Origin: a virus
Virus record (IMG/VR): IMGVR_UViG_3300033153_010635
Coordinates: 1 to 52,033 of that record
Reading direction: 5' to 3' (one strand)
DNA: 52,033 bases
A program made the position numbers and the translations under genes. A model generated the notes under the pieces. That model made no database searches. It was not told where the DNA came from and saw only the letters and a list, made by a program, of their open reading frames with translations. Shown piece by piece: positions 1 through 52,033 of this stretch (position 1 is its first letter; each line of letters opens with the position of its first letter).

Positions 1-136
1 TCCGAGTAGACGATCCCCTGTTCGACCACATGTACGCAGTCTTTGTTTCCATATCATTCGGAGACAAAGACGGAATGGTTAAATCATCATTAAAAGAATC
101 TCTGCTATAACCATTTCCGGAGCCAAACAAAGTCAT
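1..136 (-). CDS. Partial CDS, N-terminal 45 residues of an unidentified tail/baseplate gene
   Basis: Reading leftward from an ATG at 136, the frame stays open to the edge of the window, so only the first 45 codons are visible. The protein begins MTLFGSGNGYSRDSFNDD. The start overlaps the stop of the preceding gene as TAATG, the coupling used repeatedly in this operon, which supports a real gene. It lies directly downstream of the spike gene, where baseplate genes are expected, but no motif in the visible part identifies it. Confidence 0.7.
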   Translation of the reverse strand, partial: MTLFGSGNGYSRDSFNDDLTIPSLSPNDMETKTAYMWSNRGSSTR

Positions 137-348
137 TATTTAAGTTCTCCTATACCTTGACCGCCAACTATTGGATAACCGCCAGCTGTTCCAACAACGA
201 TAGTACTAACCTCGGCCTCTTTCACAAACGCGTAGATTGCATCAGCAATTTCATCGGCTTTAGCCTCAGCTGTTGTACTCTCGTCAACATTTTCAAAAAG
301 CGTTATCAAAGTGTTTTTGAAGATAAGTAAACCTGTTTCTAAACTCAT
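136..348 (-). CDS. Small virion-operon protein, 70 aa, unknown function
   Basis: A 70-residue acidic protein with an amphipathic helical N-terminal half and a Gly-rich C-terminus (GGYPIVGGQGIGELK). It starts 2 nt after the stop of the spike gene, and its stop forms TAATG with the next gene, so it is translationally embedded in the tail/baseplate operon. The size and position would fit a small baseplate or spike-associated protein, but I recognise no family. Confidence 0.75.
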   Translation of the reverse strand: MSLETGLLIFKNTLITLFENVDESTTAEAKADEIADAIYAFVKEAEVSTIVVGTAGGYPIVGGQGIGELK

Positions 349-350
349 AT

Positions 351-1556
351 TTATTCACCCGCTACTTTACTTGTGGTGGCCTTTACAATACCAGTGGGAG
401 TTACAATCGTTCCATCGATAGCAACAGGCAGAACAGGGCCACCGCCAACCAAAGGAGGACTAGTCGGCCCTGTAGGAGCAATATGGTTATGAACAGAAAA
501 GATGTTTTCCACAAACTCTTTGGTTGCAAATCTATCTGTTAAAGCCGAATCCCCTAGAACTATCCCATCTAGAGGAACCCCTGGGGTATTAACCGTGAAT
601 TTACCAGTTCCGCCCGTTGTATTTTTGACATTAATAACAACTTCGCCGTCTGCTTCTATGTCAATTATACGAACACCAGCTATTCCCTTCCGTACTTCTA
701 TATAGCCAGTTTCAGGAAACTCTCTAGGATTTGCTAAATCATACCCTTTTATAGGAACTGAAATATTGTTTTGAAACTCTACTCTAAAGTTTCTTCCATC
801 TTTTATCTTGAACGTACAGTCGCCCTCTGTAACCGAAGGAATAAACTCTCTAATTCCAGTAACCATTGCACCTGGAAGCTCAGAACGGTTTGCCTCAACA
901 GTGTTGAACTCAATGTTGCCGTGTCGGTCTATCATCTTGATAGCACCATTTACACGTTGCATCCTGTTATTACCGTCTCGTCGGTAAGTATCTTCAGGAG
1001 CCAGGTTTTTCCGAATATCCCACGATCCCTGAACACTTCTAGCAGAGTCCAAGTAATTAGAGGGGTGAGATAGCTTTCCTAAAATTATGCCACCGTTAGG
1101 AAAACTACCACCAATAAAACCGAGAAGAACTCGATCTCCATCCAATTTATTTAGATCAAAGTTAGGATTTCCTTTAATGAAATTCTTCGCAGGACGCGGA
1201 ACCCAACCATCATAGTCATAGTATCCTCCCTCGCCCATCAATCTCACATTACTGACAATTTGGAAATTATTTGCCGACATACTAGAAACAATCAGAACAG
1301 TGCATTCTGTACGAAACCCGACTGTCGGAGGATTTAACGGAGGTGCCTCCCCAGCAACTCTTCCAGCCACCAGTTCTGCGCCAGTACCGTATACAGCTTT
1401 AGCGTTAGATCTAGACATGTTTTTCGGACTATCTACGTGATAGACATCTAGAACAACACCTTCAACAAGCCTGTTATATATAGTTTGAGCGCTTCTCACC
1501 TGTAAACTGGACTGACAAACAGCACCAGGAAATCGACTTTTACCAAAAACGCCCAT
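351..1556 (-). CDS. Baseplate central spike protein (gpV/gp45-like)
   Basis: A 401-residue protein placed directly after the hub gene. The region around residues 137-165 (GDRVLLGFIGG...GGIILGKL) resembles the OB-fold core of membrane-piercing spikes. It is followed by a long beta-rich stretch with short repeating strands, as expected for a triple beta-helix. Near the C-terminus, residues 356-358 form an H-x-H motif (VHNHIAPTGP) like the iron-coordinating tip motif of P2 gpV-type spikes. The inferred role is the trimeric needle at the tail tip that pierces the host envelope. The start overlaps the hub stop as TAATG. The fold assignment is by motif only. Confidence 0.75.
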   Translation of the reverse strand: MGVFGKSRFPGAVCQSSLQVRSAQTIYNRLVEGVVLDVYHVDSPKNMSRSNAKAVYGTGAELVAGRVAGEAPPLNPPTVGFRTECTVLIVSSMSANNFQIVSNVRLMGEGGYYDYDGWVPRPAKNFIKGNPNFDLNKLDGDRVLLGFIGGSFPNGGIILGKLSHPSNYLDSARSVQGSWDIRKNLAPEDTYRRDGNNRMQRVNGAIKMIDRHGNIEFNTVEANRSELPGAMVTGIREFIPSVTEGDCTFKIKDGRNFRVEFQNNISVPIKGYDLANPREFPETGYIEVRKGIAGVRIIDIEADGEVVINVKNTTGGTGKFTVNTPGVPLDGIVLGDSALTDRFATKEFVENIFSVHNHIAPTGPTSPPLVGGGPVLPVAIDGTIVTPTGIVKATTSKVAGE

Positions 1557-4006
1557 TACTCAATCTCCGCATCTAAACTTCTATCCATATAATCAGAAAG
1601 ACTTTGTCTGAAAGCGGAGGCCGTTTCCGCAAAAGCACCTGACAAATCAGCTGCTTTAGTAGATTCCACTATAGAAATTTCTCCCCCAAGATTTATTCCA
1701 TCAGGAAATTGAACAGTAATAGGTCTGAAATTTTGAATTATAGGTAGTGGAGAAAATCTACCAGGTCTCCCAGGAACAACCGAAGTTCTACTTCTATCAA
1801 CACCTTTTGAAGCCAACGGATTTGCTACAGAGTCGAGAGAAATACCAACCGAAGCTGCGTTATTTTCATTCGAGTACTCATTGTCCGATACAGGAAAGCT
1901 AATCCCAAGAACAAACGTTTCAGACATCTCTCTGAGCACACGACTATCAGGCGGTATGTACTCTAGACCAACCATCGGTTGCCCTCGACTAACACTTGCC
2001 GTAGTCACAACCTCAGCCCCGAAAGTCCAAGACTCGCTAACAGATTCAACATAAAATGAGAGACCTCTATCGATGTTGTCTAGACGATATCCTGGACGTA
2101 GGCCAGGCATACCACGCAACTGCATAGTACCGTTTAAGTACTCAATATTGTGCTGATACCAATGGTCAGTGAGGGTGATTACCCTCAACGACATATAATC
2201 AGTGAAATTCTCTCCAACATCTCCAGCAAAAACACCTCCACTAGTTAATCCCGCCGCAACAAGAGGTACTTCACTTCTAGGTGGTTGCACAACCTCCGGA
2301 ATAAACTGGGCAAAACTGCTCACATACTCCCGCATCCTAAGACCGTGCTTCCTGATCTGAATGAGTCTGAATTGCGGAACAATACTCCTAATGTAGAGAC
2401 TAATATCGTCTCCCAACGCAGTTTCTGGCTTAAAATCATAGCCAGTAACCACGTCTTGATCTCCTCTCCCTATATCCTCGTCTTCCACATCTTTTTGCGT
2501 GATTTGAAAAATCTCAAACGTCCTCAGACCTCGGTTAAACCGCATCGTATCAATCGGTTCACCATCCCTCAATCCCATAATAACTTCTACGTTCATTCCA
2601 ACCGAATCGCCGTAATCCATTATTCTCGAATTTTGATTCCAGACCGCCCCACCAAAATCAACATGAGTTGCCCTGATGTTAATTCCTGCATCGGTCATAA
2701 GATCTGCCACATTTAGTATTCGATTTTCCAGATTCTCTGATCCTTCGCCGCCTTTCGGATAATACGTGAACGGATTTTCTCGAAGAACAACGCAGGGAAC
2801 CATTGATACACCACCCTCAAGTTCCTGCCCAAGAACGTCTGTTCCAGTTGTTTTAAAGTCAATAACTGGTCTCAAATCAATAATCAACTCATTGATTACC
2901 TGATGACTGTACTGCGAAAGTAAATCATAAAAACTCCCCTGGTAATCCCATATGGTCAAATCGAGTATAAACCCCTCGACATACTCCATATAGTCAAAAC
3001 AAAGAATGTCGTAGATAGTTTTTGGAACTTGCCACGGAGAATCACGAGTAATTGTCAGCTGGCAAGGAGAAGTAGCTGCTACTTCTATCGCTCTAGAAAA
3101 TTGAAGTCGAGTTCGCCAATCTTCTAGGACTGGCATATTTACACCTACCGCTCTAGCCGCAACTTCTCTAGCAGCAAACACAGCATTAATATTCTCTTCT
3201 TGAGAATAAGCGTATGAAAAACTCTCAGCTAGATCTCTTAACTCTTGAACAACAGCGATAGCATCATTCTTACGCCGAGTAGGGGCAAAATGCTGAGAAA
3301 CATTTTGCGGGGATGTAGCGAGATAATCATTTGGTCTTTGATGTCCTTCAAGAGATTCATAAACATTCTCAGGTATCGCAGGTAGCTCCTCATTATAGTG
3401 AGGAGGAAGTATCCATTGCCTACCAAAAGCAAACAAAGCCGCCATCAGATTCATAAGAATAAATCTAGGATTCCCCATATTGACTGCTCCTTGGAACATC
3501 AAGTAGGAACCACCTAAATTATTACCGAAAACCTCGTTCTGCGGTATATACGGATTATTATATATTTCAGTCATATTGAAGGCTTTTTGAAAATCCGTAC
3601 AATTAACCGTATACACAACAGTCACAGAACCATCAGAATGAGCTGTGTATTTTCTTCTCACCTGGTCTATGTACCCGAAAAATCTACGAACCCAGCCTTT
3701 ATTGTAGGATATTCTTTCGTGTGGATTATTTAAATTCACATAAAGATTAATTACATCGTTAGCCTCAATTAAATCCAGCCATTCTCTAGTAGGAGCTAAT
3801 CCTATCGAAAGAGTCCCAGCTTCATGAATCCCTTTCTCAAAACTATAAGAACTAATTGAATCAGTTAGGTCTACTCTTCCAAAATTATGCGAATCAACAA
3901 AACACCGAACTCTTGTATTAGTAATATTCGCTGGCGACTCATTAGTGAGTTGAACATCTAAAGAATTTGCAGCATCTATACTAGAAATGTTTGAGGGATT
4001 TACCAT
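1556..4006 (-). CDS. Baseplate hub protein (gp27/gpD-like)
   Basis: An 816-residue protein lying between the tape measure and spike genes, the standard position of the hub that joins tail tube to spike. The N-terminal region around residues 35-150 (FGRVDLTDSISSYSFEKGIH, then WVRRFFGYIDQVRRKY and a beta-rich segment) resembles the gp27/late-control-D fold that mimics a tail-tube subunit. The C-terminal 150 residues are Ser/Asn/Asp-rich and probably flexible. It is longer than T4 gp27, so it may carry extra baseplate domains. Both ends are coupled by TAATG overlaps with its neighbours. Confidence 0.72.
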   Translation of the reverse strand: MVNPSNISSIDAANSLDVQLTNESPANITNTRVRCFVDSHNFGRVDLTDSISSYSFEKGIHEAGTLSIGLAPTREWLDLIEANDVINLYVNLNNPHERISYNKGWVRRFFGYIDQVRRKYTAHSDGSVTVVYTVNCTDFQKAFNMTEIYNNPYIPQNEVFGNNLGGSYLMFQGAVNMGNPRFILMNLMAALFAFGRQWILPPHYNEELPAIPENVYESLEGHQRPNDYLATSPQNVSQHFAPTRRKNDAIAVVQELRDLAESFSYAYSQEENINAVFAAREVAARAVGVNMPVLEDWRTRLQFSRAIEVAATSPCQLTITRDSPWQVPKTIYDILCFDYMEYVEGFILDLTIWDYQGSFYDLLSQYSHQVINELIIDLRPVIDFKTTGTDVLGQELEGGVSMVPCVVLRENPFTYYPKGGEGSENLENRILNVADLMTDAGINIRATHVDFGGAVWNQNSRIMDYGDSVGMNVEVIMGLRDGEPIDTMRFNRGLRTFEIFQITQKDVEDEDIGRGDQDVVTGYDFKPETALGDDISLYIRSIVPQFRLIQIRKHGLRMREYVSSFAQFIPEVVQPPRSEVPLVAAGLTSGGVFAGDVGENFTDYMSLRVITLTDHWYQHNIEYLNGTMQLRGMPGLRPGYRLDNIDRGLSFYVESVSESWTFGAEVVTTASVSRGQPMVGLEYIPPDSRVLREMSETFVLGISFPVSDNEYSNENNAASVGISLDSVANPLASKGVDRSRTSVVPGRPGRFSPLPIIQNFRPITVQFPDGINLGGEISIVESTKAADLSGAFAETASAFRQSLSDYMDRSLDAEIE

Positions 4007-6264
4007 TAGTTTTTACCACCCTCTCGAAAGCTCTCTTTTGCAACCAAAACTTTTGAAGAGATATTTGCATTCATCTTCCTTAATTCAGCGACTATTTTAT
4101 TTACACCCTTATTAGACTCACTACTTTCATCATTATAATCCAAAGATTCTACTCCACCATCATTAAAAACATCCAATACTGCGTTTTCTCTTACTTCCGC
4201 CGCCCTTCGTTCCACCCTCCTTCGTCTAGCACGACCAGGTCCCGTCTGTGGTTCTTGTACTCCTTGTGTAACCTGAAACATGCTAATATCAGCCTCTGAT
4301 TTTCGATTTGTATTTCCACCCAAATCAATTACTCCACGCATCGCTAACGACATAACATCAGCTGTTAAACCTGTCCTTCCCGCTGCTCTTGAATAGTATT
4401 CCTCTAGAACTGTATTAGAAGCAAATCCAGTTGCATTAATACTATTAATTAAATACTCTTGCAATCCCTCGTCAGCTCCCCGTGCAGGCATATTCCCTGC
4501 ACCAAGAACTGAAAAAATAACACTACGTACCCGTTCTTCATCAAGACTAGCACCAGGACCTGTCAACTTAGTAAACATATTCTCAGCTGCAGTTGAAAGC
4601 CCAGGTATAATCTCAATTCCAGTATGTCGTGTAAAAGCCTCAGCAGCAGCACCAATATCCTCGGGATCAGGAATAAGAGTCTCGTGGACTCTTCTTACTA
4701 TCGCATCTCCTAGAGTTTCAGCACCATAACCCTCTATATTATAAGGAGTAACATTAGGCATAAAACCTGCTAAAGTATTCATAAGTCTACCTGTCCACTG
4801 AACACCTCCAGTTTGCATTTGAGTCAGCATTTCTACTAGTGGACCAAGAGTAAGACCGAGATCAGTAAGAGCATTTCTATATTCAGCAACAGTCGAAGTT
4901 AAACTTATATCCCCAGGACCTTGTCTTACACCCCTAAAATTACCAGCTATTAATTCATCAGCTTTATTCCCGATCCCAGCCCCTTCTTGACCTCTCATTT
5001 TCATTTCAGCATGGTAATAATTAAACGCATCCTGATGCGACATATTTGGATAAGTACGTCGAATATGTTCCATTGCTCGACTAGGAGTTTGAGATTGAGA
5101 AACAATATTCTCAAATATCCTACTCATCGTTGCCGGATCACCTCGCTCCAACGCAAGTCCAATCTCGAAAGGATCCATACCAAGTTGGAGTCCAGCTGCT
5201 TGATAAACCAAAGCACGTCCTGCCCTGCCACCACCAGGATTAGCCATACCGGAAAGTACTGCGCCCATCGTTCTATCAGCTGCAGCATCACTCACACCAG
5301 CATTCCGCATAATACCGATTCCACGAGTTGCCCACCTCAAAGTTTCGGTGTTAAGCCGATCATAGGTCGAAGCGTGAGTTTGCATAATACCGGAAAGGCG
5401 CTGGACAGTAGCTCCAGTTTCCTGAATAGTAAAATTAAACTCTTCCATGGTTGTCAGTGCGCCAGCTGCCCCGAGTATTTCCAAACCTGGTGCAGCTGCC
5501 CCGGCTTCATACGAATTACCCCTCCCGCCGCGCCTAACGGGACCTCCAAAATAAGAAGCGTTGGCTACCAAAGAACCGAGTTCGTTTGAAGCAGCACCAG
5601 TTCGATATCCAAACTCGCGAGATAAAACTTCCGGAGATGTACTTATCCCATTAAATCTCCCACTACTATTTAGAACTGATGCTAAAGGTTGTCGAACAGA
5701 ATGAGCAAAACCAGTCCACTCAGTACGATCCATTCCATACCCAACTCCCACTTCCGAATCAAAACCTCTACGACCCGGCATTCCACGAGACTGCGCTGCC
5801 TGAAGTTGATATCCACGCGCTAGTGCCACACCTTGAGATGCGAAATTCCTAGCCATACTGATCAAAAACCCTAAACTGTACGTCAAAGCGCCTGTTAGGC
5901 CGCCACCGCCCCCTCCACCACCACCTCCTCCACCCCCTAAAGCACCGCCTAGCCCACTACCACCCCCACTACCACCCCCGCTCACGCCTCCACCACCTCC
6001 ACCGCCACCATAGCCACCTCCACCATACATTCCTGGATGTCTTCTCATCCCGCCCATCCCGCCCATCCCGCCCATTCTTCCCATAGTGTTGGAAAGACCA
6101 GAAACGGAAGAAGTGACGCGGTTAAGATCCATAGTGGCTTGACTAGAGAATTTTTTAATCTCACTTCCAGCGGCTCGAAGTGCGGATTGCATTTCCCTGG
6201 TGGCAGATCGAAACTGCCTAACGTCCATCATTAGTTGGACTTTAAATTCGGTGGATTCTGGCAT
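4006..6264 (-). CDS. Tail tape measure protein
   Basis: A 752-residue protein immediately downstream of the frameshifted tail-assembly chaperones, which is the near-universal tape measure position. The N-terminus (residues 8-45) is a charged helix followed by a Met/Gly stretch and an almost pure glycine run (about residues 70-130), then long helical, Ala/Gly-rich sequence including a hydrophobic segment near residue 130. The length would correspond to a tail of roughly 110 nm at about 1.5 A per residue. The Gly-rich insert is unusual for this family and is encoded by C-rich DNA on the + strand at 5900-6070. ATG at 6264 has a good AGGA Shine-Dalgarno. Confidence 0.78.
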   Translation of the reverse strand: MPESTEFKVQLMMDVRQFRSATREMQSALRAAGSEIKKFSSQATMDLNRVTSSVSGLSNTMGRMGGMGGMGGMRRHPGMYGGGGYGGGGGGGGVSGGGSGGGSGLGGALGGGGGGGGGGGGGLTGALTYSLGFLISMARNFASQGVALARGYQLQAAQSRGMPGRRGFDSEVGVGYGMDRTEWTGFAHSVRQPLASVLNSSGRFNGISTSPEVLSREFGYRTGAASNELGSLVANASYFGGPVRRGGRGNSYEAGAAAPGLEILGAAGALTTMEEFNFTIQETGATVQRLSGIMQTHASTYDRLNTETLRWATRGIGIMRNAGVSDAAADRTMGAVLSGMANPGGGRAGRALVYQAAGLQLGMDPFEIGLALERGDPATMSRIFENIVSQSQTPSRAMEHIRRTYPNMSHQDAFNYYHAEMKMRGQEGAGIGNKADELIAGNFRGVRQGPGDISLTSTVAEYRNALTDLGLTLGPLVEMLTQMQTGGVQWTGRLMNTLAGFMPNVTPYNIEGYGAETLGDAIVRRVHETLIPDPEDIGAAAEAFTRHTGIEIIPGLSTAAENMFTKLTGPGASLDEERVRSVIFSVLGAGNMPARGADEGLQEYLINSINATGFASNTVLEEYYSRAAGRTGLTADVMSLAMRGVIDLGGNTNRKSEADISMFQVTQGVQEPQTGPGRARRRRVERRAAEVRENAVLDVFNDGGVESLDYNDESSESNKGVNKIVAELRKMNANISSKVLVAKESFREGGKN

Positions 6265-6272
6265 GATAAATC

Positions 6273-6827
6273 CTAATAAACGTCGGAAAACTCTTTCATG
6301 TAGTCGTCCGCACCTGAAACTTTTGACTTCAATGCAGACTCTAAATTAGTTTTCCTTTTTTCTGCTAGATTCTTTCTTTCCGCTTCTTGTATCGCATGTA
6401 TTTTTACCCTTTCGGACTCCGGCAAACCTTCTGTAAGATCCGGAAAAATACCTTTCTGATACTGCTCTTCCCACTTATCGACTAGATCGTCGCCAACTTC
6501 AGGCAATCTAACTTCCCCATACTTGGATTTATCGTCAGCCCAAAGTTTTTTTCTATCACCCAAATACATATCCGAAAAGAATTCGATTAAAAGCTCTTCG
6601 TACGTGTACGCTTTAAAGTCAGCCGACTTCGGAGACGAACGGTACTTGTCCGTCCACCATTTCTCGATGTACAACATCGAGTCCTTCCGGACTCTCCACC
6701 GAGCCACCATCTTGACCTTCTCGATCAGATCCTTTTCCTCCGTTATCTCCTCGATCTCGGTCCCCTTCATCACTTCCATTGGGACGAAAAGGAAGGAAGC
6801 TCGCCTCGAAAGCAGCTGCCTCTCCAT
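6273..6827 (-). CDS. Tail assembly chaperone, frameshifted C-terminal part (gpT-like)
   Basis: An open frame of about 184 codons lies between the gpG-like chaperone and the tape measure and overlaps the former by about 200 nt in the +1 (equivalently -2) frame. It includes a W/Y-rich helical segment (KDSMLYIEKWW) of the type seen in the second chaperone part. No Shine-Dalgarno precedes the ATG at 6827. The frame is closed by TAG near 6840, so a ribosomal shift must occur downstream of that point. By analogy with lambda G/GT and Mu-type chaperones, the likely product is a fusion whose T part recruits the tube subunit to the tape measure. Confidence 0.75.
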   Translation of the reverse strand: MERQLLSRRASFLFVPMEVMKGTEIEEITEEKDLIEKVKMVARWRVRKDSMLYIEKWWTDKYRSSPKSADFKAYTYEELLIEFFSDMYLGDRKKLWADDKSKYGEVRLPEVGDDLVDKWEEQYQKGIFPDLTEGLPESERVKIHAIQEAERKNLAEKRKTNLESALKSKVSGADDYMKEFSDVY

Positions 6828-6838
6828 AAATCTCTTCT
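6619..6838 (-). other. Programmed ribosomal frameshift region of the tail chaperones
   Basis: The two chaperone frames overlap here and the second frame has no usable start, so a +1 (or -2) shift is required. A G-run at 6762-6765 read GAA GGG GAC in the zero frame allows a one-base forward slip of the GGG-reading tRNA to give GGG ACC. TTT C and AAA G sites in the overlap are alternatives. The site itself is inferred. The overlap, the frame relation and the closing TAG near 6840 are read directly. Confidence 0.6.
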
Positions 6839-7134
6839 AGAACAGCAGGATCCACAAAATTGAGAAGATCTTTGCACCATTCAGGCTTCCGAACTAAGGC
6901 TATTTCAAGATGAGCCACCATATCGATCATATTTTCAATGTGTAGTTGGACTCCTCGCCCTGTAATATAATCATGACCATTCCCTTCAGCTAACCTGGCT
7001 TTAAGAATACCCTTTTTAATTTGTTGACCAATAGTCATTTTTCTTACTTCGAAAAGACCAGTGTAAAATTTTCCATCTACTTTGGACTTGTACGAGATAT
7101 CAAATGTTTTTACGAGACTTTTTTCTTCCGACAT
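6619..7134 (-). CDS. Tail assembly chaperone, zero-frame product (gpG-like)
   Basis: A 171-residue protein. The first 115 residues are well-formed mixed alpha/beta sequence. After about residue 122 the zero-frame product becomes a Gly/Asp/Arg-rich low-complexity tail (SDEGDRDRGDNGG), as expected where the DNA is really constrained by the other reading frame. It sits two genes upstream of the tape measure. ATG at 7134 is preceded by AGG. The role is to coat and protect the tape measure before tail-tube polymerisation. The ratio of this product to the fused one would be set by the frameshift. Confidence 0.78.
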   Translation of the reverse strand: MSEEKSLVKTFDISYKSKVDGKFYTGLFEVRKMTIGQQIKKGILKARLAEGNGHDYITGRGVQLHIENMIDMVAHLEIALVRKPEWCKDLLNFVDPAVLEEIYGEAAAFEASFLPFRPNGSDEGDRDRGDNGGKGSDREGQDGGSVESPEGLDVVHREMVDGQVPFVSEVG

Positions 7135-7207
7135 GATTTTACCTGCTAAATAAAGATTTTTTACCTAAGAAATTTTCCTTACCTAGTAAACTAGTTTAAT
7201 CAATAGC

Positions 7208-8518
7208 TTATTCGACTCTCCAAGTTGGACGTTTAATAATAGTATTTAAAGCAACTTTGCACCCAGTTATAAAATACATCCGAATATTATTCTCGTCTGG
7301 ACCTGCAGACGGTGCTGACGCCTTAAAAGCTGTTGGATTTGATCCTGTTGCGGCTGTCAAACTCACATCGTTCACAATCAATTCAACACTCCACCCAAGA
7401 ACCAAATCTCTTTTCATTCGTACAAGATATTTAGAGTGCCCTAACGGACACGACCCTACACCAAACGAAGCTAAAGTTGTACCAGTTGGATGCTCTATAA
7501 TGCTACCTGTTGTTGCTCCAAAGATGTAAATACGAAATAAATTCCCTACAGTCAAAGCAATATCTACACCATTGTTGTAGAACAGGAATTCATACTCCCC
7601 GGAAGTTACTTCGCATCTAGGACCTAATACTCCATTATAGTGATCTTCATCAAACATCCTTAGTATAGAAGCCCAAGAAGCTCTAGCGGAAACAAAAGAT
7701 TTATTGTCCACAATTTCTGTAGACACAACAAAATTGTCTCCAGCATCTACTCTGACCGATGTGCCGCCAATCCACGCATCCCTCAAACCCGCACTATAAG
7801 AGCCAGTAACAATTTCCTCATTTGGTTGAGCGTACCTGCACGCCTTTAAATTTTGATTCCAGCGATCTTTTACCCATTCTGCTGATTTATTTTCTGAATA
7901 AACAGCGGATTCAGACATCCACACATCGGATGGGAGGGTGCCGCCGTTATTTAGCGAGCCAACACTAATAGCACCAGCTGCGATAGAGAATGTTTGCGCA
8001 GTTCCAGCCAAAAACGCTTGCTGTACTCCATCGATATATAAGTACAAGCCAACATCCCGGTCATGCACTGCAACTAGGTGGTGGATTAGCCCGTCATCCA
8101 AATCAACACCAGTTAAAGTGGCAAATATCTGACCAGAATCATCAGTACCCCTGGCATATATTGTCGTTCCTGATACTGATATCCCTTCATGTCCAGAGAA
8201 CGCACAATAAACTTGTGTGGGTAAAGCCGCCACCTGCGGGGCCAACAACCCAAGCGCCTCAACTGTCCATGACGGATCCACTCCAGCCAACAATCCCGTG
8301 GATGCGGATGAAGCGTGGCTTCTGATCTCCTCATTAAACTGCATTCCACCACCAAACAGTGATGGCTTAGCCAAAGCCCCGGAAACAGCCAAATCCAGGT
8401 TATTCAAAGAAACATCTTTTACCTTTCCATCTCCATTAGGAATCATTACCCATCCAGCAACCAATGACTCATCGTCGGGATCAGGTGCAAAAGAGGATTT
8501 TATTGGTTTATGAGTCAT
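7208..8518 (-). CDS. LamG/concanavalin-like tail fibre or receptor-binding protein, 436 aa
   Basis: The N-terminal 200 residues follow a LamG/concanavalin A-like jelly-roll pattern (SLVAGW near the start, strands ending YLYIDGVQQ, then SVGSLNNGG and a WV-K-RWN closing helix). The C-terminal 200 residues form a second beta-sandwich matching residues about 415-615 of the neighbouring 929-aa fibre. The start is set at ATG 8518 because TGAGGTT lies 7 nt upstream; a longer reading from a GTG at 8569 would run into the upstream gene without a ribosome site. The inferred role is surface glycan or receptor binding at the tail tip. Confidence 0.7.
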   Translation of the reverse strand: MTHKPIKSSFAPDPDDESLVAGWVMIPNGDGKVKDVSLNNLDLAVSGALAKPSLFGGGMQFNEEIRSHASSASTGLLAGVDPSWTVEALGLLAPQVAALPTQVYCAFSGHEGISVSGTTIYARGTDDSGQIFATLTGVDLDDGLIHHLVAVHDRDVGLYLYIDGVQQAFLAGTAQTFSIAAGAISVGSLNNGGTLPSDVWMSESAVYSENKSAEWVKDRWNQNLKACRYAQPNEEIVTGSYSAGLRDAWIGGTSVRVDAGDNFVVSTEIVDNKSFVSARASWASILRMFDEDHYNGVLGPRCEVTSGEYEFLFYNNGVDIALTVGNLFRIYIFGATTGSIIEHPTGTTLASFGVGSCPLGHSKYLVRMKRDLVLGWSVELIVNDVSLTAATGSNPTAFKASAPSAGPDENNIRMYFITGCKVALNTIIKRPTWRVE

Positions 8519-8528
8519 GATATTAACC

Positions 8529-11318
8529 TCAATTCGTTGTGATGGTCCATCCTGGTAACGCTGCAACACATGCCGCCAGCGTGGCTGGTGTGGGCGCTGC
8601 GTTAGTGCCTCCGCTAAGATCTATATCTCCAGCCGCTGGTCTACCTGCGGCACCAGTTGTGAAATCGGTGAGTATTTGATCAACGGCTGCTAGGTCAAGG
8701 TCGTTGACCGAGGCATCAAAGCTAGTCAATGCGGAAGCCAACGTTGACGCTGTATATCCGGTGAGCGAGTTTGAGAAGCACCAAAAGTACTCCAATACTA
8801 CATTGCCGCTCAAATCAGGTATGCTGCCGGTTATCAAGCTCGTGTCACAAGAGAAGTACACTAGTGCGGGATTGCTGCTCAAACTTGGGATGGATCCTGT
8901 CAACTGGTTCGTGGCTCCCCAAAAGGTGTGCAACGCCGGATTGCTGCTCAAGTCAGGAATGCTACCAGTTAACTGGTTTAAGCCGCAAAGGAAACGAGTC
9001 AGAGCTGAATTACTGCTCAAACTTGGGATGGACCCTGTCAACTGGTTGTCTTCACAAGTAAACGCTTGCAGCAGAGTTAAACTCGAAAGGTCTGGGATGG
9101 ATCCTGTTAACTGATTGGAGTCGCAATAAAAGTATTCCAACGTCGGACTACCACTCAAGTCAGGTATGCTGCCAGTTAACAAATTTACTTGGAATTGAAC
9201 GGTGTGCAACGGATTGCCGCTCATATTTGGGATACTGCCTGTGAGTGAGTTCGTGTGGCAGTAAAATCGTTGCAACGCATGTGCATTATCTATGTTAAAT
9301 TTGATCGTATACGTACCCGCTCCGGCGTAATTATGATTAATAACCTGATTTACCCCATTGGATACATAATGAACCCCTATTCCGTCGCCCCAATCGAAAT
9401 CAAAACCTACACCCGCAACAGCGTTGACTGTCCATTCCTGTGTGGTATCCGTGGTCGAGAAAGTAGCAGCGTAAACAGGAGGAACTACTAACCACGTAAG
9501 ATGTTTTGTGAAGCCCGTGAGTTGAAGTTTAGCCGAGACCGAAGACGAAATTCTCATTCCATCCTGAATCGGTGTTACTCCAGAAATTCTAGCAGTCGGA
9601 TTTATTCCAGTATCCGGATTTGCCAATAACACACCGTCTCGTCTCACTGTCCAACGATAACCGGATGAATTCTTGTCTATCGATATCTCCCAATCAGACC
9701 AACTAGCAGGTGCGCCAGAGTTCCATACTGTAAGATTTCCAACCCCGGATTGTATAACAGAAACAACTCCTACAGATGATATACTGAACTGACAAGTATT
9801 CGCACCTTCTCCCATCAAATAGTAAGTAGTGTCTCCACCAACAAAATGACGAAATTTCCACGGTACTGCGGTTTCTGATGATGGACCAATTAATCCATTA
9901 AGACAACCTTCTGGATATAAGTACATTTCTGAACCAGCCGTAGTACGCGCTACAACTTCATACTTTCCGTTAATTAACTCTGTTTCAACAACAACAGTCC
10001 CGCTAGAAACATATTGTGAAATTCCAGGAATCCAACAAGGACCAACATATGTCCCCTTTTGGATCGCAGGTACGTCCCTTCGTGGGCCTTTTCTATACTG
10101 CGCTTTTACCCATTCTGGGGATTTTACTTCCCCATCAATAACTGTCGTCTCGATAACACCGTCAAAGGAGTATTGTGTGGAATTAAGAGCACCCACGTAG
10201 AATGGCTTTAATGTTTGCGCTGTGATCCCATCATCATTAACCGCTATTGGATTCTCGTCCAAATATAAAACAGTCGCGCCAGTGGCTGTCACTGTAACGC
10301 AAGCCATATGTTCCAAGCCATCCCTTAAATCTGTCGACCCCGAGGCATAATGATTGTACGTGCCTCCACGCAGCTTACCACCAGATATCAAACCAAGACT
10401 CATTTCCCAAGGACCACGCACGACTAAAACTGTCGACACAGCTGCCCCGATATTGCACTTAAACCAAGAAATATAAGTACAAGGAGGACCCCCTTTAGTT
10501 GTCGCAGAAGTCTCTAATCTACACCCTACATTCCCATTAAACACCCAACCACCATCAGAATTAGAAATCACCCCACCGTAAGCTGTAGCATCTAAATTAT
10601 TGGAAGAAACATCAGTGACCTTTCCGCCTCTAACTGGCCCCAGCCACTCCGCCACAACGGAATCATCTGTCGGTTGTGGTTCCGCAGGTTGAAAATACCG
10701 AACTGCGCGGTGAGCACGATTCCATTGGTATTTTATCCAATCAGGGGATTTTATTTCATTATGGACGTAAGCAGTTTTGATCACACCAGTGAATTTATTC
10801 CCCCCACTAAATACCTGCCCTAAGTGTATTGCACCATTTGGATTTATTACACCGGTATCCACGGTTGCGACAGGATCTCCATCTCTGTATAGAATAACAC
10901 TACCACTTGCCGTGATTGTAACAACCGCCAAGTGGAATAGGCCATCCCTAGTATCGCCGACTGATACAGCGTTATGAGACGTCATTCCGCCCCACAACAC
11001 GCCACTAGAAAGTAACAAATATGGGCCGTTAGAAGCGAATGACATCAAATACTGATACCCAGCTACTAAAGCAGTAGCAGAATACCAAACCACGTAAGTT
11101 CCCAATGCACTCGCTGTATATGTTCCAGCTGTTACAAGATTAGACGCGCCATTAAATTTCCAGCCGTCACCAAAAATATCCGAATGAGCTAGCGTGCCAC
11201 CACTTGGAATGAGAGTCAGCCCGCTCGAACTCAAATCTTCAAGTCCACCAGCCCAACCAGCCACAAGAGATGAATCTTTTGGATCTGGACCAAGGTATAT
11301 TTTTCTCTCAGACCGCAT
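8529..11318 (-). CDS. Multidomain tail fibre: LamG x2, sandwich domain, PKD-like domain, leucine-rich repeats
   Basis: A 929-residue protein. Residues about 5-205 and 210-405 are two LamG-like modules, both opening with D-S-x-VA-x-W and closing W-K-x-QW/QYR. Residues about 410-615 match the C-terminal sandwich of the adjacent fibre. Residues about 615-680 are PKD-like (DFDWGDGIGVHY). Residues about 680-860 are 22-24-residue leucine-rich repeats built on NQLTGSIPDLSS. A small Gly/Ala-rich cap ends the protein. The start is chosen at ATG 11318; the ATG at 11330 abuts GAGG with no spacer. It is likely a receptor-recognition fibre. LRRs are a protein-binding scaffold and are unusual in tail fibres. 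Confidence 0.72.
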   Translation of the reverse strand: MRSERKIYLGPDPKDSSLVAGWAGGLEDLSSSGLTLIPSGGTLAHSDIFGDGWKFNGASNLVTAGTYTASALGTYVVWYSATALVAGYQYLMSFASNGPYLLLSSGVLWGGMTSHNAVSVGDTRDGLFHLAVVTITASGSVILYRDGDPVATVDTGVINPNGAIHLGQVFSGGNKFTGVIKTAYVHNEIKSPDWIKYQWNRAHRAVRYFQPAEPQPTDDSVVAEWLGPVRGGKVTDVSSNNLDATAYGGVISNSDGGWVFNGNVGCRLETSATTKGGPPCTYISWFKCNIGAAVSTVLVVRGPWEMSLGLISGGKLRGGTYNHYASGSTDLRDGLEHMACVTVTATGATVLYLDENPIAVNDDGITAQTLKPFYVGALNSTQYSFDGVIETTVIDGEVKSPEWVKAQYRKGPRRDVPAIQKGTYVGPCWIPGISQYVSSGTVVVETELINGKYEVVARTTAGSEMYLYPEGCLNGLIGPSSETAVPWKFRHFVGGDTTYYLMGEGANTCQFSISSVGVVSVIQSGVGNLTVWNSGAPASWSDWEISIDKNSSGYRWTVRRDGVLLANPDTGINPTARISGVTPIQDGMRISSSVSAKLQLTGFTKHLTWLVVPPVYAATFSTTDTTQEWTVNAVAGVGFDFDWGDGIGVHYVSNGVNQVINHNYAGAGTYTIKFNIDNAHALQRFYCHTNSLTGSIPNMSGNPLHTVQFQVNLLTGSIPDLSGSPTLEYFYCDSNQLTGSIPDLSSLTLLQAFTCEDNQLTGSIPSLSSNSALTRFLCGLNQLTGSIPDLSSNPALHTFWGATNQLTGSIPSLSSNPALVYFSCDTSLITGSIPDLSGNVVLEYFWCFSNSLTGYTASTLASALTSFDASVNDLDLAAVDQILTDFTTGAAGRPAAGDIDLSGGTNAAPTPATLAACVAALPGWTITTN
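8745..9290 (-). repeat. Tandem leucine-rich-repeat coding units
   Basis: About eight consecutive units of 66-72 bp encode the pattern L-x-x-F-x-C-x-x-N-x-LTGSIPxLSxNPA. Some units are almost identical at DNA level, for example the stretches near 8876-8909 and 9016-9049, which differ by a single base. This indicates recent unit duplication or recombination within the gene. Confidence 0.8.
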
Positions 11319-11368
11319 ATTAATACCCATCCTCGTTCGCGTGTCGCACTGACCTACACCACATTATT

Positions 11369-11785
11369 TCAATACGTGTGATAAAATATCGACATCGTTA
11401 CAGTATCCCCGCCACCAACTGTCGCAACTTTCGCCTGAATTTGAGTATTAGCTGGAATTACGACACTCATAAACGGCTGATTCTGTGGGGCATCCACAGC
11501 TACAGTAGTAGTAAATCTAATCCTACCTACCTCTACTGTGGCGGCGTACAACACAAGTTCAAAAGTTTCAGCTCCGGAAGAAGCCTCGATACAAATATAG
11601 TGGATATCGAAAGGATCCGTTATGGTAGAGACAGGCACAATTTCAACAAACGCTCCAAGAGTCCACGCAGCTCCAGCGGTAACCACAACCCCATTGGCCA
11701 AGGTCGGATAAACCTTCGCAATACCATGGATGTGATCCTCCAGCGCCTCAAAACGTGAATCATATTGATGTTCCATTAAACCCAT
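11369..11785 (-). CDS. Virion-operon protein of unknown function, 138 aa, beta-rich
   Basis: The N-terminus (MGLMEHQYDSRFEALEDHIHGIA) is a short helix and the rest is beta-rich, ending MSIFYHTY. It lies between the connector/tail-tube genes and the fibres, so it may be an adaptor or fibre-attachment protein. I recognise no family. A GAGG ribosome site lies 10 nt upstream of the ATG. A clearly related but deleted copy of this gene lies about 30 kb away at 40999-41147, which shows that the sequence has been duplicated in this genome. Confidence 0.75.
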   Translation of the reverse strand: MGLMEHQYDSRFEALEDHIHGIAKVYPTLANGVVVTAGAAWTLGAFVEIVPVSTITDPFDIHYICIEASSGAETFELVLYAATVEVGRIRFTTTVAVDAPQNQPFMSVVIPANTQIQAKVATVGGGDTVTMSIFYHTY

Positions 11786-11910
11786 TAGTACCCATCCTCT
11801 TTCAATAATGCAGGAAACCCGCCCGATGTAGACACACCGTTCGCCAAAACACTTTCGATTATAGTAAAAATAGCGATCAAAGCCGGAAATTTATTCCCCG
11901 TTAGGTTCAA
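11785..11910 (-). CDS. Candidate small ORF or frameshift extension, 41 codons
   Basis: Downstream of, and overlapping, the 130-aa gene there is an open frame reading NKFPALIAIFTIIESVLANG and ending LLKEDGY. Its TAA overlaps the ATG of the next gene as TAATG, the coupling used elsewhere in this operon. No ribosome site precedes the only early start (TTG 11910). The frame is +1 relative to the 130-aa gene and could also be reached by a slip on GGGG just before that gene's stop. The composition looks like coding sequence, but this remains tentative. Confidence 0.35.
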   Translation of the reverse strand: MNLTGNKFPALIAIFTIIESVLANGVSTSGGFPALLKEDGY

Positions 11911-12283
11911 TCGTATCAATAATGGCGGCCTTCAAAGCCTCCCAGTCGTCCCCGCGTGCATTGCGGAGTTCCAAGGCCGCAATCAATGCAGATGCGACAC
12001 CCTCCTCGACAGAAAATTGACCCACTAGAACATCGATTGCCTGTACTACAGTCACAGTTGGATTACTAACAACCCCCTGTTGAACCCTACGCTGCATCTG
12101 ATTATAAAACGTGACAATTCGATTTCCTTCAGGGATAGAAATACCAAACAAATCTCTCGCCGCTTTAGCCTGAGTTGGCCCCTGCACTAATGCGTCGATC
12201 AATGTCTCATGTTGATCAACTGTTAAATTCTCAAGAATAATAAACTCCGGAACTTCGATAACAACAGGGTATGTATCAAACAT
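11891..12283 (-). CDS. Tail-operon protein of unknown function, 130 aa
   Basis: A mostly helical, acidic protein beginning MFDTYPVVIEVPEF. The start is placed at ATG 12283 because GGGAGG lies 7 nt upstream; the in-frame ATG at 12301 has no ribosome site. It overlaps the stop of the upstream 353-aa gene by 8 nt. A hydrophobic C-terminal helix (VASALIAALELRNARG) precedes the acidic end. I recognise no family; its position next to fibre and tube genes suggests a minor tail component or chaperone. Confidence 0.7.
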   Translation of the reverse strand: MFDTYPVVIEVPEFIILENLTVDQHETLIDALVQGPTQAKAARDLFGISIPEGNRIVTFYNQMQRRVQQGVVSNPTVTVVQAIDVLVGQFSVEEGVASALIAALELRNARGDDWEALKAAIIDTIEPNGE

Positions 12284-13337
12284 TTGGTATCCTCCCGCCA
12301 TTAACTACGATGATCGATGTTGCATCGTACGGAACCCACTGAATAAGCCAAGATCTCGCAGCTGTTTGTGTCGTTCGAGCTGCGTTCACAGTCGCCCCTG
12401 CTCCGGAATCAATTGCTGCCCCTTCTTGCACCCAATCTGTTGATGGTGCCCCACCTTCCGCCGGAACTACAGCTATAGGATCAGCAGCAGAAAATAGAGT
12501 CATCACTCCGTCGGTAAGAACCCAATAAATTCCTAAAAGTTTATATCCTTGAGTATCTACCTCATAGAAGTTAGTCGCCACAGCCGTAGCATCAACTTCA
12601 TTGACCCACTCCTCATAAAAACACTTAGGAGCATTTACAATCTCCGTTCGGTACAAATCAGCGGCATCTACATAAGCCCTTTCTGGTCCCATCAATGTTA
12701 CTGTATACGACTCAGTTCCATCATCCAGTAAAACAGAATCGAGATTGTCGATGGTCAAAACCATTCCGGTCATGTGGAAATCTTCAGAAGAGTAGTAATG
12801 CTCGACTGTCCCACCAATCCTATTAATTCTCAAATAGACAACATCGGAAGAGACCGGTACCCACGGAAGACCACCCAATGTAAGTGTTGTTCCACTTGCC
12901 CACACAGCTGTGCCAGGTTCCGCAGTCGAAGGAGAGCAACGATACACATCACTACTTAAAGTACGACCAATAAGATCCACCGCAAGAGTACCTGGAACAA
13001 AACCAGAACCCCTGGCTGTACCAGTAAGATGAACTATGAGAATATCTGTCGCAGCGAAAACGGCATCAGCTACAGTGATTGTAGTGCCAACAACACTCCA
13101 TTTATCACAATCACTATGATACGCCGGATCGCCGGAAAGGGGTTTTTGCGTAATCCACAAAATATTATGTTTTGTGAATGTGTATGGAAGACCTATAACC
13201 GTCAATGTATCGAGACCGGTACGAGTACTTACAGCGTCCGCCGCAGTACCGGATGGCGCTGCGATATACGTTTGTGTTCCTCCACCAGCCACTCTAGTGT
13301 TAATAATTTCTTGCTGCTTTGCGTTCGATCCGGGCAT
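12276..13337 (-). CDS. Virion structural protein of unknown function, 353 aa
   Basis: The protein is Thr/Val/Gly-rich and beta-dominated throughout (for example TTITVADAVFAATDILIVHL), typical of tail or baseplate structural proteins. A strong GGAGG site precedes the ATG. It follows the tail tube gene and precedes the fibre group. The alternating short beta segments suggest repeated small sandwich domains, but no specific family is recognisable. Confidence 0.72.
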   Translation of the reverse strand: MPGSNAKQQEIINTRVAGGGTQTYIAAPSGTAADAVSTRTGLDTLTVIGLPYTFTKHNILWITQKPLSGDPAYHSDCDKWSVVGTTITVADAVFAATDILIVHLTGTARGSGFVPGTLAVDLIGRTLSSDVYRCSPSTAEPGTAVWASGTTLTLGGLPWVPVSSDVVYLRINRIGGTVEHYYSSEDFHMTGMVLTIDNLDSVLLDDGTESYTVTLMGPERAYVDAADLYRTEIVNAPKCFYEEWVNEVDATAVATNFYEVDTQGYKLLGIYWVLTDGVMTLFSAADPIAVVPAEGGAPSTDWVQEGAAIDSGAGATVNAARTTQTAARSWLIQWVPYDATSIIVVNGGRIPNV

Positions 13338-13372
13338 TTAAAACCTCCGCTCAATATCACGAAATACTTGTA

Positions 13373-13822
13373 TTAAATCTCGGACTCATCTTTCATACGA
13401 ATTGCAACAAAAGAAATCTGCTCTGATACAACACTCCTTGCGCTAGTATCCCAGCTCCTAGAAGCGGCTTTTACTTGCTCAAAATGAGCAGCAACAACCG
13501 CTTCATTCCCAGGAAGACGATCAGTCAAGGTAACTTCATACCCGTCTGTGGTTAAAATGTTGTCATATTTCGGAAAAATAGAGAAAACAGCGTTATCATC
13601 TCCTGTATACTGCTTAAGAGGTTTCCCGATTACCCTAAAAACCTGAGCAGAAAGAGAGGTCCTATACCCAACAGGAACATGCTCGTGAATCTCAAGTTTT
13701 CCTAATACATCAACAGGCTCGAAATCCACAGATTCTTCACCTGAAACGCCACCAGCCCAACCAACGGGATGTCCGGCAATTTTAAAATAAGCGCGTGCGC
13801 CACTGAATACACTAGTGCCCAT
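13373..13822 (-). CDS. Tail tube protein
   Basis: A 149-residue single-domain protein encoded downstream of the sheath, as expected for the inner tube of a contractile tail. It opens with MGTSVFSGARAYFKIAGHPV, a beta-hairpin-like N-terminus, has a basic/aromatic middle and a long beta C-terminus (SVVSEQISFVAIRMKDES). This matches the size and general pattern of myovirus tube proteins such as the T4 gp19 fold. GGAGTT precedes the ATG. The call depends on position and size as well as sequence pattern. Confidence 0.7.
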   Translation of the reverse strand: MGTSVFSGARAYFKIAGHPVGWAGGVSGEESVDFEPVDVLGKLEIHEHVPVGYRTSLSAQVFRVIGKPLKQYTGDDNAVFSIFPKYDNILTTDGYEVTLTDRLPGNEAVVAAHFEQVKAASRSWDTSARSVVSEQISFVAIRMKDESEI

Positions 13823-13856
13823 GATTAGAACTCCTATGAAGTGAAAATTTTTTGGT

Positions 13857-13936
13857 TGGCTGGCGTTACCCAGGAAGGGAAGTCGTAGGAAATGACCGGT
13901 CCCAGTGAGTAACAGGCAGGCTAATTTACCCAGCCA
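13857..13936 (-). other. Intergenic segment closed by a 7-bp inverted repeat upstream of the tail tube gene
   Basis: Arms TGGCTGG (13857-13863 on + strand) and CCAGCCA (13930-13936) enclose about 66 nt that also contains the palindrome GACCGGTC. It occupies most of the 146-nt gap between the 418-aa gene and the tube gene, longer than most gaps in this block. It may be a structured 5' leader or processing site. No U-tract follows, so a plain terminator is not supported. Confidence 0.35.
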
Positions 13937-13968
13937 TTAAGAAACATAGACGAAAAAACGAGTCTTGT

Positions 13969-15225
13969 CTAGCTAGCCGGAACGGTAAAGCCTTCAACAG
14001 CCGCAACTGCTGCAAGAACCCACTCTTCCGCCCCTGTACCGAAAGCGTTTGGCTTCGGAGGCAAATGCAGTCGACCAGTATTCACTGAAGACCTCGGATT
14101 CTCGTGAACAATAACACCTAGAGCTTCACCACCACCACCGAGAACAGCCGAAAGTCGAATAGTATTCGGACCCTGACCGCCACTTCTGGCATTATTCTTC
14201 AAAATAGTTGCTGTAGTGGTACCGATAATAATATTGCCAGTTTTCGGCATAGCGGAAGCATCTTCAACATGAATAGTCACATCCGTAGCCAACGCAGCCG
14301 CAGTCAAACGAGTTTGCGGATCGGTCGATTGCTCCAGAAATTCCAGAGCAGAACCAGTAGTCGGAATAGTACCACTGTACTGTTCAATGATCTTATGGAG
14401 AGGATCGATCATAATCTGTGTCATCGAGCCAGGTGTACGAGACACATCCGGAAGCCCCTCAACACCAGTAGAAGTACCACCACCGGTAGGCAGCATAGCA
14501 TCCAAAGCGTTGATATCTTCCTGGAAGAAATACGGCTCTACAGTGTAAGTATCACCAACAGCAACAGCGCCATCGAAAGCAGGATACACCGTAAGAGTAG
14601 TAGCGTTATTGCCCGTCACATACGAAACCGATCCTACTGTGACAGTAGCGGAAGTAACAATAGTTACCTTGTTTCCGATTTGCGTATCGTTAATGTATGG
14701 TGACGCCATACCAGCGTCAACAACCGTTGTAGTAGAGCCGCCGGAAGCAGTGAGAGTAGCCGGAGTTACCTCTCTAGCGAACTGCTTCAACAGCGAATTA
14801 AACATTTGGTTTCCGACAATACCGGAATCCATAGCTCGCGCTGGTTGTCCCTGAGACTCAGGAACCACATAGACCGGAGCACCAAGATCGTGCGCACCAG
14901 CTAGAGCAGCTGCCAAATCCAGATATGCATTCGGAGAAGCGCCAACCCCATTCCACGTTGGAGCCTTATTGCCGTTACGAGACCTCACTCTAAGAATAGT
15001 TGCAAGTTCATCGGTAGCGCCTGGAAACCTGATATATCCACGCTTAGGCCATAAATGGCCATTAGAAACCTGAATAGTTGTATCGCCGATAATAGAAGCA
15101 GTCCTCATTGCACCGACAATTTCGGCTGTCAACGGCACCGAAGGCAAGCGCAGTGCATCCGCATTAAGCGCCCTTAAAACACTATCGAGAATTTTTTCTG
15201 TTCCTGAATCAAGAACAATTGCCAT
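13969..15225 (-). CDS. Virion structural protein between sheath and tube, 418 aa
   Basis: The start is at ATG 15225, with AAGGAG 8 nt upstream. The sequence shows repeated strand-rich modules (around residues 40-75, 185-220 and 310-345, each with a T-x-I-x-V pattern and a nearby I-x-F-P or IIGTT turn), suggesting two or three related small beta domains. The position between sheath and tube genes is unusual and suggests a tail-associated protein. I recognise no family. Confidence 0.7.
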   Translation of the reverse strand: MAIVLDSGTEKILDSVLRALNADALRLPSVPLTAEIVGAMRTASIIGDTTIQVSNGHLWPKRGYIRFPGATDELATILRVRSRNGNKAPTWNGVGASPNAYLDLAAALAGAHDLGAPVYVVPESQGQPARAMDSGIVGNQMFNSLLKQFAREVTPATLTASGGSTTTVVDAGMASPYINDTQIGNKVTIVTSATVTVGSVSYVTGNNATTLTVYPAFDGAVAVGDTYTVEPYFFQEDINALDAMLPTGGGTSTGVEGLPDVSRTPGSMTQIMIDPLHKIIEQYSGTIPTTGSALEFLEQSTDPQTRLTAAALATDVTIHVEDASAMPKTGNIIIGTTTATILKNNARSGGQGPNTIRLSAVLGGGGEALGVIVHENPRSSVNTGRLHLPPKPNAFGTGAEEWVLAAVAAVEGFTVPAS

Positions 15226-15237
15226 GACCAAAACTCC

Positions 15238-17727
15238 TTATGCGGACAACACTGGAAGTTGCGCCGAAATCGACAAAGTTTCAAAATTAATTCCTGAGGC
15301 GAAAAACAAGCTCACTCTAATGTCTGCAATATCACCACACAAATTCACTGTAACATTATAGAAAGCGTGACGTGTTTCCCCTGTGACAGGATCTTTGCTA
15401 TCTACGATATATCCTGAAGTTCGATAACTCTCACATTTAGCAGTTACCCGAGACTTGATATCAGCTATATTTCCAGGATTTCCAACTGTCCCGGTAAAAG
15501 TATCCTCGATATCGGTTCTCAAATCATAACTGATAAAATTAAGAATGACCCGAACACTAAGATCAGTGTAAGCTAGATTATCATCCCTGGTATGAGTTGT
15601 TAGACCTCGAACCCATCGGTACCCCTTCCCTTTCTTCTCCTCGGAGAAGAGAACACCACCTTTTAACAACCTGGTAGAAGTAGTTTTATCTAAGGGATCG
15701 GCATAAGTCGAGTTATTTTCGACACCCGTCGCCTTCAAATATTTGAAGGTAATCGGTACCCCAATCACCAATCCTGCTGCCATACCAGCTGCAATAACAG
15801 CGTGACCCCAAGGCTCAAACTCCTTAAGATTGGAATCAACATCCAAATTCGTGGGGCTCTGATAGGTCATTAAAGTATCAGGATCATTCAAAGCAGCTGC
15901 TTTAATAAGGATATTATCTAGAGCAGTAGATCCTGTGAATTTACAACTCGCAAGTCCCACACACTCATTCTTACCGTCACCACGACTAGTTTGTACGTGA
16001 CTCAGCAATTGAGCATGAATAGCATCCAAAGAAACAGTTCCTGCATCTTCAGAAATGAGTGGAATCACATAATCACGTCGCCACTTCAACATCTCATCGA
16101 AAGCAGCCTGCCAAGTCGTGTTTGTAGACGCTCCTGCCACACCTCCTGTAAGATAAGAATGCGCCGAAGGATTGATCAAAACTGGAACACCCGCACCGAC
16201 ATTAGCAGCGGTCGCACCTGAAACAGCTCTGACAGCAGAAACCAGAGATGAGTATGCATTAACAGCGACTAGAAGCTGATTCAAATCATCCAAAAACCTG
16301 GCTCGATCTTCCAGATCCAGATTAAAATCAGCTCGGAGATCAACAGTATTCGCAACTGTTCCGTTGTTTTTAGTATCGAAATCAAAAAGCTGAGATGATC
16401 CGGAATCGATCCCACTTCTACCAGCACCAACCTCGGCGAGATAGTTTCCACCAGCAGCTGGGCTACCTGGCACAGCAAGATCGGAATTTATCAGCGAAAC
16501 AAGATCTGCAACCGTTACTGTAGAAGACAGTGTGATATCGAGATCAGGATCGACAAGCGGAACCGTTACCGAATCGCCCCACGTAACCTCTGTTTCGAGA
16601 TTTATGGCGTATCCATTTGATCCAGTAATTTTACCAATAACATCAATAACATCAATCCAAGCAATACTGTCACCATTAATCGGGGCAGTATCAAAAAGAT
16701 CATTATCGGCGAGTGTTAAAACGAGAGGTCCAGCACCAGATCCGGCAACACTTTTAACCGTTCTAATCTGTCCAATACCATTTCCGTCCAAAACACGGAT
16801 CATAGTGTCTGCCATCGAAGCCGTACCCGCAGCATCTAACAACACATCTGAGGCATGAAGCGTAACGGTAGCATTAGGAGCTGTATTAGACGATGCAGTG
16901 ATTACCCCCTCCCAAACTCTCTTCTCGATAACCTCGTAAGTAGCCCCGTCAGGTACTAGAGCCGAAAAACCAGCTGCACCAACTCCACCCGAAACAGTTA
17001 AAAAATTAGCTGCAATAGCGGTTATTTTTCGATACTCACCTAGAGTCGCCCCGGCAGAAGTGATTCTAACCCACTTTCCTATATAAGGTTCTGTCCCGGC
17101 AATAGTTCCTGTGTCCAAAATCGTATAAACATCCGGAGCCGGTCCAGGATTGTCTGTAGTACCTGTAGCCACAACAACGTGATCTTCAGGACCCTTGAAA
17201 GCAACATTCATCAGCGGATTACCACCAATATCGCTGATTACTTCCGCAAGCCCAGTACCGTCATGTTCGATAGTAGCCTGATACTTGTTTGAGGAGATAG
17301 GATCGACCTCGAAAGCCCAGGATATTTTTATTGTATCAGCACCATAACCCCTAGAAGTAAACACGATCTGATTATCCAGATTTGTTCCAAGTATTGTTTG
17401 ACCCATGAAAGTAGCGGTCGATTGTGTAGACACATTCGTCTTAATCACAATTACTTGGTTGGCCCCTCCCGGAACCCGAGCATCATTGGCTGGCTCGAAA
17501 GCCAACCTAATCGCATCCGCCAGATCTCCGCTCCCAAAAATTGTTTTGGCTAGTGTTGGATCATAGAGAAAATGCGGAACAGCTGGTTCTCCATTATCCG
17601 CTTCTCCAATAATACCAATAATACCTGACAAACCAGGATTGGTTTGAGCGACGGTTGAAACATCCACTTTGGAGAGTGCTCCTGGATGAAACATCGTCGA
17701 CCCATTAAAAGTCACAAATCTTGCCAT
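15238..17727 (-). CDS. Contractile tail sheath protein
   Basis: An 829-residue protein. The N-terminus (about residues 12-100: FHPGALSKVDVSTVAQ, then GIIGIIGEADNGEP and a G-G-A-NQVIVIKTN segment) follows the conserved start of myovirus sheath proteins. The C-terminal 150 residues (RLLKGGVLFSEEKKGKGYRW, then LRTDIEDTFTGTVGNP and the final beta strands with FASGINFETLS) match the sheath domain that binds the tube. Large insertions in between make it longer than the usual 450-650 residues. AGGAG precedes the ATG. It forms the contractile outer tail tube. Confidence 0.88.
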   Translation of the reverse strand: MARFVTFNGSTMFHPGALSKVDVSTVAQTNPGLSGIIGIIGEADNGEPAVPHFLYDPTLAKTIFGSGDLADAIRLAFEPANDARVPGGANQVIVIKTNVSTQSTATFMGQTILGTNLDNQIVFTSRGYGADTIKISWAFEVDPISSNKYQATIEHDGTGLAEVISDIGGNPLMNVAFKGPEDHVVVATGTTDNPGPAPDVYTILDTGTIAGTEPYIGKWVRITSAGATLGEYRKITAIAANFLTVSGGVGAAGFSALVPDGATYEVIEKRVWEGVITASSNTAPNATVTLHASDVLLDAAGTASMADTMIRVLDGNGIGQIRTVKSVAGSGAGPLVLTLADNDLFDTAPINGDSIAWIDVIDVIGKITGSNGYAINLETEVTWGDSVTVPLVDPDLDITLSSTVTVADLVSLINSDLAVPGSPAAGGNYLAEVGAGRSGIDSGSSQLFDFDTKNNGTVANTVDLRADFNLDLEDRARFLDDLNQLLVAVNAYSSLVSAVRAVSGATAANVGAGVPVLINPSAHSYLTGGVAGASTNTTWQAAFDEMLKWRRDYVIPLISEDAGTVSLDAIHAQLLSHVQTSRGDGKNECVGLASCKFTGSTALDNILIKAAALNDPDTLMTYQSPTNLDVDSNLKEFEPWGHAVIAAGMAAGLVIGVPITFKYLKATGVENNSTYADPLDKTTSTRLLKGGVLFSEEKKGKGYRWVRGLTTHTRDDNLAYTDLSVRVILNFISYDLRTDIEDTFTGTVGNPGNIADIKSRVTAKCESYRTSGYIVDSKDPVTGETRHAFYNVTVNLCGDIADIRVSLFFASGINFETLSISAQLPVLSA

Positions 17728-17736
17728 GACTAACTC

Positions 17737-17904
17737 CTAATACCGTTCAAACAGCTTATCCCAGTTCTCTTTTGTTGCCATCCTTTTAGGTTTGGCGAAC
17801 ACTACCATAGCCGGGACATGATGAGGTTTTACTCCTTTAGATGCCAAATAGGACTCTATCGAGATGAGCTTTTTTCTTGCGTTATCTATTTTATGAGCTA
17901 TCAC
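17737..17904 (-). CDS. Small basic protein, 55 aa, GTG start
   Basis: A 55-codon frame starts with GTG at 17904, overlapping the TGA of the upstream gene as GTGA, and ends with TAG 9 nt before the sheath ATG. The product reads (M)IAHKIDNARKKLISIESY and continues with a Lys/His-rich, Trp-containing C-terminus (KENWDKLFERY). The tight coupling, plausible composition and exact filling of the gap between two genes support a real gene. The ribosome site is only a weak GGTGG. Function is unknown; possibly a tail assembly accessory factor. Confidence 0.6.
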   Translation of the reverse strand: MIAHKIDNARKKLISIESYLASKGVKPHHVPAMVVFAKPKRMATKENWDKLFERY

Positions 17905-19040
17905 GTCACCACCAACCCGTTTTCGATAGTGGATGTTTTAAAGTCAGGATTTTTAACAGTCACATCAGTAGTTCCGATATTATACGCCAGCACATCAACT
18001 TCAAGTCTATTTCCGTTAATATAACTGGTTTCCAAAATCTCAATACCAGATATACCATTGAACTTCATATCGTCAAACTCAACAGTAGCTCCGTAGTGGA
18101 TATGAGTGCCAGTGATAATCAAAGTAGCCGGTCCTTTAAGCATAATCGACGGAGTTACCGTCAACGCCACAAATTCTGCTCTAGCCACCTCGATAGTACC
18201 AGTTACATCCTCACACTCACCAGTGGACTGATTCTCGCTTTGAGTGGTAGGATATATAGTGATGTTCACAGAGGAAGCGTAACCCTCTGCAGCTTTATCC
18301 ACCTTGTAGAAGTAGTTGAACAAATTCTGGTATTTCATGACCATTCCACGACTCCACACAAAGTCTGGAACAGCTTCACCGATATTAAGAAGATCGGTGC
18401 CAGAAAGAGATATGTTTATCATCTCATTTGTTTCAAAAAGCATTTTATTTCTATAAACTATCATTTTGCAAAGAGCGTATAGAAATAGAGTGAACAGCTC
18501 GCTTTGGGTGATTATTAGCAGTGTATGAGAAACCGAATAGAAACTGCCCTCATTTCTCCAAAGATCAGCAACTTCCCCATCTTCCGGAAGTGGTATTAGT
18601 TTCCTGGGGTATCCATACGAAGCCTCGCTCGGAGAGGTCTTGTAGCTAGGGTCTGGATCGTCCTCCCCATCAGGATCGTACCAAACCTGGCCTGGTATCC
18701 CTGACCGCACAACTGGTCTTATTTCATCTGTTGTGCATCCACCAGGTTGACCGGCGATATCCGGTAAAGTTCCTTCTCCGAGAAGATCACCTAGAACAGA
18801 ATGAACTTCATCTTCCGAACTCAAAATAACAGAAATGCTTGGTACTTTGGTCTCAATTGCTGCGCGTGAAAAACCTAAAAACATAGAAATTTCTGTATTT
18901 CTAAATATTTGTTTTATATTTTCTATCTCTTCTTCAGGGATATTTCTTAGAAGCGAATTTACGACAAAGTCATTATCCCGAGCCTCTTGAAGACCCTTCT
19001 GGATAACATATTGGATCACATTTTCAGGTACCATCGCCAT
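17901..19040 (-). CDS. Neck/tail-terminator-region protein with C-terminal Ig-like domain, 379 aa
   Basis: The N-terminal 85 residues are helical (VIQYVIQKGLQEARDND). The middle carries Pro/Asp-rich loops and a hydrophobic helix (LFTLFLYALCKMIVYRN). The last about 85 residues look like an Ig-like or IPT/TIG sandwich (GPATLIITGTHIHYGATV, then DVTVKNPDF). It lies between a tail-completion type gene and the sheath, where tail terminator or neck proteins are expected. No specific family can be named. Confidence 0.6.
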   Translation of the reverse strand: MAMVPENVIQYVIQKGLQEARDNDFVVNSLLRNIPEEEIENIKQIFRNTEISMFLGFSRAAIETKVPSISVILSSEDEVHSVLGDLLGEGTLPDIAGQPGGCTTDEIRPVVRSGIPGQVWYDPDGEDDPDPSYKTSPSEASYGYPRKLIPLPEDGEVADLWRNEGSFYSVSHTLLIITQSELFTLFLYALCKMIVYRNKMLFETNEMINISLSGTDLLNIGEAVPDFVWSRGMVMKYQNLFNYFYKVDKAAEGYASSVNITIYPTTQSENQSTGECEDVTGTIEVARAEFVALTVTPSIMLKGPATLIITGTHIHYGATVEFDDMKFNGISGIEILETSYINGNRLEVDVLAYNIGTTDVTVKNPDFKTSTIENGLVVT

Positions 19041-19077
19041 GTTCTTTCACGTCCCATTAGTATCAATACGAGGTTAG

Positions 19078-19767
19078 CTATTTCTCTGATCTGAGAATAG
19101 CCATCACCGCAGTGCCTAGTACAGCTGGTGCTATATTGTAGTGAAACATTCTTTGGACCTTTTCGTGAATCATGTATCCTACAAATCCAGGATGTATCCA
19201 CTTACCTGTATGTCTAGAGGACATAGTAAGAAACTTGTGCCACGTTTTCTGTCTTCCTTTCTCGATATTCATACTTGAAACAATTCCTATTTGCTGTTTC
19301 AAACGAGCCATAGAAACATCTTGTCTTACAAATTTGGATTTTTTAATTTGCGATTTTGGTGGAGAAAATATTCTTCCCTTTTTAGTTTTATGATAATGAG
19401 ATTCTTGGAATGGTATAATCATATAACTACTACCATCTTTAGCGTACTTGGTTTTCGAACTTTTACTTAAAGTCTTTTTCATATCATAAGCTCTAGCTCC
19501 GAATTCCAAGTTATATATAAACCCCTCCTTCGCATCTAAAGTAATCTCGAAAACCTCGAAACCAGCTTCAAGTATTTTAAACTCCAAACTAAGAGCTTTT
19601 ACATATCTATCGTAAGTAGAATCCAAAACCGTAGCAGCTTCTGTTTTCCAAAACTGATGAGTTAAATATCCAAGATTCCTGATAGCACGAACTAATTGAA
19701 TTTTAGCCCACGGTGTATCTATATCAGGAACATGTGGGTGATCTACGATTCTCGCTACAAGTTTCAT
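19078..19767 (-). CDS. Head-tail joining / tail completion protein (gpS-like), 229 aa
   Basis: The protein is basic. Its pattern includes GARAYDMKKTLSKSSKTK, then a Lys/His-rich linker and a C-terminal segment with HTGKWIHPGFVG followed by a hydrophobic end. A W-x-HPGF motif following a loop of basic residues is seen in phage virion-morphogenesis/tail-completion proteins. It overlaps the upstream gene as ATGA. The inferred role is stabilising the head-tail junction. Confidence 0.55.
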   Translation of the reverse strand: MKLVARIVDHPHVPDIDTPWAKIQLVRAIRNLGYLTHQFWKTEAATVLDSTYDRYVKALSLEFKILEAGFEVFEITLDAKEGFIYNLEFGARAYDMKKTLSKSSKTKYAKDGSSYMIIPFQESHYHKTKKGRIFSPPKSQIKKSKFVRQDVSMARLKQQIGIVSSMNIEKGRQKTWHKFLTMSSRHTGKWIHPGFVGYMIHEKVQRMFHYNIAPAVLGTAVMAILRSEK

Positions 19768-20633
19768 ATCACCACCTTCCCACCAAAAATACTTGAACCA
19801 TCAGAAGCCTTTTCAGAAGCTGTTTCCTTCATAGGATCATCCGACATATGCACAATATGACGCCTTCTCAGGAGTACTTTACTGCCCATATTTACACCAA
19901 CATCCCTTCTCTCTTTTACAGGAGTGAAAACAATCCACTCAAGATGGGCCAAATATTTTATAACAAATCTTGTTCTGACCGCAGGTGTTCTACCTATCCA
20001 TCGAATAGTTTTTCCTTCGAAAATAAAATCATTATCTTCATAGTACTCGACTTCGTTTTCATCTTCTACATGAATAGAATGCACACCTTCGTAATTAAGA
20101 CGATCCTGATCCTCAGAAAGCCATTGAGTACCGCCGCGCTTAACTTGCCTTTGATACGCAGCACCTCTAACCATAATCTCGCCATCACTCACAGCCTGCG
20201 GCCAAGTAAAAGTAATCTTGTCAAAATCAGTGATCGGAGGAAACAGGCTAGACGAAGGAGACAAAGTACAATCCCCAGGCTCAAGGATTCCGTACATCGA
20301 AATATCCCTAGAAGCGGTGATATCGGTAATGAGACCTTGAATATACCTGGGATTTCTATACAACCAACCATCTGAATTACAGGTACTACAAAAGACATTC
20401 CCAACAAGCTGGTCTTCTTCCCCACCTCGTCGACACTTCATGCAAGAAATAGCTGTTTCGTGAATTACTGTTTCTCCACGATTATGGATAAGACCATCTT
20501 GAAATCTTCTATTCTCGGAAAACGAAAGTCCGCTTCCAAGATTTAGATTGGTATGCGTACGCAACCCAAGTCCCTGAGTTTTGAAACCGAGATTCCCGTA
20601 AAAACTTGGTGTCTTTTTGTTTCCGCTACTCAT
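19764..20633 (-). CDS. Neck-region structural protein with Cys4 zinc motif, 289 aa
   Basis: Two CxxC pairs (CMKC near residue 64 and CSTC near residue 82) with 14 residues between them form a likely structural zinc site. The rest is beta-rich with a central FTWPQAVSDGEIMVRGAAYQ segment. It overlaps both neighbours as ATGA. Position between connector and tail-completion genes suggests an adaptor protein. The zinc site is inferred from spacing; the family is not recognised. Confidence 0.6.
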   Translation of the reverse strand: MSSGNKKTPSFYGNLGFKTQGLGLRTHTNLNLGSGLSFSENRRFQDGLIHNRGETVIHETAISCMKCRRGGEEDQLVGNVFCSTCNSDGWLYRNPRYIQGLITDITASRDISMYGILEPGDCTLSPSSSLFPPITDFDKITFTWPQAVSDGEIMVRGAAYQRQVKRGGTQWLSEDQDRLNYEGVHSIHVEDENEVEYYEDNDFIFEGKTIRWIGRTPAVRTRFVIKYLAHLEWIVFTPVKERRDVGVNMGSKVLLRRRHIVHMSDDPMKETASEKASDGSSIFGGKVVI

Positions 20634-22072
20634 ATAACCGCCAAGGGTATTCCACGATACTTATCTCTAATTTTTTGACCGTTTTCACGAATCCATCTTC
20701 GATGATCTTCGATCGAAGCTGAGTATATACCGTAGATGGCAGAAGACGTGTACGAGACCGACTCGGAAATTCCGTCTCGACCCAACGACATAGACGAAAC
20801 TCCAGACCTAAAAGCCTGTCCCGCCACCGTGAGAATAGGAATGGCGGCTTCTCTTCCTAGCCACTGCAAAACCTCGCCAGGCACATCTCTTAGCCCGACT
20901 AAAGCTGAGTAATGCCAAAAGTTAGGAAGACATCTAGCACCGGCAACACCAGTGACAAAAACCAGACCTAAAAAGTCCCACGCGATTTCTTGATTAAGAG
21001 GAACTAGCTGGCCGTAGCCAGATGTTTCACTAAGCTCCAGCCACTCAAGATTAATATCAACGATTCGGGTATTGCCGGTCATCCCAAACAACTGATCAAC
21101 AGATAAAACGCGCCTAAACGGGAACTTTATCTGGATCCAATCGTTTCGATCCTGGAGATAGTAAGTAACCGGAGACGTGACCTTGTCCCAATCAGCATCC
21201 AAAAGAATGGGACTCAGATTATGCGGCGAGAAAGTAATCTGGGTTGGATCAATATCTGTGACACACCTAGTGGGTTCGAGAAGAACCTGAAGTTCGGAAT
21301 TTTCAATCTGATCCGCAGCTGCCTTAATATAACTTCTAATTGTTTCGTTCGACAAATCAGATTCTTCAACCAGGAGAAGTTCTTGACAAGATGCTGCTGG
21401 AGTGTACCTGGCGTCGACTTCTATCAGGATATACTCCTGTCCTACAGCTGTAGGAAGTATGTAGGTCTGTTTGGTATCTGGTGTTATTGAAACTCCAGGA
21501 CCTCCCTCTCCCCAACTTAAGTACCTAGATGTACCCTCGATCGTGTAAGAAAGAGGAAAAAAAGCTAACGGATGATTTCTAGAAACCTCTAAAAGAGTAA
21601 CTCCAGTAATCGTTCTAGGAGGGAGTTTCCAGGTTCGTATTTCCGACGATTGAAGATCAATTCCGAACAGGAATTCTCTCTTCATCCTATCTACTGTAAT
21701 CAAAGAAACATCGAAATCATCTGACGATTCGTTTGTTGTAGATGCCACACTGTCATACACATAGATAAAATACTGACCAGCTTTCGCCAAACGAAACAAG
21801 TCCGGACTTGAAAGAATTGAATTAAGCTCGAATTCTATCTCTACACCAACTGTATCGAAATCGGTGACAGATCCATCGAATTCGTATGTTGTTTGCGCAA
21901 TAGTGTAATCACGATTCCGTCGAGCTTTTCGTAACTCAATAGTGATCTCATCACCATTAATTGGAGCGGCCGGAGTACCCCTGACTAAGACAGTCACAGT
22001 GTCTTTGGTACGTTCGTATTGAGAATATTCCTCTAGATCTGTTTCAACTAGAGTTAACGAGATAATCGCCAT
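20630..22072 (-). CDS. Connector/neck structural protein, 480 aa
   Basis: The N-terminal 130 residues look like a beta-sandwich (TVTVLVRGTPAAPINGDEIT). A middle region has repeated strands, and the C-terminal 200 residues are helical with hydrophobic segments (AWDFLGLVFVTGVAGARCLP), ending in a charged helix (DHRRWIRENGQKIRDKYRG). It lies four genes after the capsid, in the head-tail connector series. The function is inferred from position alone. Confidence 0.6.
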   Translation of the reverse strand: MAIISLTLVETDLEEYSQYERTKDTVTVLVRGTPAAPINGDEITIELRKARRNRDYTIAQTTYEFDGSVTDFDTVGVEIEFELNSILSSPDLFRLAKAGQYFIYVYDSVASTTNESSDDFDVSLITVDRMKREFLFGIDLQSSEIRTWKLPPRTITGVTLLEVSRNHPLAFFPLSYTIEGTSRYLSWGEGGPGVSITPDTKQTYILPTAVGQEYILIEVDARYTPAASCQELLLVEESDLSNETIRSYIKAAADQIENSELQVLLEPTRCVTDIDPTQITFSPHNLSPILLDADWDKVTSPVTYYLQDRNDWIQIKFPFRRVLSVDQLFGMTGNTRIVDINLEWLELSETSGYGQLVPLNQEIAWDFLGLVFVTGVAGARCLPNFWHYSALVGLRDVPGEVLQWLGREAAIPILTVAGQAFRSGVSSMSLGRDGISESVSYTSSAIYGIYSASIEDHRRWIRENGQKIRDKYRGIPLAVI

Positions 22073-22081
22073 TTTTTCCCT

Positions 22082-22696
22082 CTACGAAATATCGAACAAA
22101 CTCGCCGTAGAGGAACTTGGAACTACCAACGTACGGCGATAGGATATCTCAGTTATTATTACATCGATTGTGGTATCTTGCAAAACCGAAAACTGAAAAT
22201 AGCCGTTTACGTCGGTTCTAGCCGATACTATGTCGGTCGAAATTCCAGCGTTCGATATGACTACCGGAGGAGCCAAAATTCTGGCTGAAACTGCGGTATT
22301 ATAGATTGGTGCGCCCTGTTCATCCAAAATATGCCCATAAATAGAACACAAAGACAACTCCGGATAAGGCACGCTTCCAGTAGAAGACACAGTCAAATCG
22401 GCCAACAAAGTAGCTGGGGTACTATCTGTGGAGAACTCCACAACAAAATCCCCAGCTGTCGATATAATTAATTCCTGAGTGTACCACACTCTGGTATTGG
22501 CCGCTGACTGTGTTAATGAGAGAGGTAAAGCAACCGGAAGAAGAGTGGTAGGATCTAAGGCGCTGATAGCAGCGCCAGTTATTTTATCTTGAATTGCGTC
22601 AAGTTGGATCGCGGTTATTGCGCCTACAGATGTCAACGTAATGGACATTCTTTCGGCAACGTTTCGCACAAATAGAAAAATAGCGTCAGCTGCCAT
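22082..22696 (-). CDS. Virion protein with C-terminal carboxypeptidase-regulatory-like beta domain, 204 aa
   Basis: Residues about 120-204 (IYGHILDEQGAPIYNTAV, then TDVNGYFQFSVLQDTTID) match the CarboxypepD_reg / Ig-like pattern of G-x-V-x-D-x-x-G-x-P followed by T-D-x-x-G-x-F. The N-terminal half begins with a helical segment and continues into beta structure. GGAGG precedes the ATG. Such domains decorate capsid or tail proteins and may bind host-surface glycans. It lies between capsid and neck genes. Confidence 0.65.
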   Translation of the reverse strand: MAADAIFLFVRNVAERMSITLTSVGAITAIQLDAIQDKITGAAISALDPTTLLPVALPLSLTQSAANTRVWYTQELIISTAGDFVVEFSTDSTPATLLADLTVSSTGSVPYPELSLCSIYGHILDEQGAPIYNTAVSARILAPPVVISNAGISTDIVSARTDVNGYFQFSVLQDTTIDVIITEISYRRTLVVPSSSTASLFDIS

Positions 22697-22707
22697 GAAA
22701 GAACCTC

Positions 22708-23043
22708 CTACACTGCATTCCCAACAGCTGTAAACGTGCCTGTGGCAACTACGGACCTAGCCCAGAAATGCTGAATAACGCCAGGAAAATTCACAAAACC
22801 ATCCGTCGTATCAACCGGAACCCAGGTTGCGTTATCAAACGAAACTTCGATTACACCAGGACCTAGATTTTTGAAAACCATATCCCGTATCGCAGTATAC
22901 TTCTGGACCATCACCCTATTTCCAGTCGTGTCTGTTCTAGAACCCCCTCGAATTCCTGGAAATTGATACTTAGTACTGTTTTGTGTCGCTGAGTAGACAG
23001 CGGGAGTTTCTCGTAAATGTACTGGTCTACCATGCTTAGACAT
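22708..23043 (-). CDS. Small structural protein, 111 aa
   Basis: A beta-rich protein (VMVQKYTAIRDMVFKNLGPG, then VEVSFDNATWVPVD-like strands) of the size of capsid decoration or connector accessory proteins. It is located between the 189-aa and 204-aa structural genes with short spacers. The motif KNLGPGVIEVSFDNATW is typical of single-sandwich phage structural proteins, but I cannot assign a family. Confidence 0.6.
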   Translation of the reverse strand: MSKHGRPVHLRETPAVYSATQNSTKYQFPGIRGGSRTDTTGNRVMVQKYTAIRDMVFKNLGPGVIEVSFDNATWVPVDTTDGFVNFPGVIQHFWARSVVATGTFTAVGNAV

Positions 23044-23054
23044 AAATTACCTAC

Positions 23055-23624
23055 CTACCGCACCCTTGTAGTCTCAACGATAGACGGCTTAGGCATATTT
23101 GGGCTCAAACTAATTTGCTGCCTGAGTGGAGTTGTAACAGCCTGCACAACAGGAAGTAGATTAACCGTTTCGTTGTTAACGATCTCTATAGAAACCACCT
23201 GTCCAGCAGGGATCAACGCCGGAAGTCCACCAGCTACTGTACCAGCGAAAGCCGCAGCAACTTCCGACAACTTGTAAGGTGTTCCGATTGCCAACTGATC
23301 AGCTGGAGCTGAAAAGTCGGTCATACTCACAACCAAAGTACCTGCACCAACAGTTGCAACTGTCCAGTCGTCGTAATAACGAATTTCAATCGAAGTAGTA
23401 GCCTGGTCAACCAAAAGATCACTACTGAACATAACTTCTTCAAGTACAGTAGCTGACTCTGTCATCAAAAGAGGCTCATTTCCAGTACCGGCGTGTGCAA
23501 TAAGAGCCAAAGCAAGAGGCTGATGCATAGTTCTAAGCATATTCAACTGGCGAATAACTTCTTGAACAACATTAGAACCGAGGTCGTCGAGTAGATTAAC
23601 GATTTTTCCTGGATCAGTACTCAT
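23055..23624 (-). CDS. Structural protein, 189 aa
   Basis: The N-terminal 40 residues are helical (KIVNLLDDLGSNVVQEVIRQ); the rest is beta-rich and ends NMPKPSIVETTRVR. It is located directly after the acidic/basic 195-aa gene in the head-proximal part of the operon. It could be a minor capsid or connector component. No recognised motif. Confidence 0.6.
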   Translation of the reverse strand: MSTDPGKIVNLLDDLGSNVVQEVIRQLNMLRTMHQPLALALIAHAGTGNEPLLMTESATVLEEVMFSSDLLVDQATTSIEIRYYDDWTVATVGAGTLVVSMTDFSAPADQLAIGTPYKLSEVAAAFAGTVAGGLPALIPAGQVVSIEIVNNETVNLLPVVQAVTTPLRQQISLSPNMPKPSIVETTRVR

Positions 23625-23650
23625 ATATCACCTAAAGTTAAGGTTTACTT

Positions 23651-24238
23651 CTATTTGGTGGTTTTCTTGGTTTTCCTGGTCTTTCGACCGGATTTCTTGA
23701 TAACTTTCTTCTTCGGAGTCGGCTCAGGCTCTTCATCAAATTCCGAATCGTCGAGATCCAAATCCTCATCGAATTCGAGATCGTCTAGCTCCTCAAGTTT
23801 TTCCTCGGGAACCTTAATCTCCGCAATAACTTTCTTCTTCGGAGTCGGCTCAGACTTCTCTTCAACCACTTCCATAACAGGAACGGGAACAACCATATCC
23901 GGATTTGAATAACCTGGACGCCTGAGTAAAGCTGCCCAATCCAGCTGATTCTTCTGAGAAACCATTGCTATCCCATCACCCTTGAAAAGAAAAATAGTGG
24001 ACCCAACAGTGAGTGTCTTATTTTTAATTGAACTATGTTTGATTCTTAGCATTGGCTCCCTATACGTTACAGGTTCCTCAGAGTCGAAAGACGACTTAAA
24101 CAACTTCTTTCCTATTTTTCGAAAACTTTCGTGCCTTCCTGCACCACCGCTTGAAAAACCTTTTTGTACTTCAGGTTTGAGCAAATCTTTACTAGAGTAA
24201 TGCTCTACGGGTTTTCTTTCTTCTAGAATTTCACTCAT
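23651..24238 (-). CDS. Protein with charged low-complexity tail following the capsid gene, 195 aa
   Basis: The N-terminal 130 residues are mixed and basic. The C-terminal 65 residues alternate acidic stretches (LDDLEFDEDLDLDDSEF) with two copies of EPTPKKKVI and a Lys/Arg-rich end. The tail resembles that of DNA- or capsid-interacting proteins. Only 12 nt separate the gene from the terminator hairpin that follows the major capsid gene, so its expression probably depends on read-through. Function unknown. Confidence 0.65.
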   Translation of the reverse strand: MSEILEERKPVEHYSSKDLLKPEVQKGFSSGGAGRHESFRKIGKKLFKSSFDSEEPVTYREPMLRIKHSSIKNKTLTVGSTIFLFKGDGIAMVSQKNQLDWAALLRRPGYSNPDMVVPVPVMEVVEEKSEPTPKKKVIAEIKVPEEKLEELDDLEFDEDLDLDDSEFDEEPEPTPKKKVIKKSGRKTRKTKKTTK

Positions 24239-24250
24239 TAAAAACCTCTA

Positions 24251-24284
24251 AAGGGGTAGCCACTTTTTACGATGGCTACCCCTT
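24251..24284 (-). terminator. Terminator hairpin after the major capsid gene
   Basis: A perfect 12-bp stem (24251-24262 with 24273-24284, arms AAGGGGTAGCCA / TGGCTACCCCTT) encloses a 10-nt loop, 17 nt past the capsid stop. On the minus strand it is followed by TTTAGAGGTTTTT, a weak U-tract, so termination is probably partial. That would give abundant capsid mRNA and reduced read-through into the tail genes. Confidence 0.8.
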
Positions 24285-24301
24285 AATCCCGACTACAGAT
24301 C

Positions 24302-25750
24302 CTACAGGCGACCAATATTGATCATTCGCATCCATTTCTTTGGAGCGAACAGGATCGGAGTGCCATACAGAAGAATCATCCACCTGTATGCAGGTGAAAG
24401 AACCGCCAAATCCATCTTCATGAGAGGAGCTAACTGACGGAACGTCAAGACCCGACGGTCCATCTGACCCAGGTAAGCAATCTCAGTAAAAGGAAGAAGA
24501 AAGTTACGGTCTACAGCAACCGCTGTATTGATAGTAGCAGCAATCTGATTAAGGACAGGAACCTTTAGGATTTCAGAGAAATCTGCCGGATTCGCAGAAG
24601 TTGTATCTGGAAGCGTACGGTAAATCCGAAAAAACTCCGGAACATTCGCGCCCAAAACAGCTGCATTCGTAACATCAATAACAAATGCCTGATTGGCATT
24701 AATTGCAGCGATAGTGTGTGTGCGATTGAAATAAACCGGAGCACTCTCACCAAAGCGATTACAAGCCGTGACACAGTACGAGAAATCGACTGTAGCGGTA
24801 ACAGTACCCAACAGCTTATCCCACTCAGCCGAACCAGCAACATCGTACGGAGTTGCTACATTAGCAGTCATACTCGTGGGAGGATTCGGAGCGTTAGGGG
24901 AAGTCGCGGCTGTTGGCGGACTCTTAAGCTGTTTCAGGAACACCGTAGAATTAAAATTCATCGTTCCGGCCTGAGTCTCCATCGACTTGACAGAGAGACC
25001 GACTCGACCTTCCTTCGGCGCAGGCAGGTTCACACGCTCGCGAGGATAGAACTGCTTGGCCATGTCGCTCATAGCCTTCGTACCGACAAACATCTCATCG
25101 GGATACCCGAAACTTTCCACGATGATATTGGAGCCTTCCTCAACATCCTGTTCCTGGACCGGAAGACCTTCCATGTCCAGATATGAGTTGATATCAATCA
25201 ACGCATCCAAACCGTCGAATTGCTCGGCCTCGCCGTCCCACGCCAACGATGCATCGCCGTGATACAGGGAATTAGTGATCTGTGCCAGCAACCAAAGAAT
25301 TCCTTCCTGGTTTTGCTGCGCAATCACATCACCATGAGCGGGTACGACCATCGTCATCGGATGAGAAACTTCACGCTGTGTACACATATACTTAATGTAC
25401 GCAGTACGCCGAACATACGAACTATCCTGGGATTGTCCCAGCTCGCCTTCACGAGTAAAAGCACCAGACTCCGGATCACCGTACGAAGTAACCTGATTGT
25501 ACTCCTCAGCTGTGCTGTATGCAGGAGACTTATGAATCTTCGGCCAAATCTTGAAATGCCTATTTGTGTAAGACAAAACCTTCAGGCTTTGCTCTAGACT
25601 TTGAACTCGAAGCGCAGCTCCACCAGTCTGATTAGTGGTGGCGTAACCAGCTTCAAGAGCTTTTTGAAGTTGGTCAGCAACCGCTTGCCGATCACCTGCA
25701 AAACTTCCGAAACCATTGAGCCCCTCAGGGTAGTGAGAAAGAGAAACCAT
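24302..25750 (-). CDS. Major capsid protein (HK97-type, with an inserted Ig/FN3-like domain)
   Basis: A 482-residue protein in the canonical position after protease and scaffold. The region about residues 60-265 matches a capsid N-arm/P-domain pattern (VTSYGDPESGAFTREGELG, then YIKYMCTQREVSHPM), and the C-terminal part ends with the A-domain-like QLAPLMKMDLAVLSPAYRW. Residues about 280-400 contain a Pro-rich linker and an FN3/Ig-like insert (YCVTACNRFGESAP). The N-terminal KALEAGY...TGGAALR segment (residues 30-48) is shared with the prohead protease tail and with a 145-aa protein at 48797. An AGGAG site precedes ATG 25750. Confidence 0.85.
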   Translation of the reverse strand: MVSLSHYPEGLNGFGSFAGDRQAVADQLQKALEAGYATTNQTGGAALRVQSLEQSLKVLSYTNRHFKIWPKIHKSPAYSTAEEYNQVTSYGDPESGAFTREGELGQSQDSSYVRRTAYIKYMCTQREVSHPMTMVVPAHGDVIAQQNQEGILWLLAQITNSLYHGDASLAWDGEAEQFDGLDALIDINSYLDMEGLPVQEQDVEEGSNIIVESFGYPDEMFVGTKAMSDMAKQFYPRERVNLPAPKEGRVGLSVKSMETQAGTMNFNSTVFLKQLKSPPTAATSPNAPNPPTSMTANVATPYDVAGSAEWDKLLGTVTATVDFSYCVTACNRFGESAPVYFNRTHTIAAINANQAFVIDVTNAAVLGANVPEFFRIYRTLPDTTSANPADFSEILKVPVLNQIAATINTAVAVDRNFLLPFTEIAYLGQMDRRVLTFRQLAPLMKMDLAVLSPAYRWMILLYGTPILFAPKKWMRMINIGRL

Positions 25751-25784
25751 CTTATATTACTCCTAGCATAGGAAAAGGGAGGGA

Positions 25785-27143
25785 CTATCCTCTCCCCGCC
25801 AAACAATTCAAACTTTTTGCGATACTATCAGGAAGAATAGCACTTGGATCACTATCGAACTGCACAATATCCATGGCAGTAATCGGAGAGTTCCCGGACA
25901 TGAAACGTTCATTCATCTCAGCCAAAATCATATTGCGCTGATCAACCTTATCGACGTAGGAATTGGCAGAAACGGATTTCTGCATATTTTCCCCTTCGGT
26001 GTTAGCGTAACGAGTGACTCCTTTAGGACCGCGAGAAGGTTCACGCTCCTCTCGACTAAGAGAATTAACGCTCTTTTGAAGCTCATCATCAATAAGAATA
26101 GCACTATTGTTGATTGCTTTCGCAAGACCAACACTACTTTCCATACGACTTTTGAGCATAAGACCAATTCGTGCCTGCATGTCAAACAACGTGTCCTTCA
26201 CAGATTTCTGCAAATAAAACATGAAGTCCCCTACATCGTAAACACTGTCAGCAAAACTTTTCTGGGAGTTGACTGATCCAGGCTGACCAGCTTCGCTAGG
26301 TCGATATTCAGGTCCAGAGATATTGGGAGACAAATTATAATCGCTCGTACTTGGAGATACTGCCCGAGAATCCCGATTACTTGCACCAGTTCCAGGACCA
26401 GCAGACTCAGTAGCGGACGATCTAGCGGAAGGGGTGGTAGGCGTATATGAATCGTCATCACTGGACGGCGGATCAGGCTTAGGACCAGAAACATTTGGCC
26501 TAATCTGGTGTCCGGGCGGAAGTGTTTTAGCAGAAGTCCCGCCTCTAGTACCACTCATAGAAGGAATACTGCCGCTATGCATAGTAGGCACTTCTGCACC
26601 AATACCAGCGTCTGGTGTACGCGCACTCAAACCAGACCCGAATTTACTTCCTCCACCTTTGTCCATCTCACCACCCTCATTATATGTACTAAATTGACGA
26701 AGTTCTCGACCGGCTTTTTCCAATTCCAGTCCCAGCTGATCTAGCGACTTAGATGTTCCGGATTTAACCGGAAATCCAGTTTGCGCCGCAGAAATCTTGG
26801 AACTGGAGCCAGAAGATTGGTTAGACGGAGGTGGCGGTTTTGGACCTACACTCGGCCTAGTTTGTGTATCATGAGGTTGTACTTTAGTAACATCTCTACC
26901 TTCGCGACCACGATCTGGATTCGACACAGCCGACATAGCATCGCGTAGAATATCGCTTTTCGAGATTTTACTTTTACCGTTGTAATCACCACCAGTATTA
27001 GTATGATTAGCATCACTTGTACTGAGATTTTCTTCTTCAATATTTCCCTGACCAGAATGGGAGCCCCTAGTGATCTGACTCTTGAGAAGCTCATCTAATT
27101 TACTCAGAGAAATGTCGACGTACGCACTGTCTACGCTAGGCAT
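25785..27143 (-). CDS. Scaffold-like protein, 452 aa
   Basis: The start is ATG 27143 (AGGAGG 6 nt upstream). The first 290 residues are Ser/Gly/Pro/Asp-rich and disordered; residues about 290-380 are a long helical segment (DFMFYLQKSVKDTLFDMQAR); the last 50 residues include ITAMDIVQFDSDPSA. The N-terminal HSGQG and TGGDY, the helical segment and the C-terminal DI-x-x-F-[DE] motif are shared with the adjacent 206-aa protein, so the two are paralogues. Position between protease and capsid, length and composition fit an internal scaffold. It may be a protease substrate. Confidence 0.65.
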   Translation of the reverse strand: MPSVDSAYVDISLSKLDELLKSQITRGSHSGQGNIEEENLSTSDANHTNTGGDYNGKSKISKSDILRDAMSAVSNPDRGREGRDVTKVQPHDTQTRPSVGPKPPPPSNQSSGSSSKISAAQTGFPVKSGTSKSLDQLGLELEKAGRELRQFSTYNEGGEMDKGGGSKFGSGLSARTPDAGIGAEVPTMHSGSIPSMSGTRGGTSAKTLPPGHQIRPNVSGPKPDPPSSDDDSYTPTTPSARSSATESAGPGTGASNRDSRAVSPSTSDYNLSPNISGPEYRPSEAGQPGSVNSQKSFADSVYDVGDFMFYLQKSVKDTLFDMQARIGLMLKSRMESSVGLAKAINNSAILIDDELQKSVNSLSREEREPSRGPKGVTRYANTEGENMQKSVSANSYVDKVDQRNMILAEMNERFMSGNSPITAMDIVQFDSDPSAILPDSIAKSLNCLAGRG

Positions 27144-27153
27144 CAAACACCTC

Positions 27154-27774
27154 CTACTCTAGTCCAAGTACATTTCGTGTAGCTTCAGTAACTTCTCCGG
27201 TAGTCTCAAATCGGATGATGTCCGTGGCATCCAAAGTGCCGGCCTGAACGGACTTATGCATAGCCTCAAAAGCCATACCCGGAGAAATCGAATCCTCGCT
27301 TCCACCACCGCGAGAAATAAACCCGACATTGCCGAGGATATTTCCGCCACCGCCAGACATCATTGATTTCAGCATATCGGTATTTTCCTGAAGATTATTC
27401 ATACGATTACTCGTATTCACGACCTCCTTCCCAATCCTACTGACATGCTCACCAACGGACTTGTTGACCTCGATAGACTCCGCTGCATACTCATCTAGCA
27501 TACCACACAAAATATCCTCGAAATCGTCGAAGGACTTCATGACATCGACTACCATATCGTAAAGGACAGGATTAGTTTCCATACCCTTTACAATGGCTGG
27601 ATAGTCAGCGGCATGTTCGCCGAATGATTTCCCAATACGAGTCTTGTATCCACCACTAGGAGTGTATTCACCCCCGGTAGATACATGATTGTATGTGGAA
27701 GTTCCAGGATTGCTTTGGTGCATATCGGACATTTTTCCTTGGCCCGAATGATCACCCTGTAAAATCTGACTCAT
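27154..27774 (-). CDS. Scaffold-like protein, 206 aa, paralogue of the next gene
   Basis: The N-terminus (GDHSGQGKMSD, then STGGEY) and C-terminus (LDATDIIRFETTGEVTEATR) align with the ends of the 452-aa protein, with the long disordered stretch missing. The middle (residues 60-140) is coiled-coil-like (VGEHVSRIGKEVVNTSNRMN). Its position after the protease suggests a scaffold or scaffold-domain partner. GGAG precedes the ATG. Confidence 0.65.
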   Translation of the reverse strand: MSQILQGDHSGQGKMSDMHQSNPGTSTYNHVSTGGEYTPSGGYKTRIGKSFGEHAADYPAIVKGMETNPVLYDMVVDVMKSFDDFEDILCGMLDEYAAESIEVNKSVGEHVSRIGKEVVNTSNRMNNLQENTDMLKSMMSGGGGNILGNVGFISRGGGSEDSISPGMAFEAMHKSVQAGTLDATDIIRFETTGEVTEATRNVLGLE

Positions 27775-27786
27775 TTTGTTCTCCTG

Positions 27787-28560
27787 CTACGAAACTGCGA
27801 AATTCCGAAATACTACATCAGCAATCCCTTCCGAAATCGCCCTAGAATAACCTTTTTTTAATTGGATATAAGCCACCGTTTCAGCTTTAGAAAGTGAAAC
27901 ACTATAAGGATTATCTACTACCTTGGAAGCACCCTCCAAACTTTCAGGCCGTAGCGCAGCTCCACCAGTCTGATTGTTTGTCGAATATCCAGCTGTCAAA
28001 GCCTTTTCTTGTTCGTCTTCTTTATCTTTTTCATCTTCCCATTCCTGGGAATAAAGTGATTTACGAATCTGAGCCCAAGTATTTGTGTTAATCGGAGCCG
28101 GAGTGATTGCTACATCCTGCACCCAACACTTGACAATTTTGTTGCCAACTCTCCTCTTCACTTTTCCCTGGACAGAGAACCCGACATTTCTTTCAGCACC
28201 ATCAGTTGCATCAATCGAATTCATCATATTCCATATGTCGTCAGCGACTTTGTTTTTATCAAACAATCTGCCTTCAACATAAAGACCATCTTTGCGAACT
28301 TGTGCTTTAGTTGGCCACCCAACTTTATTTTCGAAACCAGGTTTATGGTCATTATTGAAGTAGCCGTGCTCCATAAAGTACGACACGTCAATACCGGCCT
28401 GATCCACTATCTCACCCTGTAGATCTTTGTGAGAAGTAGATGCGATTCCTTCGATGTACCTGTGCTCTGTACCAGTCTTGGCATCTTTCCGAACTTCAGA
28501 CTTGGATATCGGCATCCAAAACTCAAAATTCTCAACAGTTGTATCTAGTGCAGGTTCCAT
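27787..28560 (-). CDS. Prohead maturation protease (HK97/S78-like)
   Basis: A 257-residue protein. Residues 35-165 follow the prohead protease pattern: IEGIASTSHKDLQGEIVDQ, then FNNDHKPGFENKVG, GLYVEGRLF, NVGFSVQGKVKRR and VQDVAITPAPINTN. The conserved His (around residue 72) and the G-F-S-x-QG serine region (around residue 129) are the likely catalytic elements. The C-terminal about 75 residues extend beyond the protease core and contain KALTAGY...TGGAALR (residues 186-204), identical in pattern to the capsid N-terminus and possibly recognised during assembly. It lies directly upstream of scaffold and capsid. Confidence 0.85.
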   Translation of the reverse strand: MEPALDTTVENFEFWMPISKSEVRKDAKTGTEHRYIEGIASTSHKDLQGEIVDQAGIDVSYFMEHGYFNNDHKPGFENKVGWPTKAQVRKDGLYVEGRLFDKNKVADDIWNMMNSIDATDGAERNVGFSVQGKVKRRVGNKIVKCWVQDVAITPAPINTNTWAQIRKSLYSQEWEDEKDKEDEQEKALTAGYSTNNQTGGAALRPESLEGASKVVDNPYSVSLSKAETVAYIQLKKGYSRAISEGIADVVFRNFAVS

Positions 28561-28578
28561 CTGGTTAGCCCTAAACGC

Positions 28579-28611
28579 AAAAAGGAAACCTAGTATCTAA
28601 ACCAGATTTCC
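28579..28611 (-). terminator. Intrinsic terminator upstream of the capsid module
   Basis: On the minus strand a fully paired 10-bp stem (28602-28611 with 28584-28593, two G-U pairs, 8-nt loop) is followed by five U residues (28579-28583). Only 18 nt remain before the protease ATG, so protease/capsid transcription must either start upstream and read through, or use antitermination. Confidence 0.75.
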
Positions 28612-28624
28612 CTTTATGGAAACT

Positions 28625-28673
28625 AAGTAGACTTGTGTGTGGGACTGCTAAGTCTCCAGGAACAAATCTACTT
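28625..28673 (-). promoter_or_regulatory. Leader hairpin upstream of the capsid module
   Basis: Arms at 28662-28673 and 28625-28636 pair over 12 bp on the minus strand (AAGTAGATTTGT / ACAAGTCTACTT, one G-U) around a 25-nt loop that can itself fold (AGACTT/AAGTCT). The wobble pair forms on the minus-strand RNA only, which suggests RNA selection. It lies immediately upstream of the terminator at 28579-28611. Confidence 0.6.
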
Positions 28674-28694
28674 CTTATATAGCCCCACTGTCAA
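28665..28694 (-). promoter_or_regulatory. Candidate promoter for the capsid module leader
   Basis: A perfect -35 (TTGACA, 28689-28694) overlaps the end of the zinc-ribbon gene. The best -10 is TAGATT at 18-nt spacing; TATATAAG lies too close to serve. A start near 28660 would place the hairpin and terminator in a leader of about 100 nt. The -10 is weak, so this is tentative. Confidence 0.35.
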
Positions 28695-28918
28695 GTACTT
28701 TTTGGTATATAATGTAGAACTCTTTTTGTGGTAGCGGTCTTTGGAATAACCGAGAATTGGAGAGGTACCTCTCGACCACATTTTTTACACACAGCGACTG
28801 GAGACCAGTTCCTGGAATTGACCACCAAAACCTTAGATCTAATTTTAATGCGCCCATCACCATAGACTGTGACTATTTTTTGACCGCAAGGGCATACTTT
28901 TTCATCGCATACAGGCAT
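28691..28918 (-). CDS. Zinc-ribbon protein, 75 aa
   Basis: Two Cys pairs (CPCG near residue 10 and CKKC near residue 45) separated by a beta-hairpin-like stretch (IKIRSKVLVV) form a compact zinc ribbon. A Lys/Thr-rich tail follows. The ATG immediately follows the stop of the YkgJ-like gene (TGAATG). Small zinc ribbons of this size occur in phages as nucleic-acid-binding regulators (for example Mu Com); that role here is inference. Confidence 0.7.
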   Translation of the reverse strand: MPVCDEKVCPCGQKIVTVYGDGRIKIRSKVLVVNSRNWSPVAVCKKCGREVPLQFSVIPKTATTKRVLHYIPKST

Positions 28919-29362
28919 TCAATTATCCAAGAAAAATTGAAGATCTCTTTCAGAGACTGCTTGTAAATCTATCTCAGACACGGCTTTTTTCAAAGTATCG
29001 CGCACCCTATTATAGTGCTCCTCAGAAAGAAGATTAGATCCAACATACCCATCCATACTTTTAACATACGGACAGAAAGTTGGGAAGGTTCCGTGTATAG
29101 CGCCTTGGAACAAATCCATACACCAAGGAGCCTTAGCATGACGAGTTGGATATACGGAGCAAACTCTAGTCGCTTGACCCTCCCTAACCAAAAACTTACA
29201 AGGCAGTTCTGGGATCGCAATCTTGTAAACCTTGTCTCCCAGTTTAACTGGAATAGACACAAAGCAGCAAACACCACATTTAACACACATTTTCTCTAGA
29301 TCTCCCCTCTCCACGAGAGAGTCTAGATGCGCTCCTACTTTTTGTGGTGTGTTACTATTCAC
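28919..29362 (-). CDS. YkgJ-family Cys-cluster protein
   Basis: A 147-residue protein. Residues 26-34 are CVKCGVCCF, followed by PCKFL, CSVYPTRHAKAPWCMDL and FCPYV. This CxxCxxCC...PC..L...C..Y..R...C pattern is that of the YkgJ zinc/iron-chelating family (UPF0153). The start is GTG 29362, overlapping the previous stop as GTGA, with AAGGA upstream. Members are thought to bind a metal centre; the function in a virion operon is unknown. It has not the look of a structural protein. Confidence 0.8.
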   Translation of the reverse strand: MNSNTPQKVGAHLDSLVERGDLEKMCVKCGVCCFVSIPVKLGDKVYKIAIPELPCKFLVREGQATRVCSVYPTRHAKAPWCMDLFQGAIHGTFPTFCPYVKSMDGYVGSNLLSEEHYNRVRDTLKKAVSEIDLQAVSERDLQFFLDN

Positions 29363-30867
29363 CTTGCAGTCCTTTTTGATCTAGCTGACATCTGCTCTTT
29401 AAATCTTGCAACTCTTTCCTTCCTTTTGCTTTCCAATGAAGACTTCCTATCTCCTCCAGCCTGATGCCTCAACCATTCATCCAACGGCACATACCTAATT
29501 TTCCCTGTTTTAGGGTTTCTAATAAAATGACCTTGCTCTATACCTGGAGACTGAACAGGCTTTCTAATAGCAGAACTCTTCAAAGCCTTTTTGACATCTC
29601 TTAAAGTCCTAACTTGGCCCCTCTCAGGGGTTGTTGATATGGATTGCCTTCGTTGCTTCTGTCTATGTTCGGAAGAACTAGGTGTCAATACATTTCTTCG
29701 TCCACTCATAGGATCTTTATCAGGTAACTCAGGAAAATCACTTTCAACTTTACTTCCATCTCCAGTATTTTTTTCTCTTAAACTTCTTCTATTTTTACTA
29801 GATTCTTTTAACATTGAAGAAGTAGCACTAATTCTATGTTCTGGAGATTCTTTACGAACTTTTTCTAAGCCTGCTCTCTGCTTTGACTGCTCAAGTATTA
29901 AATCATTTTGTTTTCTTCCTTCATCTAAATTATGATTTATCTCTCTCATTAACCTGGAATCGCTGCCAGAAGACATAGATTCTTTACGAAATTTCTCTTG
30001 ACTTGGTCTCCCAACAGCAGCTACCTGAGCAAAAGAACTCCTAGCAGCGTCTTTTCCGGAAGGCTTACTTACCGTACCAGAAGAAGCGGGAGTACCAGAT
30101 AAGCCAGTACTCCCAGAAGGACTGCTAGAACCTCTAGAAGAATCACTGGAAGCTCCAGCGACTCTATTAAAAACCTCTGCGGGGGCTTGTTGTCTTTGAG
30201 GTCTCGCAGTCTCAGCATTTTTGGCATAAGCATCTCTTGTTCTTGCTAACGCAGCATCATTCTCAGCCCTGTTTTCAGCCCTTTCAACAACTTTTTTTTT
30301 GACTTCGCTCCTAGCTCTAGTTGCCGCATCTCCTGCAACTTGAAACCCGGCTGCAGCAACGTTTTCTCCGCCTGGTCGAGCAAACATACCTCCCGCTGCA
30401 GCACCACTCTCGTAAGCACTTTTAGATAATCGGTTATCGAGAGCATTCAAACTTTTCCCGAGACTACCCACAGAAGAAACGACTTCGGTGCGAATTATGG
30501 GAGTTTGATAACTGGCTATTGTCTTATGAGCAAGTATGAACTTCTCTTCCTTAGAAAGTCGCAAACCTGTTGTGGAGATTCCCGACTGAGTTTTACCGAG
30601 CATTCCAGGAAAAACAGCATTGATGATCTGCTTCTCCTCGGGAGAGCAAGTACCCACTTTCTGGTTATTGGCTTTAGCAGTCGTTAGCTTATCAATAATG
30701 TCAACCAATTTACTAACAACATAGTCATACGCCAAAGAGCCGTCAAGATACCTACGAATAAGCGGGTTCGCGCCACCTTGTACATGAGATAGAGGGACAG
30801 TCATCTTGATGCTTTTTTCCAAAACATCAGGATTAATCATAAACGTTGGTTTTCTTACTATATTCAT
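29359..30867 (-). CDS. Large, mostly disordered virion-operon protein, 502 aa
   Basis: The start is ATG 30867 (GAGGGG 7 nt upstream) rather than the GTG one codon earlier. The first 150 residues are ordered (RRYLDGSLAYDYVVSKLVDI); the remainder is Ser/Arg/Ala-rich, highly charged and probably disordered, with short repeats of SS and KKR. The position between a giant InPase-headed protein and the capsid module suggests a protein packaged inside the head. No family recognised. Confidence 0.6.
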   Translation of the reverse strand: MNIVRKPTFMINPDVLEKSIKMTVPLSHVQGGANPLIRRYLDGSLAYDYVVSKLVDIIDKLTTAKANNQKVGTCSPEEKQIINAVFPGMLGKTQSGISTTGLRLSKEEKFILAHKTIASYQTPIIRTEVVSSVGSLGKSLNALDNRLSKSAYESGAAAGGMFARPGGENVAAAGFQVAGDAATRARSEVKKKVVERAENRAENDAALARTRDAYAKNAETARPQRQQAPAEVFNRVAGASSDSSRGSSSPSGSTGLSGTPASSGTVSKPSGKDAARSSFAQVAAVGRPSQEKFRKESMSSGSDSRLMREINHNLDEGRKQNDLILEQSKQRAGLEKVRKESPEHRISATSSMLKESSKNRRSLREKNTGDGSKVESDFPELPDKDPMSGRRNVLTPSSSEHRQKQRRQSISTTPERGQVRTLRDVKKALKSSAIRKPVQSPGIEQGHFIRNPKTGKIRYVPLDEWLRHQAGGDRKSSLESKRKERVARFKEQMSARSKRTAR

Positions 30868-30869
30868 CA

Positions 30870-31205
30870 CTACACCCCTCGCACAAAAAACGTTACAGAT
30901 TTTCTGGTCTTGCTCATTCGCTCCCTTCCTGGATCATCTCGCTCTGAAGGCTCTGACAAAATATGCATAGGCTTCGGAGAAGTACCTTCGGCAGCTTGTG
31001 TTCCTAATTTTGGAATACCAAACCTAGCACTTGCCGAAGGATTACTCTTACTACTGCCTTTCCTTTTTTGTTTTTTAAGATCTTTACGAGTTTGTTTATC
31101 TTCTTCAGTAACACGAGGATTTTCAGGACGATCAAAAGAATACAGTTCGTCCTCGTCTTTATCCTCTTCTTCAGATCCCACAGACTTCTGTATACAAAAA
31201 ATCAT
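30870..31205 (-). CDS. Small charged protein, 111 aa
   Basis: The start is ATG 31205 with GAGG 6 nt upstream; a TTG at 31217 overlaps the previous stop but has no ribosome site. An acidic block (GSEEEDKDEDELYSFDRPE) is followed by a basic block (RKDLKKQKRKGSSKS). It has the polyampholyte look of DNA- or capsid-interacting accessory proteins. It is coupled to the neighbouring genes. Function unknown. Confidence 0.6.
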   Translation of the reverse strand: MIFCIQKSVGSEEEDKDEDELYSFDRPENPRVTEEDKQTRKDLKKQKRKGSSKSNPSASARFGIPKLGTQAAEGTSPKPMHILSEPSERDDPGRERMSKTRKSVTFFVRGV

Positions 31206-31213
31206 TCTATACC

Positions 31214-34200
31214 TCAAGTTTCCGAGTACCAGGTTAACCTATTCTGCATTTCTCGTGCATTCTCTAGACGTCGTTTTTGATCCAACTCAACACTCTTTCT
31301 AACCTCCGAAGAATCTACCACATTAGCACCAAAAGACGCCATGAACTTCTCTCTGTAGCCCCTATTGTCGATCATACTACGCCCAGCCATTGCAGTACGA
31401 GCACTCTCGTGAGTGTCTTGGTAGTACATGGATTTATCTACTGCCCTTTTATTTCCTGCTTTTTCAGGCACAGTGAGATTACCAGAAGGCTTATTACTCG
31501 TCTGTGGTGGTTGCGCTCCTAAAGCAGAACCGGCCACCACAGCTGACGCTAATTTTGCATGGTGCTCGTTAAGAGTTGCCTCGGATCTCGGATTTATATG
31601 CGCAAAATGATCACCTGATAGATTATGAAGATAGTGTGCCGCGTGTGCTTCAGAGAGATTTTCACCAGCCTTGAAATGAGACTCAGCAATATCTCTATAT
31701 CGAACACCATGAGGCAGCTTAGTAGGACGCGCAGTAGGGACATCTGAAAGATTATTGACACCAGTACTACGAGAAGCACCAAAAGCCCTTTCCGACTTGT
31801 TTTTATCAAATTCCTCTTTTCCGCCTTCAACCATCTTAATATGCTGAATCCCAGCCCCTACATTACTAGCGTACTCCCTACTCCCTGGGTCCATTATAGT
31901 TGCAGCCCTCATATGGTGGTAAGCATATTTAACATGACCGTCTAATACATCGCTTTTGTATCTATCCTGTTTTTGACCTTCCAAATAAGACGATTTTGTA
32001 AATCGATTGCTTTTAATCAATAAAACCGAACGAGCAGATCCGTAATTTCCGGATTTGATTATATCATCCAAAGCCTTTCTAACATGTTCCCAGGAACTTT
32101 GAGTGAACAAACTAGGACTTTCCAGCCCTCTAAGAAGATCTGTGGTCCCTCTCGTAGGTGCTCCTGTACCGCGCTTACCTATCTCTTTTCCGGAATATAT
32201 CGTGTGCTGAATAACTTGAGCGGACAAGTGTTGCTTAGCTCCCTCGTGCGCTGGCATTGTGCCTGCGTGAGAAACGATAGAACCATCTTCGCGCTCTCTA
32301 TGCGTTTCGCCAGCGTTCATATGGTGAGCTATGGCATGGCCGAGCAGCTCTTTGTGAGGACCGTCACTCAACTTATCATGAACACTCGACAACTCTTTTG
32401 CTCTACTTTCGTGAGCCGCTGCAAAATCACCGTGAGAAGCGTTATCTGGAGTAGCCCTTGGATGATCTGGATGAAGAGGGGTTTTGCCGAAAGAATCGAC
32501 CTTTTGCACTTCGTTGTGGATCGCTCCATGGTGATTGCTGTGCTTTTCAGCATCCATCCTATCATATTTATTATACGCTCGACCCTCGCTACGTTGTTTA
32601 TGAAAAGCAGCTGATCCCAAGTGTTCCAAGTGCTCTTCAGAATTCGGATTCGTTACAGAAGCTGCAGCCAGCGCAGACACATGGTCTTTAGCTGCATTTG
32701 CCTTTCCAGGACGCAAACTTTCATGAAGATTTTGTTTTCCTGGAGCTGCTCTTTGATCTGTCGGTCGCATACTAGTGACTTCAAAACGTCCTTTTCTCCC
32801 GAAAACTTGTCTTCCTTCTTCATCTACTCTACGACGAACAGCAGGACCTTTTCTACTTTCAGATCCAGTAGTCTCAGATCTCTGCCTGGTCATTTCCTGG
32901 TGGCCGGCTTTTCTGGGTCGAATGTGTACACCAGGTTCTTTTTTAGAGGATACTTTAAAAGGAACTTTAGTCGCTTTTTTCTCTTCAGGCTCTTTCAAAA
33001 GAGCTGCTTTAGCAGCTTTAAACTTTTTAGGATCTACTGGATCCAAAAGAACAGCACCGCGATTTTTTATATCTTGAGACCGAACGGCTTTAGTAAGCAC
33101 ACTAATAATCGATTTCCTAATATTATCAGTATTTTGATCTGCCATGGTAAAACCTTTTATTAATGGAGGAGAGACATCTTTCACTGTACGAAGAGCACTA
33201 CCAGGTAAAGAAGGAGGAACCCCTCTAGGTCGAGTAGTTCGATCAGAATACTTAACTGTTCTAGAAAGACTAGACGAAGGAGAAGGAGAAGAAGAAGGAG
33301 AAGGAGAAGGAGAAGGAGAAGGAGAAGGAGAAGGAGAAGGAGAAGGAGAAGGAGAAGGAGAAGATTGGATGACAACTTTTCTCTTCACATCTCTTACTGT
33401 CCTCGTCACCCCAAGATCGACAGGAGGATTAGCGTGAGTATGTGCCATCACAGATTCTGCTAATTTAATATGATGCTCAGTAGTAGGATTACCGGCTTTT
33501 GCACTGTGAAAAGCATGTTCGCTTTGCTTTGCAATTTTTCCTGCCCTGTGTCCAACTATACTAAACGCAGCTGATTTTGCATCCCTAGCTGTCTGATTAT
33601 GTATATTTTTGCTGTATTTATTAACTTGGTGGTTAGAATCCAATTTTCTAGGTTCGGAAACATTTTTAACGTTAAGATCTGTTGATGCCTGGTATGCTCT
33701 TTTTGATAAATCTGTGTTTTTGCCAGGCGTTGATTCAGGACGAGAATGCGCATCTAATGCTTGCCTGTGAGAGTTATAAGCTCTTATATGATTACGAGCA
33801 GTCTCATCATGAAACACATGATCACGACCACTAAGATTACCATCTTTGGATTTATTTTCATGCTTCAACGCTTCTCCGAAATGATGAGAAGCTAATTTCA
33901 CATGATCATCCATAATGTCTTTCTTTTTTAGAGATTTAAAAAACATTAATTTAGCACTTCCACCCTTTAAAATATCTTTTGTGCTAGGTATAGAAACATA
34001 CGAACTGGAAGACAAACGCTTTCCTTTATGTGTTTTCAACATAACTTTAAAAGCATCCAAAGGAATTTCCCTAATTCCCTCGATGTGATCCGTTCTATTG
34101 TAATTACCAGCATACATTTTATAGGCTTTTTCTTCCGAGGTAAAACCCAAAATAACCTTATCTTCATCGAATTTCTTGGTTTTTACGTCAATCTGCCTAA

Positions 34201-34564
34201 CCACAAAAACTTTATCGGAATTCTTGTTTGGACCAACGAACACATCCAAGTGTTCACCGTCGTAACCTTCAGTTCCACGAATATATCCATAGTCGCAATT
34301 CATCTTGGACGACCACTTCTTTCCATCGGAATCAGTCCCACTCCTCGTAGAACCTTTCTTATTCTCAATAGATATCGGAAATCCTTGAAACCAATATTTA
34401 TCTTCTAATCTGTAACTTTTTCTTACAGATGGGAATAGTCTCTTGTCGCCGACCATTTTAAGCAAAATCTTTCTATCTTTAGCCTTCGCCGAAGATAATG
34501 CAGTGCTTAGAGAAATGTCCCCTGACTTGTACGAGGACAGCAAAAAAGATAAACTTTCACTCAA
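31214..34564 (-). CDS. Giant protein with N-terminal inorganic-pyrophosphatase-like domain and His-rich helical repeats
   Basis: A 1116-residue protein starting with TTG 34564 (overlaps the portal stop as TTGA; AGAGG upstream). Residues about 50-180 match the pyrophosphatase-like domain found in phage polyvalent proteins: NCDYGYIRGTEGYDGEHLDV (the G-x-DGEHLDVFVGP signature) and IREIPLDAF. A Ser/Pro tandem repeat follows (about residues 400-435), then several helical modules rich in H-x-x-x-A-x-x-H repeats. It is encoded between portal and scaffold, so it is probably head-internal or injected. Whether the pyrophosphatase-like fold is catalytic is unknown. Confidence 0.65.
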   Translation of the reverse strand: MSESLSFLLSSYKSGDISLSTALSSAKAKDRKILLKMVGDKRLFPSVRKSYRLEDKYWFQGFPISIENKKGSTRSGTDSDGKKWSSKMNCDYGYIRGTEGYDGEHLDVFVGPNKNSDKVFVVRQIDVKTKKFDEDKVILGFTSEEKAYKMYAGNYNRTDHIEGIREIPLDAFKVMLKTHKGKRLSSSSYVSIPSTKDILKGGSAKLMFFKSLKKKDIMDDHVKLASHHFGEALKHENKSKDGNLSGRDHVFHDETARNHIRAYNSHRQALDAHSRPESTPGKNTDLSKRAYQASTDLNVKNVSEPRKLDSNHQVNKYSKNIHNQTARDAKSAAFSIVGHRAGKIAKQSEHAFHSAKAGNPTTEHHIKLAESVMAHTHANPPVDLGVTRTVRDVKRKVVIQSSPSPSPSPSPSPSPSPSPSPSPSSSPSPSSSLSRTVKYSDRTTRPRGVPPSLPGSALRTVKDVSPPLIKGFTMADQNTDNIRKSIISVLTKAVRSQDIKNRGAVLLDPVDPKKFKAAKAALLKEPEEKKATKVPFKVSSKKEPGVHIRPRKAGHQEMTRQRSETTGSESRKGPAVRRRVDEEGRQVFGRKGRFEVTSMRPTDQRAAPGKQNLHESLRPGKANAAKDHVSALAAASVTNPNSEEHLEHLGSAAFHKQRSEGRAYNKYDRMDAEKHSNHHGAIHNEVQKVDSFGKTPLHPDHPRATPDNASHGDFAAAHESRAKELSSVHDKLSDGPHKELLGHAIAHHMNAGETHREREDGSIVSHAGTMPAHEGAKQHLSAQVIQHTIYSGKEIGKRGTGAPTRGTTDLLRGLESPSLFTQSSWEHVRKALDDIIKSGNYGSARSVLLIKSNRFTKSSYLEGQKQDRYKSDVLDGHVKYAYHHMRAATIMDPGSREYASNVGAGIQHIKMVEGGKEEFDKNKSERAFGASRSTGVNNLSDVPTARPTKLPHGVRYRDIAESHFKAGENLSEAHAAHYLHNLSGDHFAHINPRSEATLNEHHAKLASAVVAGSALGAQPPQTSNKPSGNLTVPEKAGNKRAVDKSMYYQDTHESARTAMAGRSMIDNRGYREKFMASFGANVVDSSEVRKSVELDQKRRLENAREMQNRLTWYSET
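33278..33363 (-). repeat. Hexanucleotide tandem repeat encoding Ser-Pro dipeptides
   Basis: Eleven perfect AAGGAG units (33295-33360 on + strand) plus imperfect flanks encode a Ser-Pro run in the giant InPase-headed protein. The unit is a multiple of three, so slippage would change linker length without breaking the frame. Confidence 0.9.
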
Positions 34565-37500
34565 TGTAAAGACCTCTGAGGAAGCGAGTCTAAATCAGCG
34601 ACATCTTGTTGATCTTGTGGTTGCTGCTCTTGCTCTTGTGGTTGCTGTTGCTCGGCCTGCATTTGTGCCTGAGCCTGTTCCTGAGCTACCTTATCCTGCT
34701 CTCTTTGGTACTGTTTATCTTCCTGAGCAGTCTCGAACTCCCTATCTGCATTGGACTGATTTACTTCCATTTGCTTGTACTGTAAAAATGTTGCGTTCAA
34801 TACAACATCACCGTCATCTAGAGGATCCAGTCCCTCATCTACCCGAACCTCATTCACTGTCTTGTGGGTAGTTACCTCGGTTTGTCGAAGCTCCTGAGCC
34901 TCTTTCTGAGTAAGCTCATCCAAACCCACAAAATCAAGAAACAACATATCATCGAAAGGAGAAATAATATGCTTTGTAAGTGTTTTTGCGTAGTATCTAA
35001 GGAGAGGTCTAAGTCCTCTATCCTTAGATTTCTGGAGCTTGTGAACAGCCTGGGTATCAAATTTGATGTTGGTTTGTTCCGCGCCTGTAAACTCGTACCC
35101 AACCTCACCAGGATCAATACCACACACAGAACAAGTAGTGCGAATTAAGTACTCCAACCAACGCTGATACTCCATCTCCAGATTTGTTTTCTGGAGATTA
35201 ACATACTCGATAGCATCAGACATCATCACAGGGGTGCGAAATGCATTCTGAGTACCGGTAACGTTCGCCTGCCACTGTCGCTTGAATGACTCTAAGTAGT
35301 CGTCATCTACGTTGGCCCCTTTGATATTCAGCAAACCCTTGGGCATAGACCCTTGAGTAAAGGCATTAAGATTATATTGCTCAGCATACAGATGAGCAGT
35401 AATAATTAACACCAACATCTCAAAGTTGGAGACACCGTAGCCATTCCTGTAGATATCCGTCGTAGGATTCATCATACAGAACGCCAATTCCTTATCTCTA
35501 TATAGAGTCTGAATCTGTCCTCGAACCACCTGAACAAACTTCACAGGACCAAAACCCTGAGCTGGGTAATATCTCCTTCTAGGATCTAATCGAGGATTAA
35601 AAGAAGTATCTCCACCATAAAGACTATCTTGAGTTTCATTCTGGAATCTACCAGCTCTAGAACTCCGATATTGAATTGGATCGAAACCCCAGTCCTCGTC
35701 TGTAGCTGCTATGCGAATAGTAGCTCCATCAATGGCGAGAAATTCAAAAGGCTTTCCCGACAAATCTGGTACTATTTCGAAGCAATTGTGGCTAACAATC
35801 CCGTTGGCTAGATAGCTGTTATCCTCGTCCACTTCCATGTTGAACACTGGATACTCGTAAACTTCTTTGGAAGTAACACTGGATACTACTATATAAAAAT
35901 AATCATCATCCTGAATGAACGGTTCTCTGGATCTCTTTGGAGTAGGTACATCGAAATATCCTGATCTAATCAACAATTCGCGTAAATGAATCCCACTAAG
36001 ATTAGCTATGTATCGCTCTGAATTATGTCGTGTATAATCCGCATATTCCCAAAGCGTTTCCGGCTCAGTAACTTTTCTTGCGTAAATACCTAAGCCAGAG
36101 AGCAGTATACGAATACCACTAAATAAATTTGTAGACGTAGTACTAAAACTTGTCTGCTTGCCAAACGATCCATCTCCTAACAGATAGGCGATGATAAAGG
36201 ATTCCCTGGATTCCTTAGGAGACTCATACAACCATTCAGGAATGAGTAGATTACCGGATCCCCTTCCAAAATGCTCCACAAAAAAATCACGTAAACTTTT
36301 TGAGTAGGCAACTATGGATAAAGTATGCTTATCTTCTACCGGTAATATCGTGTAATTTACCCCTAAATCATCCAAACACTCAGTTATGCCTTCTACTAGA
36401 TCATCATCCTTGCCCGAATCTGCCAGTGAAAACTGAGTAATTGACTTACCTATACTACCCTCAGCACAATAAGCCCCACAAAGAAACGCAAAAGATTCAT
36501 CGAAATCTACGTTTTCATTACAAGGAGCTGAACTAATTTCAAAACCTAGCTTATCAGCTACGGATTTAACTTGCGAAATTAATTCAGGTCCATTACGTGT
36601 ATATTTTCCGTTAAGAATCTTATAAACAGTTTGCTGATGTACTCCCACTTTCTCAGCAATATCCGAATAGGGAATATTCGGATACTTTCGTTGCTTACTT
36701 TCCGGAAATACGCAAAAATCTACTGGCGACCCTTCTTCAATTGTAGGTTTTGGATAAACCAAATAGTGTCCCGACTTGATATCTTTTGCTTCTACCCACT
36801 TAGGTTTTATACCCTTATCTCTATACTGAGAAAAGCGAAAATAAGGGTGTGTGACTACTAAAAATGGATGCCCATCTGTAGCTGTTACCTTGATACCACC
36901 ACTACTAATTGTGTATAAACTACCTGTGTAGTTTCTACGCATAGTTTCGGTAACAACCCGCGACCTTCCATTCTTGTGAGTACGTACCTCCATGCCAGAA
37001 CATATGTTTTCTATGGGAATATTAGTTCCATCCCCTAATTCGATTAACGTACCAGCGGGAAGACACCCCTGGTCAAAAATAAGCAGGTCCTCTATGAATT
37101 TTTTTGTAAATGTATCAAGATCGTCTCTTTTATCCTTTCCTTTATCTCTCCCACAATTCATCAAGAAATTTTCGATGTCTAAAATAACTTCTTTTTCGGA
37201 ATCATTAAAAACATGCTCTTTGTCTTTGTGTTTTATCTCAAAACCTACGCCTGTAGATCCCTGCATAAGTCTTGAAGGAGAACAAAAAGAGACAACCTGG
37301 TCTTGTCTAGTTTTCACAATAGCGGAAATAATAGAGAGATTCTTGTGTAGACGTCTAAGAACATCGTACGAAAGTGATATTCTACGATCTTTGTACCCAA
37401 GCGAATAAACAAGAGACATCGGATCTGTAAAAACAGACTTTGGAAAACTGTCTCGACTAGAACTCTTACTTCCGCGCCTACCTTTCAAAAGTGTCAAATT

Positions 37501-37587
37501 CCCTTGAGGTCCAGATTGGACTTTTTCAGGACCGGTGGATATCATCCTTGGGCCTGTGTTTTTCTGCTCATCCCTCAGACGAATCAT
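34561..37587 (-). CDS. Portal protein interrupted by an intein
   Basis: A 1008-codon frame. Residues 1-174 and 602-1008 form the portal (581 residues when joined), with portal-type features such as VKTRQDQVVSF, KKFIEDLLIFDQG|CFEIV, NPTTDIYRNGYGVSNFEMLV and a Gln/Glu-rich C-terminal tail. Residues 175-601 are an intein. It precedes the InPase-headed protein and the capsid module. The portal forms the 12-subunit ring through which DNA is packaged and ejected. Splicing would be required to restore its helix-rich core. A GAGGAAG site lies upstream of ATG 37587. Confidence 0.82.
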   Translation of the reverse strand: MIRLRDEQKNTGPRMISTGPEKVQSGPQGNLTLLKGRRGSKSSSRDSFPKSVFTDPMSLVYSLGYKDRRISLSYDVLRRLHKNLSIISAIVKTRQDQVVSFCSPSRLMQGSTGVGFEIKHKDKEHVFNDSEKEVILDIENFLMNCGRDKGKDKRDDLDTFTKKFIEDLLIFDQGCLPAGTLIELGDGTNIPIENICSGMEVRTHKNGRSRVVTETMRRNYTGSLYTISSGGIKVTATDGHPFLVVTHPYFRFSQYRDKGIKPKWVEAKDIKSGHYLVYPKPTIEEGSPVDFCVFPESKQRKYPNIPYSDIAEKVGVHQQTVYKILNGKYTRNGPELISQVKSVADKLGFEISSAPCNENVDFDESFAFLCGAYCAEGSIGKSITQFSLADSGKDDDLVEGITECLDDLGVNYTILPVEDKHTLSIVAYSKSLRDFFVEHFGRGSGNLLIPEWLYESPKESRESFIIAYLLGDGSFGKQTSFSTTSTNLFSGIRILLSGLGIYARKVTEPETLWEYADYTRHNSERYIANLSGIHLRELLIRSGYFDVPTPKRSREPFIQDDDYFYIVVSSVTSKEVYEYPVFNMEVDEDNSYLANGIVSHNCFEIVPDLSGKPFEFLAIDGATIRIAATDEDWGFDPIQYRSSRAGRFQNETQDSLYGGDTSFNPRLDPRRRYYPAQGFGPVKFVQVVRGQIQTLYRDKELAFCMMNPTTDIYRNGYGVSNFEMLVLIITAHLYAEQYNLNAFTQGSMPKGLLNIKGANVDDDYLESFKRQWQANVTGTQNAFRTPVMMSDAIEYVNLQKTNLEMEYQRWLEYLIRTTCSVCGIDPGEVGYEFTGAEQTNIKFDTQAVHKLQKSKDRGLRPLLRYYAKTLTKHIISPFDDMLFLDFVGLDELTQKEAQELRQTEVTTHKTVNEVRVDEGLDPLDDGDVVLNATFLQYKQMEVNQSNADREFETAQEDKQYQREQDKVAQEQAQAQMQAEQQQPQEQEQQPQDQQDVADLDSLPQRSLH
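35785..37065 (-). mobile_element. Intein in portal protein, 427 aa, LAGLIDADG homing endonuclease and HTH
   Basis: It starts with Cys (TGT at 37063-37065) and ends SHN before Cys+1 (35782-35784). Block A is CLPAGTLIELGDG; block B has TDGH (in KVTATDGHPFLV); block F/G is VFNMEVDEDNSYLANGIVSHN. Two LAGLIDADG motifs (FLCGAYCAEGSIG near residue 195 of the intein; AYLLGDGSFG near 293) indicate a monomeric homing nuclease. An HTH (YSDIAEKVGVHQQTVYKIL) sits between. All splicing residues are present, so it is probably active. Confidence 0.9.
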
Positions 37588-38359
37588 TATTTACTTCCTC
37601 TTCTATACAGGGGTCCACTTCTTCATACAACCGCGAAGAAGATAAAATCTTTCCTTTCTGAAAAGCGGCCCAAACCAACTCTATAATATCCATCTTAAGA
37701 TCGTCTACCGAACCATTTTGAGACAATCCATAACTTTTATAATCAACTGAAAAATTTAGGACGGAATTTTTAAAATAATCGTCGTAAATTCCATTTATCT
37801 CTTTTCCATACCCAAGTTTTTTCAACACATATTGGATATCTACTAATTTTTTGTAGTCTATTTGCTTATGTACACTAGACCTGACCATATCAATCCAGGT
37901 TTCAAGCGCGGAACCCGGACAAGACGGATCTCCGAAATGGTAGTGCCCATACAATCCGCTTTCGTCTCTAATACCTAGCTCCCCCTTCAGGTACATCCAA
38001 ATACCAGACACAGCCTTCCTTTGACTAGAAGAAGGATCACCGGCACCCATAACCCACCTGGGATGATTGAACAAACCAGCGACTCCTACATGGACAGACT
38101 GGGAGATCGGAGCGTTGTAATCATCTACAAAATTGATATCCTCGCCAGTCCTGAAAACCTCAACTCGACCACCAGAATCTTTTAATGGTGTATGGTCCAC
38201 ATAGTAATTATACGGAATATTGGACGAAGAAAGCTCACCGAGTATTGAAGAAGTACCCGTTTGATGCACTACTACTCTGTTAAAAGCCGATTCTTCATCA
38301 AAATACTCTTCGTACGGTTGCTTAAGATTAGTTATGAAAATATAGTCTTGCCAATTCAT
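37568..38359 (-). CDS. N-acetylmuramoyl-L-alanine amidase (amidase_2) with C-terminal peptidoglycan-binding domain
   Basis: A 263-residue lysin. Zinc ligands expected of the amidase-2 fold are visible: H32 (VVVHQTGT) and H139/C147 (GHYHFGDPSCPG). The C-terminal about 80 residues resemble a PG_binding_1 repeat (VDIQYVLKKLGYG, then GIYDDYFKNSVLNF). It could be the endolysin or a virion-associated wall hydrolase. No signal peptide. It overlaps the portal start by 20 nt and the upstream gene as ATGA, an odd position for a lysis gene unless the holin is upstream (see 40244-40941). Confidence 0.8.
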   Translation of the reverse strand: MNWQDYIFITNLKQPYEEYFDEESAFNRVVVHQTGTSSILGELSSSNIPYNYYVDHTPLKDSGGRVEVFRTGEDINFVDDYNAPISQSVHVGVAGLFNHPRWVMGAGDPSSSQRKAVSGIWMYLKGELGIRDESGLYGHYHFGDPSCPGSALETWIDMVRSSVHKQIDYKKLVDIQYVLKKLGYGKEINGIYDDYFKNSVLNFSVDYKSYGLSQNGSVDDLKMDIIELVWAAFQKGKILSSSRLYEEVDPCIEEEVNNDSSEG

Positions 38360-39360
38360 AATACAACCACAAATTTTATTGATTTTTGTGTACGTTGCAT
38401 ACCTTCTTCCATCTTATTTAAAGCATCGTAGTACCTGGAATGCTCAGTCAAATGGTCCATCGCTATTTCCTTAGCGACTTCTTCAGAAGGGGTATGTTCT
38501 TTTTCTACCTTCGTTCCTTCACGAAGCTGATTTTGATCAAAATCATCAGGGGATTTACCGGAAGCCAGTCCCCCCTGTATTTTTTCCTTATCTTTTTTAT
38601 CTAAAGTAGTTCCAGGACTCCCCCACATACCACCAGTAACAAACATTCCTGGTTCAACATTCTTGGATTGATTGGATATTGGAGAAGATGATTTCAACAT
38701 ATCCGTCTTTATATAAAATAAAGAACGGGCAAATAAATGCTCTTGATGCGCCATTTTTCTACCCTTTTCCCGCTCTTTATGTACAGTTTTCTTTTTAACA
38801 GCATTGTCCATATTCTCTACATATGAATGGAGATGTTCAGCATCTATTTTCGACATAGAACCATCACCAGAATGAACAATATAGTGTCGAACGCCTTTAC
38901 TATCTTTAGAAGAACCCATTATCGTGTGGATAGCACCATTATGGTCCACGAGTTGCTTAGTTCTGTTGTGATTGCCTCTAGTGATCCCTGTATGATGGTA
39001 TTTATCAAGACCTTCAAGAGGATTACTTCCTTGAGAGTTTTGCTGCCCTTGTTGATTACCACCTACAACCAACATTTGATTTTGATCACTAGTACCAGTA
39101 TCTGTATCAGAACTTTTCTTACGTTTTTCCACTTCTTTGTGGGTGTTTCCGATGTTTCCAGAAGCCGCGCCTTTACCAGTACGATCTTTCATTTCTGTTT
39201 CGTATACCTGCGCCCCGCCTGGGCGTTGACCCAAAATCTTTCCTCCCCTACTTCCTCCACCAGATTTAGAAGAAGTACCTGCGGAAGTAGGGGAAGCTCC
39301 TGGGAGATGAAATTTACCACCAGCAGGAGCAGCGACAGCTTTAGAAACTATGAATTGCAC
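38356..39360 (-). CDS. Virion-operon protein with C-terminal DUF5661-like domain, 334 aa
   Basis: The start is GTG 39360 with GGAAG upstream. Residues 1-120 are Gly/Ser/Gln-rich and disordered. The C-terminal 60 residues (DDFDQNQLREGTKVEKEHT, then EVAKEIAMDHLTEH and YYDALNKMEE) match the DUF5661 pattern, an uncharacterised domain common in phages. The middle contains a His-rich stretch (YHHTGITRGNHNRTK). Function unknown. Confidence 0.7.
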   Translation of the reverse strand: MQFIVSKAVAAPAGGKFHLPGASPTSAGTSSKSGGGSRGGKILGQRPGGAQVYETEMKDRTGKGAASGNIGNTHKEVEKRKKSSDTDTGTSDQNQMLVVGGNQQGQQNSQGSNPLEGLDKYHHTGITRGNHNRTKQLVDHNGAIHTIMGSSKDSKGVRHYIVHSGDGSMSKIDAEHLHSYVENMDNAVKKKTVHKEREKGRKMAHQEHLFARSLFYIKTDMLKSSSPISNQSKNVEPGMFVTGGMWGSPGTTLDKKDKEKIQGGLASGKSPDDFDQNQLREGTKVEKEHTPSEEVAKEIAMDHLTEHSRYYDALNKMEEGMQRTQKSIKFVVVL

Positions 39361-39374
39361 AGCATCTTCCAGTG

Positions 39375-40190
39375 TTAGGGCTGGGAAACAACTCTAGGAT
39401 TCGTTGCTGGAATATACGCATTTGGATCTGCAATATCCACATTTGGATCCACAAAAGTGGACCCCTCCAAAGGAAGAACCTCCGCAGCACTTTTAGATCG
39501 TCTACGAATTCTCTTCGATTCTTTACCTGATGTACGAAGCTGATTATCCCTAAGTTGGTGCGAAGTCACCTTGTTTCGATACTGAGCATCAATCGAACGT
39601 CGCTTGGTAGGTTTTGAATGAGACGCTACAGTAGACCTAGATGTCCTACTTTGAGACCCAATTATTGACTGAACTCCAATATCATCTACAGTCCCTATCT
39701 CAGGGCTTGAAATATCGAAAGCATATTCTTCTGTGTGGATACGAACGAAAGTCACCGAGCCGTTACCCGTACCATATGAGTAAACTGATCCAGCCTCGAA
39801 ACTGACTATCTCGCCAACTTCGACTTTGGTAGACTCCTTTATAATCCTGCAAACTCTGGTTTCTTCTCCCTCGATTTCTTCGTACGTGATTTGCTCCAGC
39901 TCTTTATTCACAAAAAGAGTGCCAACCTGTACGATCAAAGACAAACACCCATCCTCACTGCAAACTACCCCGCTATTGGTTCCAGGTCCCATAGTCTCAA
40001 AAAAGACCTCGTAAGGACCGCGAAACACAGGCAACCTAGCTCCGAAAGAAGTTTTCTCCTCCCCAGCAAAACTAGAAGACAGTTGTGGAACTTTCATCTT
40101 TCTGGAAGTCTTAGAAGCTCGACGACCTTCCGGCTGAAACCCTTTTCTGTTTCGTTCTTTACGACGTAAAATTTCTCGTTCGCGTGACAT
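39375..40190 (-). CDS. Virion-operon protein with central beta domain and basic flanks, 271 aa
   Basis: The first 35 residues are very basic (REREILRRKERNRKGFQPEG). Residues about 55-165 are beta-rich, with cupin-like strands (VSFEAGSVYSYGTGNGSVTF). The C-terminal 90 residues are again basic and Ser-rich. GGAGAG precedes the ATG. It could bind DNA or capsid, but no family is recognised. Confidence 0.6.
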   Translation of the reverse strand: MSREREILRRKERNRKGFQPEGRRASKTSRKMKVPQLSSSFAGEEKTSFGARLPVFRGPYEVFFETMGPGTNSGVVCSEDGCLSLIVQVGTLFVNKELEQITYEEIEGEETRVCRIIKESTKVEVGEIVSFEAGSVYSYGTGNGSVTFVRIHTEEYAFDISSPEIGTVDDIGVQSIIGSQSRTSRSTVASHSKPTKRRSIDAQYRNKVTSHQLRDNQLRTSGKESKRIRRRSKSAAEVLPLEGSTFVDPNVDIADPNAYIPATNPRVVSQP

Positions 40191-40243
40191 TTATACTCTC
40201 CTTTCAAAAACAAATAAAATACAAACTAAATTTCTAATGCAAT

Positions 40244-40492
40244 TTAGATTAAAAATAAAGTTGCAATCAAAGAAACAAAAACGACTAGTAATCCAAGTAT
40301 TGTAACTCCAAGAGCCCTCACGGATTCGTTACTAAACGTATCCAACGACGTACTAACAATCCTGTGCGACCCGCTGTAACGGCGGACAATGTTGAGATCA
40401 CAGATGTCAGCGCCTCCACCTGATCCATCCTCATCGCCATGGTAAATATCCCTGACAACACTGAGATTGTTACTCCCACTGTTAGCAGCCAT
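40244..40492 (-). CDS. Small C-terminally anchored membrane protein, 82 aa (lysis candidate)
   Basis: A hydrophilic N-terminus of 58 residues is followed by one strong transmembrane segment at residues 60-82 (LGVTILGLLVVFVSLIATLF). A perfect AAGGAGG site lies 7 nt upstream of ATG 40492. The N-terminal 58 codons are nested out of frame within the 3' end of the 207-aa gene. Position and one-TM topology would fit a holin, spanin-like or anti-holin partner of the nearby amidase; that is inference. No signal peptide. Confidence 0.65.
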   Translation of the reverse strand: MAANSGSNNLSVVRDIYHGDEDGSGGGADICDLNIVRRYSGSHRIVSTSLDTFSNESVRALGVTILGLLVVFVSLIATLFLI

Positions 40493-40941
40493 AAAAACTC
40501 CTCCTTCGGAGTAGTAGTTTTTTCTACTATTTCTGTTCTTGATGGTGTGTCTGTTGCCAATCGAAGAAGTTCGATTGCTAGATTAGTTCGATCTTCGTAG
40601 GTCTTAGGTAAGTCTACAACTACATCAGAAAAAGCGCCAAAATCCAAACCATCAGGGTATTCACCGCTATTGACAAACATTATTTTAACAGAAGAATTTG
40701 CTTTTACAGCTTCACAAACTCTCCTTCCAGAAAAGATGCTTTTCGCACCACAAGAACAAACCAGCACAGCGTCAGGATTTATTTCCATCAAATCCTTAAC
40801 TAATTTTTTATCTCCGTATTTCACAAGAAAAAATTTGAGACTTACAGGTGAGTGTTCCAAAGAATCGAAAAATTCAACATCAGACACAACTGCAATCTTC
40901 TTGAACTTCTCACGATCAAAATAAGGCAGTTGTTTTATCAT
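40318..40941 (-). CDS. Protein with Rossmann-like N-terminus and C-terminal membrane segments, 207 aa
   Basis: The start is ATG 40941 (AGGGG 7 nt upstream; the GTG one codon earlier is less likely). Residues 15-130 alternate helix and strand (KIAVVSDVEFFDSLE, PDAVLVCSCGAKSIF, SSVKIMFVNSG) in a receiver-like arrangement. Residues about 149-171 are a transmembrane helix (LWLLTVGVTISVLSGIFTMA), possibly with a second near 177-195. It overlaps the 82-aa gene by 175 nt. A membrane-anchored sensor or lysis regulator is possible. Unrecognised family. Confidence 0.6.
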   Translation of the reverse strand: MIKQLPYFDREKFKKIAVVSDVEFFDSLEHSPVSLKFFLVKYGDKKLVKDLMEINPDAVLVCSCGAKSIFSGRRVCEAVKANSSVKIMFVNSGEYPDGLDFGAFSDVVVDLPKTYEDRTNLAIELLRLATDTPSRTEIVEKTTTPKEEFLWLLTVGVTISVLSGIFTMAMRMDQVEALTSVISTLSAVTAGRTGLLVRRWIRLVTNP

Positions 40942-40998
40942 CACCTAACCCCTTTAAAACTCCAACCAAACACAAAAACTACCACACACCACACTATT

Positions 40999-41147
40999 TT
41001 AATACATATGGTAGAATATCGAAATCGTCACATCATTCCCACCAAGGTCAGGTAGGTTTGTGCAATGCCGTGAATGCGATCTTCTATGATCTCAAGAGCC
41101 GCATATACCTCATCAAAGCGTGGATCATAGTCTCTTTCCATTACCAT
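40999..41147 (-). pseudogene. Internally deleted copy of the 138-aa gene at 11369-11785
   Basis: From ATG 41147 the product begins MVMERDYDPRFDEVYAALEI and continues with IHGIAQTY; the intact gene reads MGLMEHQYDSRFEALEDHIHGIAKVY. In a different frame the DNA then encodes DVTISIFYHMY and TAA, matching the C-terminal TVTMSIFYHTY. About 87 codons are missing in between and the frame is broken. DNA similarity continues past the stop (ACACTATTTTAATAC versus ACATTATTTCAATAC). It is a clear decayed duplicate. Confidence 0.85.
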
Positions 41148-41213
41148 AATATTTTGCTCCAAAGAAGTGGGAACCGCCAGATAGCCGACAGCTACAACAC
41201 TCTGACATACTAT

Positions 41214-41242
41214 GTTATCTCAAAAATCAGCTGAGCTTTCAA
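41214..41242 (-). promoter_or_regulatory. Candidate leftward promoter of the late block
   Basis: TTGAAA (41237-41242) with GATAAC (41214-41219) at 17-nt spacing. The -35 context AGACCTTGAAA matches the AGACCTTGACA context of the promoter at 49545-49573. It lies upstream of the membrane-protein genes and the gene remnant. The weak -10 lowers confidence. Confidence 0.35.
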
Positions 41243-41311
41243 GGTCTTTATACTAAGGATACATATGGAGCCTTGCTAGAACTAGAGGTAGGCAACTACA
41301 TACTTAGATTA

Positions 41312-41340
41312 TTGCCAATTTCCGGTATTTTTAGTATCAT
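41312..41340 (+). promoter_or_regulatory. Promoter for the rightward regulator gene
   Basis: TTGCCA (41312-41317) and TATCAT (41335-41340) are separated by exactly 17 nt. The expected start (about 41347) leaves a leader of fewer than 20 nt, and no Shine-Dalgarno precedes the ATG at 41365, so the message may be translated in nearly leaderless fashion. Confidence 0.55.
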
Positions 41341-41364
41341 GTTCTATGAAATAGACACACTAAT

Positions 41365-42150
41365 ATGGCTAAAATGACGAAAAATAAAAGATGGACTGAT
41401 ACTTTAGTCACATACCTTAGAAACAACTACTATAAAAAAACTGTATTTGAACTATCCTCGATTCTTGACAGATCAGAAACTTCCATCAGATGGAAAGCAC
41501 AACAAATTGGTCTAAAAAAATACAGGAAATGGTCTCAAAAAGAGACCAATCTACTTTTATTCTACGTAGGACACCTACATCTAGATCAAATATCAGAGAC
41601 TTTAGATAGAAGCATCCCATCCATAAAATGTAAATTAAATGAACTCGGCACAACTCAATCTAGAGGAAAATACTCTCTAAGAGAAATCTCTAGAATTACC
41701 AAGTACGACAGAAGAACTATTATAGCTGCAAAGAAAAAAATAGGGCAGAAATGGGCCAGAGTTGGAACAAAATATTACAGAATAACCTACGAACAGCTTT
41801 ATGAACTTTTAGCTGTTTTGGGATCTCCAGCTAAATTTGTAACAAAAAGCGGCAACGAAGCCGATTTATGGGCTCCTAATCTAGGACTCTCGTGTTGTGC
41901 TGGGTGTGAAACCAGTGGCAATGAAAACGCAGAAAAACATAAACAATACGGTTTGTGTAGATCGTGTTTCTGGTCTCTTTTTGGAAAAAACCTAAACGTT
42001 ATCAGATTTGAGACAATGAAGATGTACGTGGATATTCTACTCAGGAATGGACACAAGATACTGCACCATGAACACCCATTCACTCAAATAAGAAACATGT
42101 CACTGAAAGTAAACTTGGAAAACCTTAGAAAAATAATCACTCAATTATAG
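41365..42150 (+). CDS. Multi-HTH DNA-binding protein with zinc motif, 261 aa (regulator)
   Basis: The only convincing rightward gene in the first 49 kb. Two related SANT/HTH-like units lie at residues 10-50 (WTDTLVTYLRNNYYKKT, then RSETSIRWKAQQIG) and 55-95 (WSQKETNLLLFYVGH, then RSIPSIKCKLNELG). A third HTH is at 103-145 (YSLREISRITKYDRRTIIAA). A Cys motif near 177-200 (CCAGCE, then LCRSCFW) probably binds zinc. It converges with the UDG gene, their ends overlapping by 14 nt. Likely a sequence-specific transcriptional regulator. Confidence 0.75.
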   Translation: MAKMTKNKRWTDTLVTYLRNNYYKKTVFELSSILDRSETSIRWKAQQIGLKKYRKWSQKETNLLLFYVGHLHLDQISETLDRSIPSIKCKLNELGTTQSRGKYSLREISRITKYDRRTIIAAKKKIGQKWARVGTKYYRITYEQLYELLAVLGSPAKFVTKSGNEADLWAPNLGLSCCAGCETSGNENAEKHKQYGLCRSCFWSLFGKNLNVIRFETMKMYVDILLRNGHKILHHEHPFTQIRNMSLKVNLENLRKIITQL

Positions 42151-42787
42151 AAACCCAGTCTATCTCCTCCTCTCCCATTTCTCGAATAATGCTGTTGACC
42201 TCTAAGAAAATTTTACTATTCTGGAAACTTCTTCCATCCGACATTGGAAACGGATTAGAAGAAAAAAGAATCCTGTTTGGTTGAGTAATTAACCTATGTT
42301 TTCTTTGCGCAATGTCTCCCAGCAAAACAAAAATAACCGGATCGAAATTATCGTTTATGTACTTAACGACAAAATCTGTAAACTCTTCCCACTCAGGATG
42401 GCTTCTAGAGAATCCATATTTTGTTGTCAAAAAGGAGTTCAATAAAAATACACCTTGATACATCCACGACATTAAAGTCTTGTCTCTTGGAACTTCGCCA
42501 TACTCTTGCTCAACTTCCTCAAAAATACTCTCAAGAGAAATAGTGGTTATTCCATTCTCTTCGCACCCAAAAGCCACACCAGTTGCGTGACCGGCAGGGT
42601 TAGGATCTCTACCTATAATCACCACCAAAATATCCTCTGGACAACACTCATTAAACACTCTAAAAATATTTTCTGGTTTCGGTTCACACCTGTATTTTGA
42701 ATACTCATATTTTATCTTTTCAATTAATAATTTGAAATATTTCTTTTCAAATTCGTTCTTAAAAATATCTCTCCATTCTTTTAGCAC
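42137..42787 (-). CDS. Family-1 uracil-DNA glycosylase homologue with altered active site
   Basis: The core aligns with Ung throughout: water-activating loop GRDPNPAGHATGVAF (canonical GQDPYH-x-G-x-A-x-G-x-AF), GVFLLNSFLT (LLNxxLT), HPEWEEFTD, and leucine-loop region NPFPMSDGR (canonical HPSPLS), ending EEIDWVSI. The catalytic Asp and the Asn of LLN are kept, but the gate Tyr is Asn and the catalytic His of HPSP is Asn. The start is set at GTG 42787 (GGAG 6 nt upstream), because the ATG at 42844 lies upstream of the terminator. Likely a base-excision enzyme with changed specificity or a binding-only protein. Confidence 0.85.
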   Translation of the reverse strand: MLKEWRDIFKNEFEKKYFKLLIEKIKYEYSKYRCEPKPENIFRVFNECCPEDILVVIIGRDPNPAGHATGVAFGCEENGITTISLESIFEEVEQEYGEVPRDKTLMSWMYQGVFLLNSFLTTKYGFSRSHPEWEEFTDFVVKYINDNFDPVIFVLLGDIAQRKHRLITQPNRILFSSNPFPMSDGRSFQNSKIFLEVNSIIREMGEEEIDWVSIIE

Positions 42788-42797
42788 TCTTTTCTCC

Positions 42798-42834
42798 AAA
42801 AGAAAACGGGGTACCCACATAAGTAGATACCCCG
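42798..42834 (-). terminator. Intrinsic terminator of the AT-hook gene
   Basis: On the minus strand CGGGGTA (42828-42834) pairs with TACCCCG (42807-42813) around a 14-nt loop and is followed by TTTTCTTTT (42798-42806). It ends 10 nt before the GTG start of the UDG gene, so UDG expression depends on read-through. Confidence 0.8.
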
Positions 42835-42900
42835 CTTCATTCATCCAAGCTGCTACCTCAGGTTGATACCTCGGCTTGACCTGGCCACTCCACTATAGTT

Positions 42901-43383
42901 CTAGGCTTTCTTCTTTCGGCGTCCACGAGCACTACGACGACGCTTGGGCTTGGGAGCCTCTTCCTCTTCTTCCTCTTCTTCCTCTTCTTCTTCCTCTTCT
43001 TCCTCTTCTTCCTCTTCTTCCTCTTCGGGCTCGGGCTCGGGCTCGGGCTTCACCTTCGCCGGCCGACCACGCTTAGCCTTAGGCTTTTCAGTTGCCTCGG
43101 AAGTCTTCACCTTCGCGGGACGACCACGCTTAGCCTTCGGCTTTTCAGGCTCAGGTTCAGGCTCAGTTTCGGGAGGATCATCGAACTGACTATCGAACCA
43201 CAGAACGAGAACTTTCTTCGCCGGATTGAAATCCGCAGGAGCATTCAGGACATTTGCATTCGCAATATACTGCATTGTGACGTCACGTACAGTTTCGTAC
43301 GTATCCCCATCAGTAGACTTCAGAACGAGAAGCTCCTTATTTGGGGTACCGCCGAGATGCTTCTTAAGTTCACCTACTTTCAT
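42901..43383 (-). CDS. AT-hook / poly-glutamate DNA-binding protein, 160 aa
   Basis: Residues 1-70 are a small folded domain (MKVGELKKHLGGTPNKELLV). Residues 75-115 contain two copies of KPKAKRGRPAKVK, the AT-hook motif that inserts into the minor groove of A/T-rich DNA. A run of about 23 glutamates follows, then a basic end (PKRRRSARGRRKKK). The combination resembles nucleoid-associated proteins that alternate DNA-binding and acidic segments. It has its own promoter (43445-43473) and terminator, so it may be strongly expressed. It may condense or protect phage DNA or titrate host proteins. Confidence 0.78.
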   Translation of the reverse strand: MKVGELKKHLGGTPNKELLVLKSTDGDTYETVRDVTMQYIANANVLNAPADFNPAKKVLVLWFDSQFDDPPETEPEPEPEKPKAKRGRPAKVKTSEATEKPKAKRGRPAKVKPEPEPEPEEEEEEEEEEEEEEEEEEEEEEEAPKPKRRRSARGRRKKKA

Positions 43384-43444
43384 TTCTCTTTCTCCCTTTT
43401 CTCAAGAGTTGAATTTTTCACCATGTCGAATTTGACATAAACCT

Positions 43445-43473
43445 AAACTAAACCCAAAAACGCACTATGTCAA
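43445..43473 (-). promoter_or_regulatory. Promoter of the AT-hook gene
   Basis: A perfect TTGACA (43468-43473) in the context AACCTTGACATA is followed at 17 nt by TAGTTT (43445-43450), a weak -10. It lies in the 100-nt gap upstream of the gene, one of the longest in this operon, and shares its -35 context with the promoter at 49545-49573. Confidence 0.55.
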
Positions 43474-43484
43474 GGTTTTTTGAA

Positions 43485-44255
43485 TTAGAATTTACCTCCT
43501 TTTGGCTGAAAACACGTATACCACGGAAAGACGCATTCTAAATATCGCTCTTCTACGTATGTATAATTCTCGTATTCACGCACCATTTCAAGCACCATAT
43601 CCTCTGAATAAGCATAGACAGTAGACCCGCTAGGACAAAAAGAAGCCACTATATAACCTCTATTTGACCTCAAAACGGTACATTCATCTTGTTGCTCTAC
43701 ATACCCAATAACCCTCCTATCAACACAAATGTGGTATTTAGATCTAGGACATAAATTATAGTAAACACCCTCAACTGCCCGTGGATTAACAGAAATATTG
43801 TCGGGAGATAAGATCAAATTATCATACTTGAGGTCGCCATCGACATCGACCTCAGCGATATATGAGTCGGAGTTCCTGTAGAACACCCTACTGTACTCGT
43901 AAATACCATCCCCGTTGTCATCCGCACGATAATGCGTGGTCCGCTCCTGATCATCATACGAAGCCATAGTGTTAAACACACCATCTGCGTCGGGATCAGT
44001 GAAGTACCTCAAAACCCTGTCTGTCTCAGGGTCCACATCCCAGGCTTCAGAATAATCAATCGAGCCGTCCATCCCGTTATCGTAATACCGTTGTTCAAAA
44101 CCGTTATCCCTACGACAGAAAACCTTCACATTCTCGTACCAATCGAACAGATAGTCGATATCCCCTTCATCATTATATATTATATCCACCGAATATGTAG
44201 AGGCATTGACCGAAAGAGATACACACAAAACCAACAAAATTGCTAGATACCTCAT
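43485..44255 (-). CDS. Secreted protein with calcium-binding-type Asp loops, 256 aa
   Basis: A Sec signal peptide (hydrophobic residues 4-16, cleavage likely after VNA at 18) starts the protein. Four Asp/Gly loops follow: DNGMDGSID (59), DPDADGVFN (87), DDNGDGIYE (112) and DVDGDLKYD (137). Their DxDxDG-like spacing resembles EF-hand or dockerin calcium loops. The C-terminal half contains at least six Cys, possibly disulphide-bonded after export. It overlaps the previous gene as TAATG. An exported calcium-binding protein is unusual in a phage operon. Confidence 0.75.
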   Translation of the reverse strand: MRYLAILLVLCVSLSVNASTYSVDIIYNDEGDIDYLFDWYENVKVFCRRDNGFEQRYYDNGMDGSIDYSEAWDVDPETDRVLRYFTDPDADGVFNTMASYDDQERTTHYRADDNGDGIYEYSRVFYRNSDSYIAEVDVDGDLKYDNLILSPDNISVNPRAVEGVYYNLCPRSKYHICVDRRVIGYVEQQDECTVLRSNRGYIVASFCPSGSTVYAYSEDMVLEMVREYENYTYVEERYLECVFPWYTCFQPKGGKF

Positions 44256-44590
44256 TAATTCACCCCCAATTTTTTGATGTTCTCCCCAAAAACATATACT
44301 GACTCAATCAAATCCGACATAGAAATAAGATCCACTACACTAAAATATCCACGATTCTCGCATTCCATAAAATACCGAGAACGTTTACTCAACCACTCAT
44401 ATTTAAACAAAAGATCTACTTGTATAAGTTTAATATCGTAGGACAAATAGAAAATATCGTCCTTATCTGGATTCAAACCATACAGAGCGAACCTCGCCAG
44501 CACCTCTAACCCTTGACTAACAGAAAACAGGCTAGCCACTCTGAGCGCCCCCTCCAACTCAGCATCTTCAACACTGTCGAAATTAAACAT
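44255..44590 (-). CDS. Protein of unknown function, 111 aa
   Basis: The start is ATG 44590 with GAGAAGGA 8 nt upstream; a reading from TTG six codons earlier lacks a ribosome site. The protein is helical and acidic with repeated hydrophobic faces (LRVASLFSVSQGLEVLARFA). No motif recognised. It overlaps the 61-aa gene upstream by 8 nt and couples to the secreted protein downstream. Confidence 0.65.
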   Translation of the reverse strand: MFNFDSVEDAELEGALRVASLFSVSQGLEVLARFALYGLNPDKDDIFYLSYDIKLIQVDLLFKYEWLSKRSRYFMECENRGYFSVVDLISMSDLIESVYVFGENIKKLGVN

Positions 44591-44768
44591 TTCTATCTTC
44601 CTTCTCAAAAATTTTTATTTTCATATTAATAATATTCAATCTAATTTCCAGTTTTTCTTTCATTCTCTTCAATCTACTTAATTCTCTATCCCTCTCTGTA
44701 GAAATGACGATAGTGACATTGAAAGGTTGTATTGCCGGTTCAAACCTTCTTTTCAGCCATTTAAACAT
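44583..44768 (-). CDS. Small coiled-coil protein, 61 aa
   Basis: The first 20 residues are basic (FKWLKRRFEPAIQPFNVT). Residues 25-60 are a heptad-like amphipathic helix (RDRELSRLKRMKEKLEIRL). The ATG follows the ThyX stop by 2 nt with GAGGGG upstream, so it is translated from the same message. Likely an oligomeric accessory protein; function unknown. Confidence 0.65.
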   Translation of the reverse strand: MFKWLKRRFEPAIQPFNVTIVISTERDRELSRLKRMKEKLEIRLNIINMKIKIFEKEDRNV

Positions 44769-44770
44769 TA

Positions 44771-46366
44771 CTACCCCTCTGAAGAAAAACCTAAACTATC
44801 CAAAATTGAACCGTAAATTTCTGGAAGTCTCTCGCAAAACTCTCTCGCCAATGGAATCATTACTTGACGCATTTGCGGATGGGCAGGTTGAGCAGCTCGT
44901 AGACTAAAAATGTGTGCCCACTCTCTCATGTTAGCAGTCACAATTAACTCTGTCTTTAGAGAATTAGGAAGGACACTTCGTGCTTCCTCAGGTTTTGCAC
45001 CTTCCTCTATCATCTTAGTATAGACTTCCTCACACTCCTCCATATGCGAAAACCACAATTTATATAAAGTACTCTGATGCTCCCAAAAAGGAACTTCGAC
45101 AAAAGCCACTTCTCCAGAATAATTGCAGTACCGTGAACTGTTGTGGACAACAAACCCATCCGCTACATAATTATGATAGGGAGCTTTCATTTCGATATCG
45201 TAAGTACTTTCCTCACCAACCGGCTCAATACTGACAATAACATCTGACACAGCTTTCTTTCCAACATGCCATCCGTGGTGAGCTACGCTATGGCAATGGA
45301 CACACAATTTTACGAGATTGTCATCAAAATTATTTTTTGGATCCTCGTCGATATGATGAACCTCTTCGCCTGGGTCTCCACAAATAGCGCAAATAAATTT
45401 CTCTCTTAACCTGTTAACTCCGTAACTTCTAGACACTCCACCCTTCCAATTACTATTTTCCTCCCCTTCTCCGTTATTATGGTGATTCTTTCGTAAAGAA
45501 TCCCCCTGACTAGCAACAGATGGATGGTCATACTCCGTTAAACCTTTATTCCACACTACCCTTCCAGAATCGTATTGCGCTTGGTTAGTTCTACGTGCCT
45601 TCTCTAGGGTTTCCTCTGTGTGATTTCTTTGATACTTTTCCTTATTTTTGTCGTTCTTGTGCTTCTCGAAAATACCTAATCTATGTAAACGATCCAAAAC
45701 TGATCTATAAGGAGCGCCGTGTTTATCAGCGATCTCTTGAGGAGATAAACTACGATATTCATCCTCTAAAATCTCATCATCTATTCTCAACAAACAAGAA
45801 CGACCATTAACCAACACTTGATCGCCAACCTCCAAATCACCCAAAACAGAAAACTCTCCGTCCAAACATAGAAAACGATGATTTTCAGTACAAATGATCT
45901 GATAGCCTCGGCTAGTAGTCACTTTGAAAACCGGCTGCACACCTTTATAAAAAATATTTTTTATCTTATTTCTAATTAACACATTATCTTTACCTACACT
46001 ATTGAGATGTAAAGTTTTATTATGCGTCTTACCGTAACAAGTAGATTCTCGATCATACAAATCTTTAATAGTATACTTCTTGTGTACCTTAGTACTGCCC
46101 ACTACACACTCTTGGCTAAAAGATGCGATTCTATGTCTCACAAGTTCGTGTGAAACTCCCCGATCAACAATAAATCGGACGGAAGCGCTTTTGTGCTCAA
46201 TTACACTCCAATGTCCCCTCTTAGTAATCATTTTCACAAACTTTTCAGCACTTTTCTTAGTAATCCTTTTTTCAGATTTATAACAAACCCTCCCAAATCT
46301 CTCGATATCAGCAAGTGTGCTTTCTGGAAAACATTCTATCTCGTAACTTGGTTGTACAATTCGCAT
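44771..46366 (-). CDS. thyX: Flavin-dependent thymidylate synthase ThyX interrupted by an intein
   Basis: A 531-codon frame. Residues 1-86 plus 410-531 form a 208-residue ThyX. The signature RHR-x7-S is split: RHRIASFSQE is followed after splicing by SSRYCNYS. Other conserved features are EHKSASVRFIVDRGVSHE and NSLKTELIVTANMREWAHIF. ThyX makes dTMP from dUMP using FADH2 and methylene-tetrahydrofolate, and serves as a stand-alone dTMP source. The intein (residues 87-409) interrupts the catalytic loop, so splicing is essential for activity. It lies upstream of small unknown genes. Confidence 0.93.
   Translation of the reverse strand: MRIVQPSYEIECFPESTLADIERFGRVCYKSEKRITKKSAEKFVKMITKRGHWSVIEHKSASVRFIVDRGVSHELVRHRIASFSQECVVGSTKVHKKYTIKDLYDRESTCYGKTHNKTLHLNSVGKDNVLIRNKIKNIFYKGVQPVFKVTTSRGYQIICTENHRFLCLDGEFSVLGDLEVGDQVLVNGRSCLLRIDDEILEDEYRSLSPQEIADKHGAPYRSVLDRLHRLGIFEKHKNDKNKEKYQRNHTEETLEKARRTNQAQYDSGRVVWNKGLTEYDHPSVASQGDSLRKNHHNNGEGEENSNWKGGVSRSYGVNRLREKFICAICGDPGEEVHHIDEDPKNNFDDNLVKLCVHCHSVAHHGWHVGKKAVSDVIVSIEPVGEESTYDIEMKAPYHNYVADGFVVHNSSRYCNYSGEVAFVEVPFWEHQSTLYKLWFSHMEECEEVYTKMIEEGAKPEEARSVLPNSLKTELIVTANMREWAHIFSLRAAQPAHPQMRQVMIPLAREFCERLPEIYGSILDSLGFSSEG
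45140..46108 (-). mobile_element. Intein in ThyX, 323 aa, HNH homing endonuclease
   Basis: It begins with Cys (TGT at 46106-46108) and ends VVHN before Ser+1. Block B has CTENHRFLC, and block F/G reads YDIEMKAPYHNYVADGFVVHN-like. An HTH (LSPQEIADKHGAPYRSVLDR) and a NUMOD3-like segment (WNKGLTEYDHPSVASQGDSL) precede an HNH nuclease core: CAICGDPGEEVHHIDEDPKN, then CVHCHSVAHH. This differs in nuclease type from the portal intein. All splice-site residues are intact. Confidence 0.92.
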
Positions 46367-46369
46367 TAC

Positions 46370-46621
46370 CTACTTCCTAACAACTTTTTGCTCTAGAGAA
46401 ATTACCCAAACATGTTCCACCTCGGTTGGTCCGTACTTTTCGATAGCCTTTATTTTTACTAAATCACCAGCATGGGAAGAAAGAAAAGCAGCGTCACCAG
46501 GAATTTCTACTTTGTGTTTTACCCAATGACCTGTCCACCCATTCTCAAAAGTACTATTAATAGCAACACCAACAATCGCTGTCCAATAACTAGAGTTATT
46601 AGCCGTGTTTACTCCGACCAA
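46370..46621 (-). CDS. Protein of unknown function, 83 aa, uncertain start
   Basis: A beta-rich, Asn/Trp-containing domain (WTAIVGVAINSTFENGWTGH). The only upstream start before a stop is TTG 46621, which has no ribosome site. The preceding 27-codon transmembrane ORF overlaps it in the -1 relation, so the soluble part may be the C-terminus of a membrane-anchored protein made by frameshifting or split by a mutation. It lies between the triple-HTH gene and ThyX. Confidence 0.5.
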   Translation of the reverse strand: MVGVNTANNSSYWTAIVGVAINSTFENGWTGHWVKHKVEIPGDAAFLSSHAGDLVKIKAIEKYGPTEVEHVWVISLEQKVVRK

Positions 46622-46692
46622 TGTTCTACAACAAAACTAATGGCAACAACAAACAAAACCCCACAAACAAAACCAATTATAAAAATTCCCAC
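46609..46692 (-). CDS. Candidate transmembrane microprotein, 27 aa, GTG start
   Basis: Starting with GTG at 46692, which shares its first G with the TAG of the triple-HTH gene, the frame encodes (M)GIFIIGFVCGVLFVVAISF followed by VVEHWSE and TAA. It is a nearly complete membrane helix. Its end overlaps the 83-aa ORF, which has no good start of its own. It may be a free microprotein or the anchor of a frameshifted 110-residue membrane protein. Confidence 0.5.
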   Translation of the reverse strand: MGIFIIGFVCGVLFVVAISFVVEHWSE

Positions 46693-47519
46693 TACAACAT
46701 CTCTTTAGCAATTTTAATGAGTTTTTTGCTTCCCAACTTCTCAGCAATTTCTTTTGCTCGTAAAGAAGAAAGATGCTTGCCGTTTTGAATCTGGGAAACA
46801 TACTGAGGAGAAAACCCGATTATATCTGCGATTTTCACATTATTCAACTTCTTAGCTTGCTTTACAGCAGTCAGAGCTTTGCCAAACTTCGCCCTCCACT
46901 TCAACATCTTCTTGGTAATCGGTACTCCAACACCTTTGCGTCCGTACTTTACACTAATTTTCTTCACTTCCTTTCGGAGCTTAACCAGATATTCCTCCGA
47001 ATACTTGGTATAAGGGGCATCAGCAAAATCCTCTTCTTCCGGATCCAAAGTCTCGACGATTTGAGCAGCTTTATAATGAGTCAAAGATGCTCGGAAATTC
47101 TCGATAGCAATCAAATAAGACGTAGTACAGCCTACTTCCGAACACAATTGAGAAATAGTTTCACCATTTAGAAGCCGCCACTTCCTCATTTCCAATCCAA
47201 ACGCCTCCTTCCAGATCTCGTCTTCTTCTAGGAAAGTGTCGTATAGATCGAAAGCATACTCTTCGGCGGACTCGGGATCCATCATCTCGTCACTTGGTTT
47301 AGTACTAAGTTCCAAACCAAACTCGTTCATCTGATTCAAATATCCCAGAGTACCTTCCTCACTGATAGCACCCCACTCCAATTTACCATACCAGCCCACA
47401 GAAATGCCTAACTCATCAGCCAGTTCTGCCGAAGAATATCCGGAAAAAACTCGTGCTTCTCGTAGCTCGGCTCCAGCATCAATAATCCACTTAAATCTAT
47501 CGGTAGAATACAAACCCAT
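46692..47519 (-). CDS. Triple helix-turn-helix (XRE-type) regulator, 275 aa
   Basis: Three Cro/C1-type HTH domains: residues about 18-50 (LREARVFSGYSSAELADELG), 110-150 (RKWRLLNGETISQLCSEVG) and 210-270 (AVKQAKKLNNVKIADIIGFS, then SPQYVSQIQNGKHLSS). Acidic linkers separate them. One HTH per chain is usual; three suggest recognition of long or multi-site operators. AAAGGAG precedes ATG 47519. The iteron array at 50135-50313 is a candidate target. Likely the main regulator of the early/middle operon. Confidence 0.8.
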   Translation of the reverse strand: MGLYSTDRFKWIIDAGAELREARVFSGYSSAELADELGISVGWYGKLEWGAISEEGTLGYLNQMNEFGLELSTKPSDEMMDPESAEEYAFDLYDTFLEEDEIWKEAFGLEMRKWRLLNGETISQLCSEVGCTTSYLIAIENFRASLTHYKAAQIVETLDPEEEDFADAPYTKYSEEYLVKLRKEVKKISVKYGRKGVGVPITKKMLKWRAKFGKALTAVKQAKKLNNVKIADIIGFSPQYVSQIQNGKHLSSLRAKEIAEKLGSKKLIKIAKEML

Positions 47520-47536
47520 TTTTCAAACTCCTTTCT

Positions 47537-47950
47537 TTAGAAACAACCTTTGTGATCTGGATCAATACAAAACCCCTGATGTAAAGCAGCAAAATCAGGC
47601 ATTCCAAAACTCTGACTAAGTATAGTAGCGTCCAACAACATAGGTGGCATTACAATTTGCGTTCCAGCACATAATTCAACTTTGACGTGAATACACCCAT
47701 TCTCTTTTTCCCTAGAGTCACCGATACATTGAAGAGCTACTTCCATATCAAAATCTTTTTCACCTACTTTTTTTCGTAATTCTTCAACATCTTCTGGGTA
47801 CCGAGAAACAGGCACTAACCAAACCGCCTTCCATTTCTCTATAAAATTTTCTAAAGCGTCCACAGAATCAACCAGCTTTAACTCGCTAACATAAGTGCTC
47901 GTTAATTCATTACTAGTAATATCATAACCTGGAACATCAACAACATTCAT
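47537..47950 (-). CDS. Protein of unknown function, 137 aa
   Basis: An acidic, mixed alpha/beta protein with several Cys near the end (CIDPDHKGCF). It overlaps the ribbon-helix-helix gene as TAATG and precedes the triple-HTH regulator. The C-terminal Cys/His cluster might bind a metal. No family recognised. Confidence 0.6.
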   Translation of the reverse strand: MNVVDVPGYDITSNELTSTYVSELKLVDSVDALENFIEKWKAVWLVPVSRYPEDVEELRKKVGEKDFDMEVALQCIGDSREKENGCIHVKVELCAGTQIVMPPMLLDATILSQSFGMPDFAALHQGFCIDPDHKGCF

Positions 47951-48159
47951 TATTTTTCCTCTTGCTGGTTTTCCAATGCTTGAATTAAAAGAAAACGAAC
48001 TGCCTCAGCTCTAGTCACTTTGATTCCTGGTCTTTCATCAGCCATTTTTTGTGCAAATACTTCTATTTGCTCTATAAGTTTTTTTGGTATTCTCGTAGAA
48101 AATACTATCATCGCACCATTATCGTGACTGCTTGAATAAAAAGATTGTTGCCCAGACAT
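47950..48159 (-). CDS. Ribbon-helix-helix DNA-binding protein, 69 aa
   Basis: After a short flexible N-terminus, residues 17-62 follow the RHH (CopG/Arc-like) pattern: strand IVFSTRIP, helix KKLIEQIEVFAQKM, turn with IKVTRAEAVRFLLIQALE. RHH proteins bind DNA as dimers inserting the strand into the major groove. GGAGG precedes the ATG. It lies next to the triple-HTH gene; likely a regulator of this operon. Confidence 0.75.
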   Translation of the reverse strand: MSGQQSFYSSSHDNGAMIVFSTRIPKKLIEQIEVFAQKMADERPGIKVTRAEAVRFLLIQALENQQEEK

Positions 48160-48162
48160 TAT

Positions 48163-48486
48163 TTAATTTCCTCCCGATTTTCCTGGATGACGACTTAGAC
48201 CAAACGTCTGTCGTGCATTTAAAGTTGCTTCAAGGAGTTTATTAAACCAACTCATGTATGTCTCCCAAGCCTTATTGAGAGTGGATTCCAGATCCTCGAT
48301 TATACAAAACCCGCAATGCAGATTTTCTTCGCTAAATGGATCAATAAACACTCCAACTCGGTATCGTTCGTTAACCTCACAATTTACCAAAAAACACACA
48401 GGACCAATAGTTGTTTTTGCTCGTCTATCAGTACCCTCCCAAACTGCTTTTGGCCAAATATTCTGAACTGCTTCTAAAACATTCAT
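48163..48486 (-). CDS. Protein of unknown function, 107 aa
   Basis: A mixed alpha/beta protein with an N-terminal helix (LEAVQNIWPKAVWEGTDR), two Cys close together (HCGFC) and a helical, basic C-terminus (ATLNARQTFGLSRHPG). No family recognised. It is located in the leftward operon between zinc-ribbon and RHH genes. Confidence 0.6.
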   Translation of the reverse strand: MNVLEAVQNIWPKAVWEGTDRRAKTTIGPVCFLVNCEVNERYRVGVFIDPFSEENLHCGFCIIEDLESTLNKAWETYMSWFNKLLEATLNARQTFGLSRHPGKSGGN

Positions 48487-48489
48487 TTT

Positions 48490-48777
48490 TTATTCTTTCT
48501 CTCGTTTCTTCAGACACCAGGCGCAAAGATCATCGTCTTCGAATTCAGCGACATTTCCACAGAGTTGTCGTGCGCATGATTTTTGTCGTGTTTTATTGTC
48601 GTGTTCGCTACTTATTTTTAAGGAAATATCCGTCCCACAATGACCGCAGCTTATAGTAGCAATACTGTTAGACATTTTTCGTGCGTCATAATGCAAACTA
48701 CATAATTTATGTGTCTCTACCATGATTCCAGTTAAATAGCCACAATCAGTACATATCGCTATATGATCATATTTCAT
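48490..48777 (-). CDS. Zinc-binding protein with multiple Cys pairs, 95 aa
   Basis: Cys pairs CTDC (residue 9), CGHC (residue 44), CARQLC (residue 68) and CAWC (residue 84), with extra Cys/His residues, form two likely zinc sites. The rest is hydrophilic. It is translated from the same operon with GGAGC upstream of the ATG. Probable nucleic-acid- or protein-binding zinc ribbon; unknown role. Confidence 0.65.
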   Translation of the reverse strand: MKYDHIAICTDCGYLTGIMVETHKLCSLHYDARKMSNSIATISCGHCGTDISLKISSEHDNKTRQKSCARQLCGNVAEFEDDDLCAWCLKKREKE

Positions 48778-48796
48778 TTTCCAGCTCCTTTTTTAT

Positions 48797-49234
48797 TTAT
48801 CTAGAATACCAATCTCCACAAGCCTCTCGATCTTTGTTTGGTACTTTTCGCTTCAAACAACTTTCTGCTTCATCGTAAGATCCCTCATCCAAATATCGAC
48901 AATTATCACAAGTGTGAATATAAGTTTTTTCTTCTTTAAAAGTTGTTTTACATACTGGCCAGTATTCACACCCATTTAATTCACAATTATCACAAGAGGG
49001 AGTAGGGAGTTTTCTTCCTGCAAGCATTTTTTGTAGATGAGGAAACTCACTTAAGTCTTCAGGATGCTGAAATGCCACTCTAAGACCTAGTTTAATAGCT
49101 TCACAATTCAGAGATTCGATTCGCATATTAGCACCTGTTGTTTTATCTACATCATAACCTGCTTCCAATGCTTTGGCTAGCCAAGCAATATTTTCTTGTC
49201 GCTCAATTTCTTTTTTCGTTTTTTCGTTACTCAT
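48797..49234 (-). CDS. Cys-rich protein with capsid-type N-terminal motif, 145 aa
   Basis: Residues 20-52 (AKALEAGYDVDK, then TGANMRIESLNCEAIKLGL) repeat the pattern of the major capsid N-terminus and the protease C-terminus. Residues 80-145 carry four Cys pairs in Cys-x-x-Cys-like spacing (CDNC, NGCEYWPVC, CDNC, CLKRKVPNKDREAC), probably two zinc sites. GAGAGG precedes the ATG. It is the second gene of the leftward operon, away from the virion genes. Because of the shared motif it may be targeted into the capsid. Confidence 0.65.
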   Translation of the reverse strand: MSNEKTKKEIERQENIAWLAKALEAGYDVDKTTGANMRIESLNCEAIKLGLRVAFQHPEDLSEFPHLQKMLAGRKLPTPSCDNCELNGCEYWPVCKTTFKEEKTYIHTCDNCRYLDEGSYDEAESCLKRKVPNKDREACGDWYSR

Positions 49235-49259
49235 TTTCTAAACCTCTCCAGAGAATCGA

Positions 49260-49502
49260 TTACCACTTATAATCCTTCGTCTCTTCTTTTACCGTCTTAA
49301 TATGCATATCAATCATCTCGCTTCGATATCCCCAACCATTTTTCAAGTCAATACTTAGATACACACAGCTAGATCTATCAGTGGCAAAATATATTAACTC
49401 TTGAAAAATAATAAAAACTTTATCCAGTTCCTTCTCGCTAGAAACACTCATAGACGAGAACTCTTCAAAACGCTGATCAAAGAAATTGAAATAATCACCC
49501 AT
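49260..49502 (-). CDS. Protein of unknown function, 80 aa, first gene of the leftward operon
   Basis: An aromatic-rich acidic protein (MGDYFNFFDQRFEEFSSM, then FIIFQELIYFATD). TAGGAG precedes the ATG, and the promoter at 49545-49573 lies just upstream, so this is probably the first translated gene of the operon. No family recognised. Confidence 0.65.
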   Translation of the reverse strand: MGDYFNFFDQRFEEFSSMSVSSEKELDKVFIIFQELIYFATDRSSCVYLSIDLKNGWGYRSEMIDMHIKTVKEETKDYKW

Positions 49503-49544
49503 TATCTTGGCTCCTATATAGAAGACAGATAGACCGATACCAGC

Positions 49545-49573
49545 ACTGTATAACTAATACCAAGAGTTGTCAA
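49545..49573 (-). promoter_or_regulatory. Promoter of the leftward middle operon
   Basis: Perfect TTGACA (49568-49573) with TACAGT (49545-49550) at 17 nt, preceded by TTATA giving an alternative -10 TATACA at 15 nt. The context AGACCTTGACA recurs at 43468 and, in weaker form, at 41237. The expected start is about 35 nt before ATG 49502. Confidence 0.7.
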
Positions 49574-49880
49574 GGTCTAAGTTTACTACTATTAGAGAAC
49601 AAATCACCAGTACCACAATGTAGTAGTATAAGTAGACAGGAGAATTATACAGAAGAGGTCCCTCCCTTCTAAGTTTTGAGTATTCAATCAGGTCGGTGAT
49701 AGTCGGTCCATGAGCGAGAACCAGAGGAGTGTAATAGGGGGCAGAGGAGGTCTGTGTAGGGACGTACTAGATGGATAGGTGTGTTGGTGAGGGGGACGGT
49801 ACGAGGGAGGCTGTATGAGCCGATAAGGGGTTCCACAACTAGGGTGTGTAATGTTACTGCTATACTGTAGTTACGGTACG

Positions 49881-50010
49881 TTGAAAAAATTTAAAAATCT
49901 AATATTACTTTATATGTGTTTATATGTACATTTGAAAAAATTTAAAAATCTAATATTACTTGTATATGTTTCTGTATACATTTGGAAAAATTTAAAAATC
50001 TAATATATGG
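49881..50010. repeat. Three AT-rich direct repeats, about 50-bp period
   Basis: Copies beginning at 49881, 49932 and 49982 share TTGAAAAAATTTAAAAATCT followed by AATAT; the third has TTGGAAA. They lie just left of the iteron array. Such A/T tracts act as DNA-unwinding elements or as targets of AT-binding proteins. A promoter reading gives a 13-nt spacing and is unlikely. Confidence 0.85.
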
Positions 50011-50134
50011 GTGCTCCTTGTAGCTCCTCACGGCAAGACCCGTGCCATATATAGTTCACAAACAACGAAACTTTGGCACTGATCGTGCATAGCCAAGATT
50101 CATGCCAAATGGTGGTGATATACGATGTTATTTA

Positions 50135-50313
50135 GGTATGCAAGATTGATACCACATTATGGTATGCAATGATAGTGCCATAATGAGAGTATGCAAGATT
50201 GATACCAGTGTGTTGGTATGCAAGATTGATACCAGTGTGTTGGTATGCAAGTTTAGTGCCACAGTGTTACATGCAATATTGATACCACAAAATGGTATGC
50301 AAGTTTGATGCCA
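50135..50313. repeat. Iteron-like array, seven 20-bp units at 26-27-bp period
   Basis: Units start at 50135, 50161, 50188, 50215, 50242, 50268 and 50294. The consensus is GGTATGCAAGATTGATACCA, with a GGTAT...ATACC inverted-repeat core, separated by 6-7-bp variable spacers. More decayed copies lie at about 50088-50107 and 50030-50047. Regular spacing of 2.5 helical turns suggests cooperative binding of one protein to the repeats, as in iteron origins or operator arrays. Confidence 0.85.
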
Positions 50314-50691
50314 GGCTGTGGCACACACAGATAGATTAGTTTGTCAAATTCAAAGCGAATTTAATTATGACGTTCATAGTCAGGACCGTTTGTCAATATT
50401 GTGGTGCATTATAGCATGAACACAGGAAAGCTACGCTATTGCTAGCTTTGGTCAACTGTCTAATCTTAATTGCCTATGAAATGGTGCTGTTCTGTAAGTG
50501 ACTGAAACTATTGGGCTTTCTCGTGTGATTAAAAACGCTCTAAAATTGATTGCCTTTAGTTTTCTGGTAGTATGTGTATAGTGCTGGTTCGATAGAGACT
50601 GAGGGTTAGAGGGACGGGGCGAGAAATTCCCGACCGGTGACAAGCCCTTCAAGACTCGCTTTACAAGTAGCTACGTCGTACGGACCTAGCA

Positions 50692-50716
50692 GGTTTTCCC
50701 CAGGGGGCGGAAAACC
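50692..50716. repeat. Inverted repeat GGTTTTCC / GGAAAACC
   Basis: Arms 50692-50699 and 50709-50716 enclose 9 nt. A 10-bp palindrome GCGGTACCGC lies at 50749-50758 nearby, next to another GGTTTTC. No U-tract follows, so a binding site is more likely than a terminator. Confidence 0.5.
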
Positions 50717-51027
50717 GGTATACAGGGCAGAACGGTTCTGAGGTTTTCGCGGTACCGCCGGGGGCGCAATTCATTCAGTTCTAAGCAGTAATGCTAGTGT
50801 TGTTTCAGTGCTAATGGCTTGCCAGTTATACTGGTGCCATAGCTCAGTAGACACTGTATTCACCAAGTGGTGATTAGCATTAATACTAGGTTATACTGTA
50901 ACTGCCCAAACTCCAAATGGTTGTAGGTTAGTAGCTGCAACACAATGGAGTGTAGTGTTGTGGAAGGCTTAAGACCTTTTGTTGGTTCATTACCAGCCCA
51001 TTAACGACGCTATGCTCTGTGTTGCAG

Positions 51028-51075
51028 CTACACTCAAGAGTAGTAGTTGTATAGGATTACTGCTCTTGAGTGTAG
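51028..51075 (+). promoter_or_regulatory. 18-bp stem-loop before the first small right-end gene
   Basis: CTACACTCAAGAGTAGTA (51028-51045) pairs with 51058-51075 over 18 bp, one pair G-U in the + strand RNA, with a 12-nt loop. It ends 5 nt before the conserved AACCTATAATTGGGAGTAA leader. No U-tract follows; it may be an RNA-processing or stability element. Confidence 0.6.
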
Positions 51076-51104
51076 CAATCAACCTATAATTGGGAGTAAA
51101 GCTA

Positions 51105-51284
51105 ATGACGTTGAATGACAAAGGTCTCCACTTTCACATAGTGGACGAAACCGAATGCTTAACAAAGATATATGGTATCGATTGGGATATCGTAGACCTT
51201 TGCACCTGCGATGAGTGTATGGAATGGAAAGCGAGCGCATATGGCTTTTGCACCTGTGACGAGTGTACGGAATGGAAACACTAG
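51105..51284 (+). CDS. Small Cys-rich protein with duplicated CxCDEC motif, 59 aa
   Basis: From ATG 51105 (GGGAG 8 nt upstream) it reads MTLNDKGLHFHIVDETECL and continues to a C-terminus with two copies of C-T-CDEC-x-EWK (residues about 37-46 and 52-59). The duplicated Cys pairs probably bind a metal. The 19-bp leader upstream is identical to that of the next gene. It is a likely early, host-directed small protein; function unknown. Confidence 0.65.
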   Translation: MTLNDKGLHFHIVDETECLTKIYGIDWDIVDLCTCDECMEWKASAYGFCTCDECTEWKH

Positions 51285-51289
51285 TCAAC

Positions 51290-51318
51290 GGAGTCTAGAT
51301 CTCACGAGTCTAGTCTCC
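51290..51318 (+). promoter_or_regulatory. Stem-loop between the first two right-end genes
   Basis: Arms 51290-51299 and 51309-51318 pair over 10 bp with one T-T mismatch (GGAGTCTAGA / TCTAGTCTCC) and a 9-nt loop containing CACGAG. It lies 4 nt before the second copy of the conserved leader (51322-51340). The loop resembles that of the next hairpin. Confidence 0.6.
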
Positions 51319-51345
51319 ACTAACCTATAATTGGGAGTAATCGTA

Positions 51346-51534
51346 ATGTATCGTCTGTACCCTTATGCTCGGCCGAATATTCGACCAAGTAAGAATACCG
51401 GAGAGTTTCGGAATTCTTTCGGGTTCCTGTTTTACCAAGAACCACGTTATGAAAAAGAGGAATGGGATGAAAAAGAGAGGGAGGCTTTCTATCTCAACTG
51501 CGAAAGGATTGAGATGGAGCTTATGAAAAAATAA
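51346..51534 (+). CDS. Small acidic/aromatic protein, 62 aa
   Basis: ATG 51346 follows GGGAG at 8 nt and the conserved 19-bp leader. The N-terminal part is Tyr/Pro/Arg-rich (YRLYPYARPNIRPSK) and the C-terminal part is strongly charged and helical (EEWDEKEREAFYLNCERI). No family recognised. Repeated leader and hairpin suggest co-regulation with its neighbour. Confidence 0.65.
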   Translation: MYRLYPYARPNIRPSKNTGEFRNSFGFLFYQEPRYEKEEWDEKEREAFYLNCERIEMELMKK

Positions 51535-51545
51535 GCTCCATCTCA

Positions 51546-51576
51546 GGGAGTCTAGTCTTCACGAGATTAGATTCCC
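51546..51576 (+). promoter_or_regulatory. Stem-loop after the second right-end gene
   Basis: Arms 51546-51558 and 51564-51576 pair over 13 bp (two G-U) with loop TCACG. A degenerate third copy of the leader follows at 51579-51597 but no gene starts within it. It may be a terminator-like or processing site; the T-rich tract expected of a terminator is missing. Confidence 0.55.
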
Positions 51577-51614
51577 GTAACCTACAATTGAGGATTACTA
51601 CTATAGCACTGTTG

Positions 51615-51757
51615 TGTCTATTCTAGAATACACCAGTTTCGAGATAGCGCCTAGGGGTGACACTTAACTCAAGTAGTTGAATTTATTCAACTCTCGTTTT
51701 GAGTCTCTACTCTCAACAAAACGCTGTTTCTACGGGACTATGTCTATTCCAGAATAC
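51615..51757. repeat. Paired direct repeats and hairpins in the 204-nt gap before the last small gene
   Basis: TGTCTATTC[TC]AGAATAC occurs at 51615-51631 and 51741-51757, the first containing the palindrome ATTCTAGAAT. An 8-bp hairpin AGTTGAAT/ATTCAACT lies at 51675-51692. The arrangement suggests operator-like sites. Nothing coding is seen between 51598 and 51801. Confidence 0.5.
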
Positions 51758-51801
51758 GCTATAGGTAAAAAGTGGTGATTCTCCACAACTAGAGAGTAAA
51801 A

Positions 51802-51972
51802 ATGCAGACTAGAACGCACACAAAACTTGTGCTGGTAGAAGACCAGACTCAACCAGAAATGGTCGAGATCACCATGTACCAGTGTGGTAATGGAGACCCG
51901 CTTTGGTACGTATACCGCAACAACAAGGGTCGTAGGGAGGATATCTCCCACCTTAGTTACCGTGTACTGTAG
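51802..51972 (+). CDS. Small protein, 56 aa, last right-end gene
   Basis: From ATG 51802 (AGAGAG a few nt upstream) it reads MQTRTHTKLVLVEDQTQ, then ITMYQCGNGDPLWYVYRNNK and ends SHLSYRVL. It is beta-rich and looks like real coding sequence. A 13-bp hairpin follows its stop by 12 nt. No family recognised; likely another of the short right-end accessory proteins. Confidence 0.65.
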   Translation: MQTRTHTKLVLVEDQTQPEMVEITMYQCGNGDPLWYVYRNNKGRREDISHLSYRVL

Positions 51973-51981
51973 CGCGGTTAC

Positions 51982-52025
51982 CCTGCCCCTATCTGGGTTA
52001 GTAAAATTTCCCAGATAGGGGCGGG
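51982..52025 (+). terminator. Strong hairpin after the last right-end gene
   Basis: A perfect 13-bp stem (51985-51997 with 52010-52022, arms GCCCCTATCTGGG / CCCAGATAGGGGC) extends to 16 bp with one G-U and has a 12-nt loop. No U-tract follows in the visible part, so it may be a factor-dependent terminator or a bidirectional barrier. Confidence 0.65.
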
Positions 52026-52033
52026 TTGCGCAG

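Follow-up and report, generated by a model that had tools for sequence, protein, structure and literature searches.

A capsid-type N-terminal motif in a small cysteine-rich protein of an uncultured SPO1-like phage: a possible leader for prohead cargo

Why should a small cysteine-rich protein encoded among regulatory genes begin in the manner of a major capsid protein (MCP)? The question is posed by a protein of 145 residues encoded in a 52,033-nucleotide stretch of DNA (the whole of which is here called the window). This stretch is part of the genome of an uncultured phage, and the MCP that it encodes shares 37-41% identity with those of the SPO1 group. A sequence-only reading of the window had noticed that a motif, KAL-x-AGY...TG...ESL/QSL, recurs in the MCP, in the prohead protease and in the 145-residue protein, and this is the case: the copies read K30-ALEAGY-ATTNQ-TGGAALR-V-QSL (K30-ALEAGYATTNQTGGAALRVQSL), K186-ALTAGY-STNNQ-TGGAALR-P-ESL (K186-ALTAGYSTNNQTGGAALRPESL) and K21-ALEAGY-DVDKT-TGANMR-I-ESL (K21-ALEAGYDVDKTTGANMRIESL), respectively. 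The third copy starts at residue 21 rather than at residue 20 as first given, a position within the range seen in related phages, where most of the aligned MCPs have it at residues 18-36. Its second half lacks one residue relative to the MCP and protease, with TGANMR in place of TGGAALR. The gene had also been placed, correctly, among non-virion genes, its neighbors being HTH and CopG-type regulators and an intein-bearing ThyX. It looks real, given an ATG start codon (49232-49234) preceded at a distance of 8 nt by the ribosome site GGAGAGG.

Table 1. Features of the window bearing on the shared motif (positions in the window; phi-x-K-[SA]-phi, site pattern with the predicted cut after the lysine)
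Feature	Position	Strand	Basis
145-aa Cys-rich protein P0001, MCP-type N-terminal leader	48797..49234	-	sequence, profile match
Predicted 21-residue propeptide MSNEKTKKEIERQENIAWLAK, predicted cut between K21 and A22	49172..49234	-	fits phi-x-K-[SA]-phi; 9row MCP cut; cut here inferred
Shared motif KALEAGYDVDKTTGANMRIESL, residues 21-42	49109..49174	-	profile match E=1.0e-6
Cys-rich region, residues 81-139	48818..48994	-	8/9 cysteines, two CDNC units
Major capsid protein, SPO1 type	24302..25750	-	phrog_752 1.9e-89; 37-41% identity to SPO1 group
MCP motif copy, residues 30-52, predicted cut between K30 and A31	25595..25663	-	profile match, 9row MCP start, site pattern
Prohead protease	27787..28560	-	phrog_1028 1.7e-58
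Protease motif copy, residues 186-208, within disordered linker	27937..28005	-	profile match, AlphaFold model
Protease K167-S168, possible auto-cut site	28057..28062	-	K invariant, S near-invariant
453-aa scaffold/core-like protein	25785..27146	-	5 phi-x-K-[SA]-phi sites vs 0.27 expected; position as SPO1 gp3.3
206-aa scaffold/core-like protein	27154..27774	-	5 phi-x-K-[SA]-phi sites vs 0.11 expected; similar 209-aa protein, same place in L220
23 bases identical to 27953-27975	25611..25633	.	exact sequence match
23 bases identical to 25611-25633	27953..27975	.	exact sequence match

A profile based on 22 motif copies from MCPs and proteases, with the 145-residue protein left out, gave exactly three matches in the window, namely the MCP (E=1.7e-23), the protease (5.5e-17) and the 145-residue protein (1.0e-6). 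When the profile was rebuilt without any window sequence the 145-residue protein scored 23.8 bits, against a best score of 12.6 bits among 200,000 shuffles of that protein. Among 177,635 distinct PDB sequences the only matches of the first profile at E<=10 were SPO1-type MCPs, and its matches in 97 other phage records (50 + 47) were confined to MCP or protease frames, as assigned by size and position, with no third motif-bearing protein found by profile in those records. Of two odd motif frames that were inspected, one is a protease with an intein-like insert; the other, an 87-residue frame in G049, is no third protein but the first piece of a split MCP. By profile match, then, the presence of the SPO1-type MCP N-terminal motif in the 145-residue protein is confirmed.

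The sharing of the motif between MCP and protease is not special to the window phage, since it is seen over the aligned capsids and proteases of a whole clade: in SPO1, LysYB1, EalM132, A9, LP65, Stab22, Moonbeam, LfeInf, PMS2 and Goe26, and also in the 85-95-kb phages Mecenats66, PHB04 and Jeremy. The clade takes in SPO1-like, Brochothrix, Lactobacillus and Staphylococcus phages in addition to the 85-95-kb group, and the idea that the motif is a private invention of the window phage was rejected. Because the 97 records yielded only MCPs and proteases, the sharing by sequence extends over the clade, and only the third copy sets the window phage apart. The PHROG 1028 protease profile also matches MCP residues 22-75. 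Within a genome the MCP and protease motifs are 60% alike, compared with 47% when permuted, which is consistent with co-evolution and is not taken as proof, as the permutation ignores phylogeny. In a related phage (L220:503-2479, G049) the MCP reading frame is broken just past its N-terminal motif, an intron being one possible cause, and the prohead protease of another (G048, L221:2148-3854) carries an apparent intein (CFPGDVRV...VAHN) beside the conserved SPVNT segment.

A clue to the function of the motif comes from staphylococcal phage 812, whose MCP of 463 residues reads ...DVVK24-S25FQTGYG... and whose chain in PDB entries 9row, 9rox and 9roz comprises 439 residues, the first of them being S25, which follows immediately on the motif lysine K24; the 9row chain start is the depositors' mature N-terminus, read from the deposited sequence rather than from the map. 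If cleavage between K and S is the rule of the protease, then such sites ought to abound in scaffolds, since these have to be destroyed. In 14 phages the scaffold ORFs next to the MCP have, between them, 80 phi-x-K-[SA]-phi sites where 3.9 are expected, and control patterns with R, E or D at P1, or with T/G, D/E or L/V at P1', showed little or no enrichment. An order-swapped control was also raised (30 versus 3.8 expected), probably because strings such as LSKSL fit both patterns. In the Listeria phage A511, Cps is cleaved near K23-S24, a precedent that was not used as evidence. Within the window there are 28 phi-x-K-[SA]-phi sites in the 4,673 residues of the head genes and two in the 7,881 of the tail genes (p=1.6e-10); the remaining region holds three in 2,820 residues, one of which is L-A-K21-A-L of the 145-residue protein, where such a site would arise by chance with a probability of about 9%. 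The motif, judged by these patterns, most likely contains the cut site of the maturation protease, phi-x-K-[SA]-phi with cleavage after the lysine, which in the 145-residue protein would fall within L-A-K21-A-L. This putative rule draws on many genomes and one deposited mature N-terminus, separately from the protein that it is here applied to.

The scaffolds carry the five-residue site alone, whereas the MCP, the protease and the 145-residue protein share about 16 further residues after it. The downstream half should therefore have a job other than being cut, and the conserved AGY...TG..(L/M)R.(E/Q)SL segment is probably a docking element; we infer that its simplest use would be to dock onto the shell, the scaffold or the portal, or to engage a protease exosite. 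In the protease itself an AlphaFold model built from 18 sequences (the window protein and IMG/VR rows) places a domain at about residues 10-156, a disordered linker at 157-221 and C-terminal helices at 225-254. A motif in the modeled linker, together with an invariant K167, would be as expected of an auto-cut tail, since a cut at this location, either at K186 or at K167-S168, would separate the C-terminal helices and the motif segment from the protease. As the site at the motif, Q-E-K186-A-L, is without a hydrophobic residue at P3, K167-S168 may be the main cut of the window protease.

Set against this background, the 145-residue protein has the layout of an MCP leader: some 20 charged residues predicted as helix (a low-confidence model for residues 1-21, of about the length of MCP propeptides in the clade), the putative cut site at K21, and then the docking-type segment AGY...TG..(M/L)R.ESL. 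The rest of the protein is of another kind. HK97-type capsid (PHROG 752) and serine protease (PHROG 1028) domains are absent, no PHROG family matches at E<=0.001, and the cysteine-rich region is possibly a metal-binding domain. It scores 21.8 bits (E=1.8e-4) against Pfam DUF3716, a likeness that falls just below the curated cutoff of 22 and was not counted as membership. An AlphaFold model of the protein alone was poor (mean pLDDT 46) and was not used as evidence. The reading that we favor, with somewhat more confidence than doubt, is that the protein is a cargo of the prohead. Its MCP-like leader would join the shell or the scaffold during assembly, the prohead protease would remove residues 1-21 at maturation, and the cysteine-rich part of 124 residues would stay within the head, perhaps to be delivered along with the DNA into the next host; that it serves there as a metal-binding factor active early in infection is a guess. 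The suggestion in the sequence-only reading of a tag for targeting or for protease recognition thus fits best, in the refined form of a cut site followed by a longer docking segment.

Packaged and trimmed cargo is the best explanation given two precedents. The internal proteins of T4 are targeted by N-terminal propeptides of 10-19 residues that gp21 removes, and even foreign proteins can be directed into the head by the targeting sequence on its own (PMC9026906). In phage SPN3US the head proteins gp225 and gp45 lose propeptides of 20-24 residues and the protease removes the propeptide at its own C-terminus (PMC10052503). Like T4 IPI, IPII and IPIII, the 145-residue protein would be an otherwise unrelated small protein with a short N-terminal propeptide ending in a site for its own prohead protease (K21-A22, here by sequence pattern only), and T4 cargo, too, is not conserved between related phages (PMC9026906). 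Unlike the T4 proteins, its leader resembles the MCP and the protease, the predicted cut follows a lysine where the gp21-type site ends in glutamate, and the conserved segment extends beyond the cut. Moreover, the T4 proteins are described as basic, whereas the predicted mature part is acidic (pI 5.2, net -5) and cysteine-rich, and for this reason it was not filed as a T4-type internal protein; the resemblance would be one of mechanism only. With the SPN3US/phiKZ head substrates (gp245, gp175) it would share a short (20-24 aa) N-terminal propeptide of the kind found on minor head proteins, in a system where serine is favored at P1' and the C-terminal protease propeptide is auto-cut (PMC10052503), although the phage group and the residue at the cut differ. 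Its closest likeness in motif is to the SPO1-type MCP and protease pair (PHROG 752/1028; Herelleviridae), to which the window's own MCP and protease belong and from which it differs in having neither domain. DarB and the other Dar antirestriction proteins of P1 reach the capsid by means of an N-terminal signal (PMC9024508); compared from the literature alone, they are of very different size and have no known motif in common with it.

The cargo proposal stands on one motif match and, as no homologue was found, on one environmental-contig sequence. Searches for homologues gave none in phages (tblastn), none in viral contigs (only MCPs among the matches checked), none in genome contigs (a peptide-pattern scan whose reach is close relatives) and none in the related phage records, where the matches of one such search lay in MCP- or protease-sized frames. 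Against it, too, count the lack of any protein of its kind in the 97 relatives, the location of the gene outside the head cluster and the degenerate downstream half of the motif.

The same location among regulators, together with the shared segment itself, would suit an unpackaged regulator or decoy that mimics the MCP N-terminus, binds scaffold, MCP or protease before assembly, and so holds up or prevents head assembly or premature proteolysis, or changes head size. Capsid-remodeling proteins of satellites, such as SaPI CpmB, do mimic parts of scaffold proteins. An inhibitor would, however, be expected to lose the cut site, and a good one is retained at K21-A22; SPO1-like relatives also do without such a protein. 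We regard this explanation as unlikely, if the strongest of the alternatives.

Less probable still is that a fragment of a head-gene leader ended up, by fusion or drift, on a small gene unrelated to it, where it is functionless or only sends the protein to degradation. Its occurrence in a single contig and its degenerate second half are what one would expect of such a fragment, and the DNA bears on the matter. The MCP and protease are exactly identical over 23 bases, as had been stated, and use the same codon at 12 of 21 shared motif residues (7.4 expected, p=0.03), which is a modest sign that these two genes have recently exchanged DNA. The gene of the 145-residue protein, by contrast, shares no DNA with either motif copy, the longest exact run being 7 nt; a recent DNA copy was therefore rejected, and the proposal that a module had moved into this protein is left unsupported, with DNA similarity absent and no intermediate. 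That K-A-L-x-A-G-Y, TG, R and ESL are kept in spite of this suggests selection rather than recent fusion. Chance convergence, in which an amphipathic helix ending in KALEAGYD happens to be followed by TG..MR.ESL with no link to the head, gains something from a motif that is short, is a single case and has its function read from sequence, but is equally improbable in view of a score of 23.8 bits where no shuffle exceeded 12.6, a profile that matches only MCPs in the PDB set, and no protein other than MCP and protease with the motif in the 97 related records.

A broader and more tentative proposal, to which we give slightly less than even weight, is that the N-terminus of SPO1-like MCPs is a portable head address, composed of propeptide, cut site and docking segment, that gives the protease entry to the prohead and can be acquired by unrelated cargo, of which the cysteine-rich protein would be the first example recognized in the clade. 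In that case phi-x-K-[SA]-phi followed by an MCP-type segment would provide a sequence rule for finding head-loaded cargo across a large group of phages, including those of Staphylococcus, Listeria and Bacillus, and the head entry, self-excision and substrate choice of the prohead protease would become directly testable.

Several other genes of the window deserve mention. A protein of 1116 residues (31214-34564) has an InPase domain (PF18823, 6.6e-43), matches PHROGs labeled DarB-like antirestriction and minor head protein, and contains seven phi-x-K-[SA]-phi sites where 1.1 are expected; it is a candidate internal, co-ejected head protein. Three head-cluster proteins of unknown family have the site pattern near the N-terminus (29359-30870, K19; 30870-31217, K11; 38356-39360, K7) and may also be substrates of the protease, each with a short propeptide. 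The portal protein (34561-37587) has an intein at about residues 175-602 (TIGR01443, intein C-terminal, 1.8e-6), with portal matches on both sides, and the ThyX thymidylate synthase (44771-46366) likewise bears an intein (Intein_splicing 2.2e-15) with a weak HNH endonuclease match. Two genes downstream of the 145-residue protein, a 107-residue protein (48163-48486) also has a candidate site near its N-terminus, W-P-K13-A-V. Elsewhere in the window, a 160-residue protein (42901-43383) combines AT-hook-like PKAKRGRPAKVK repeats with a long glutamate run.
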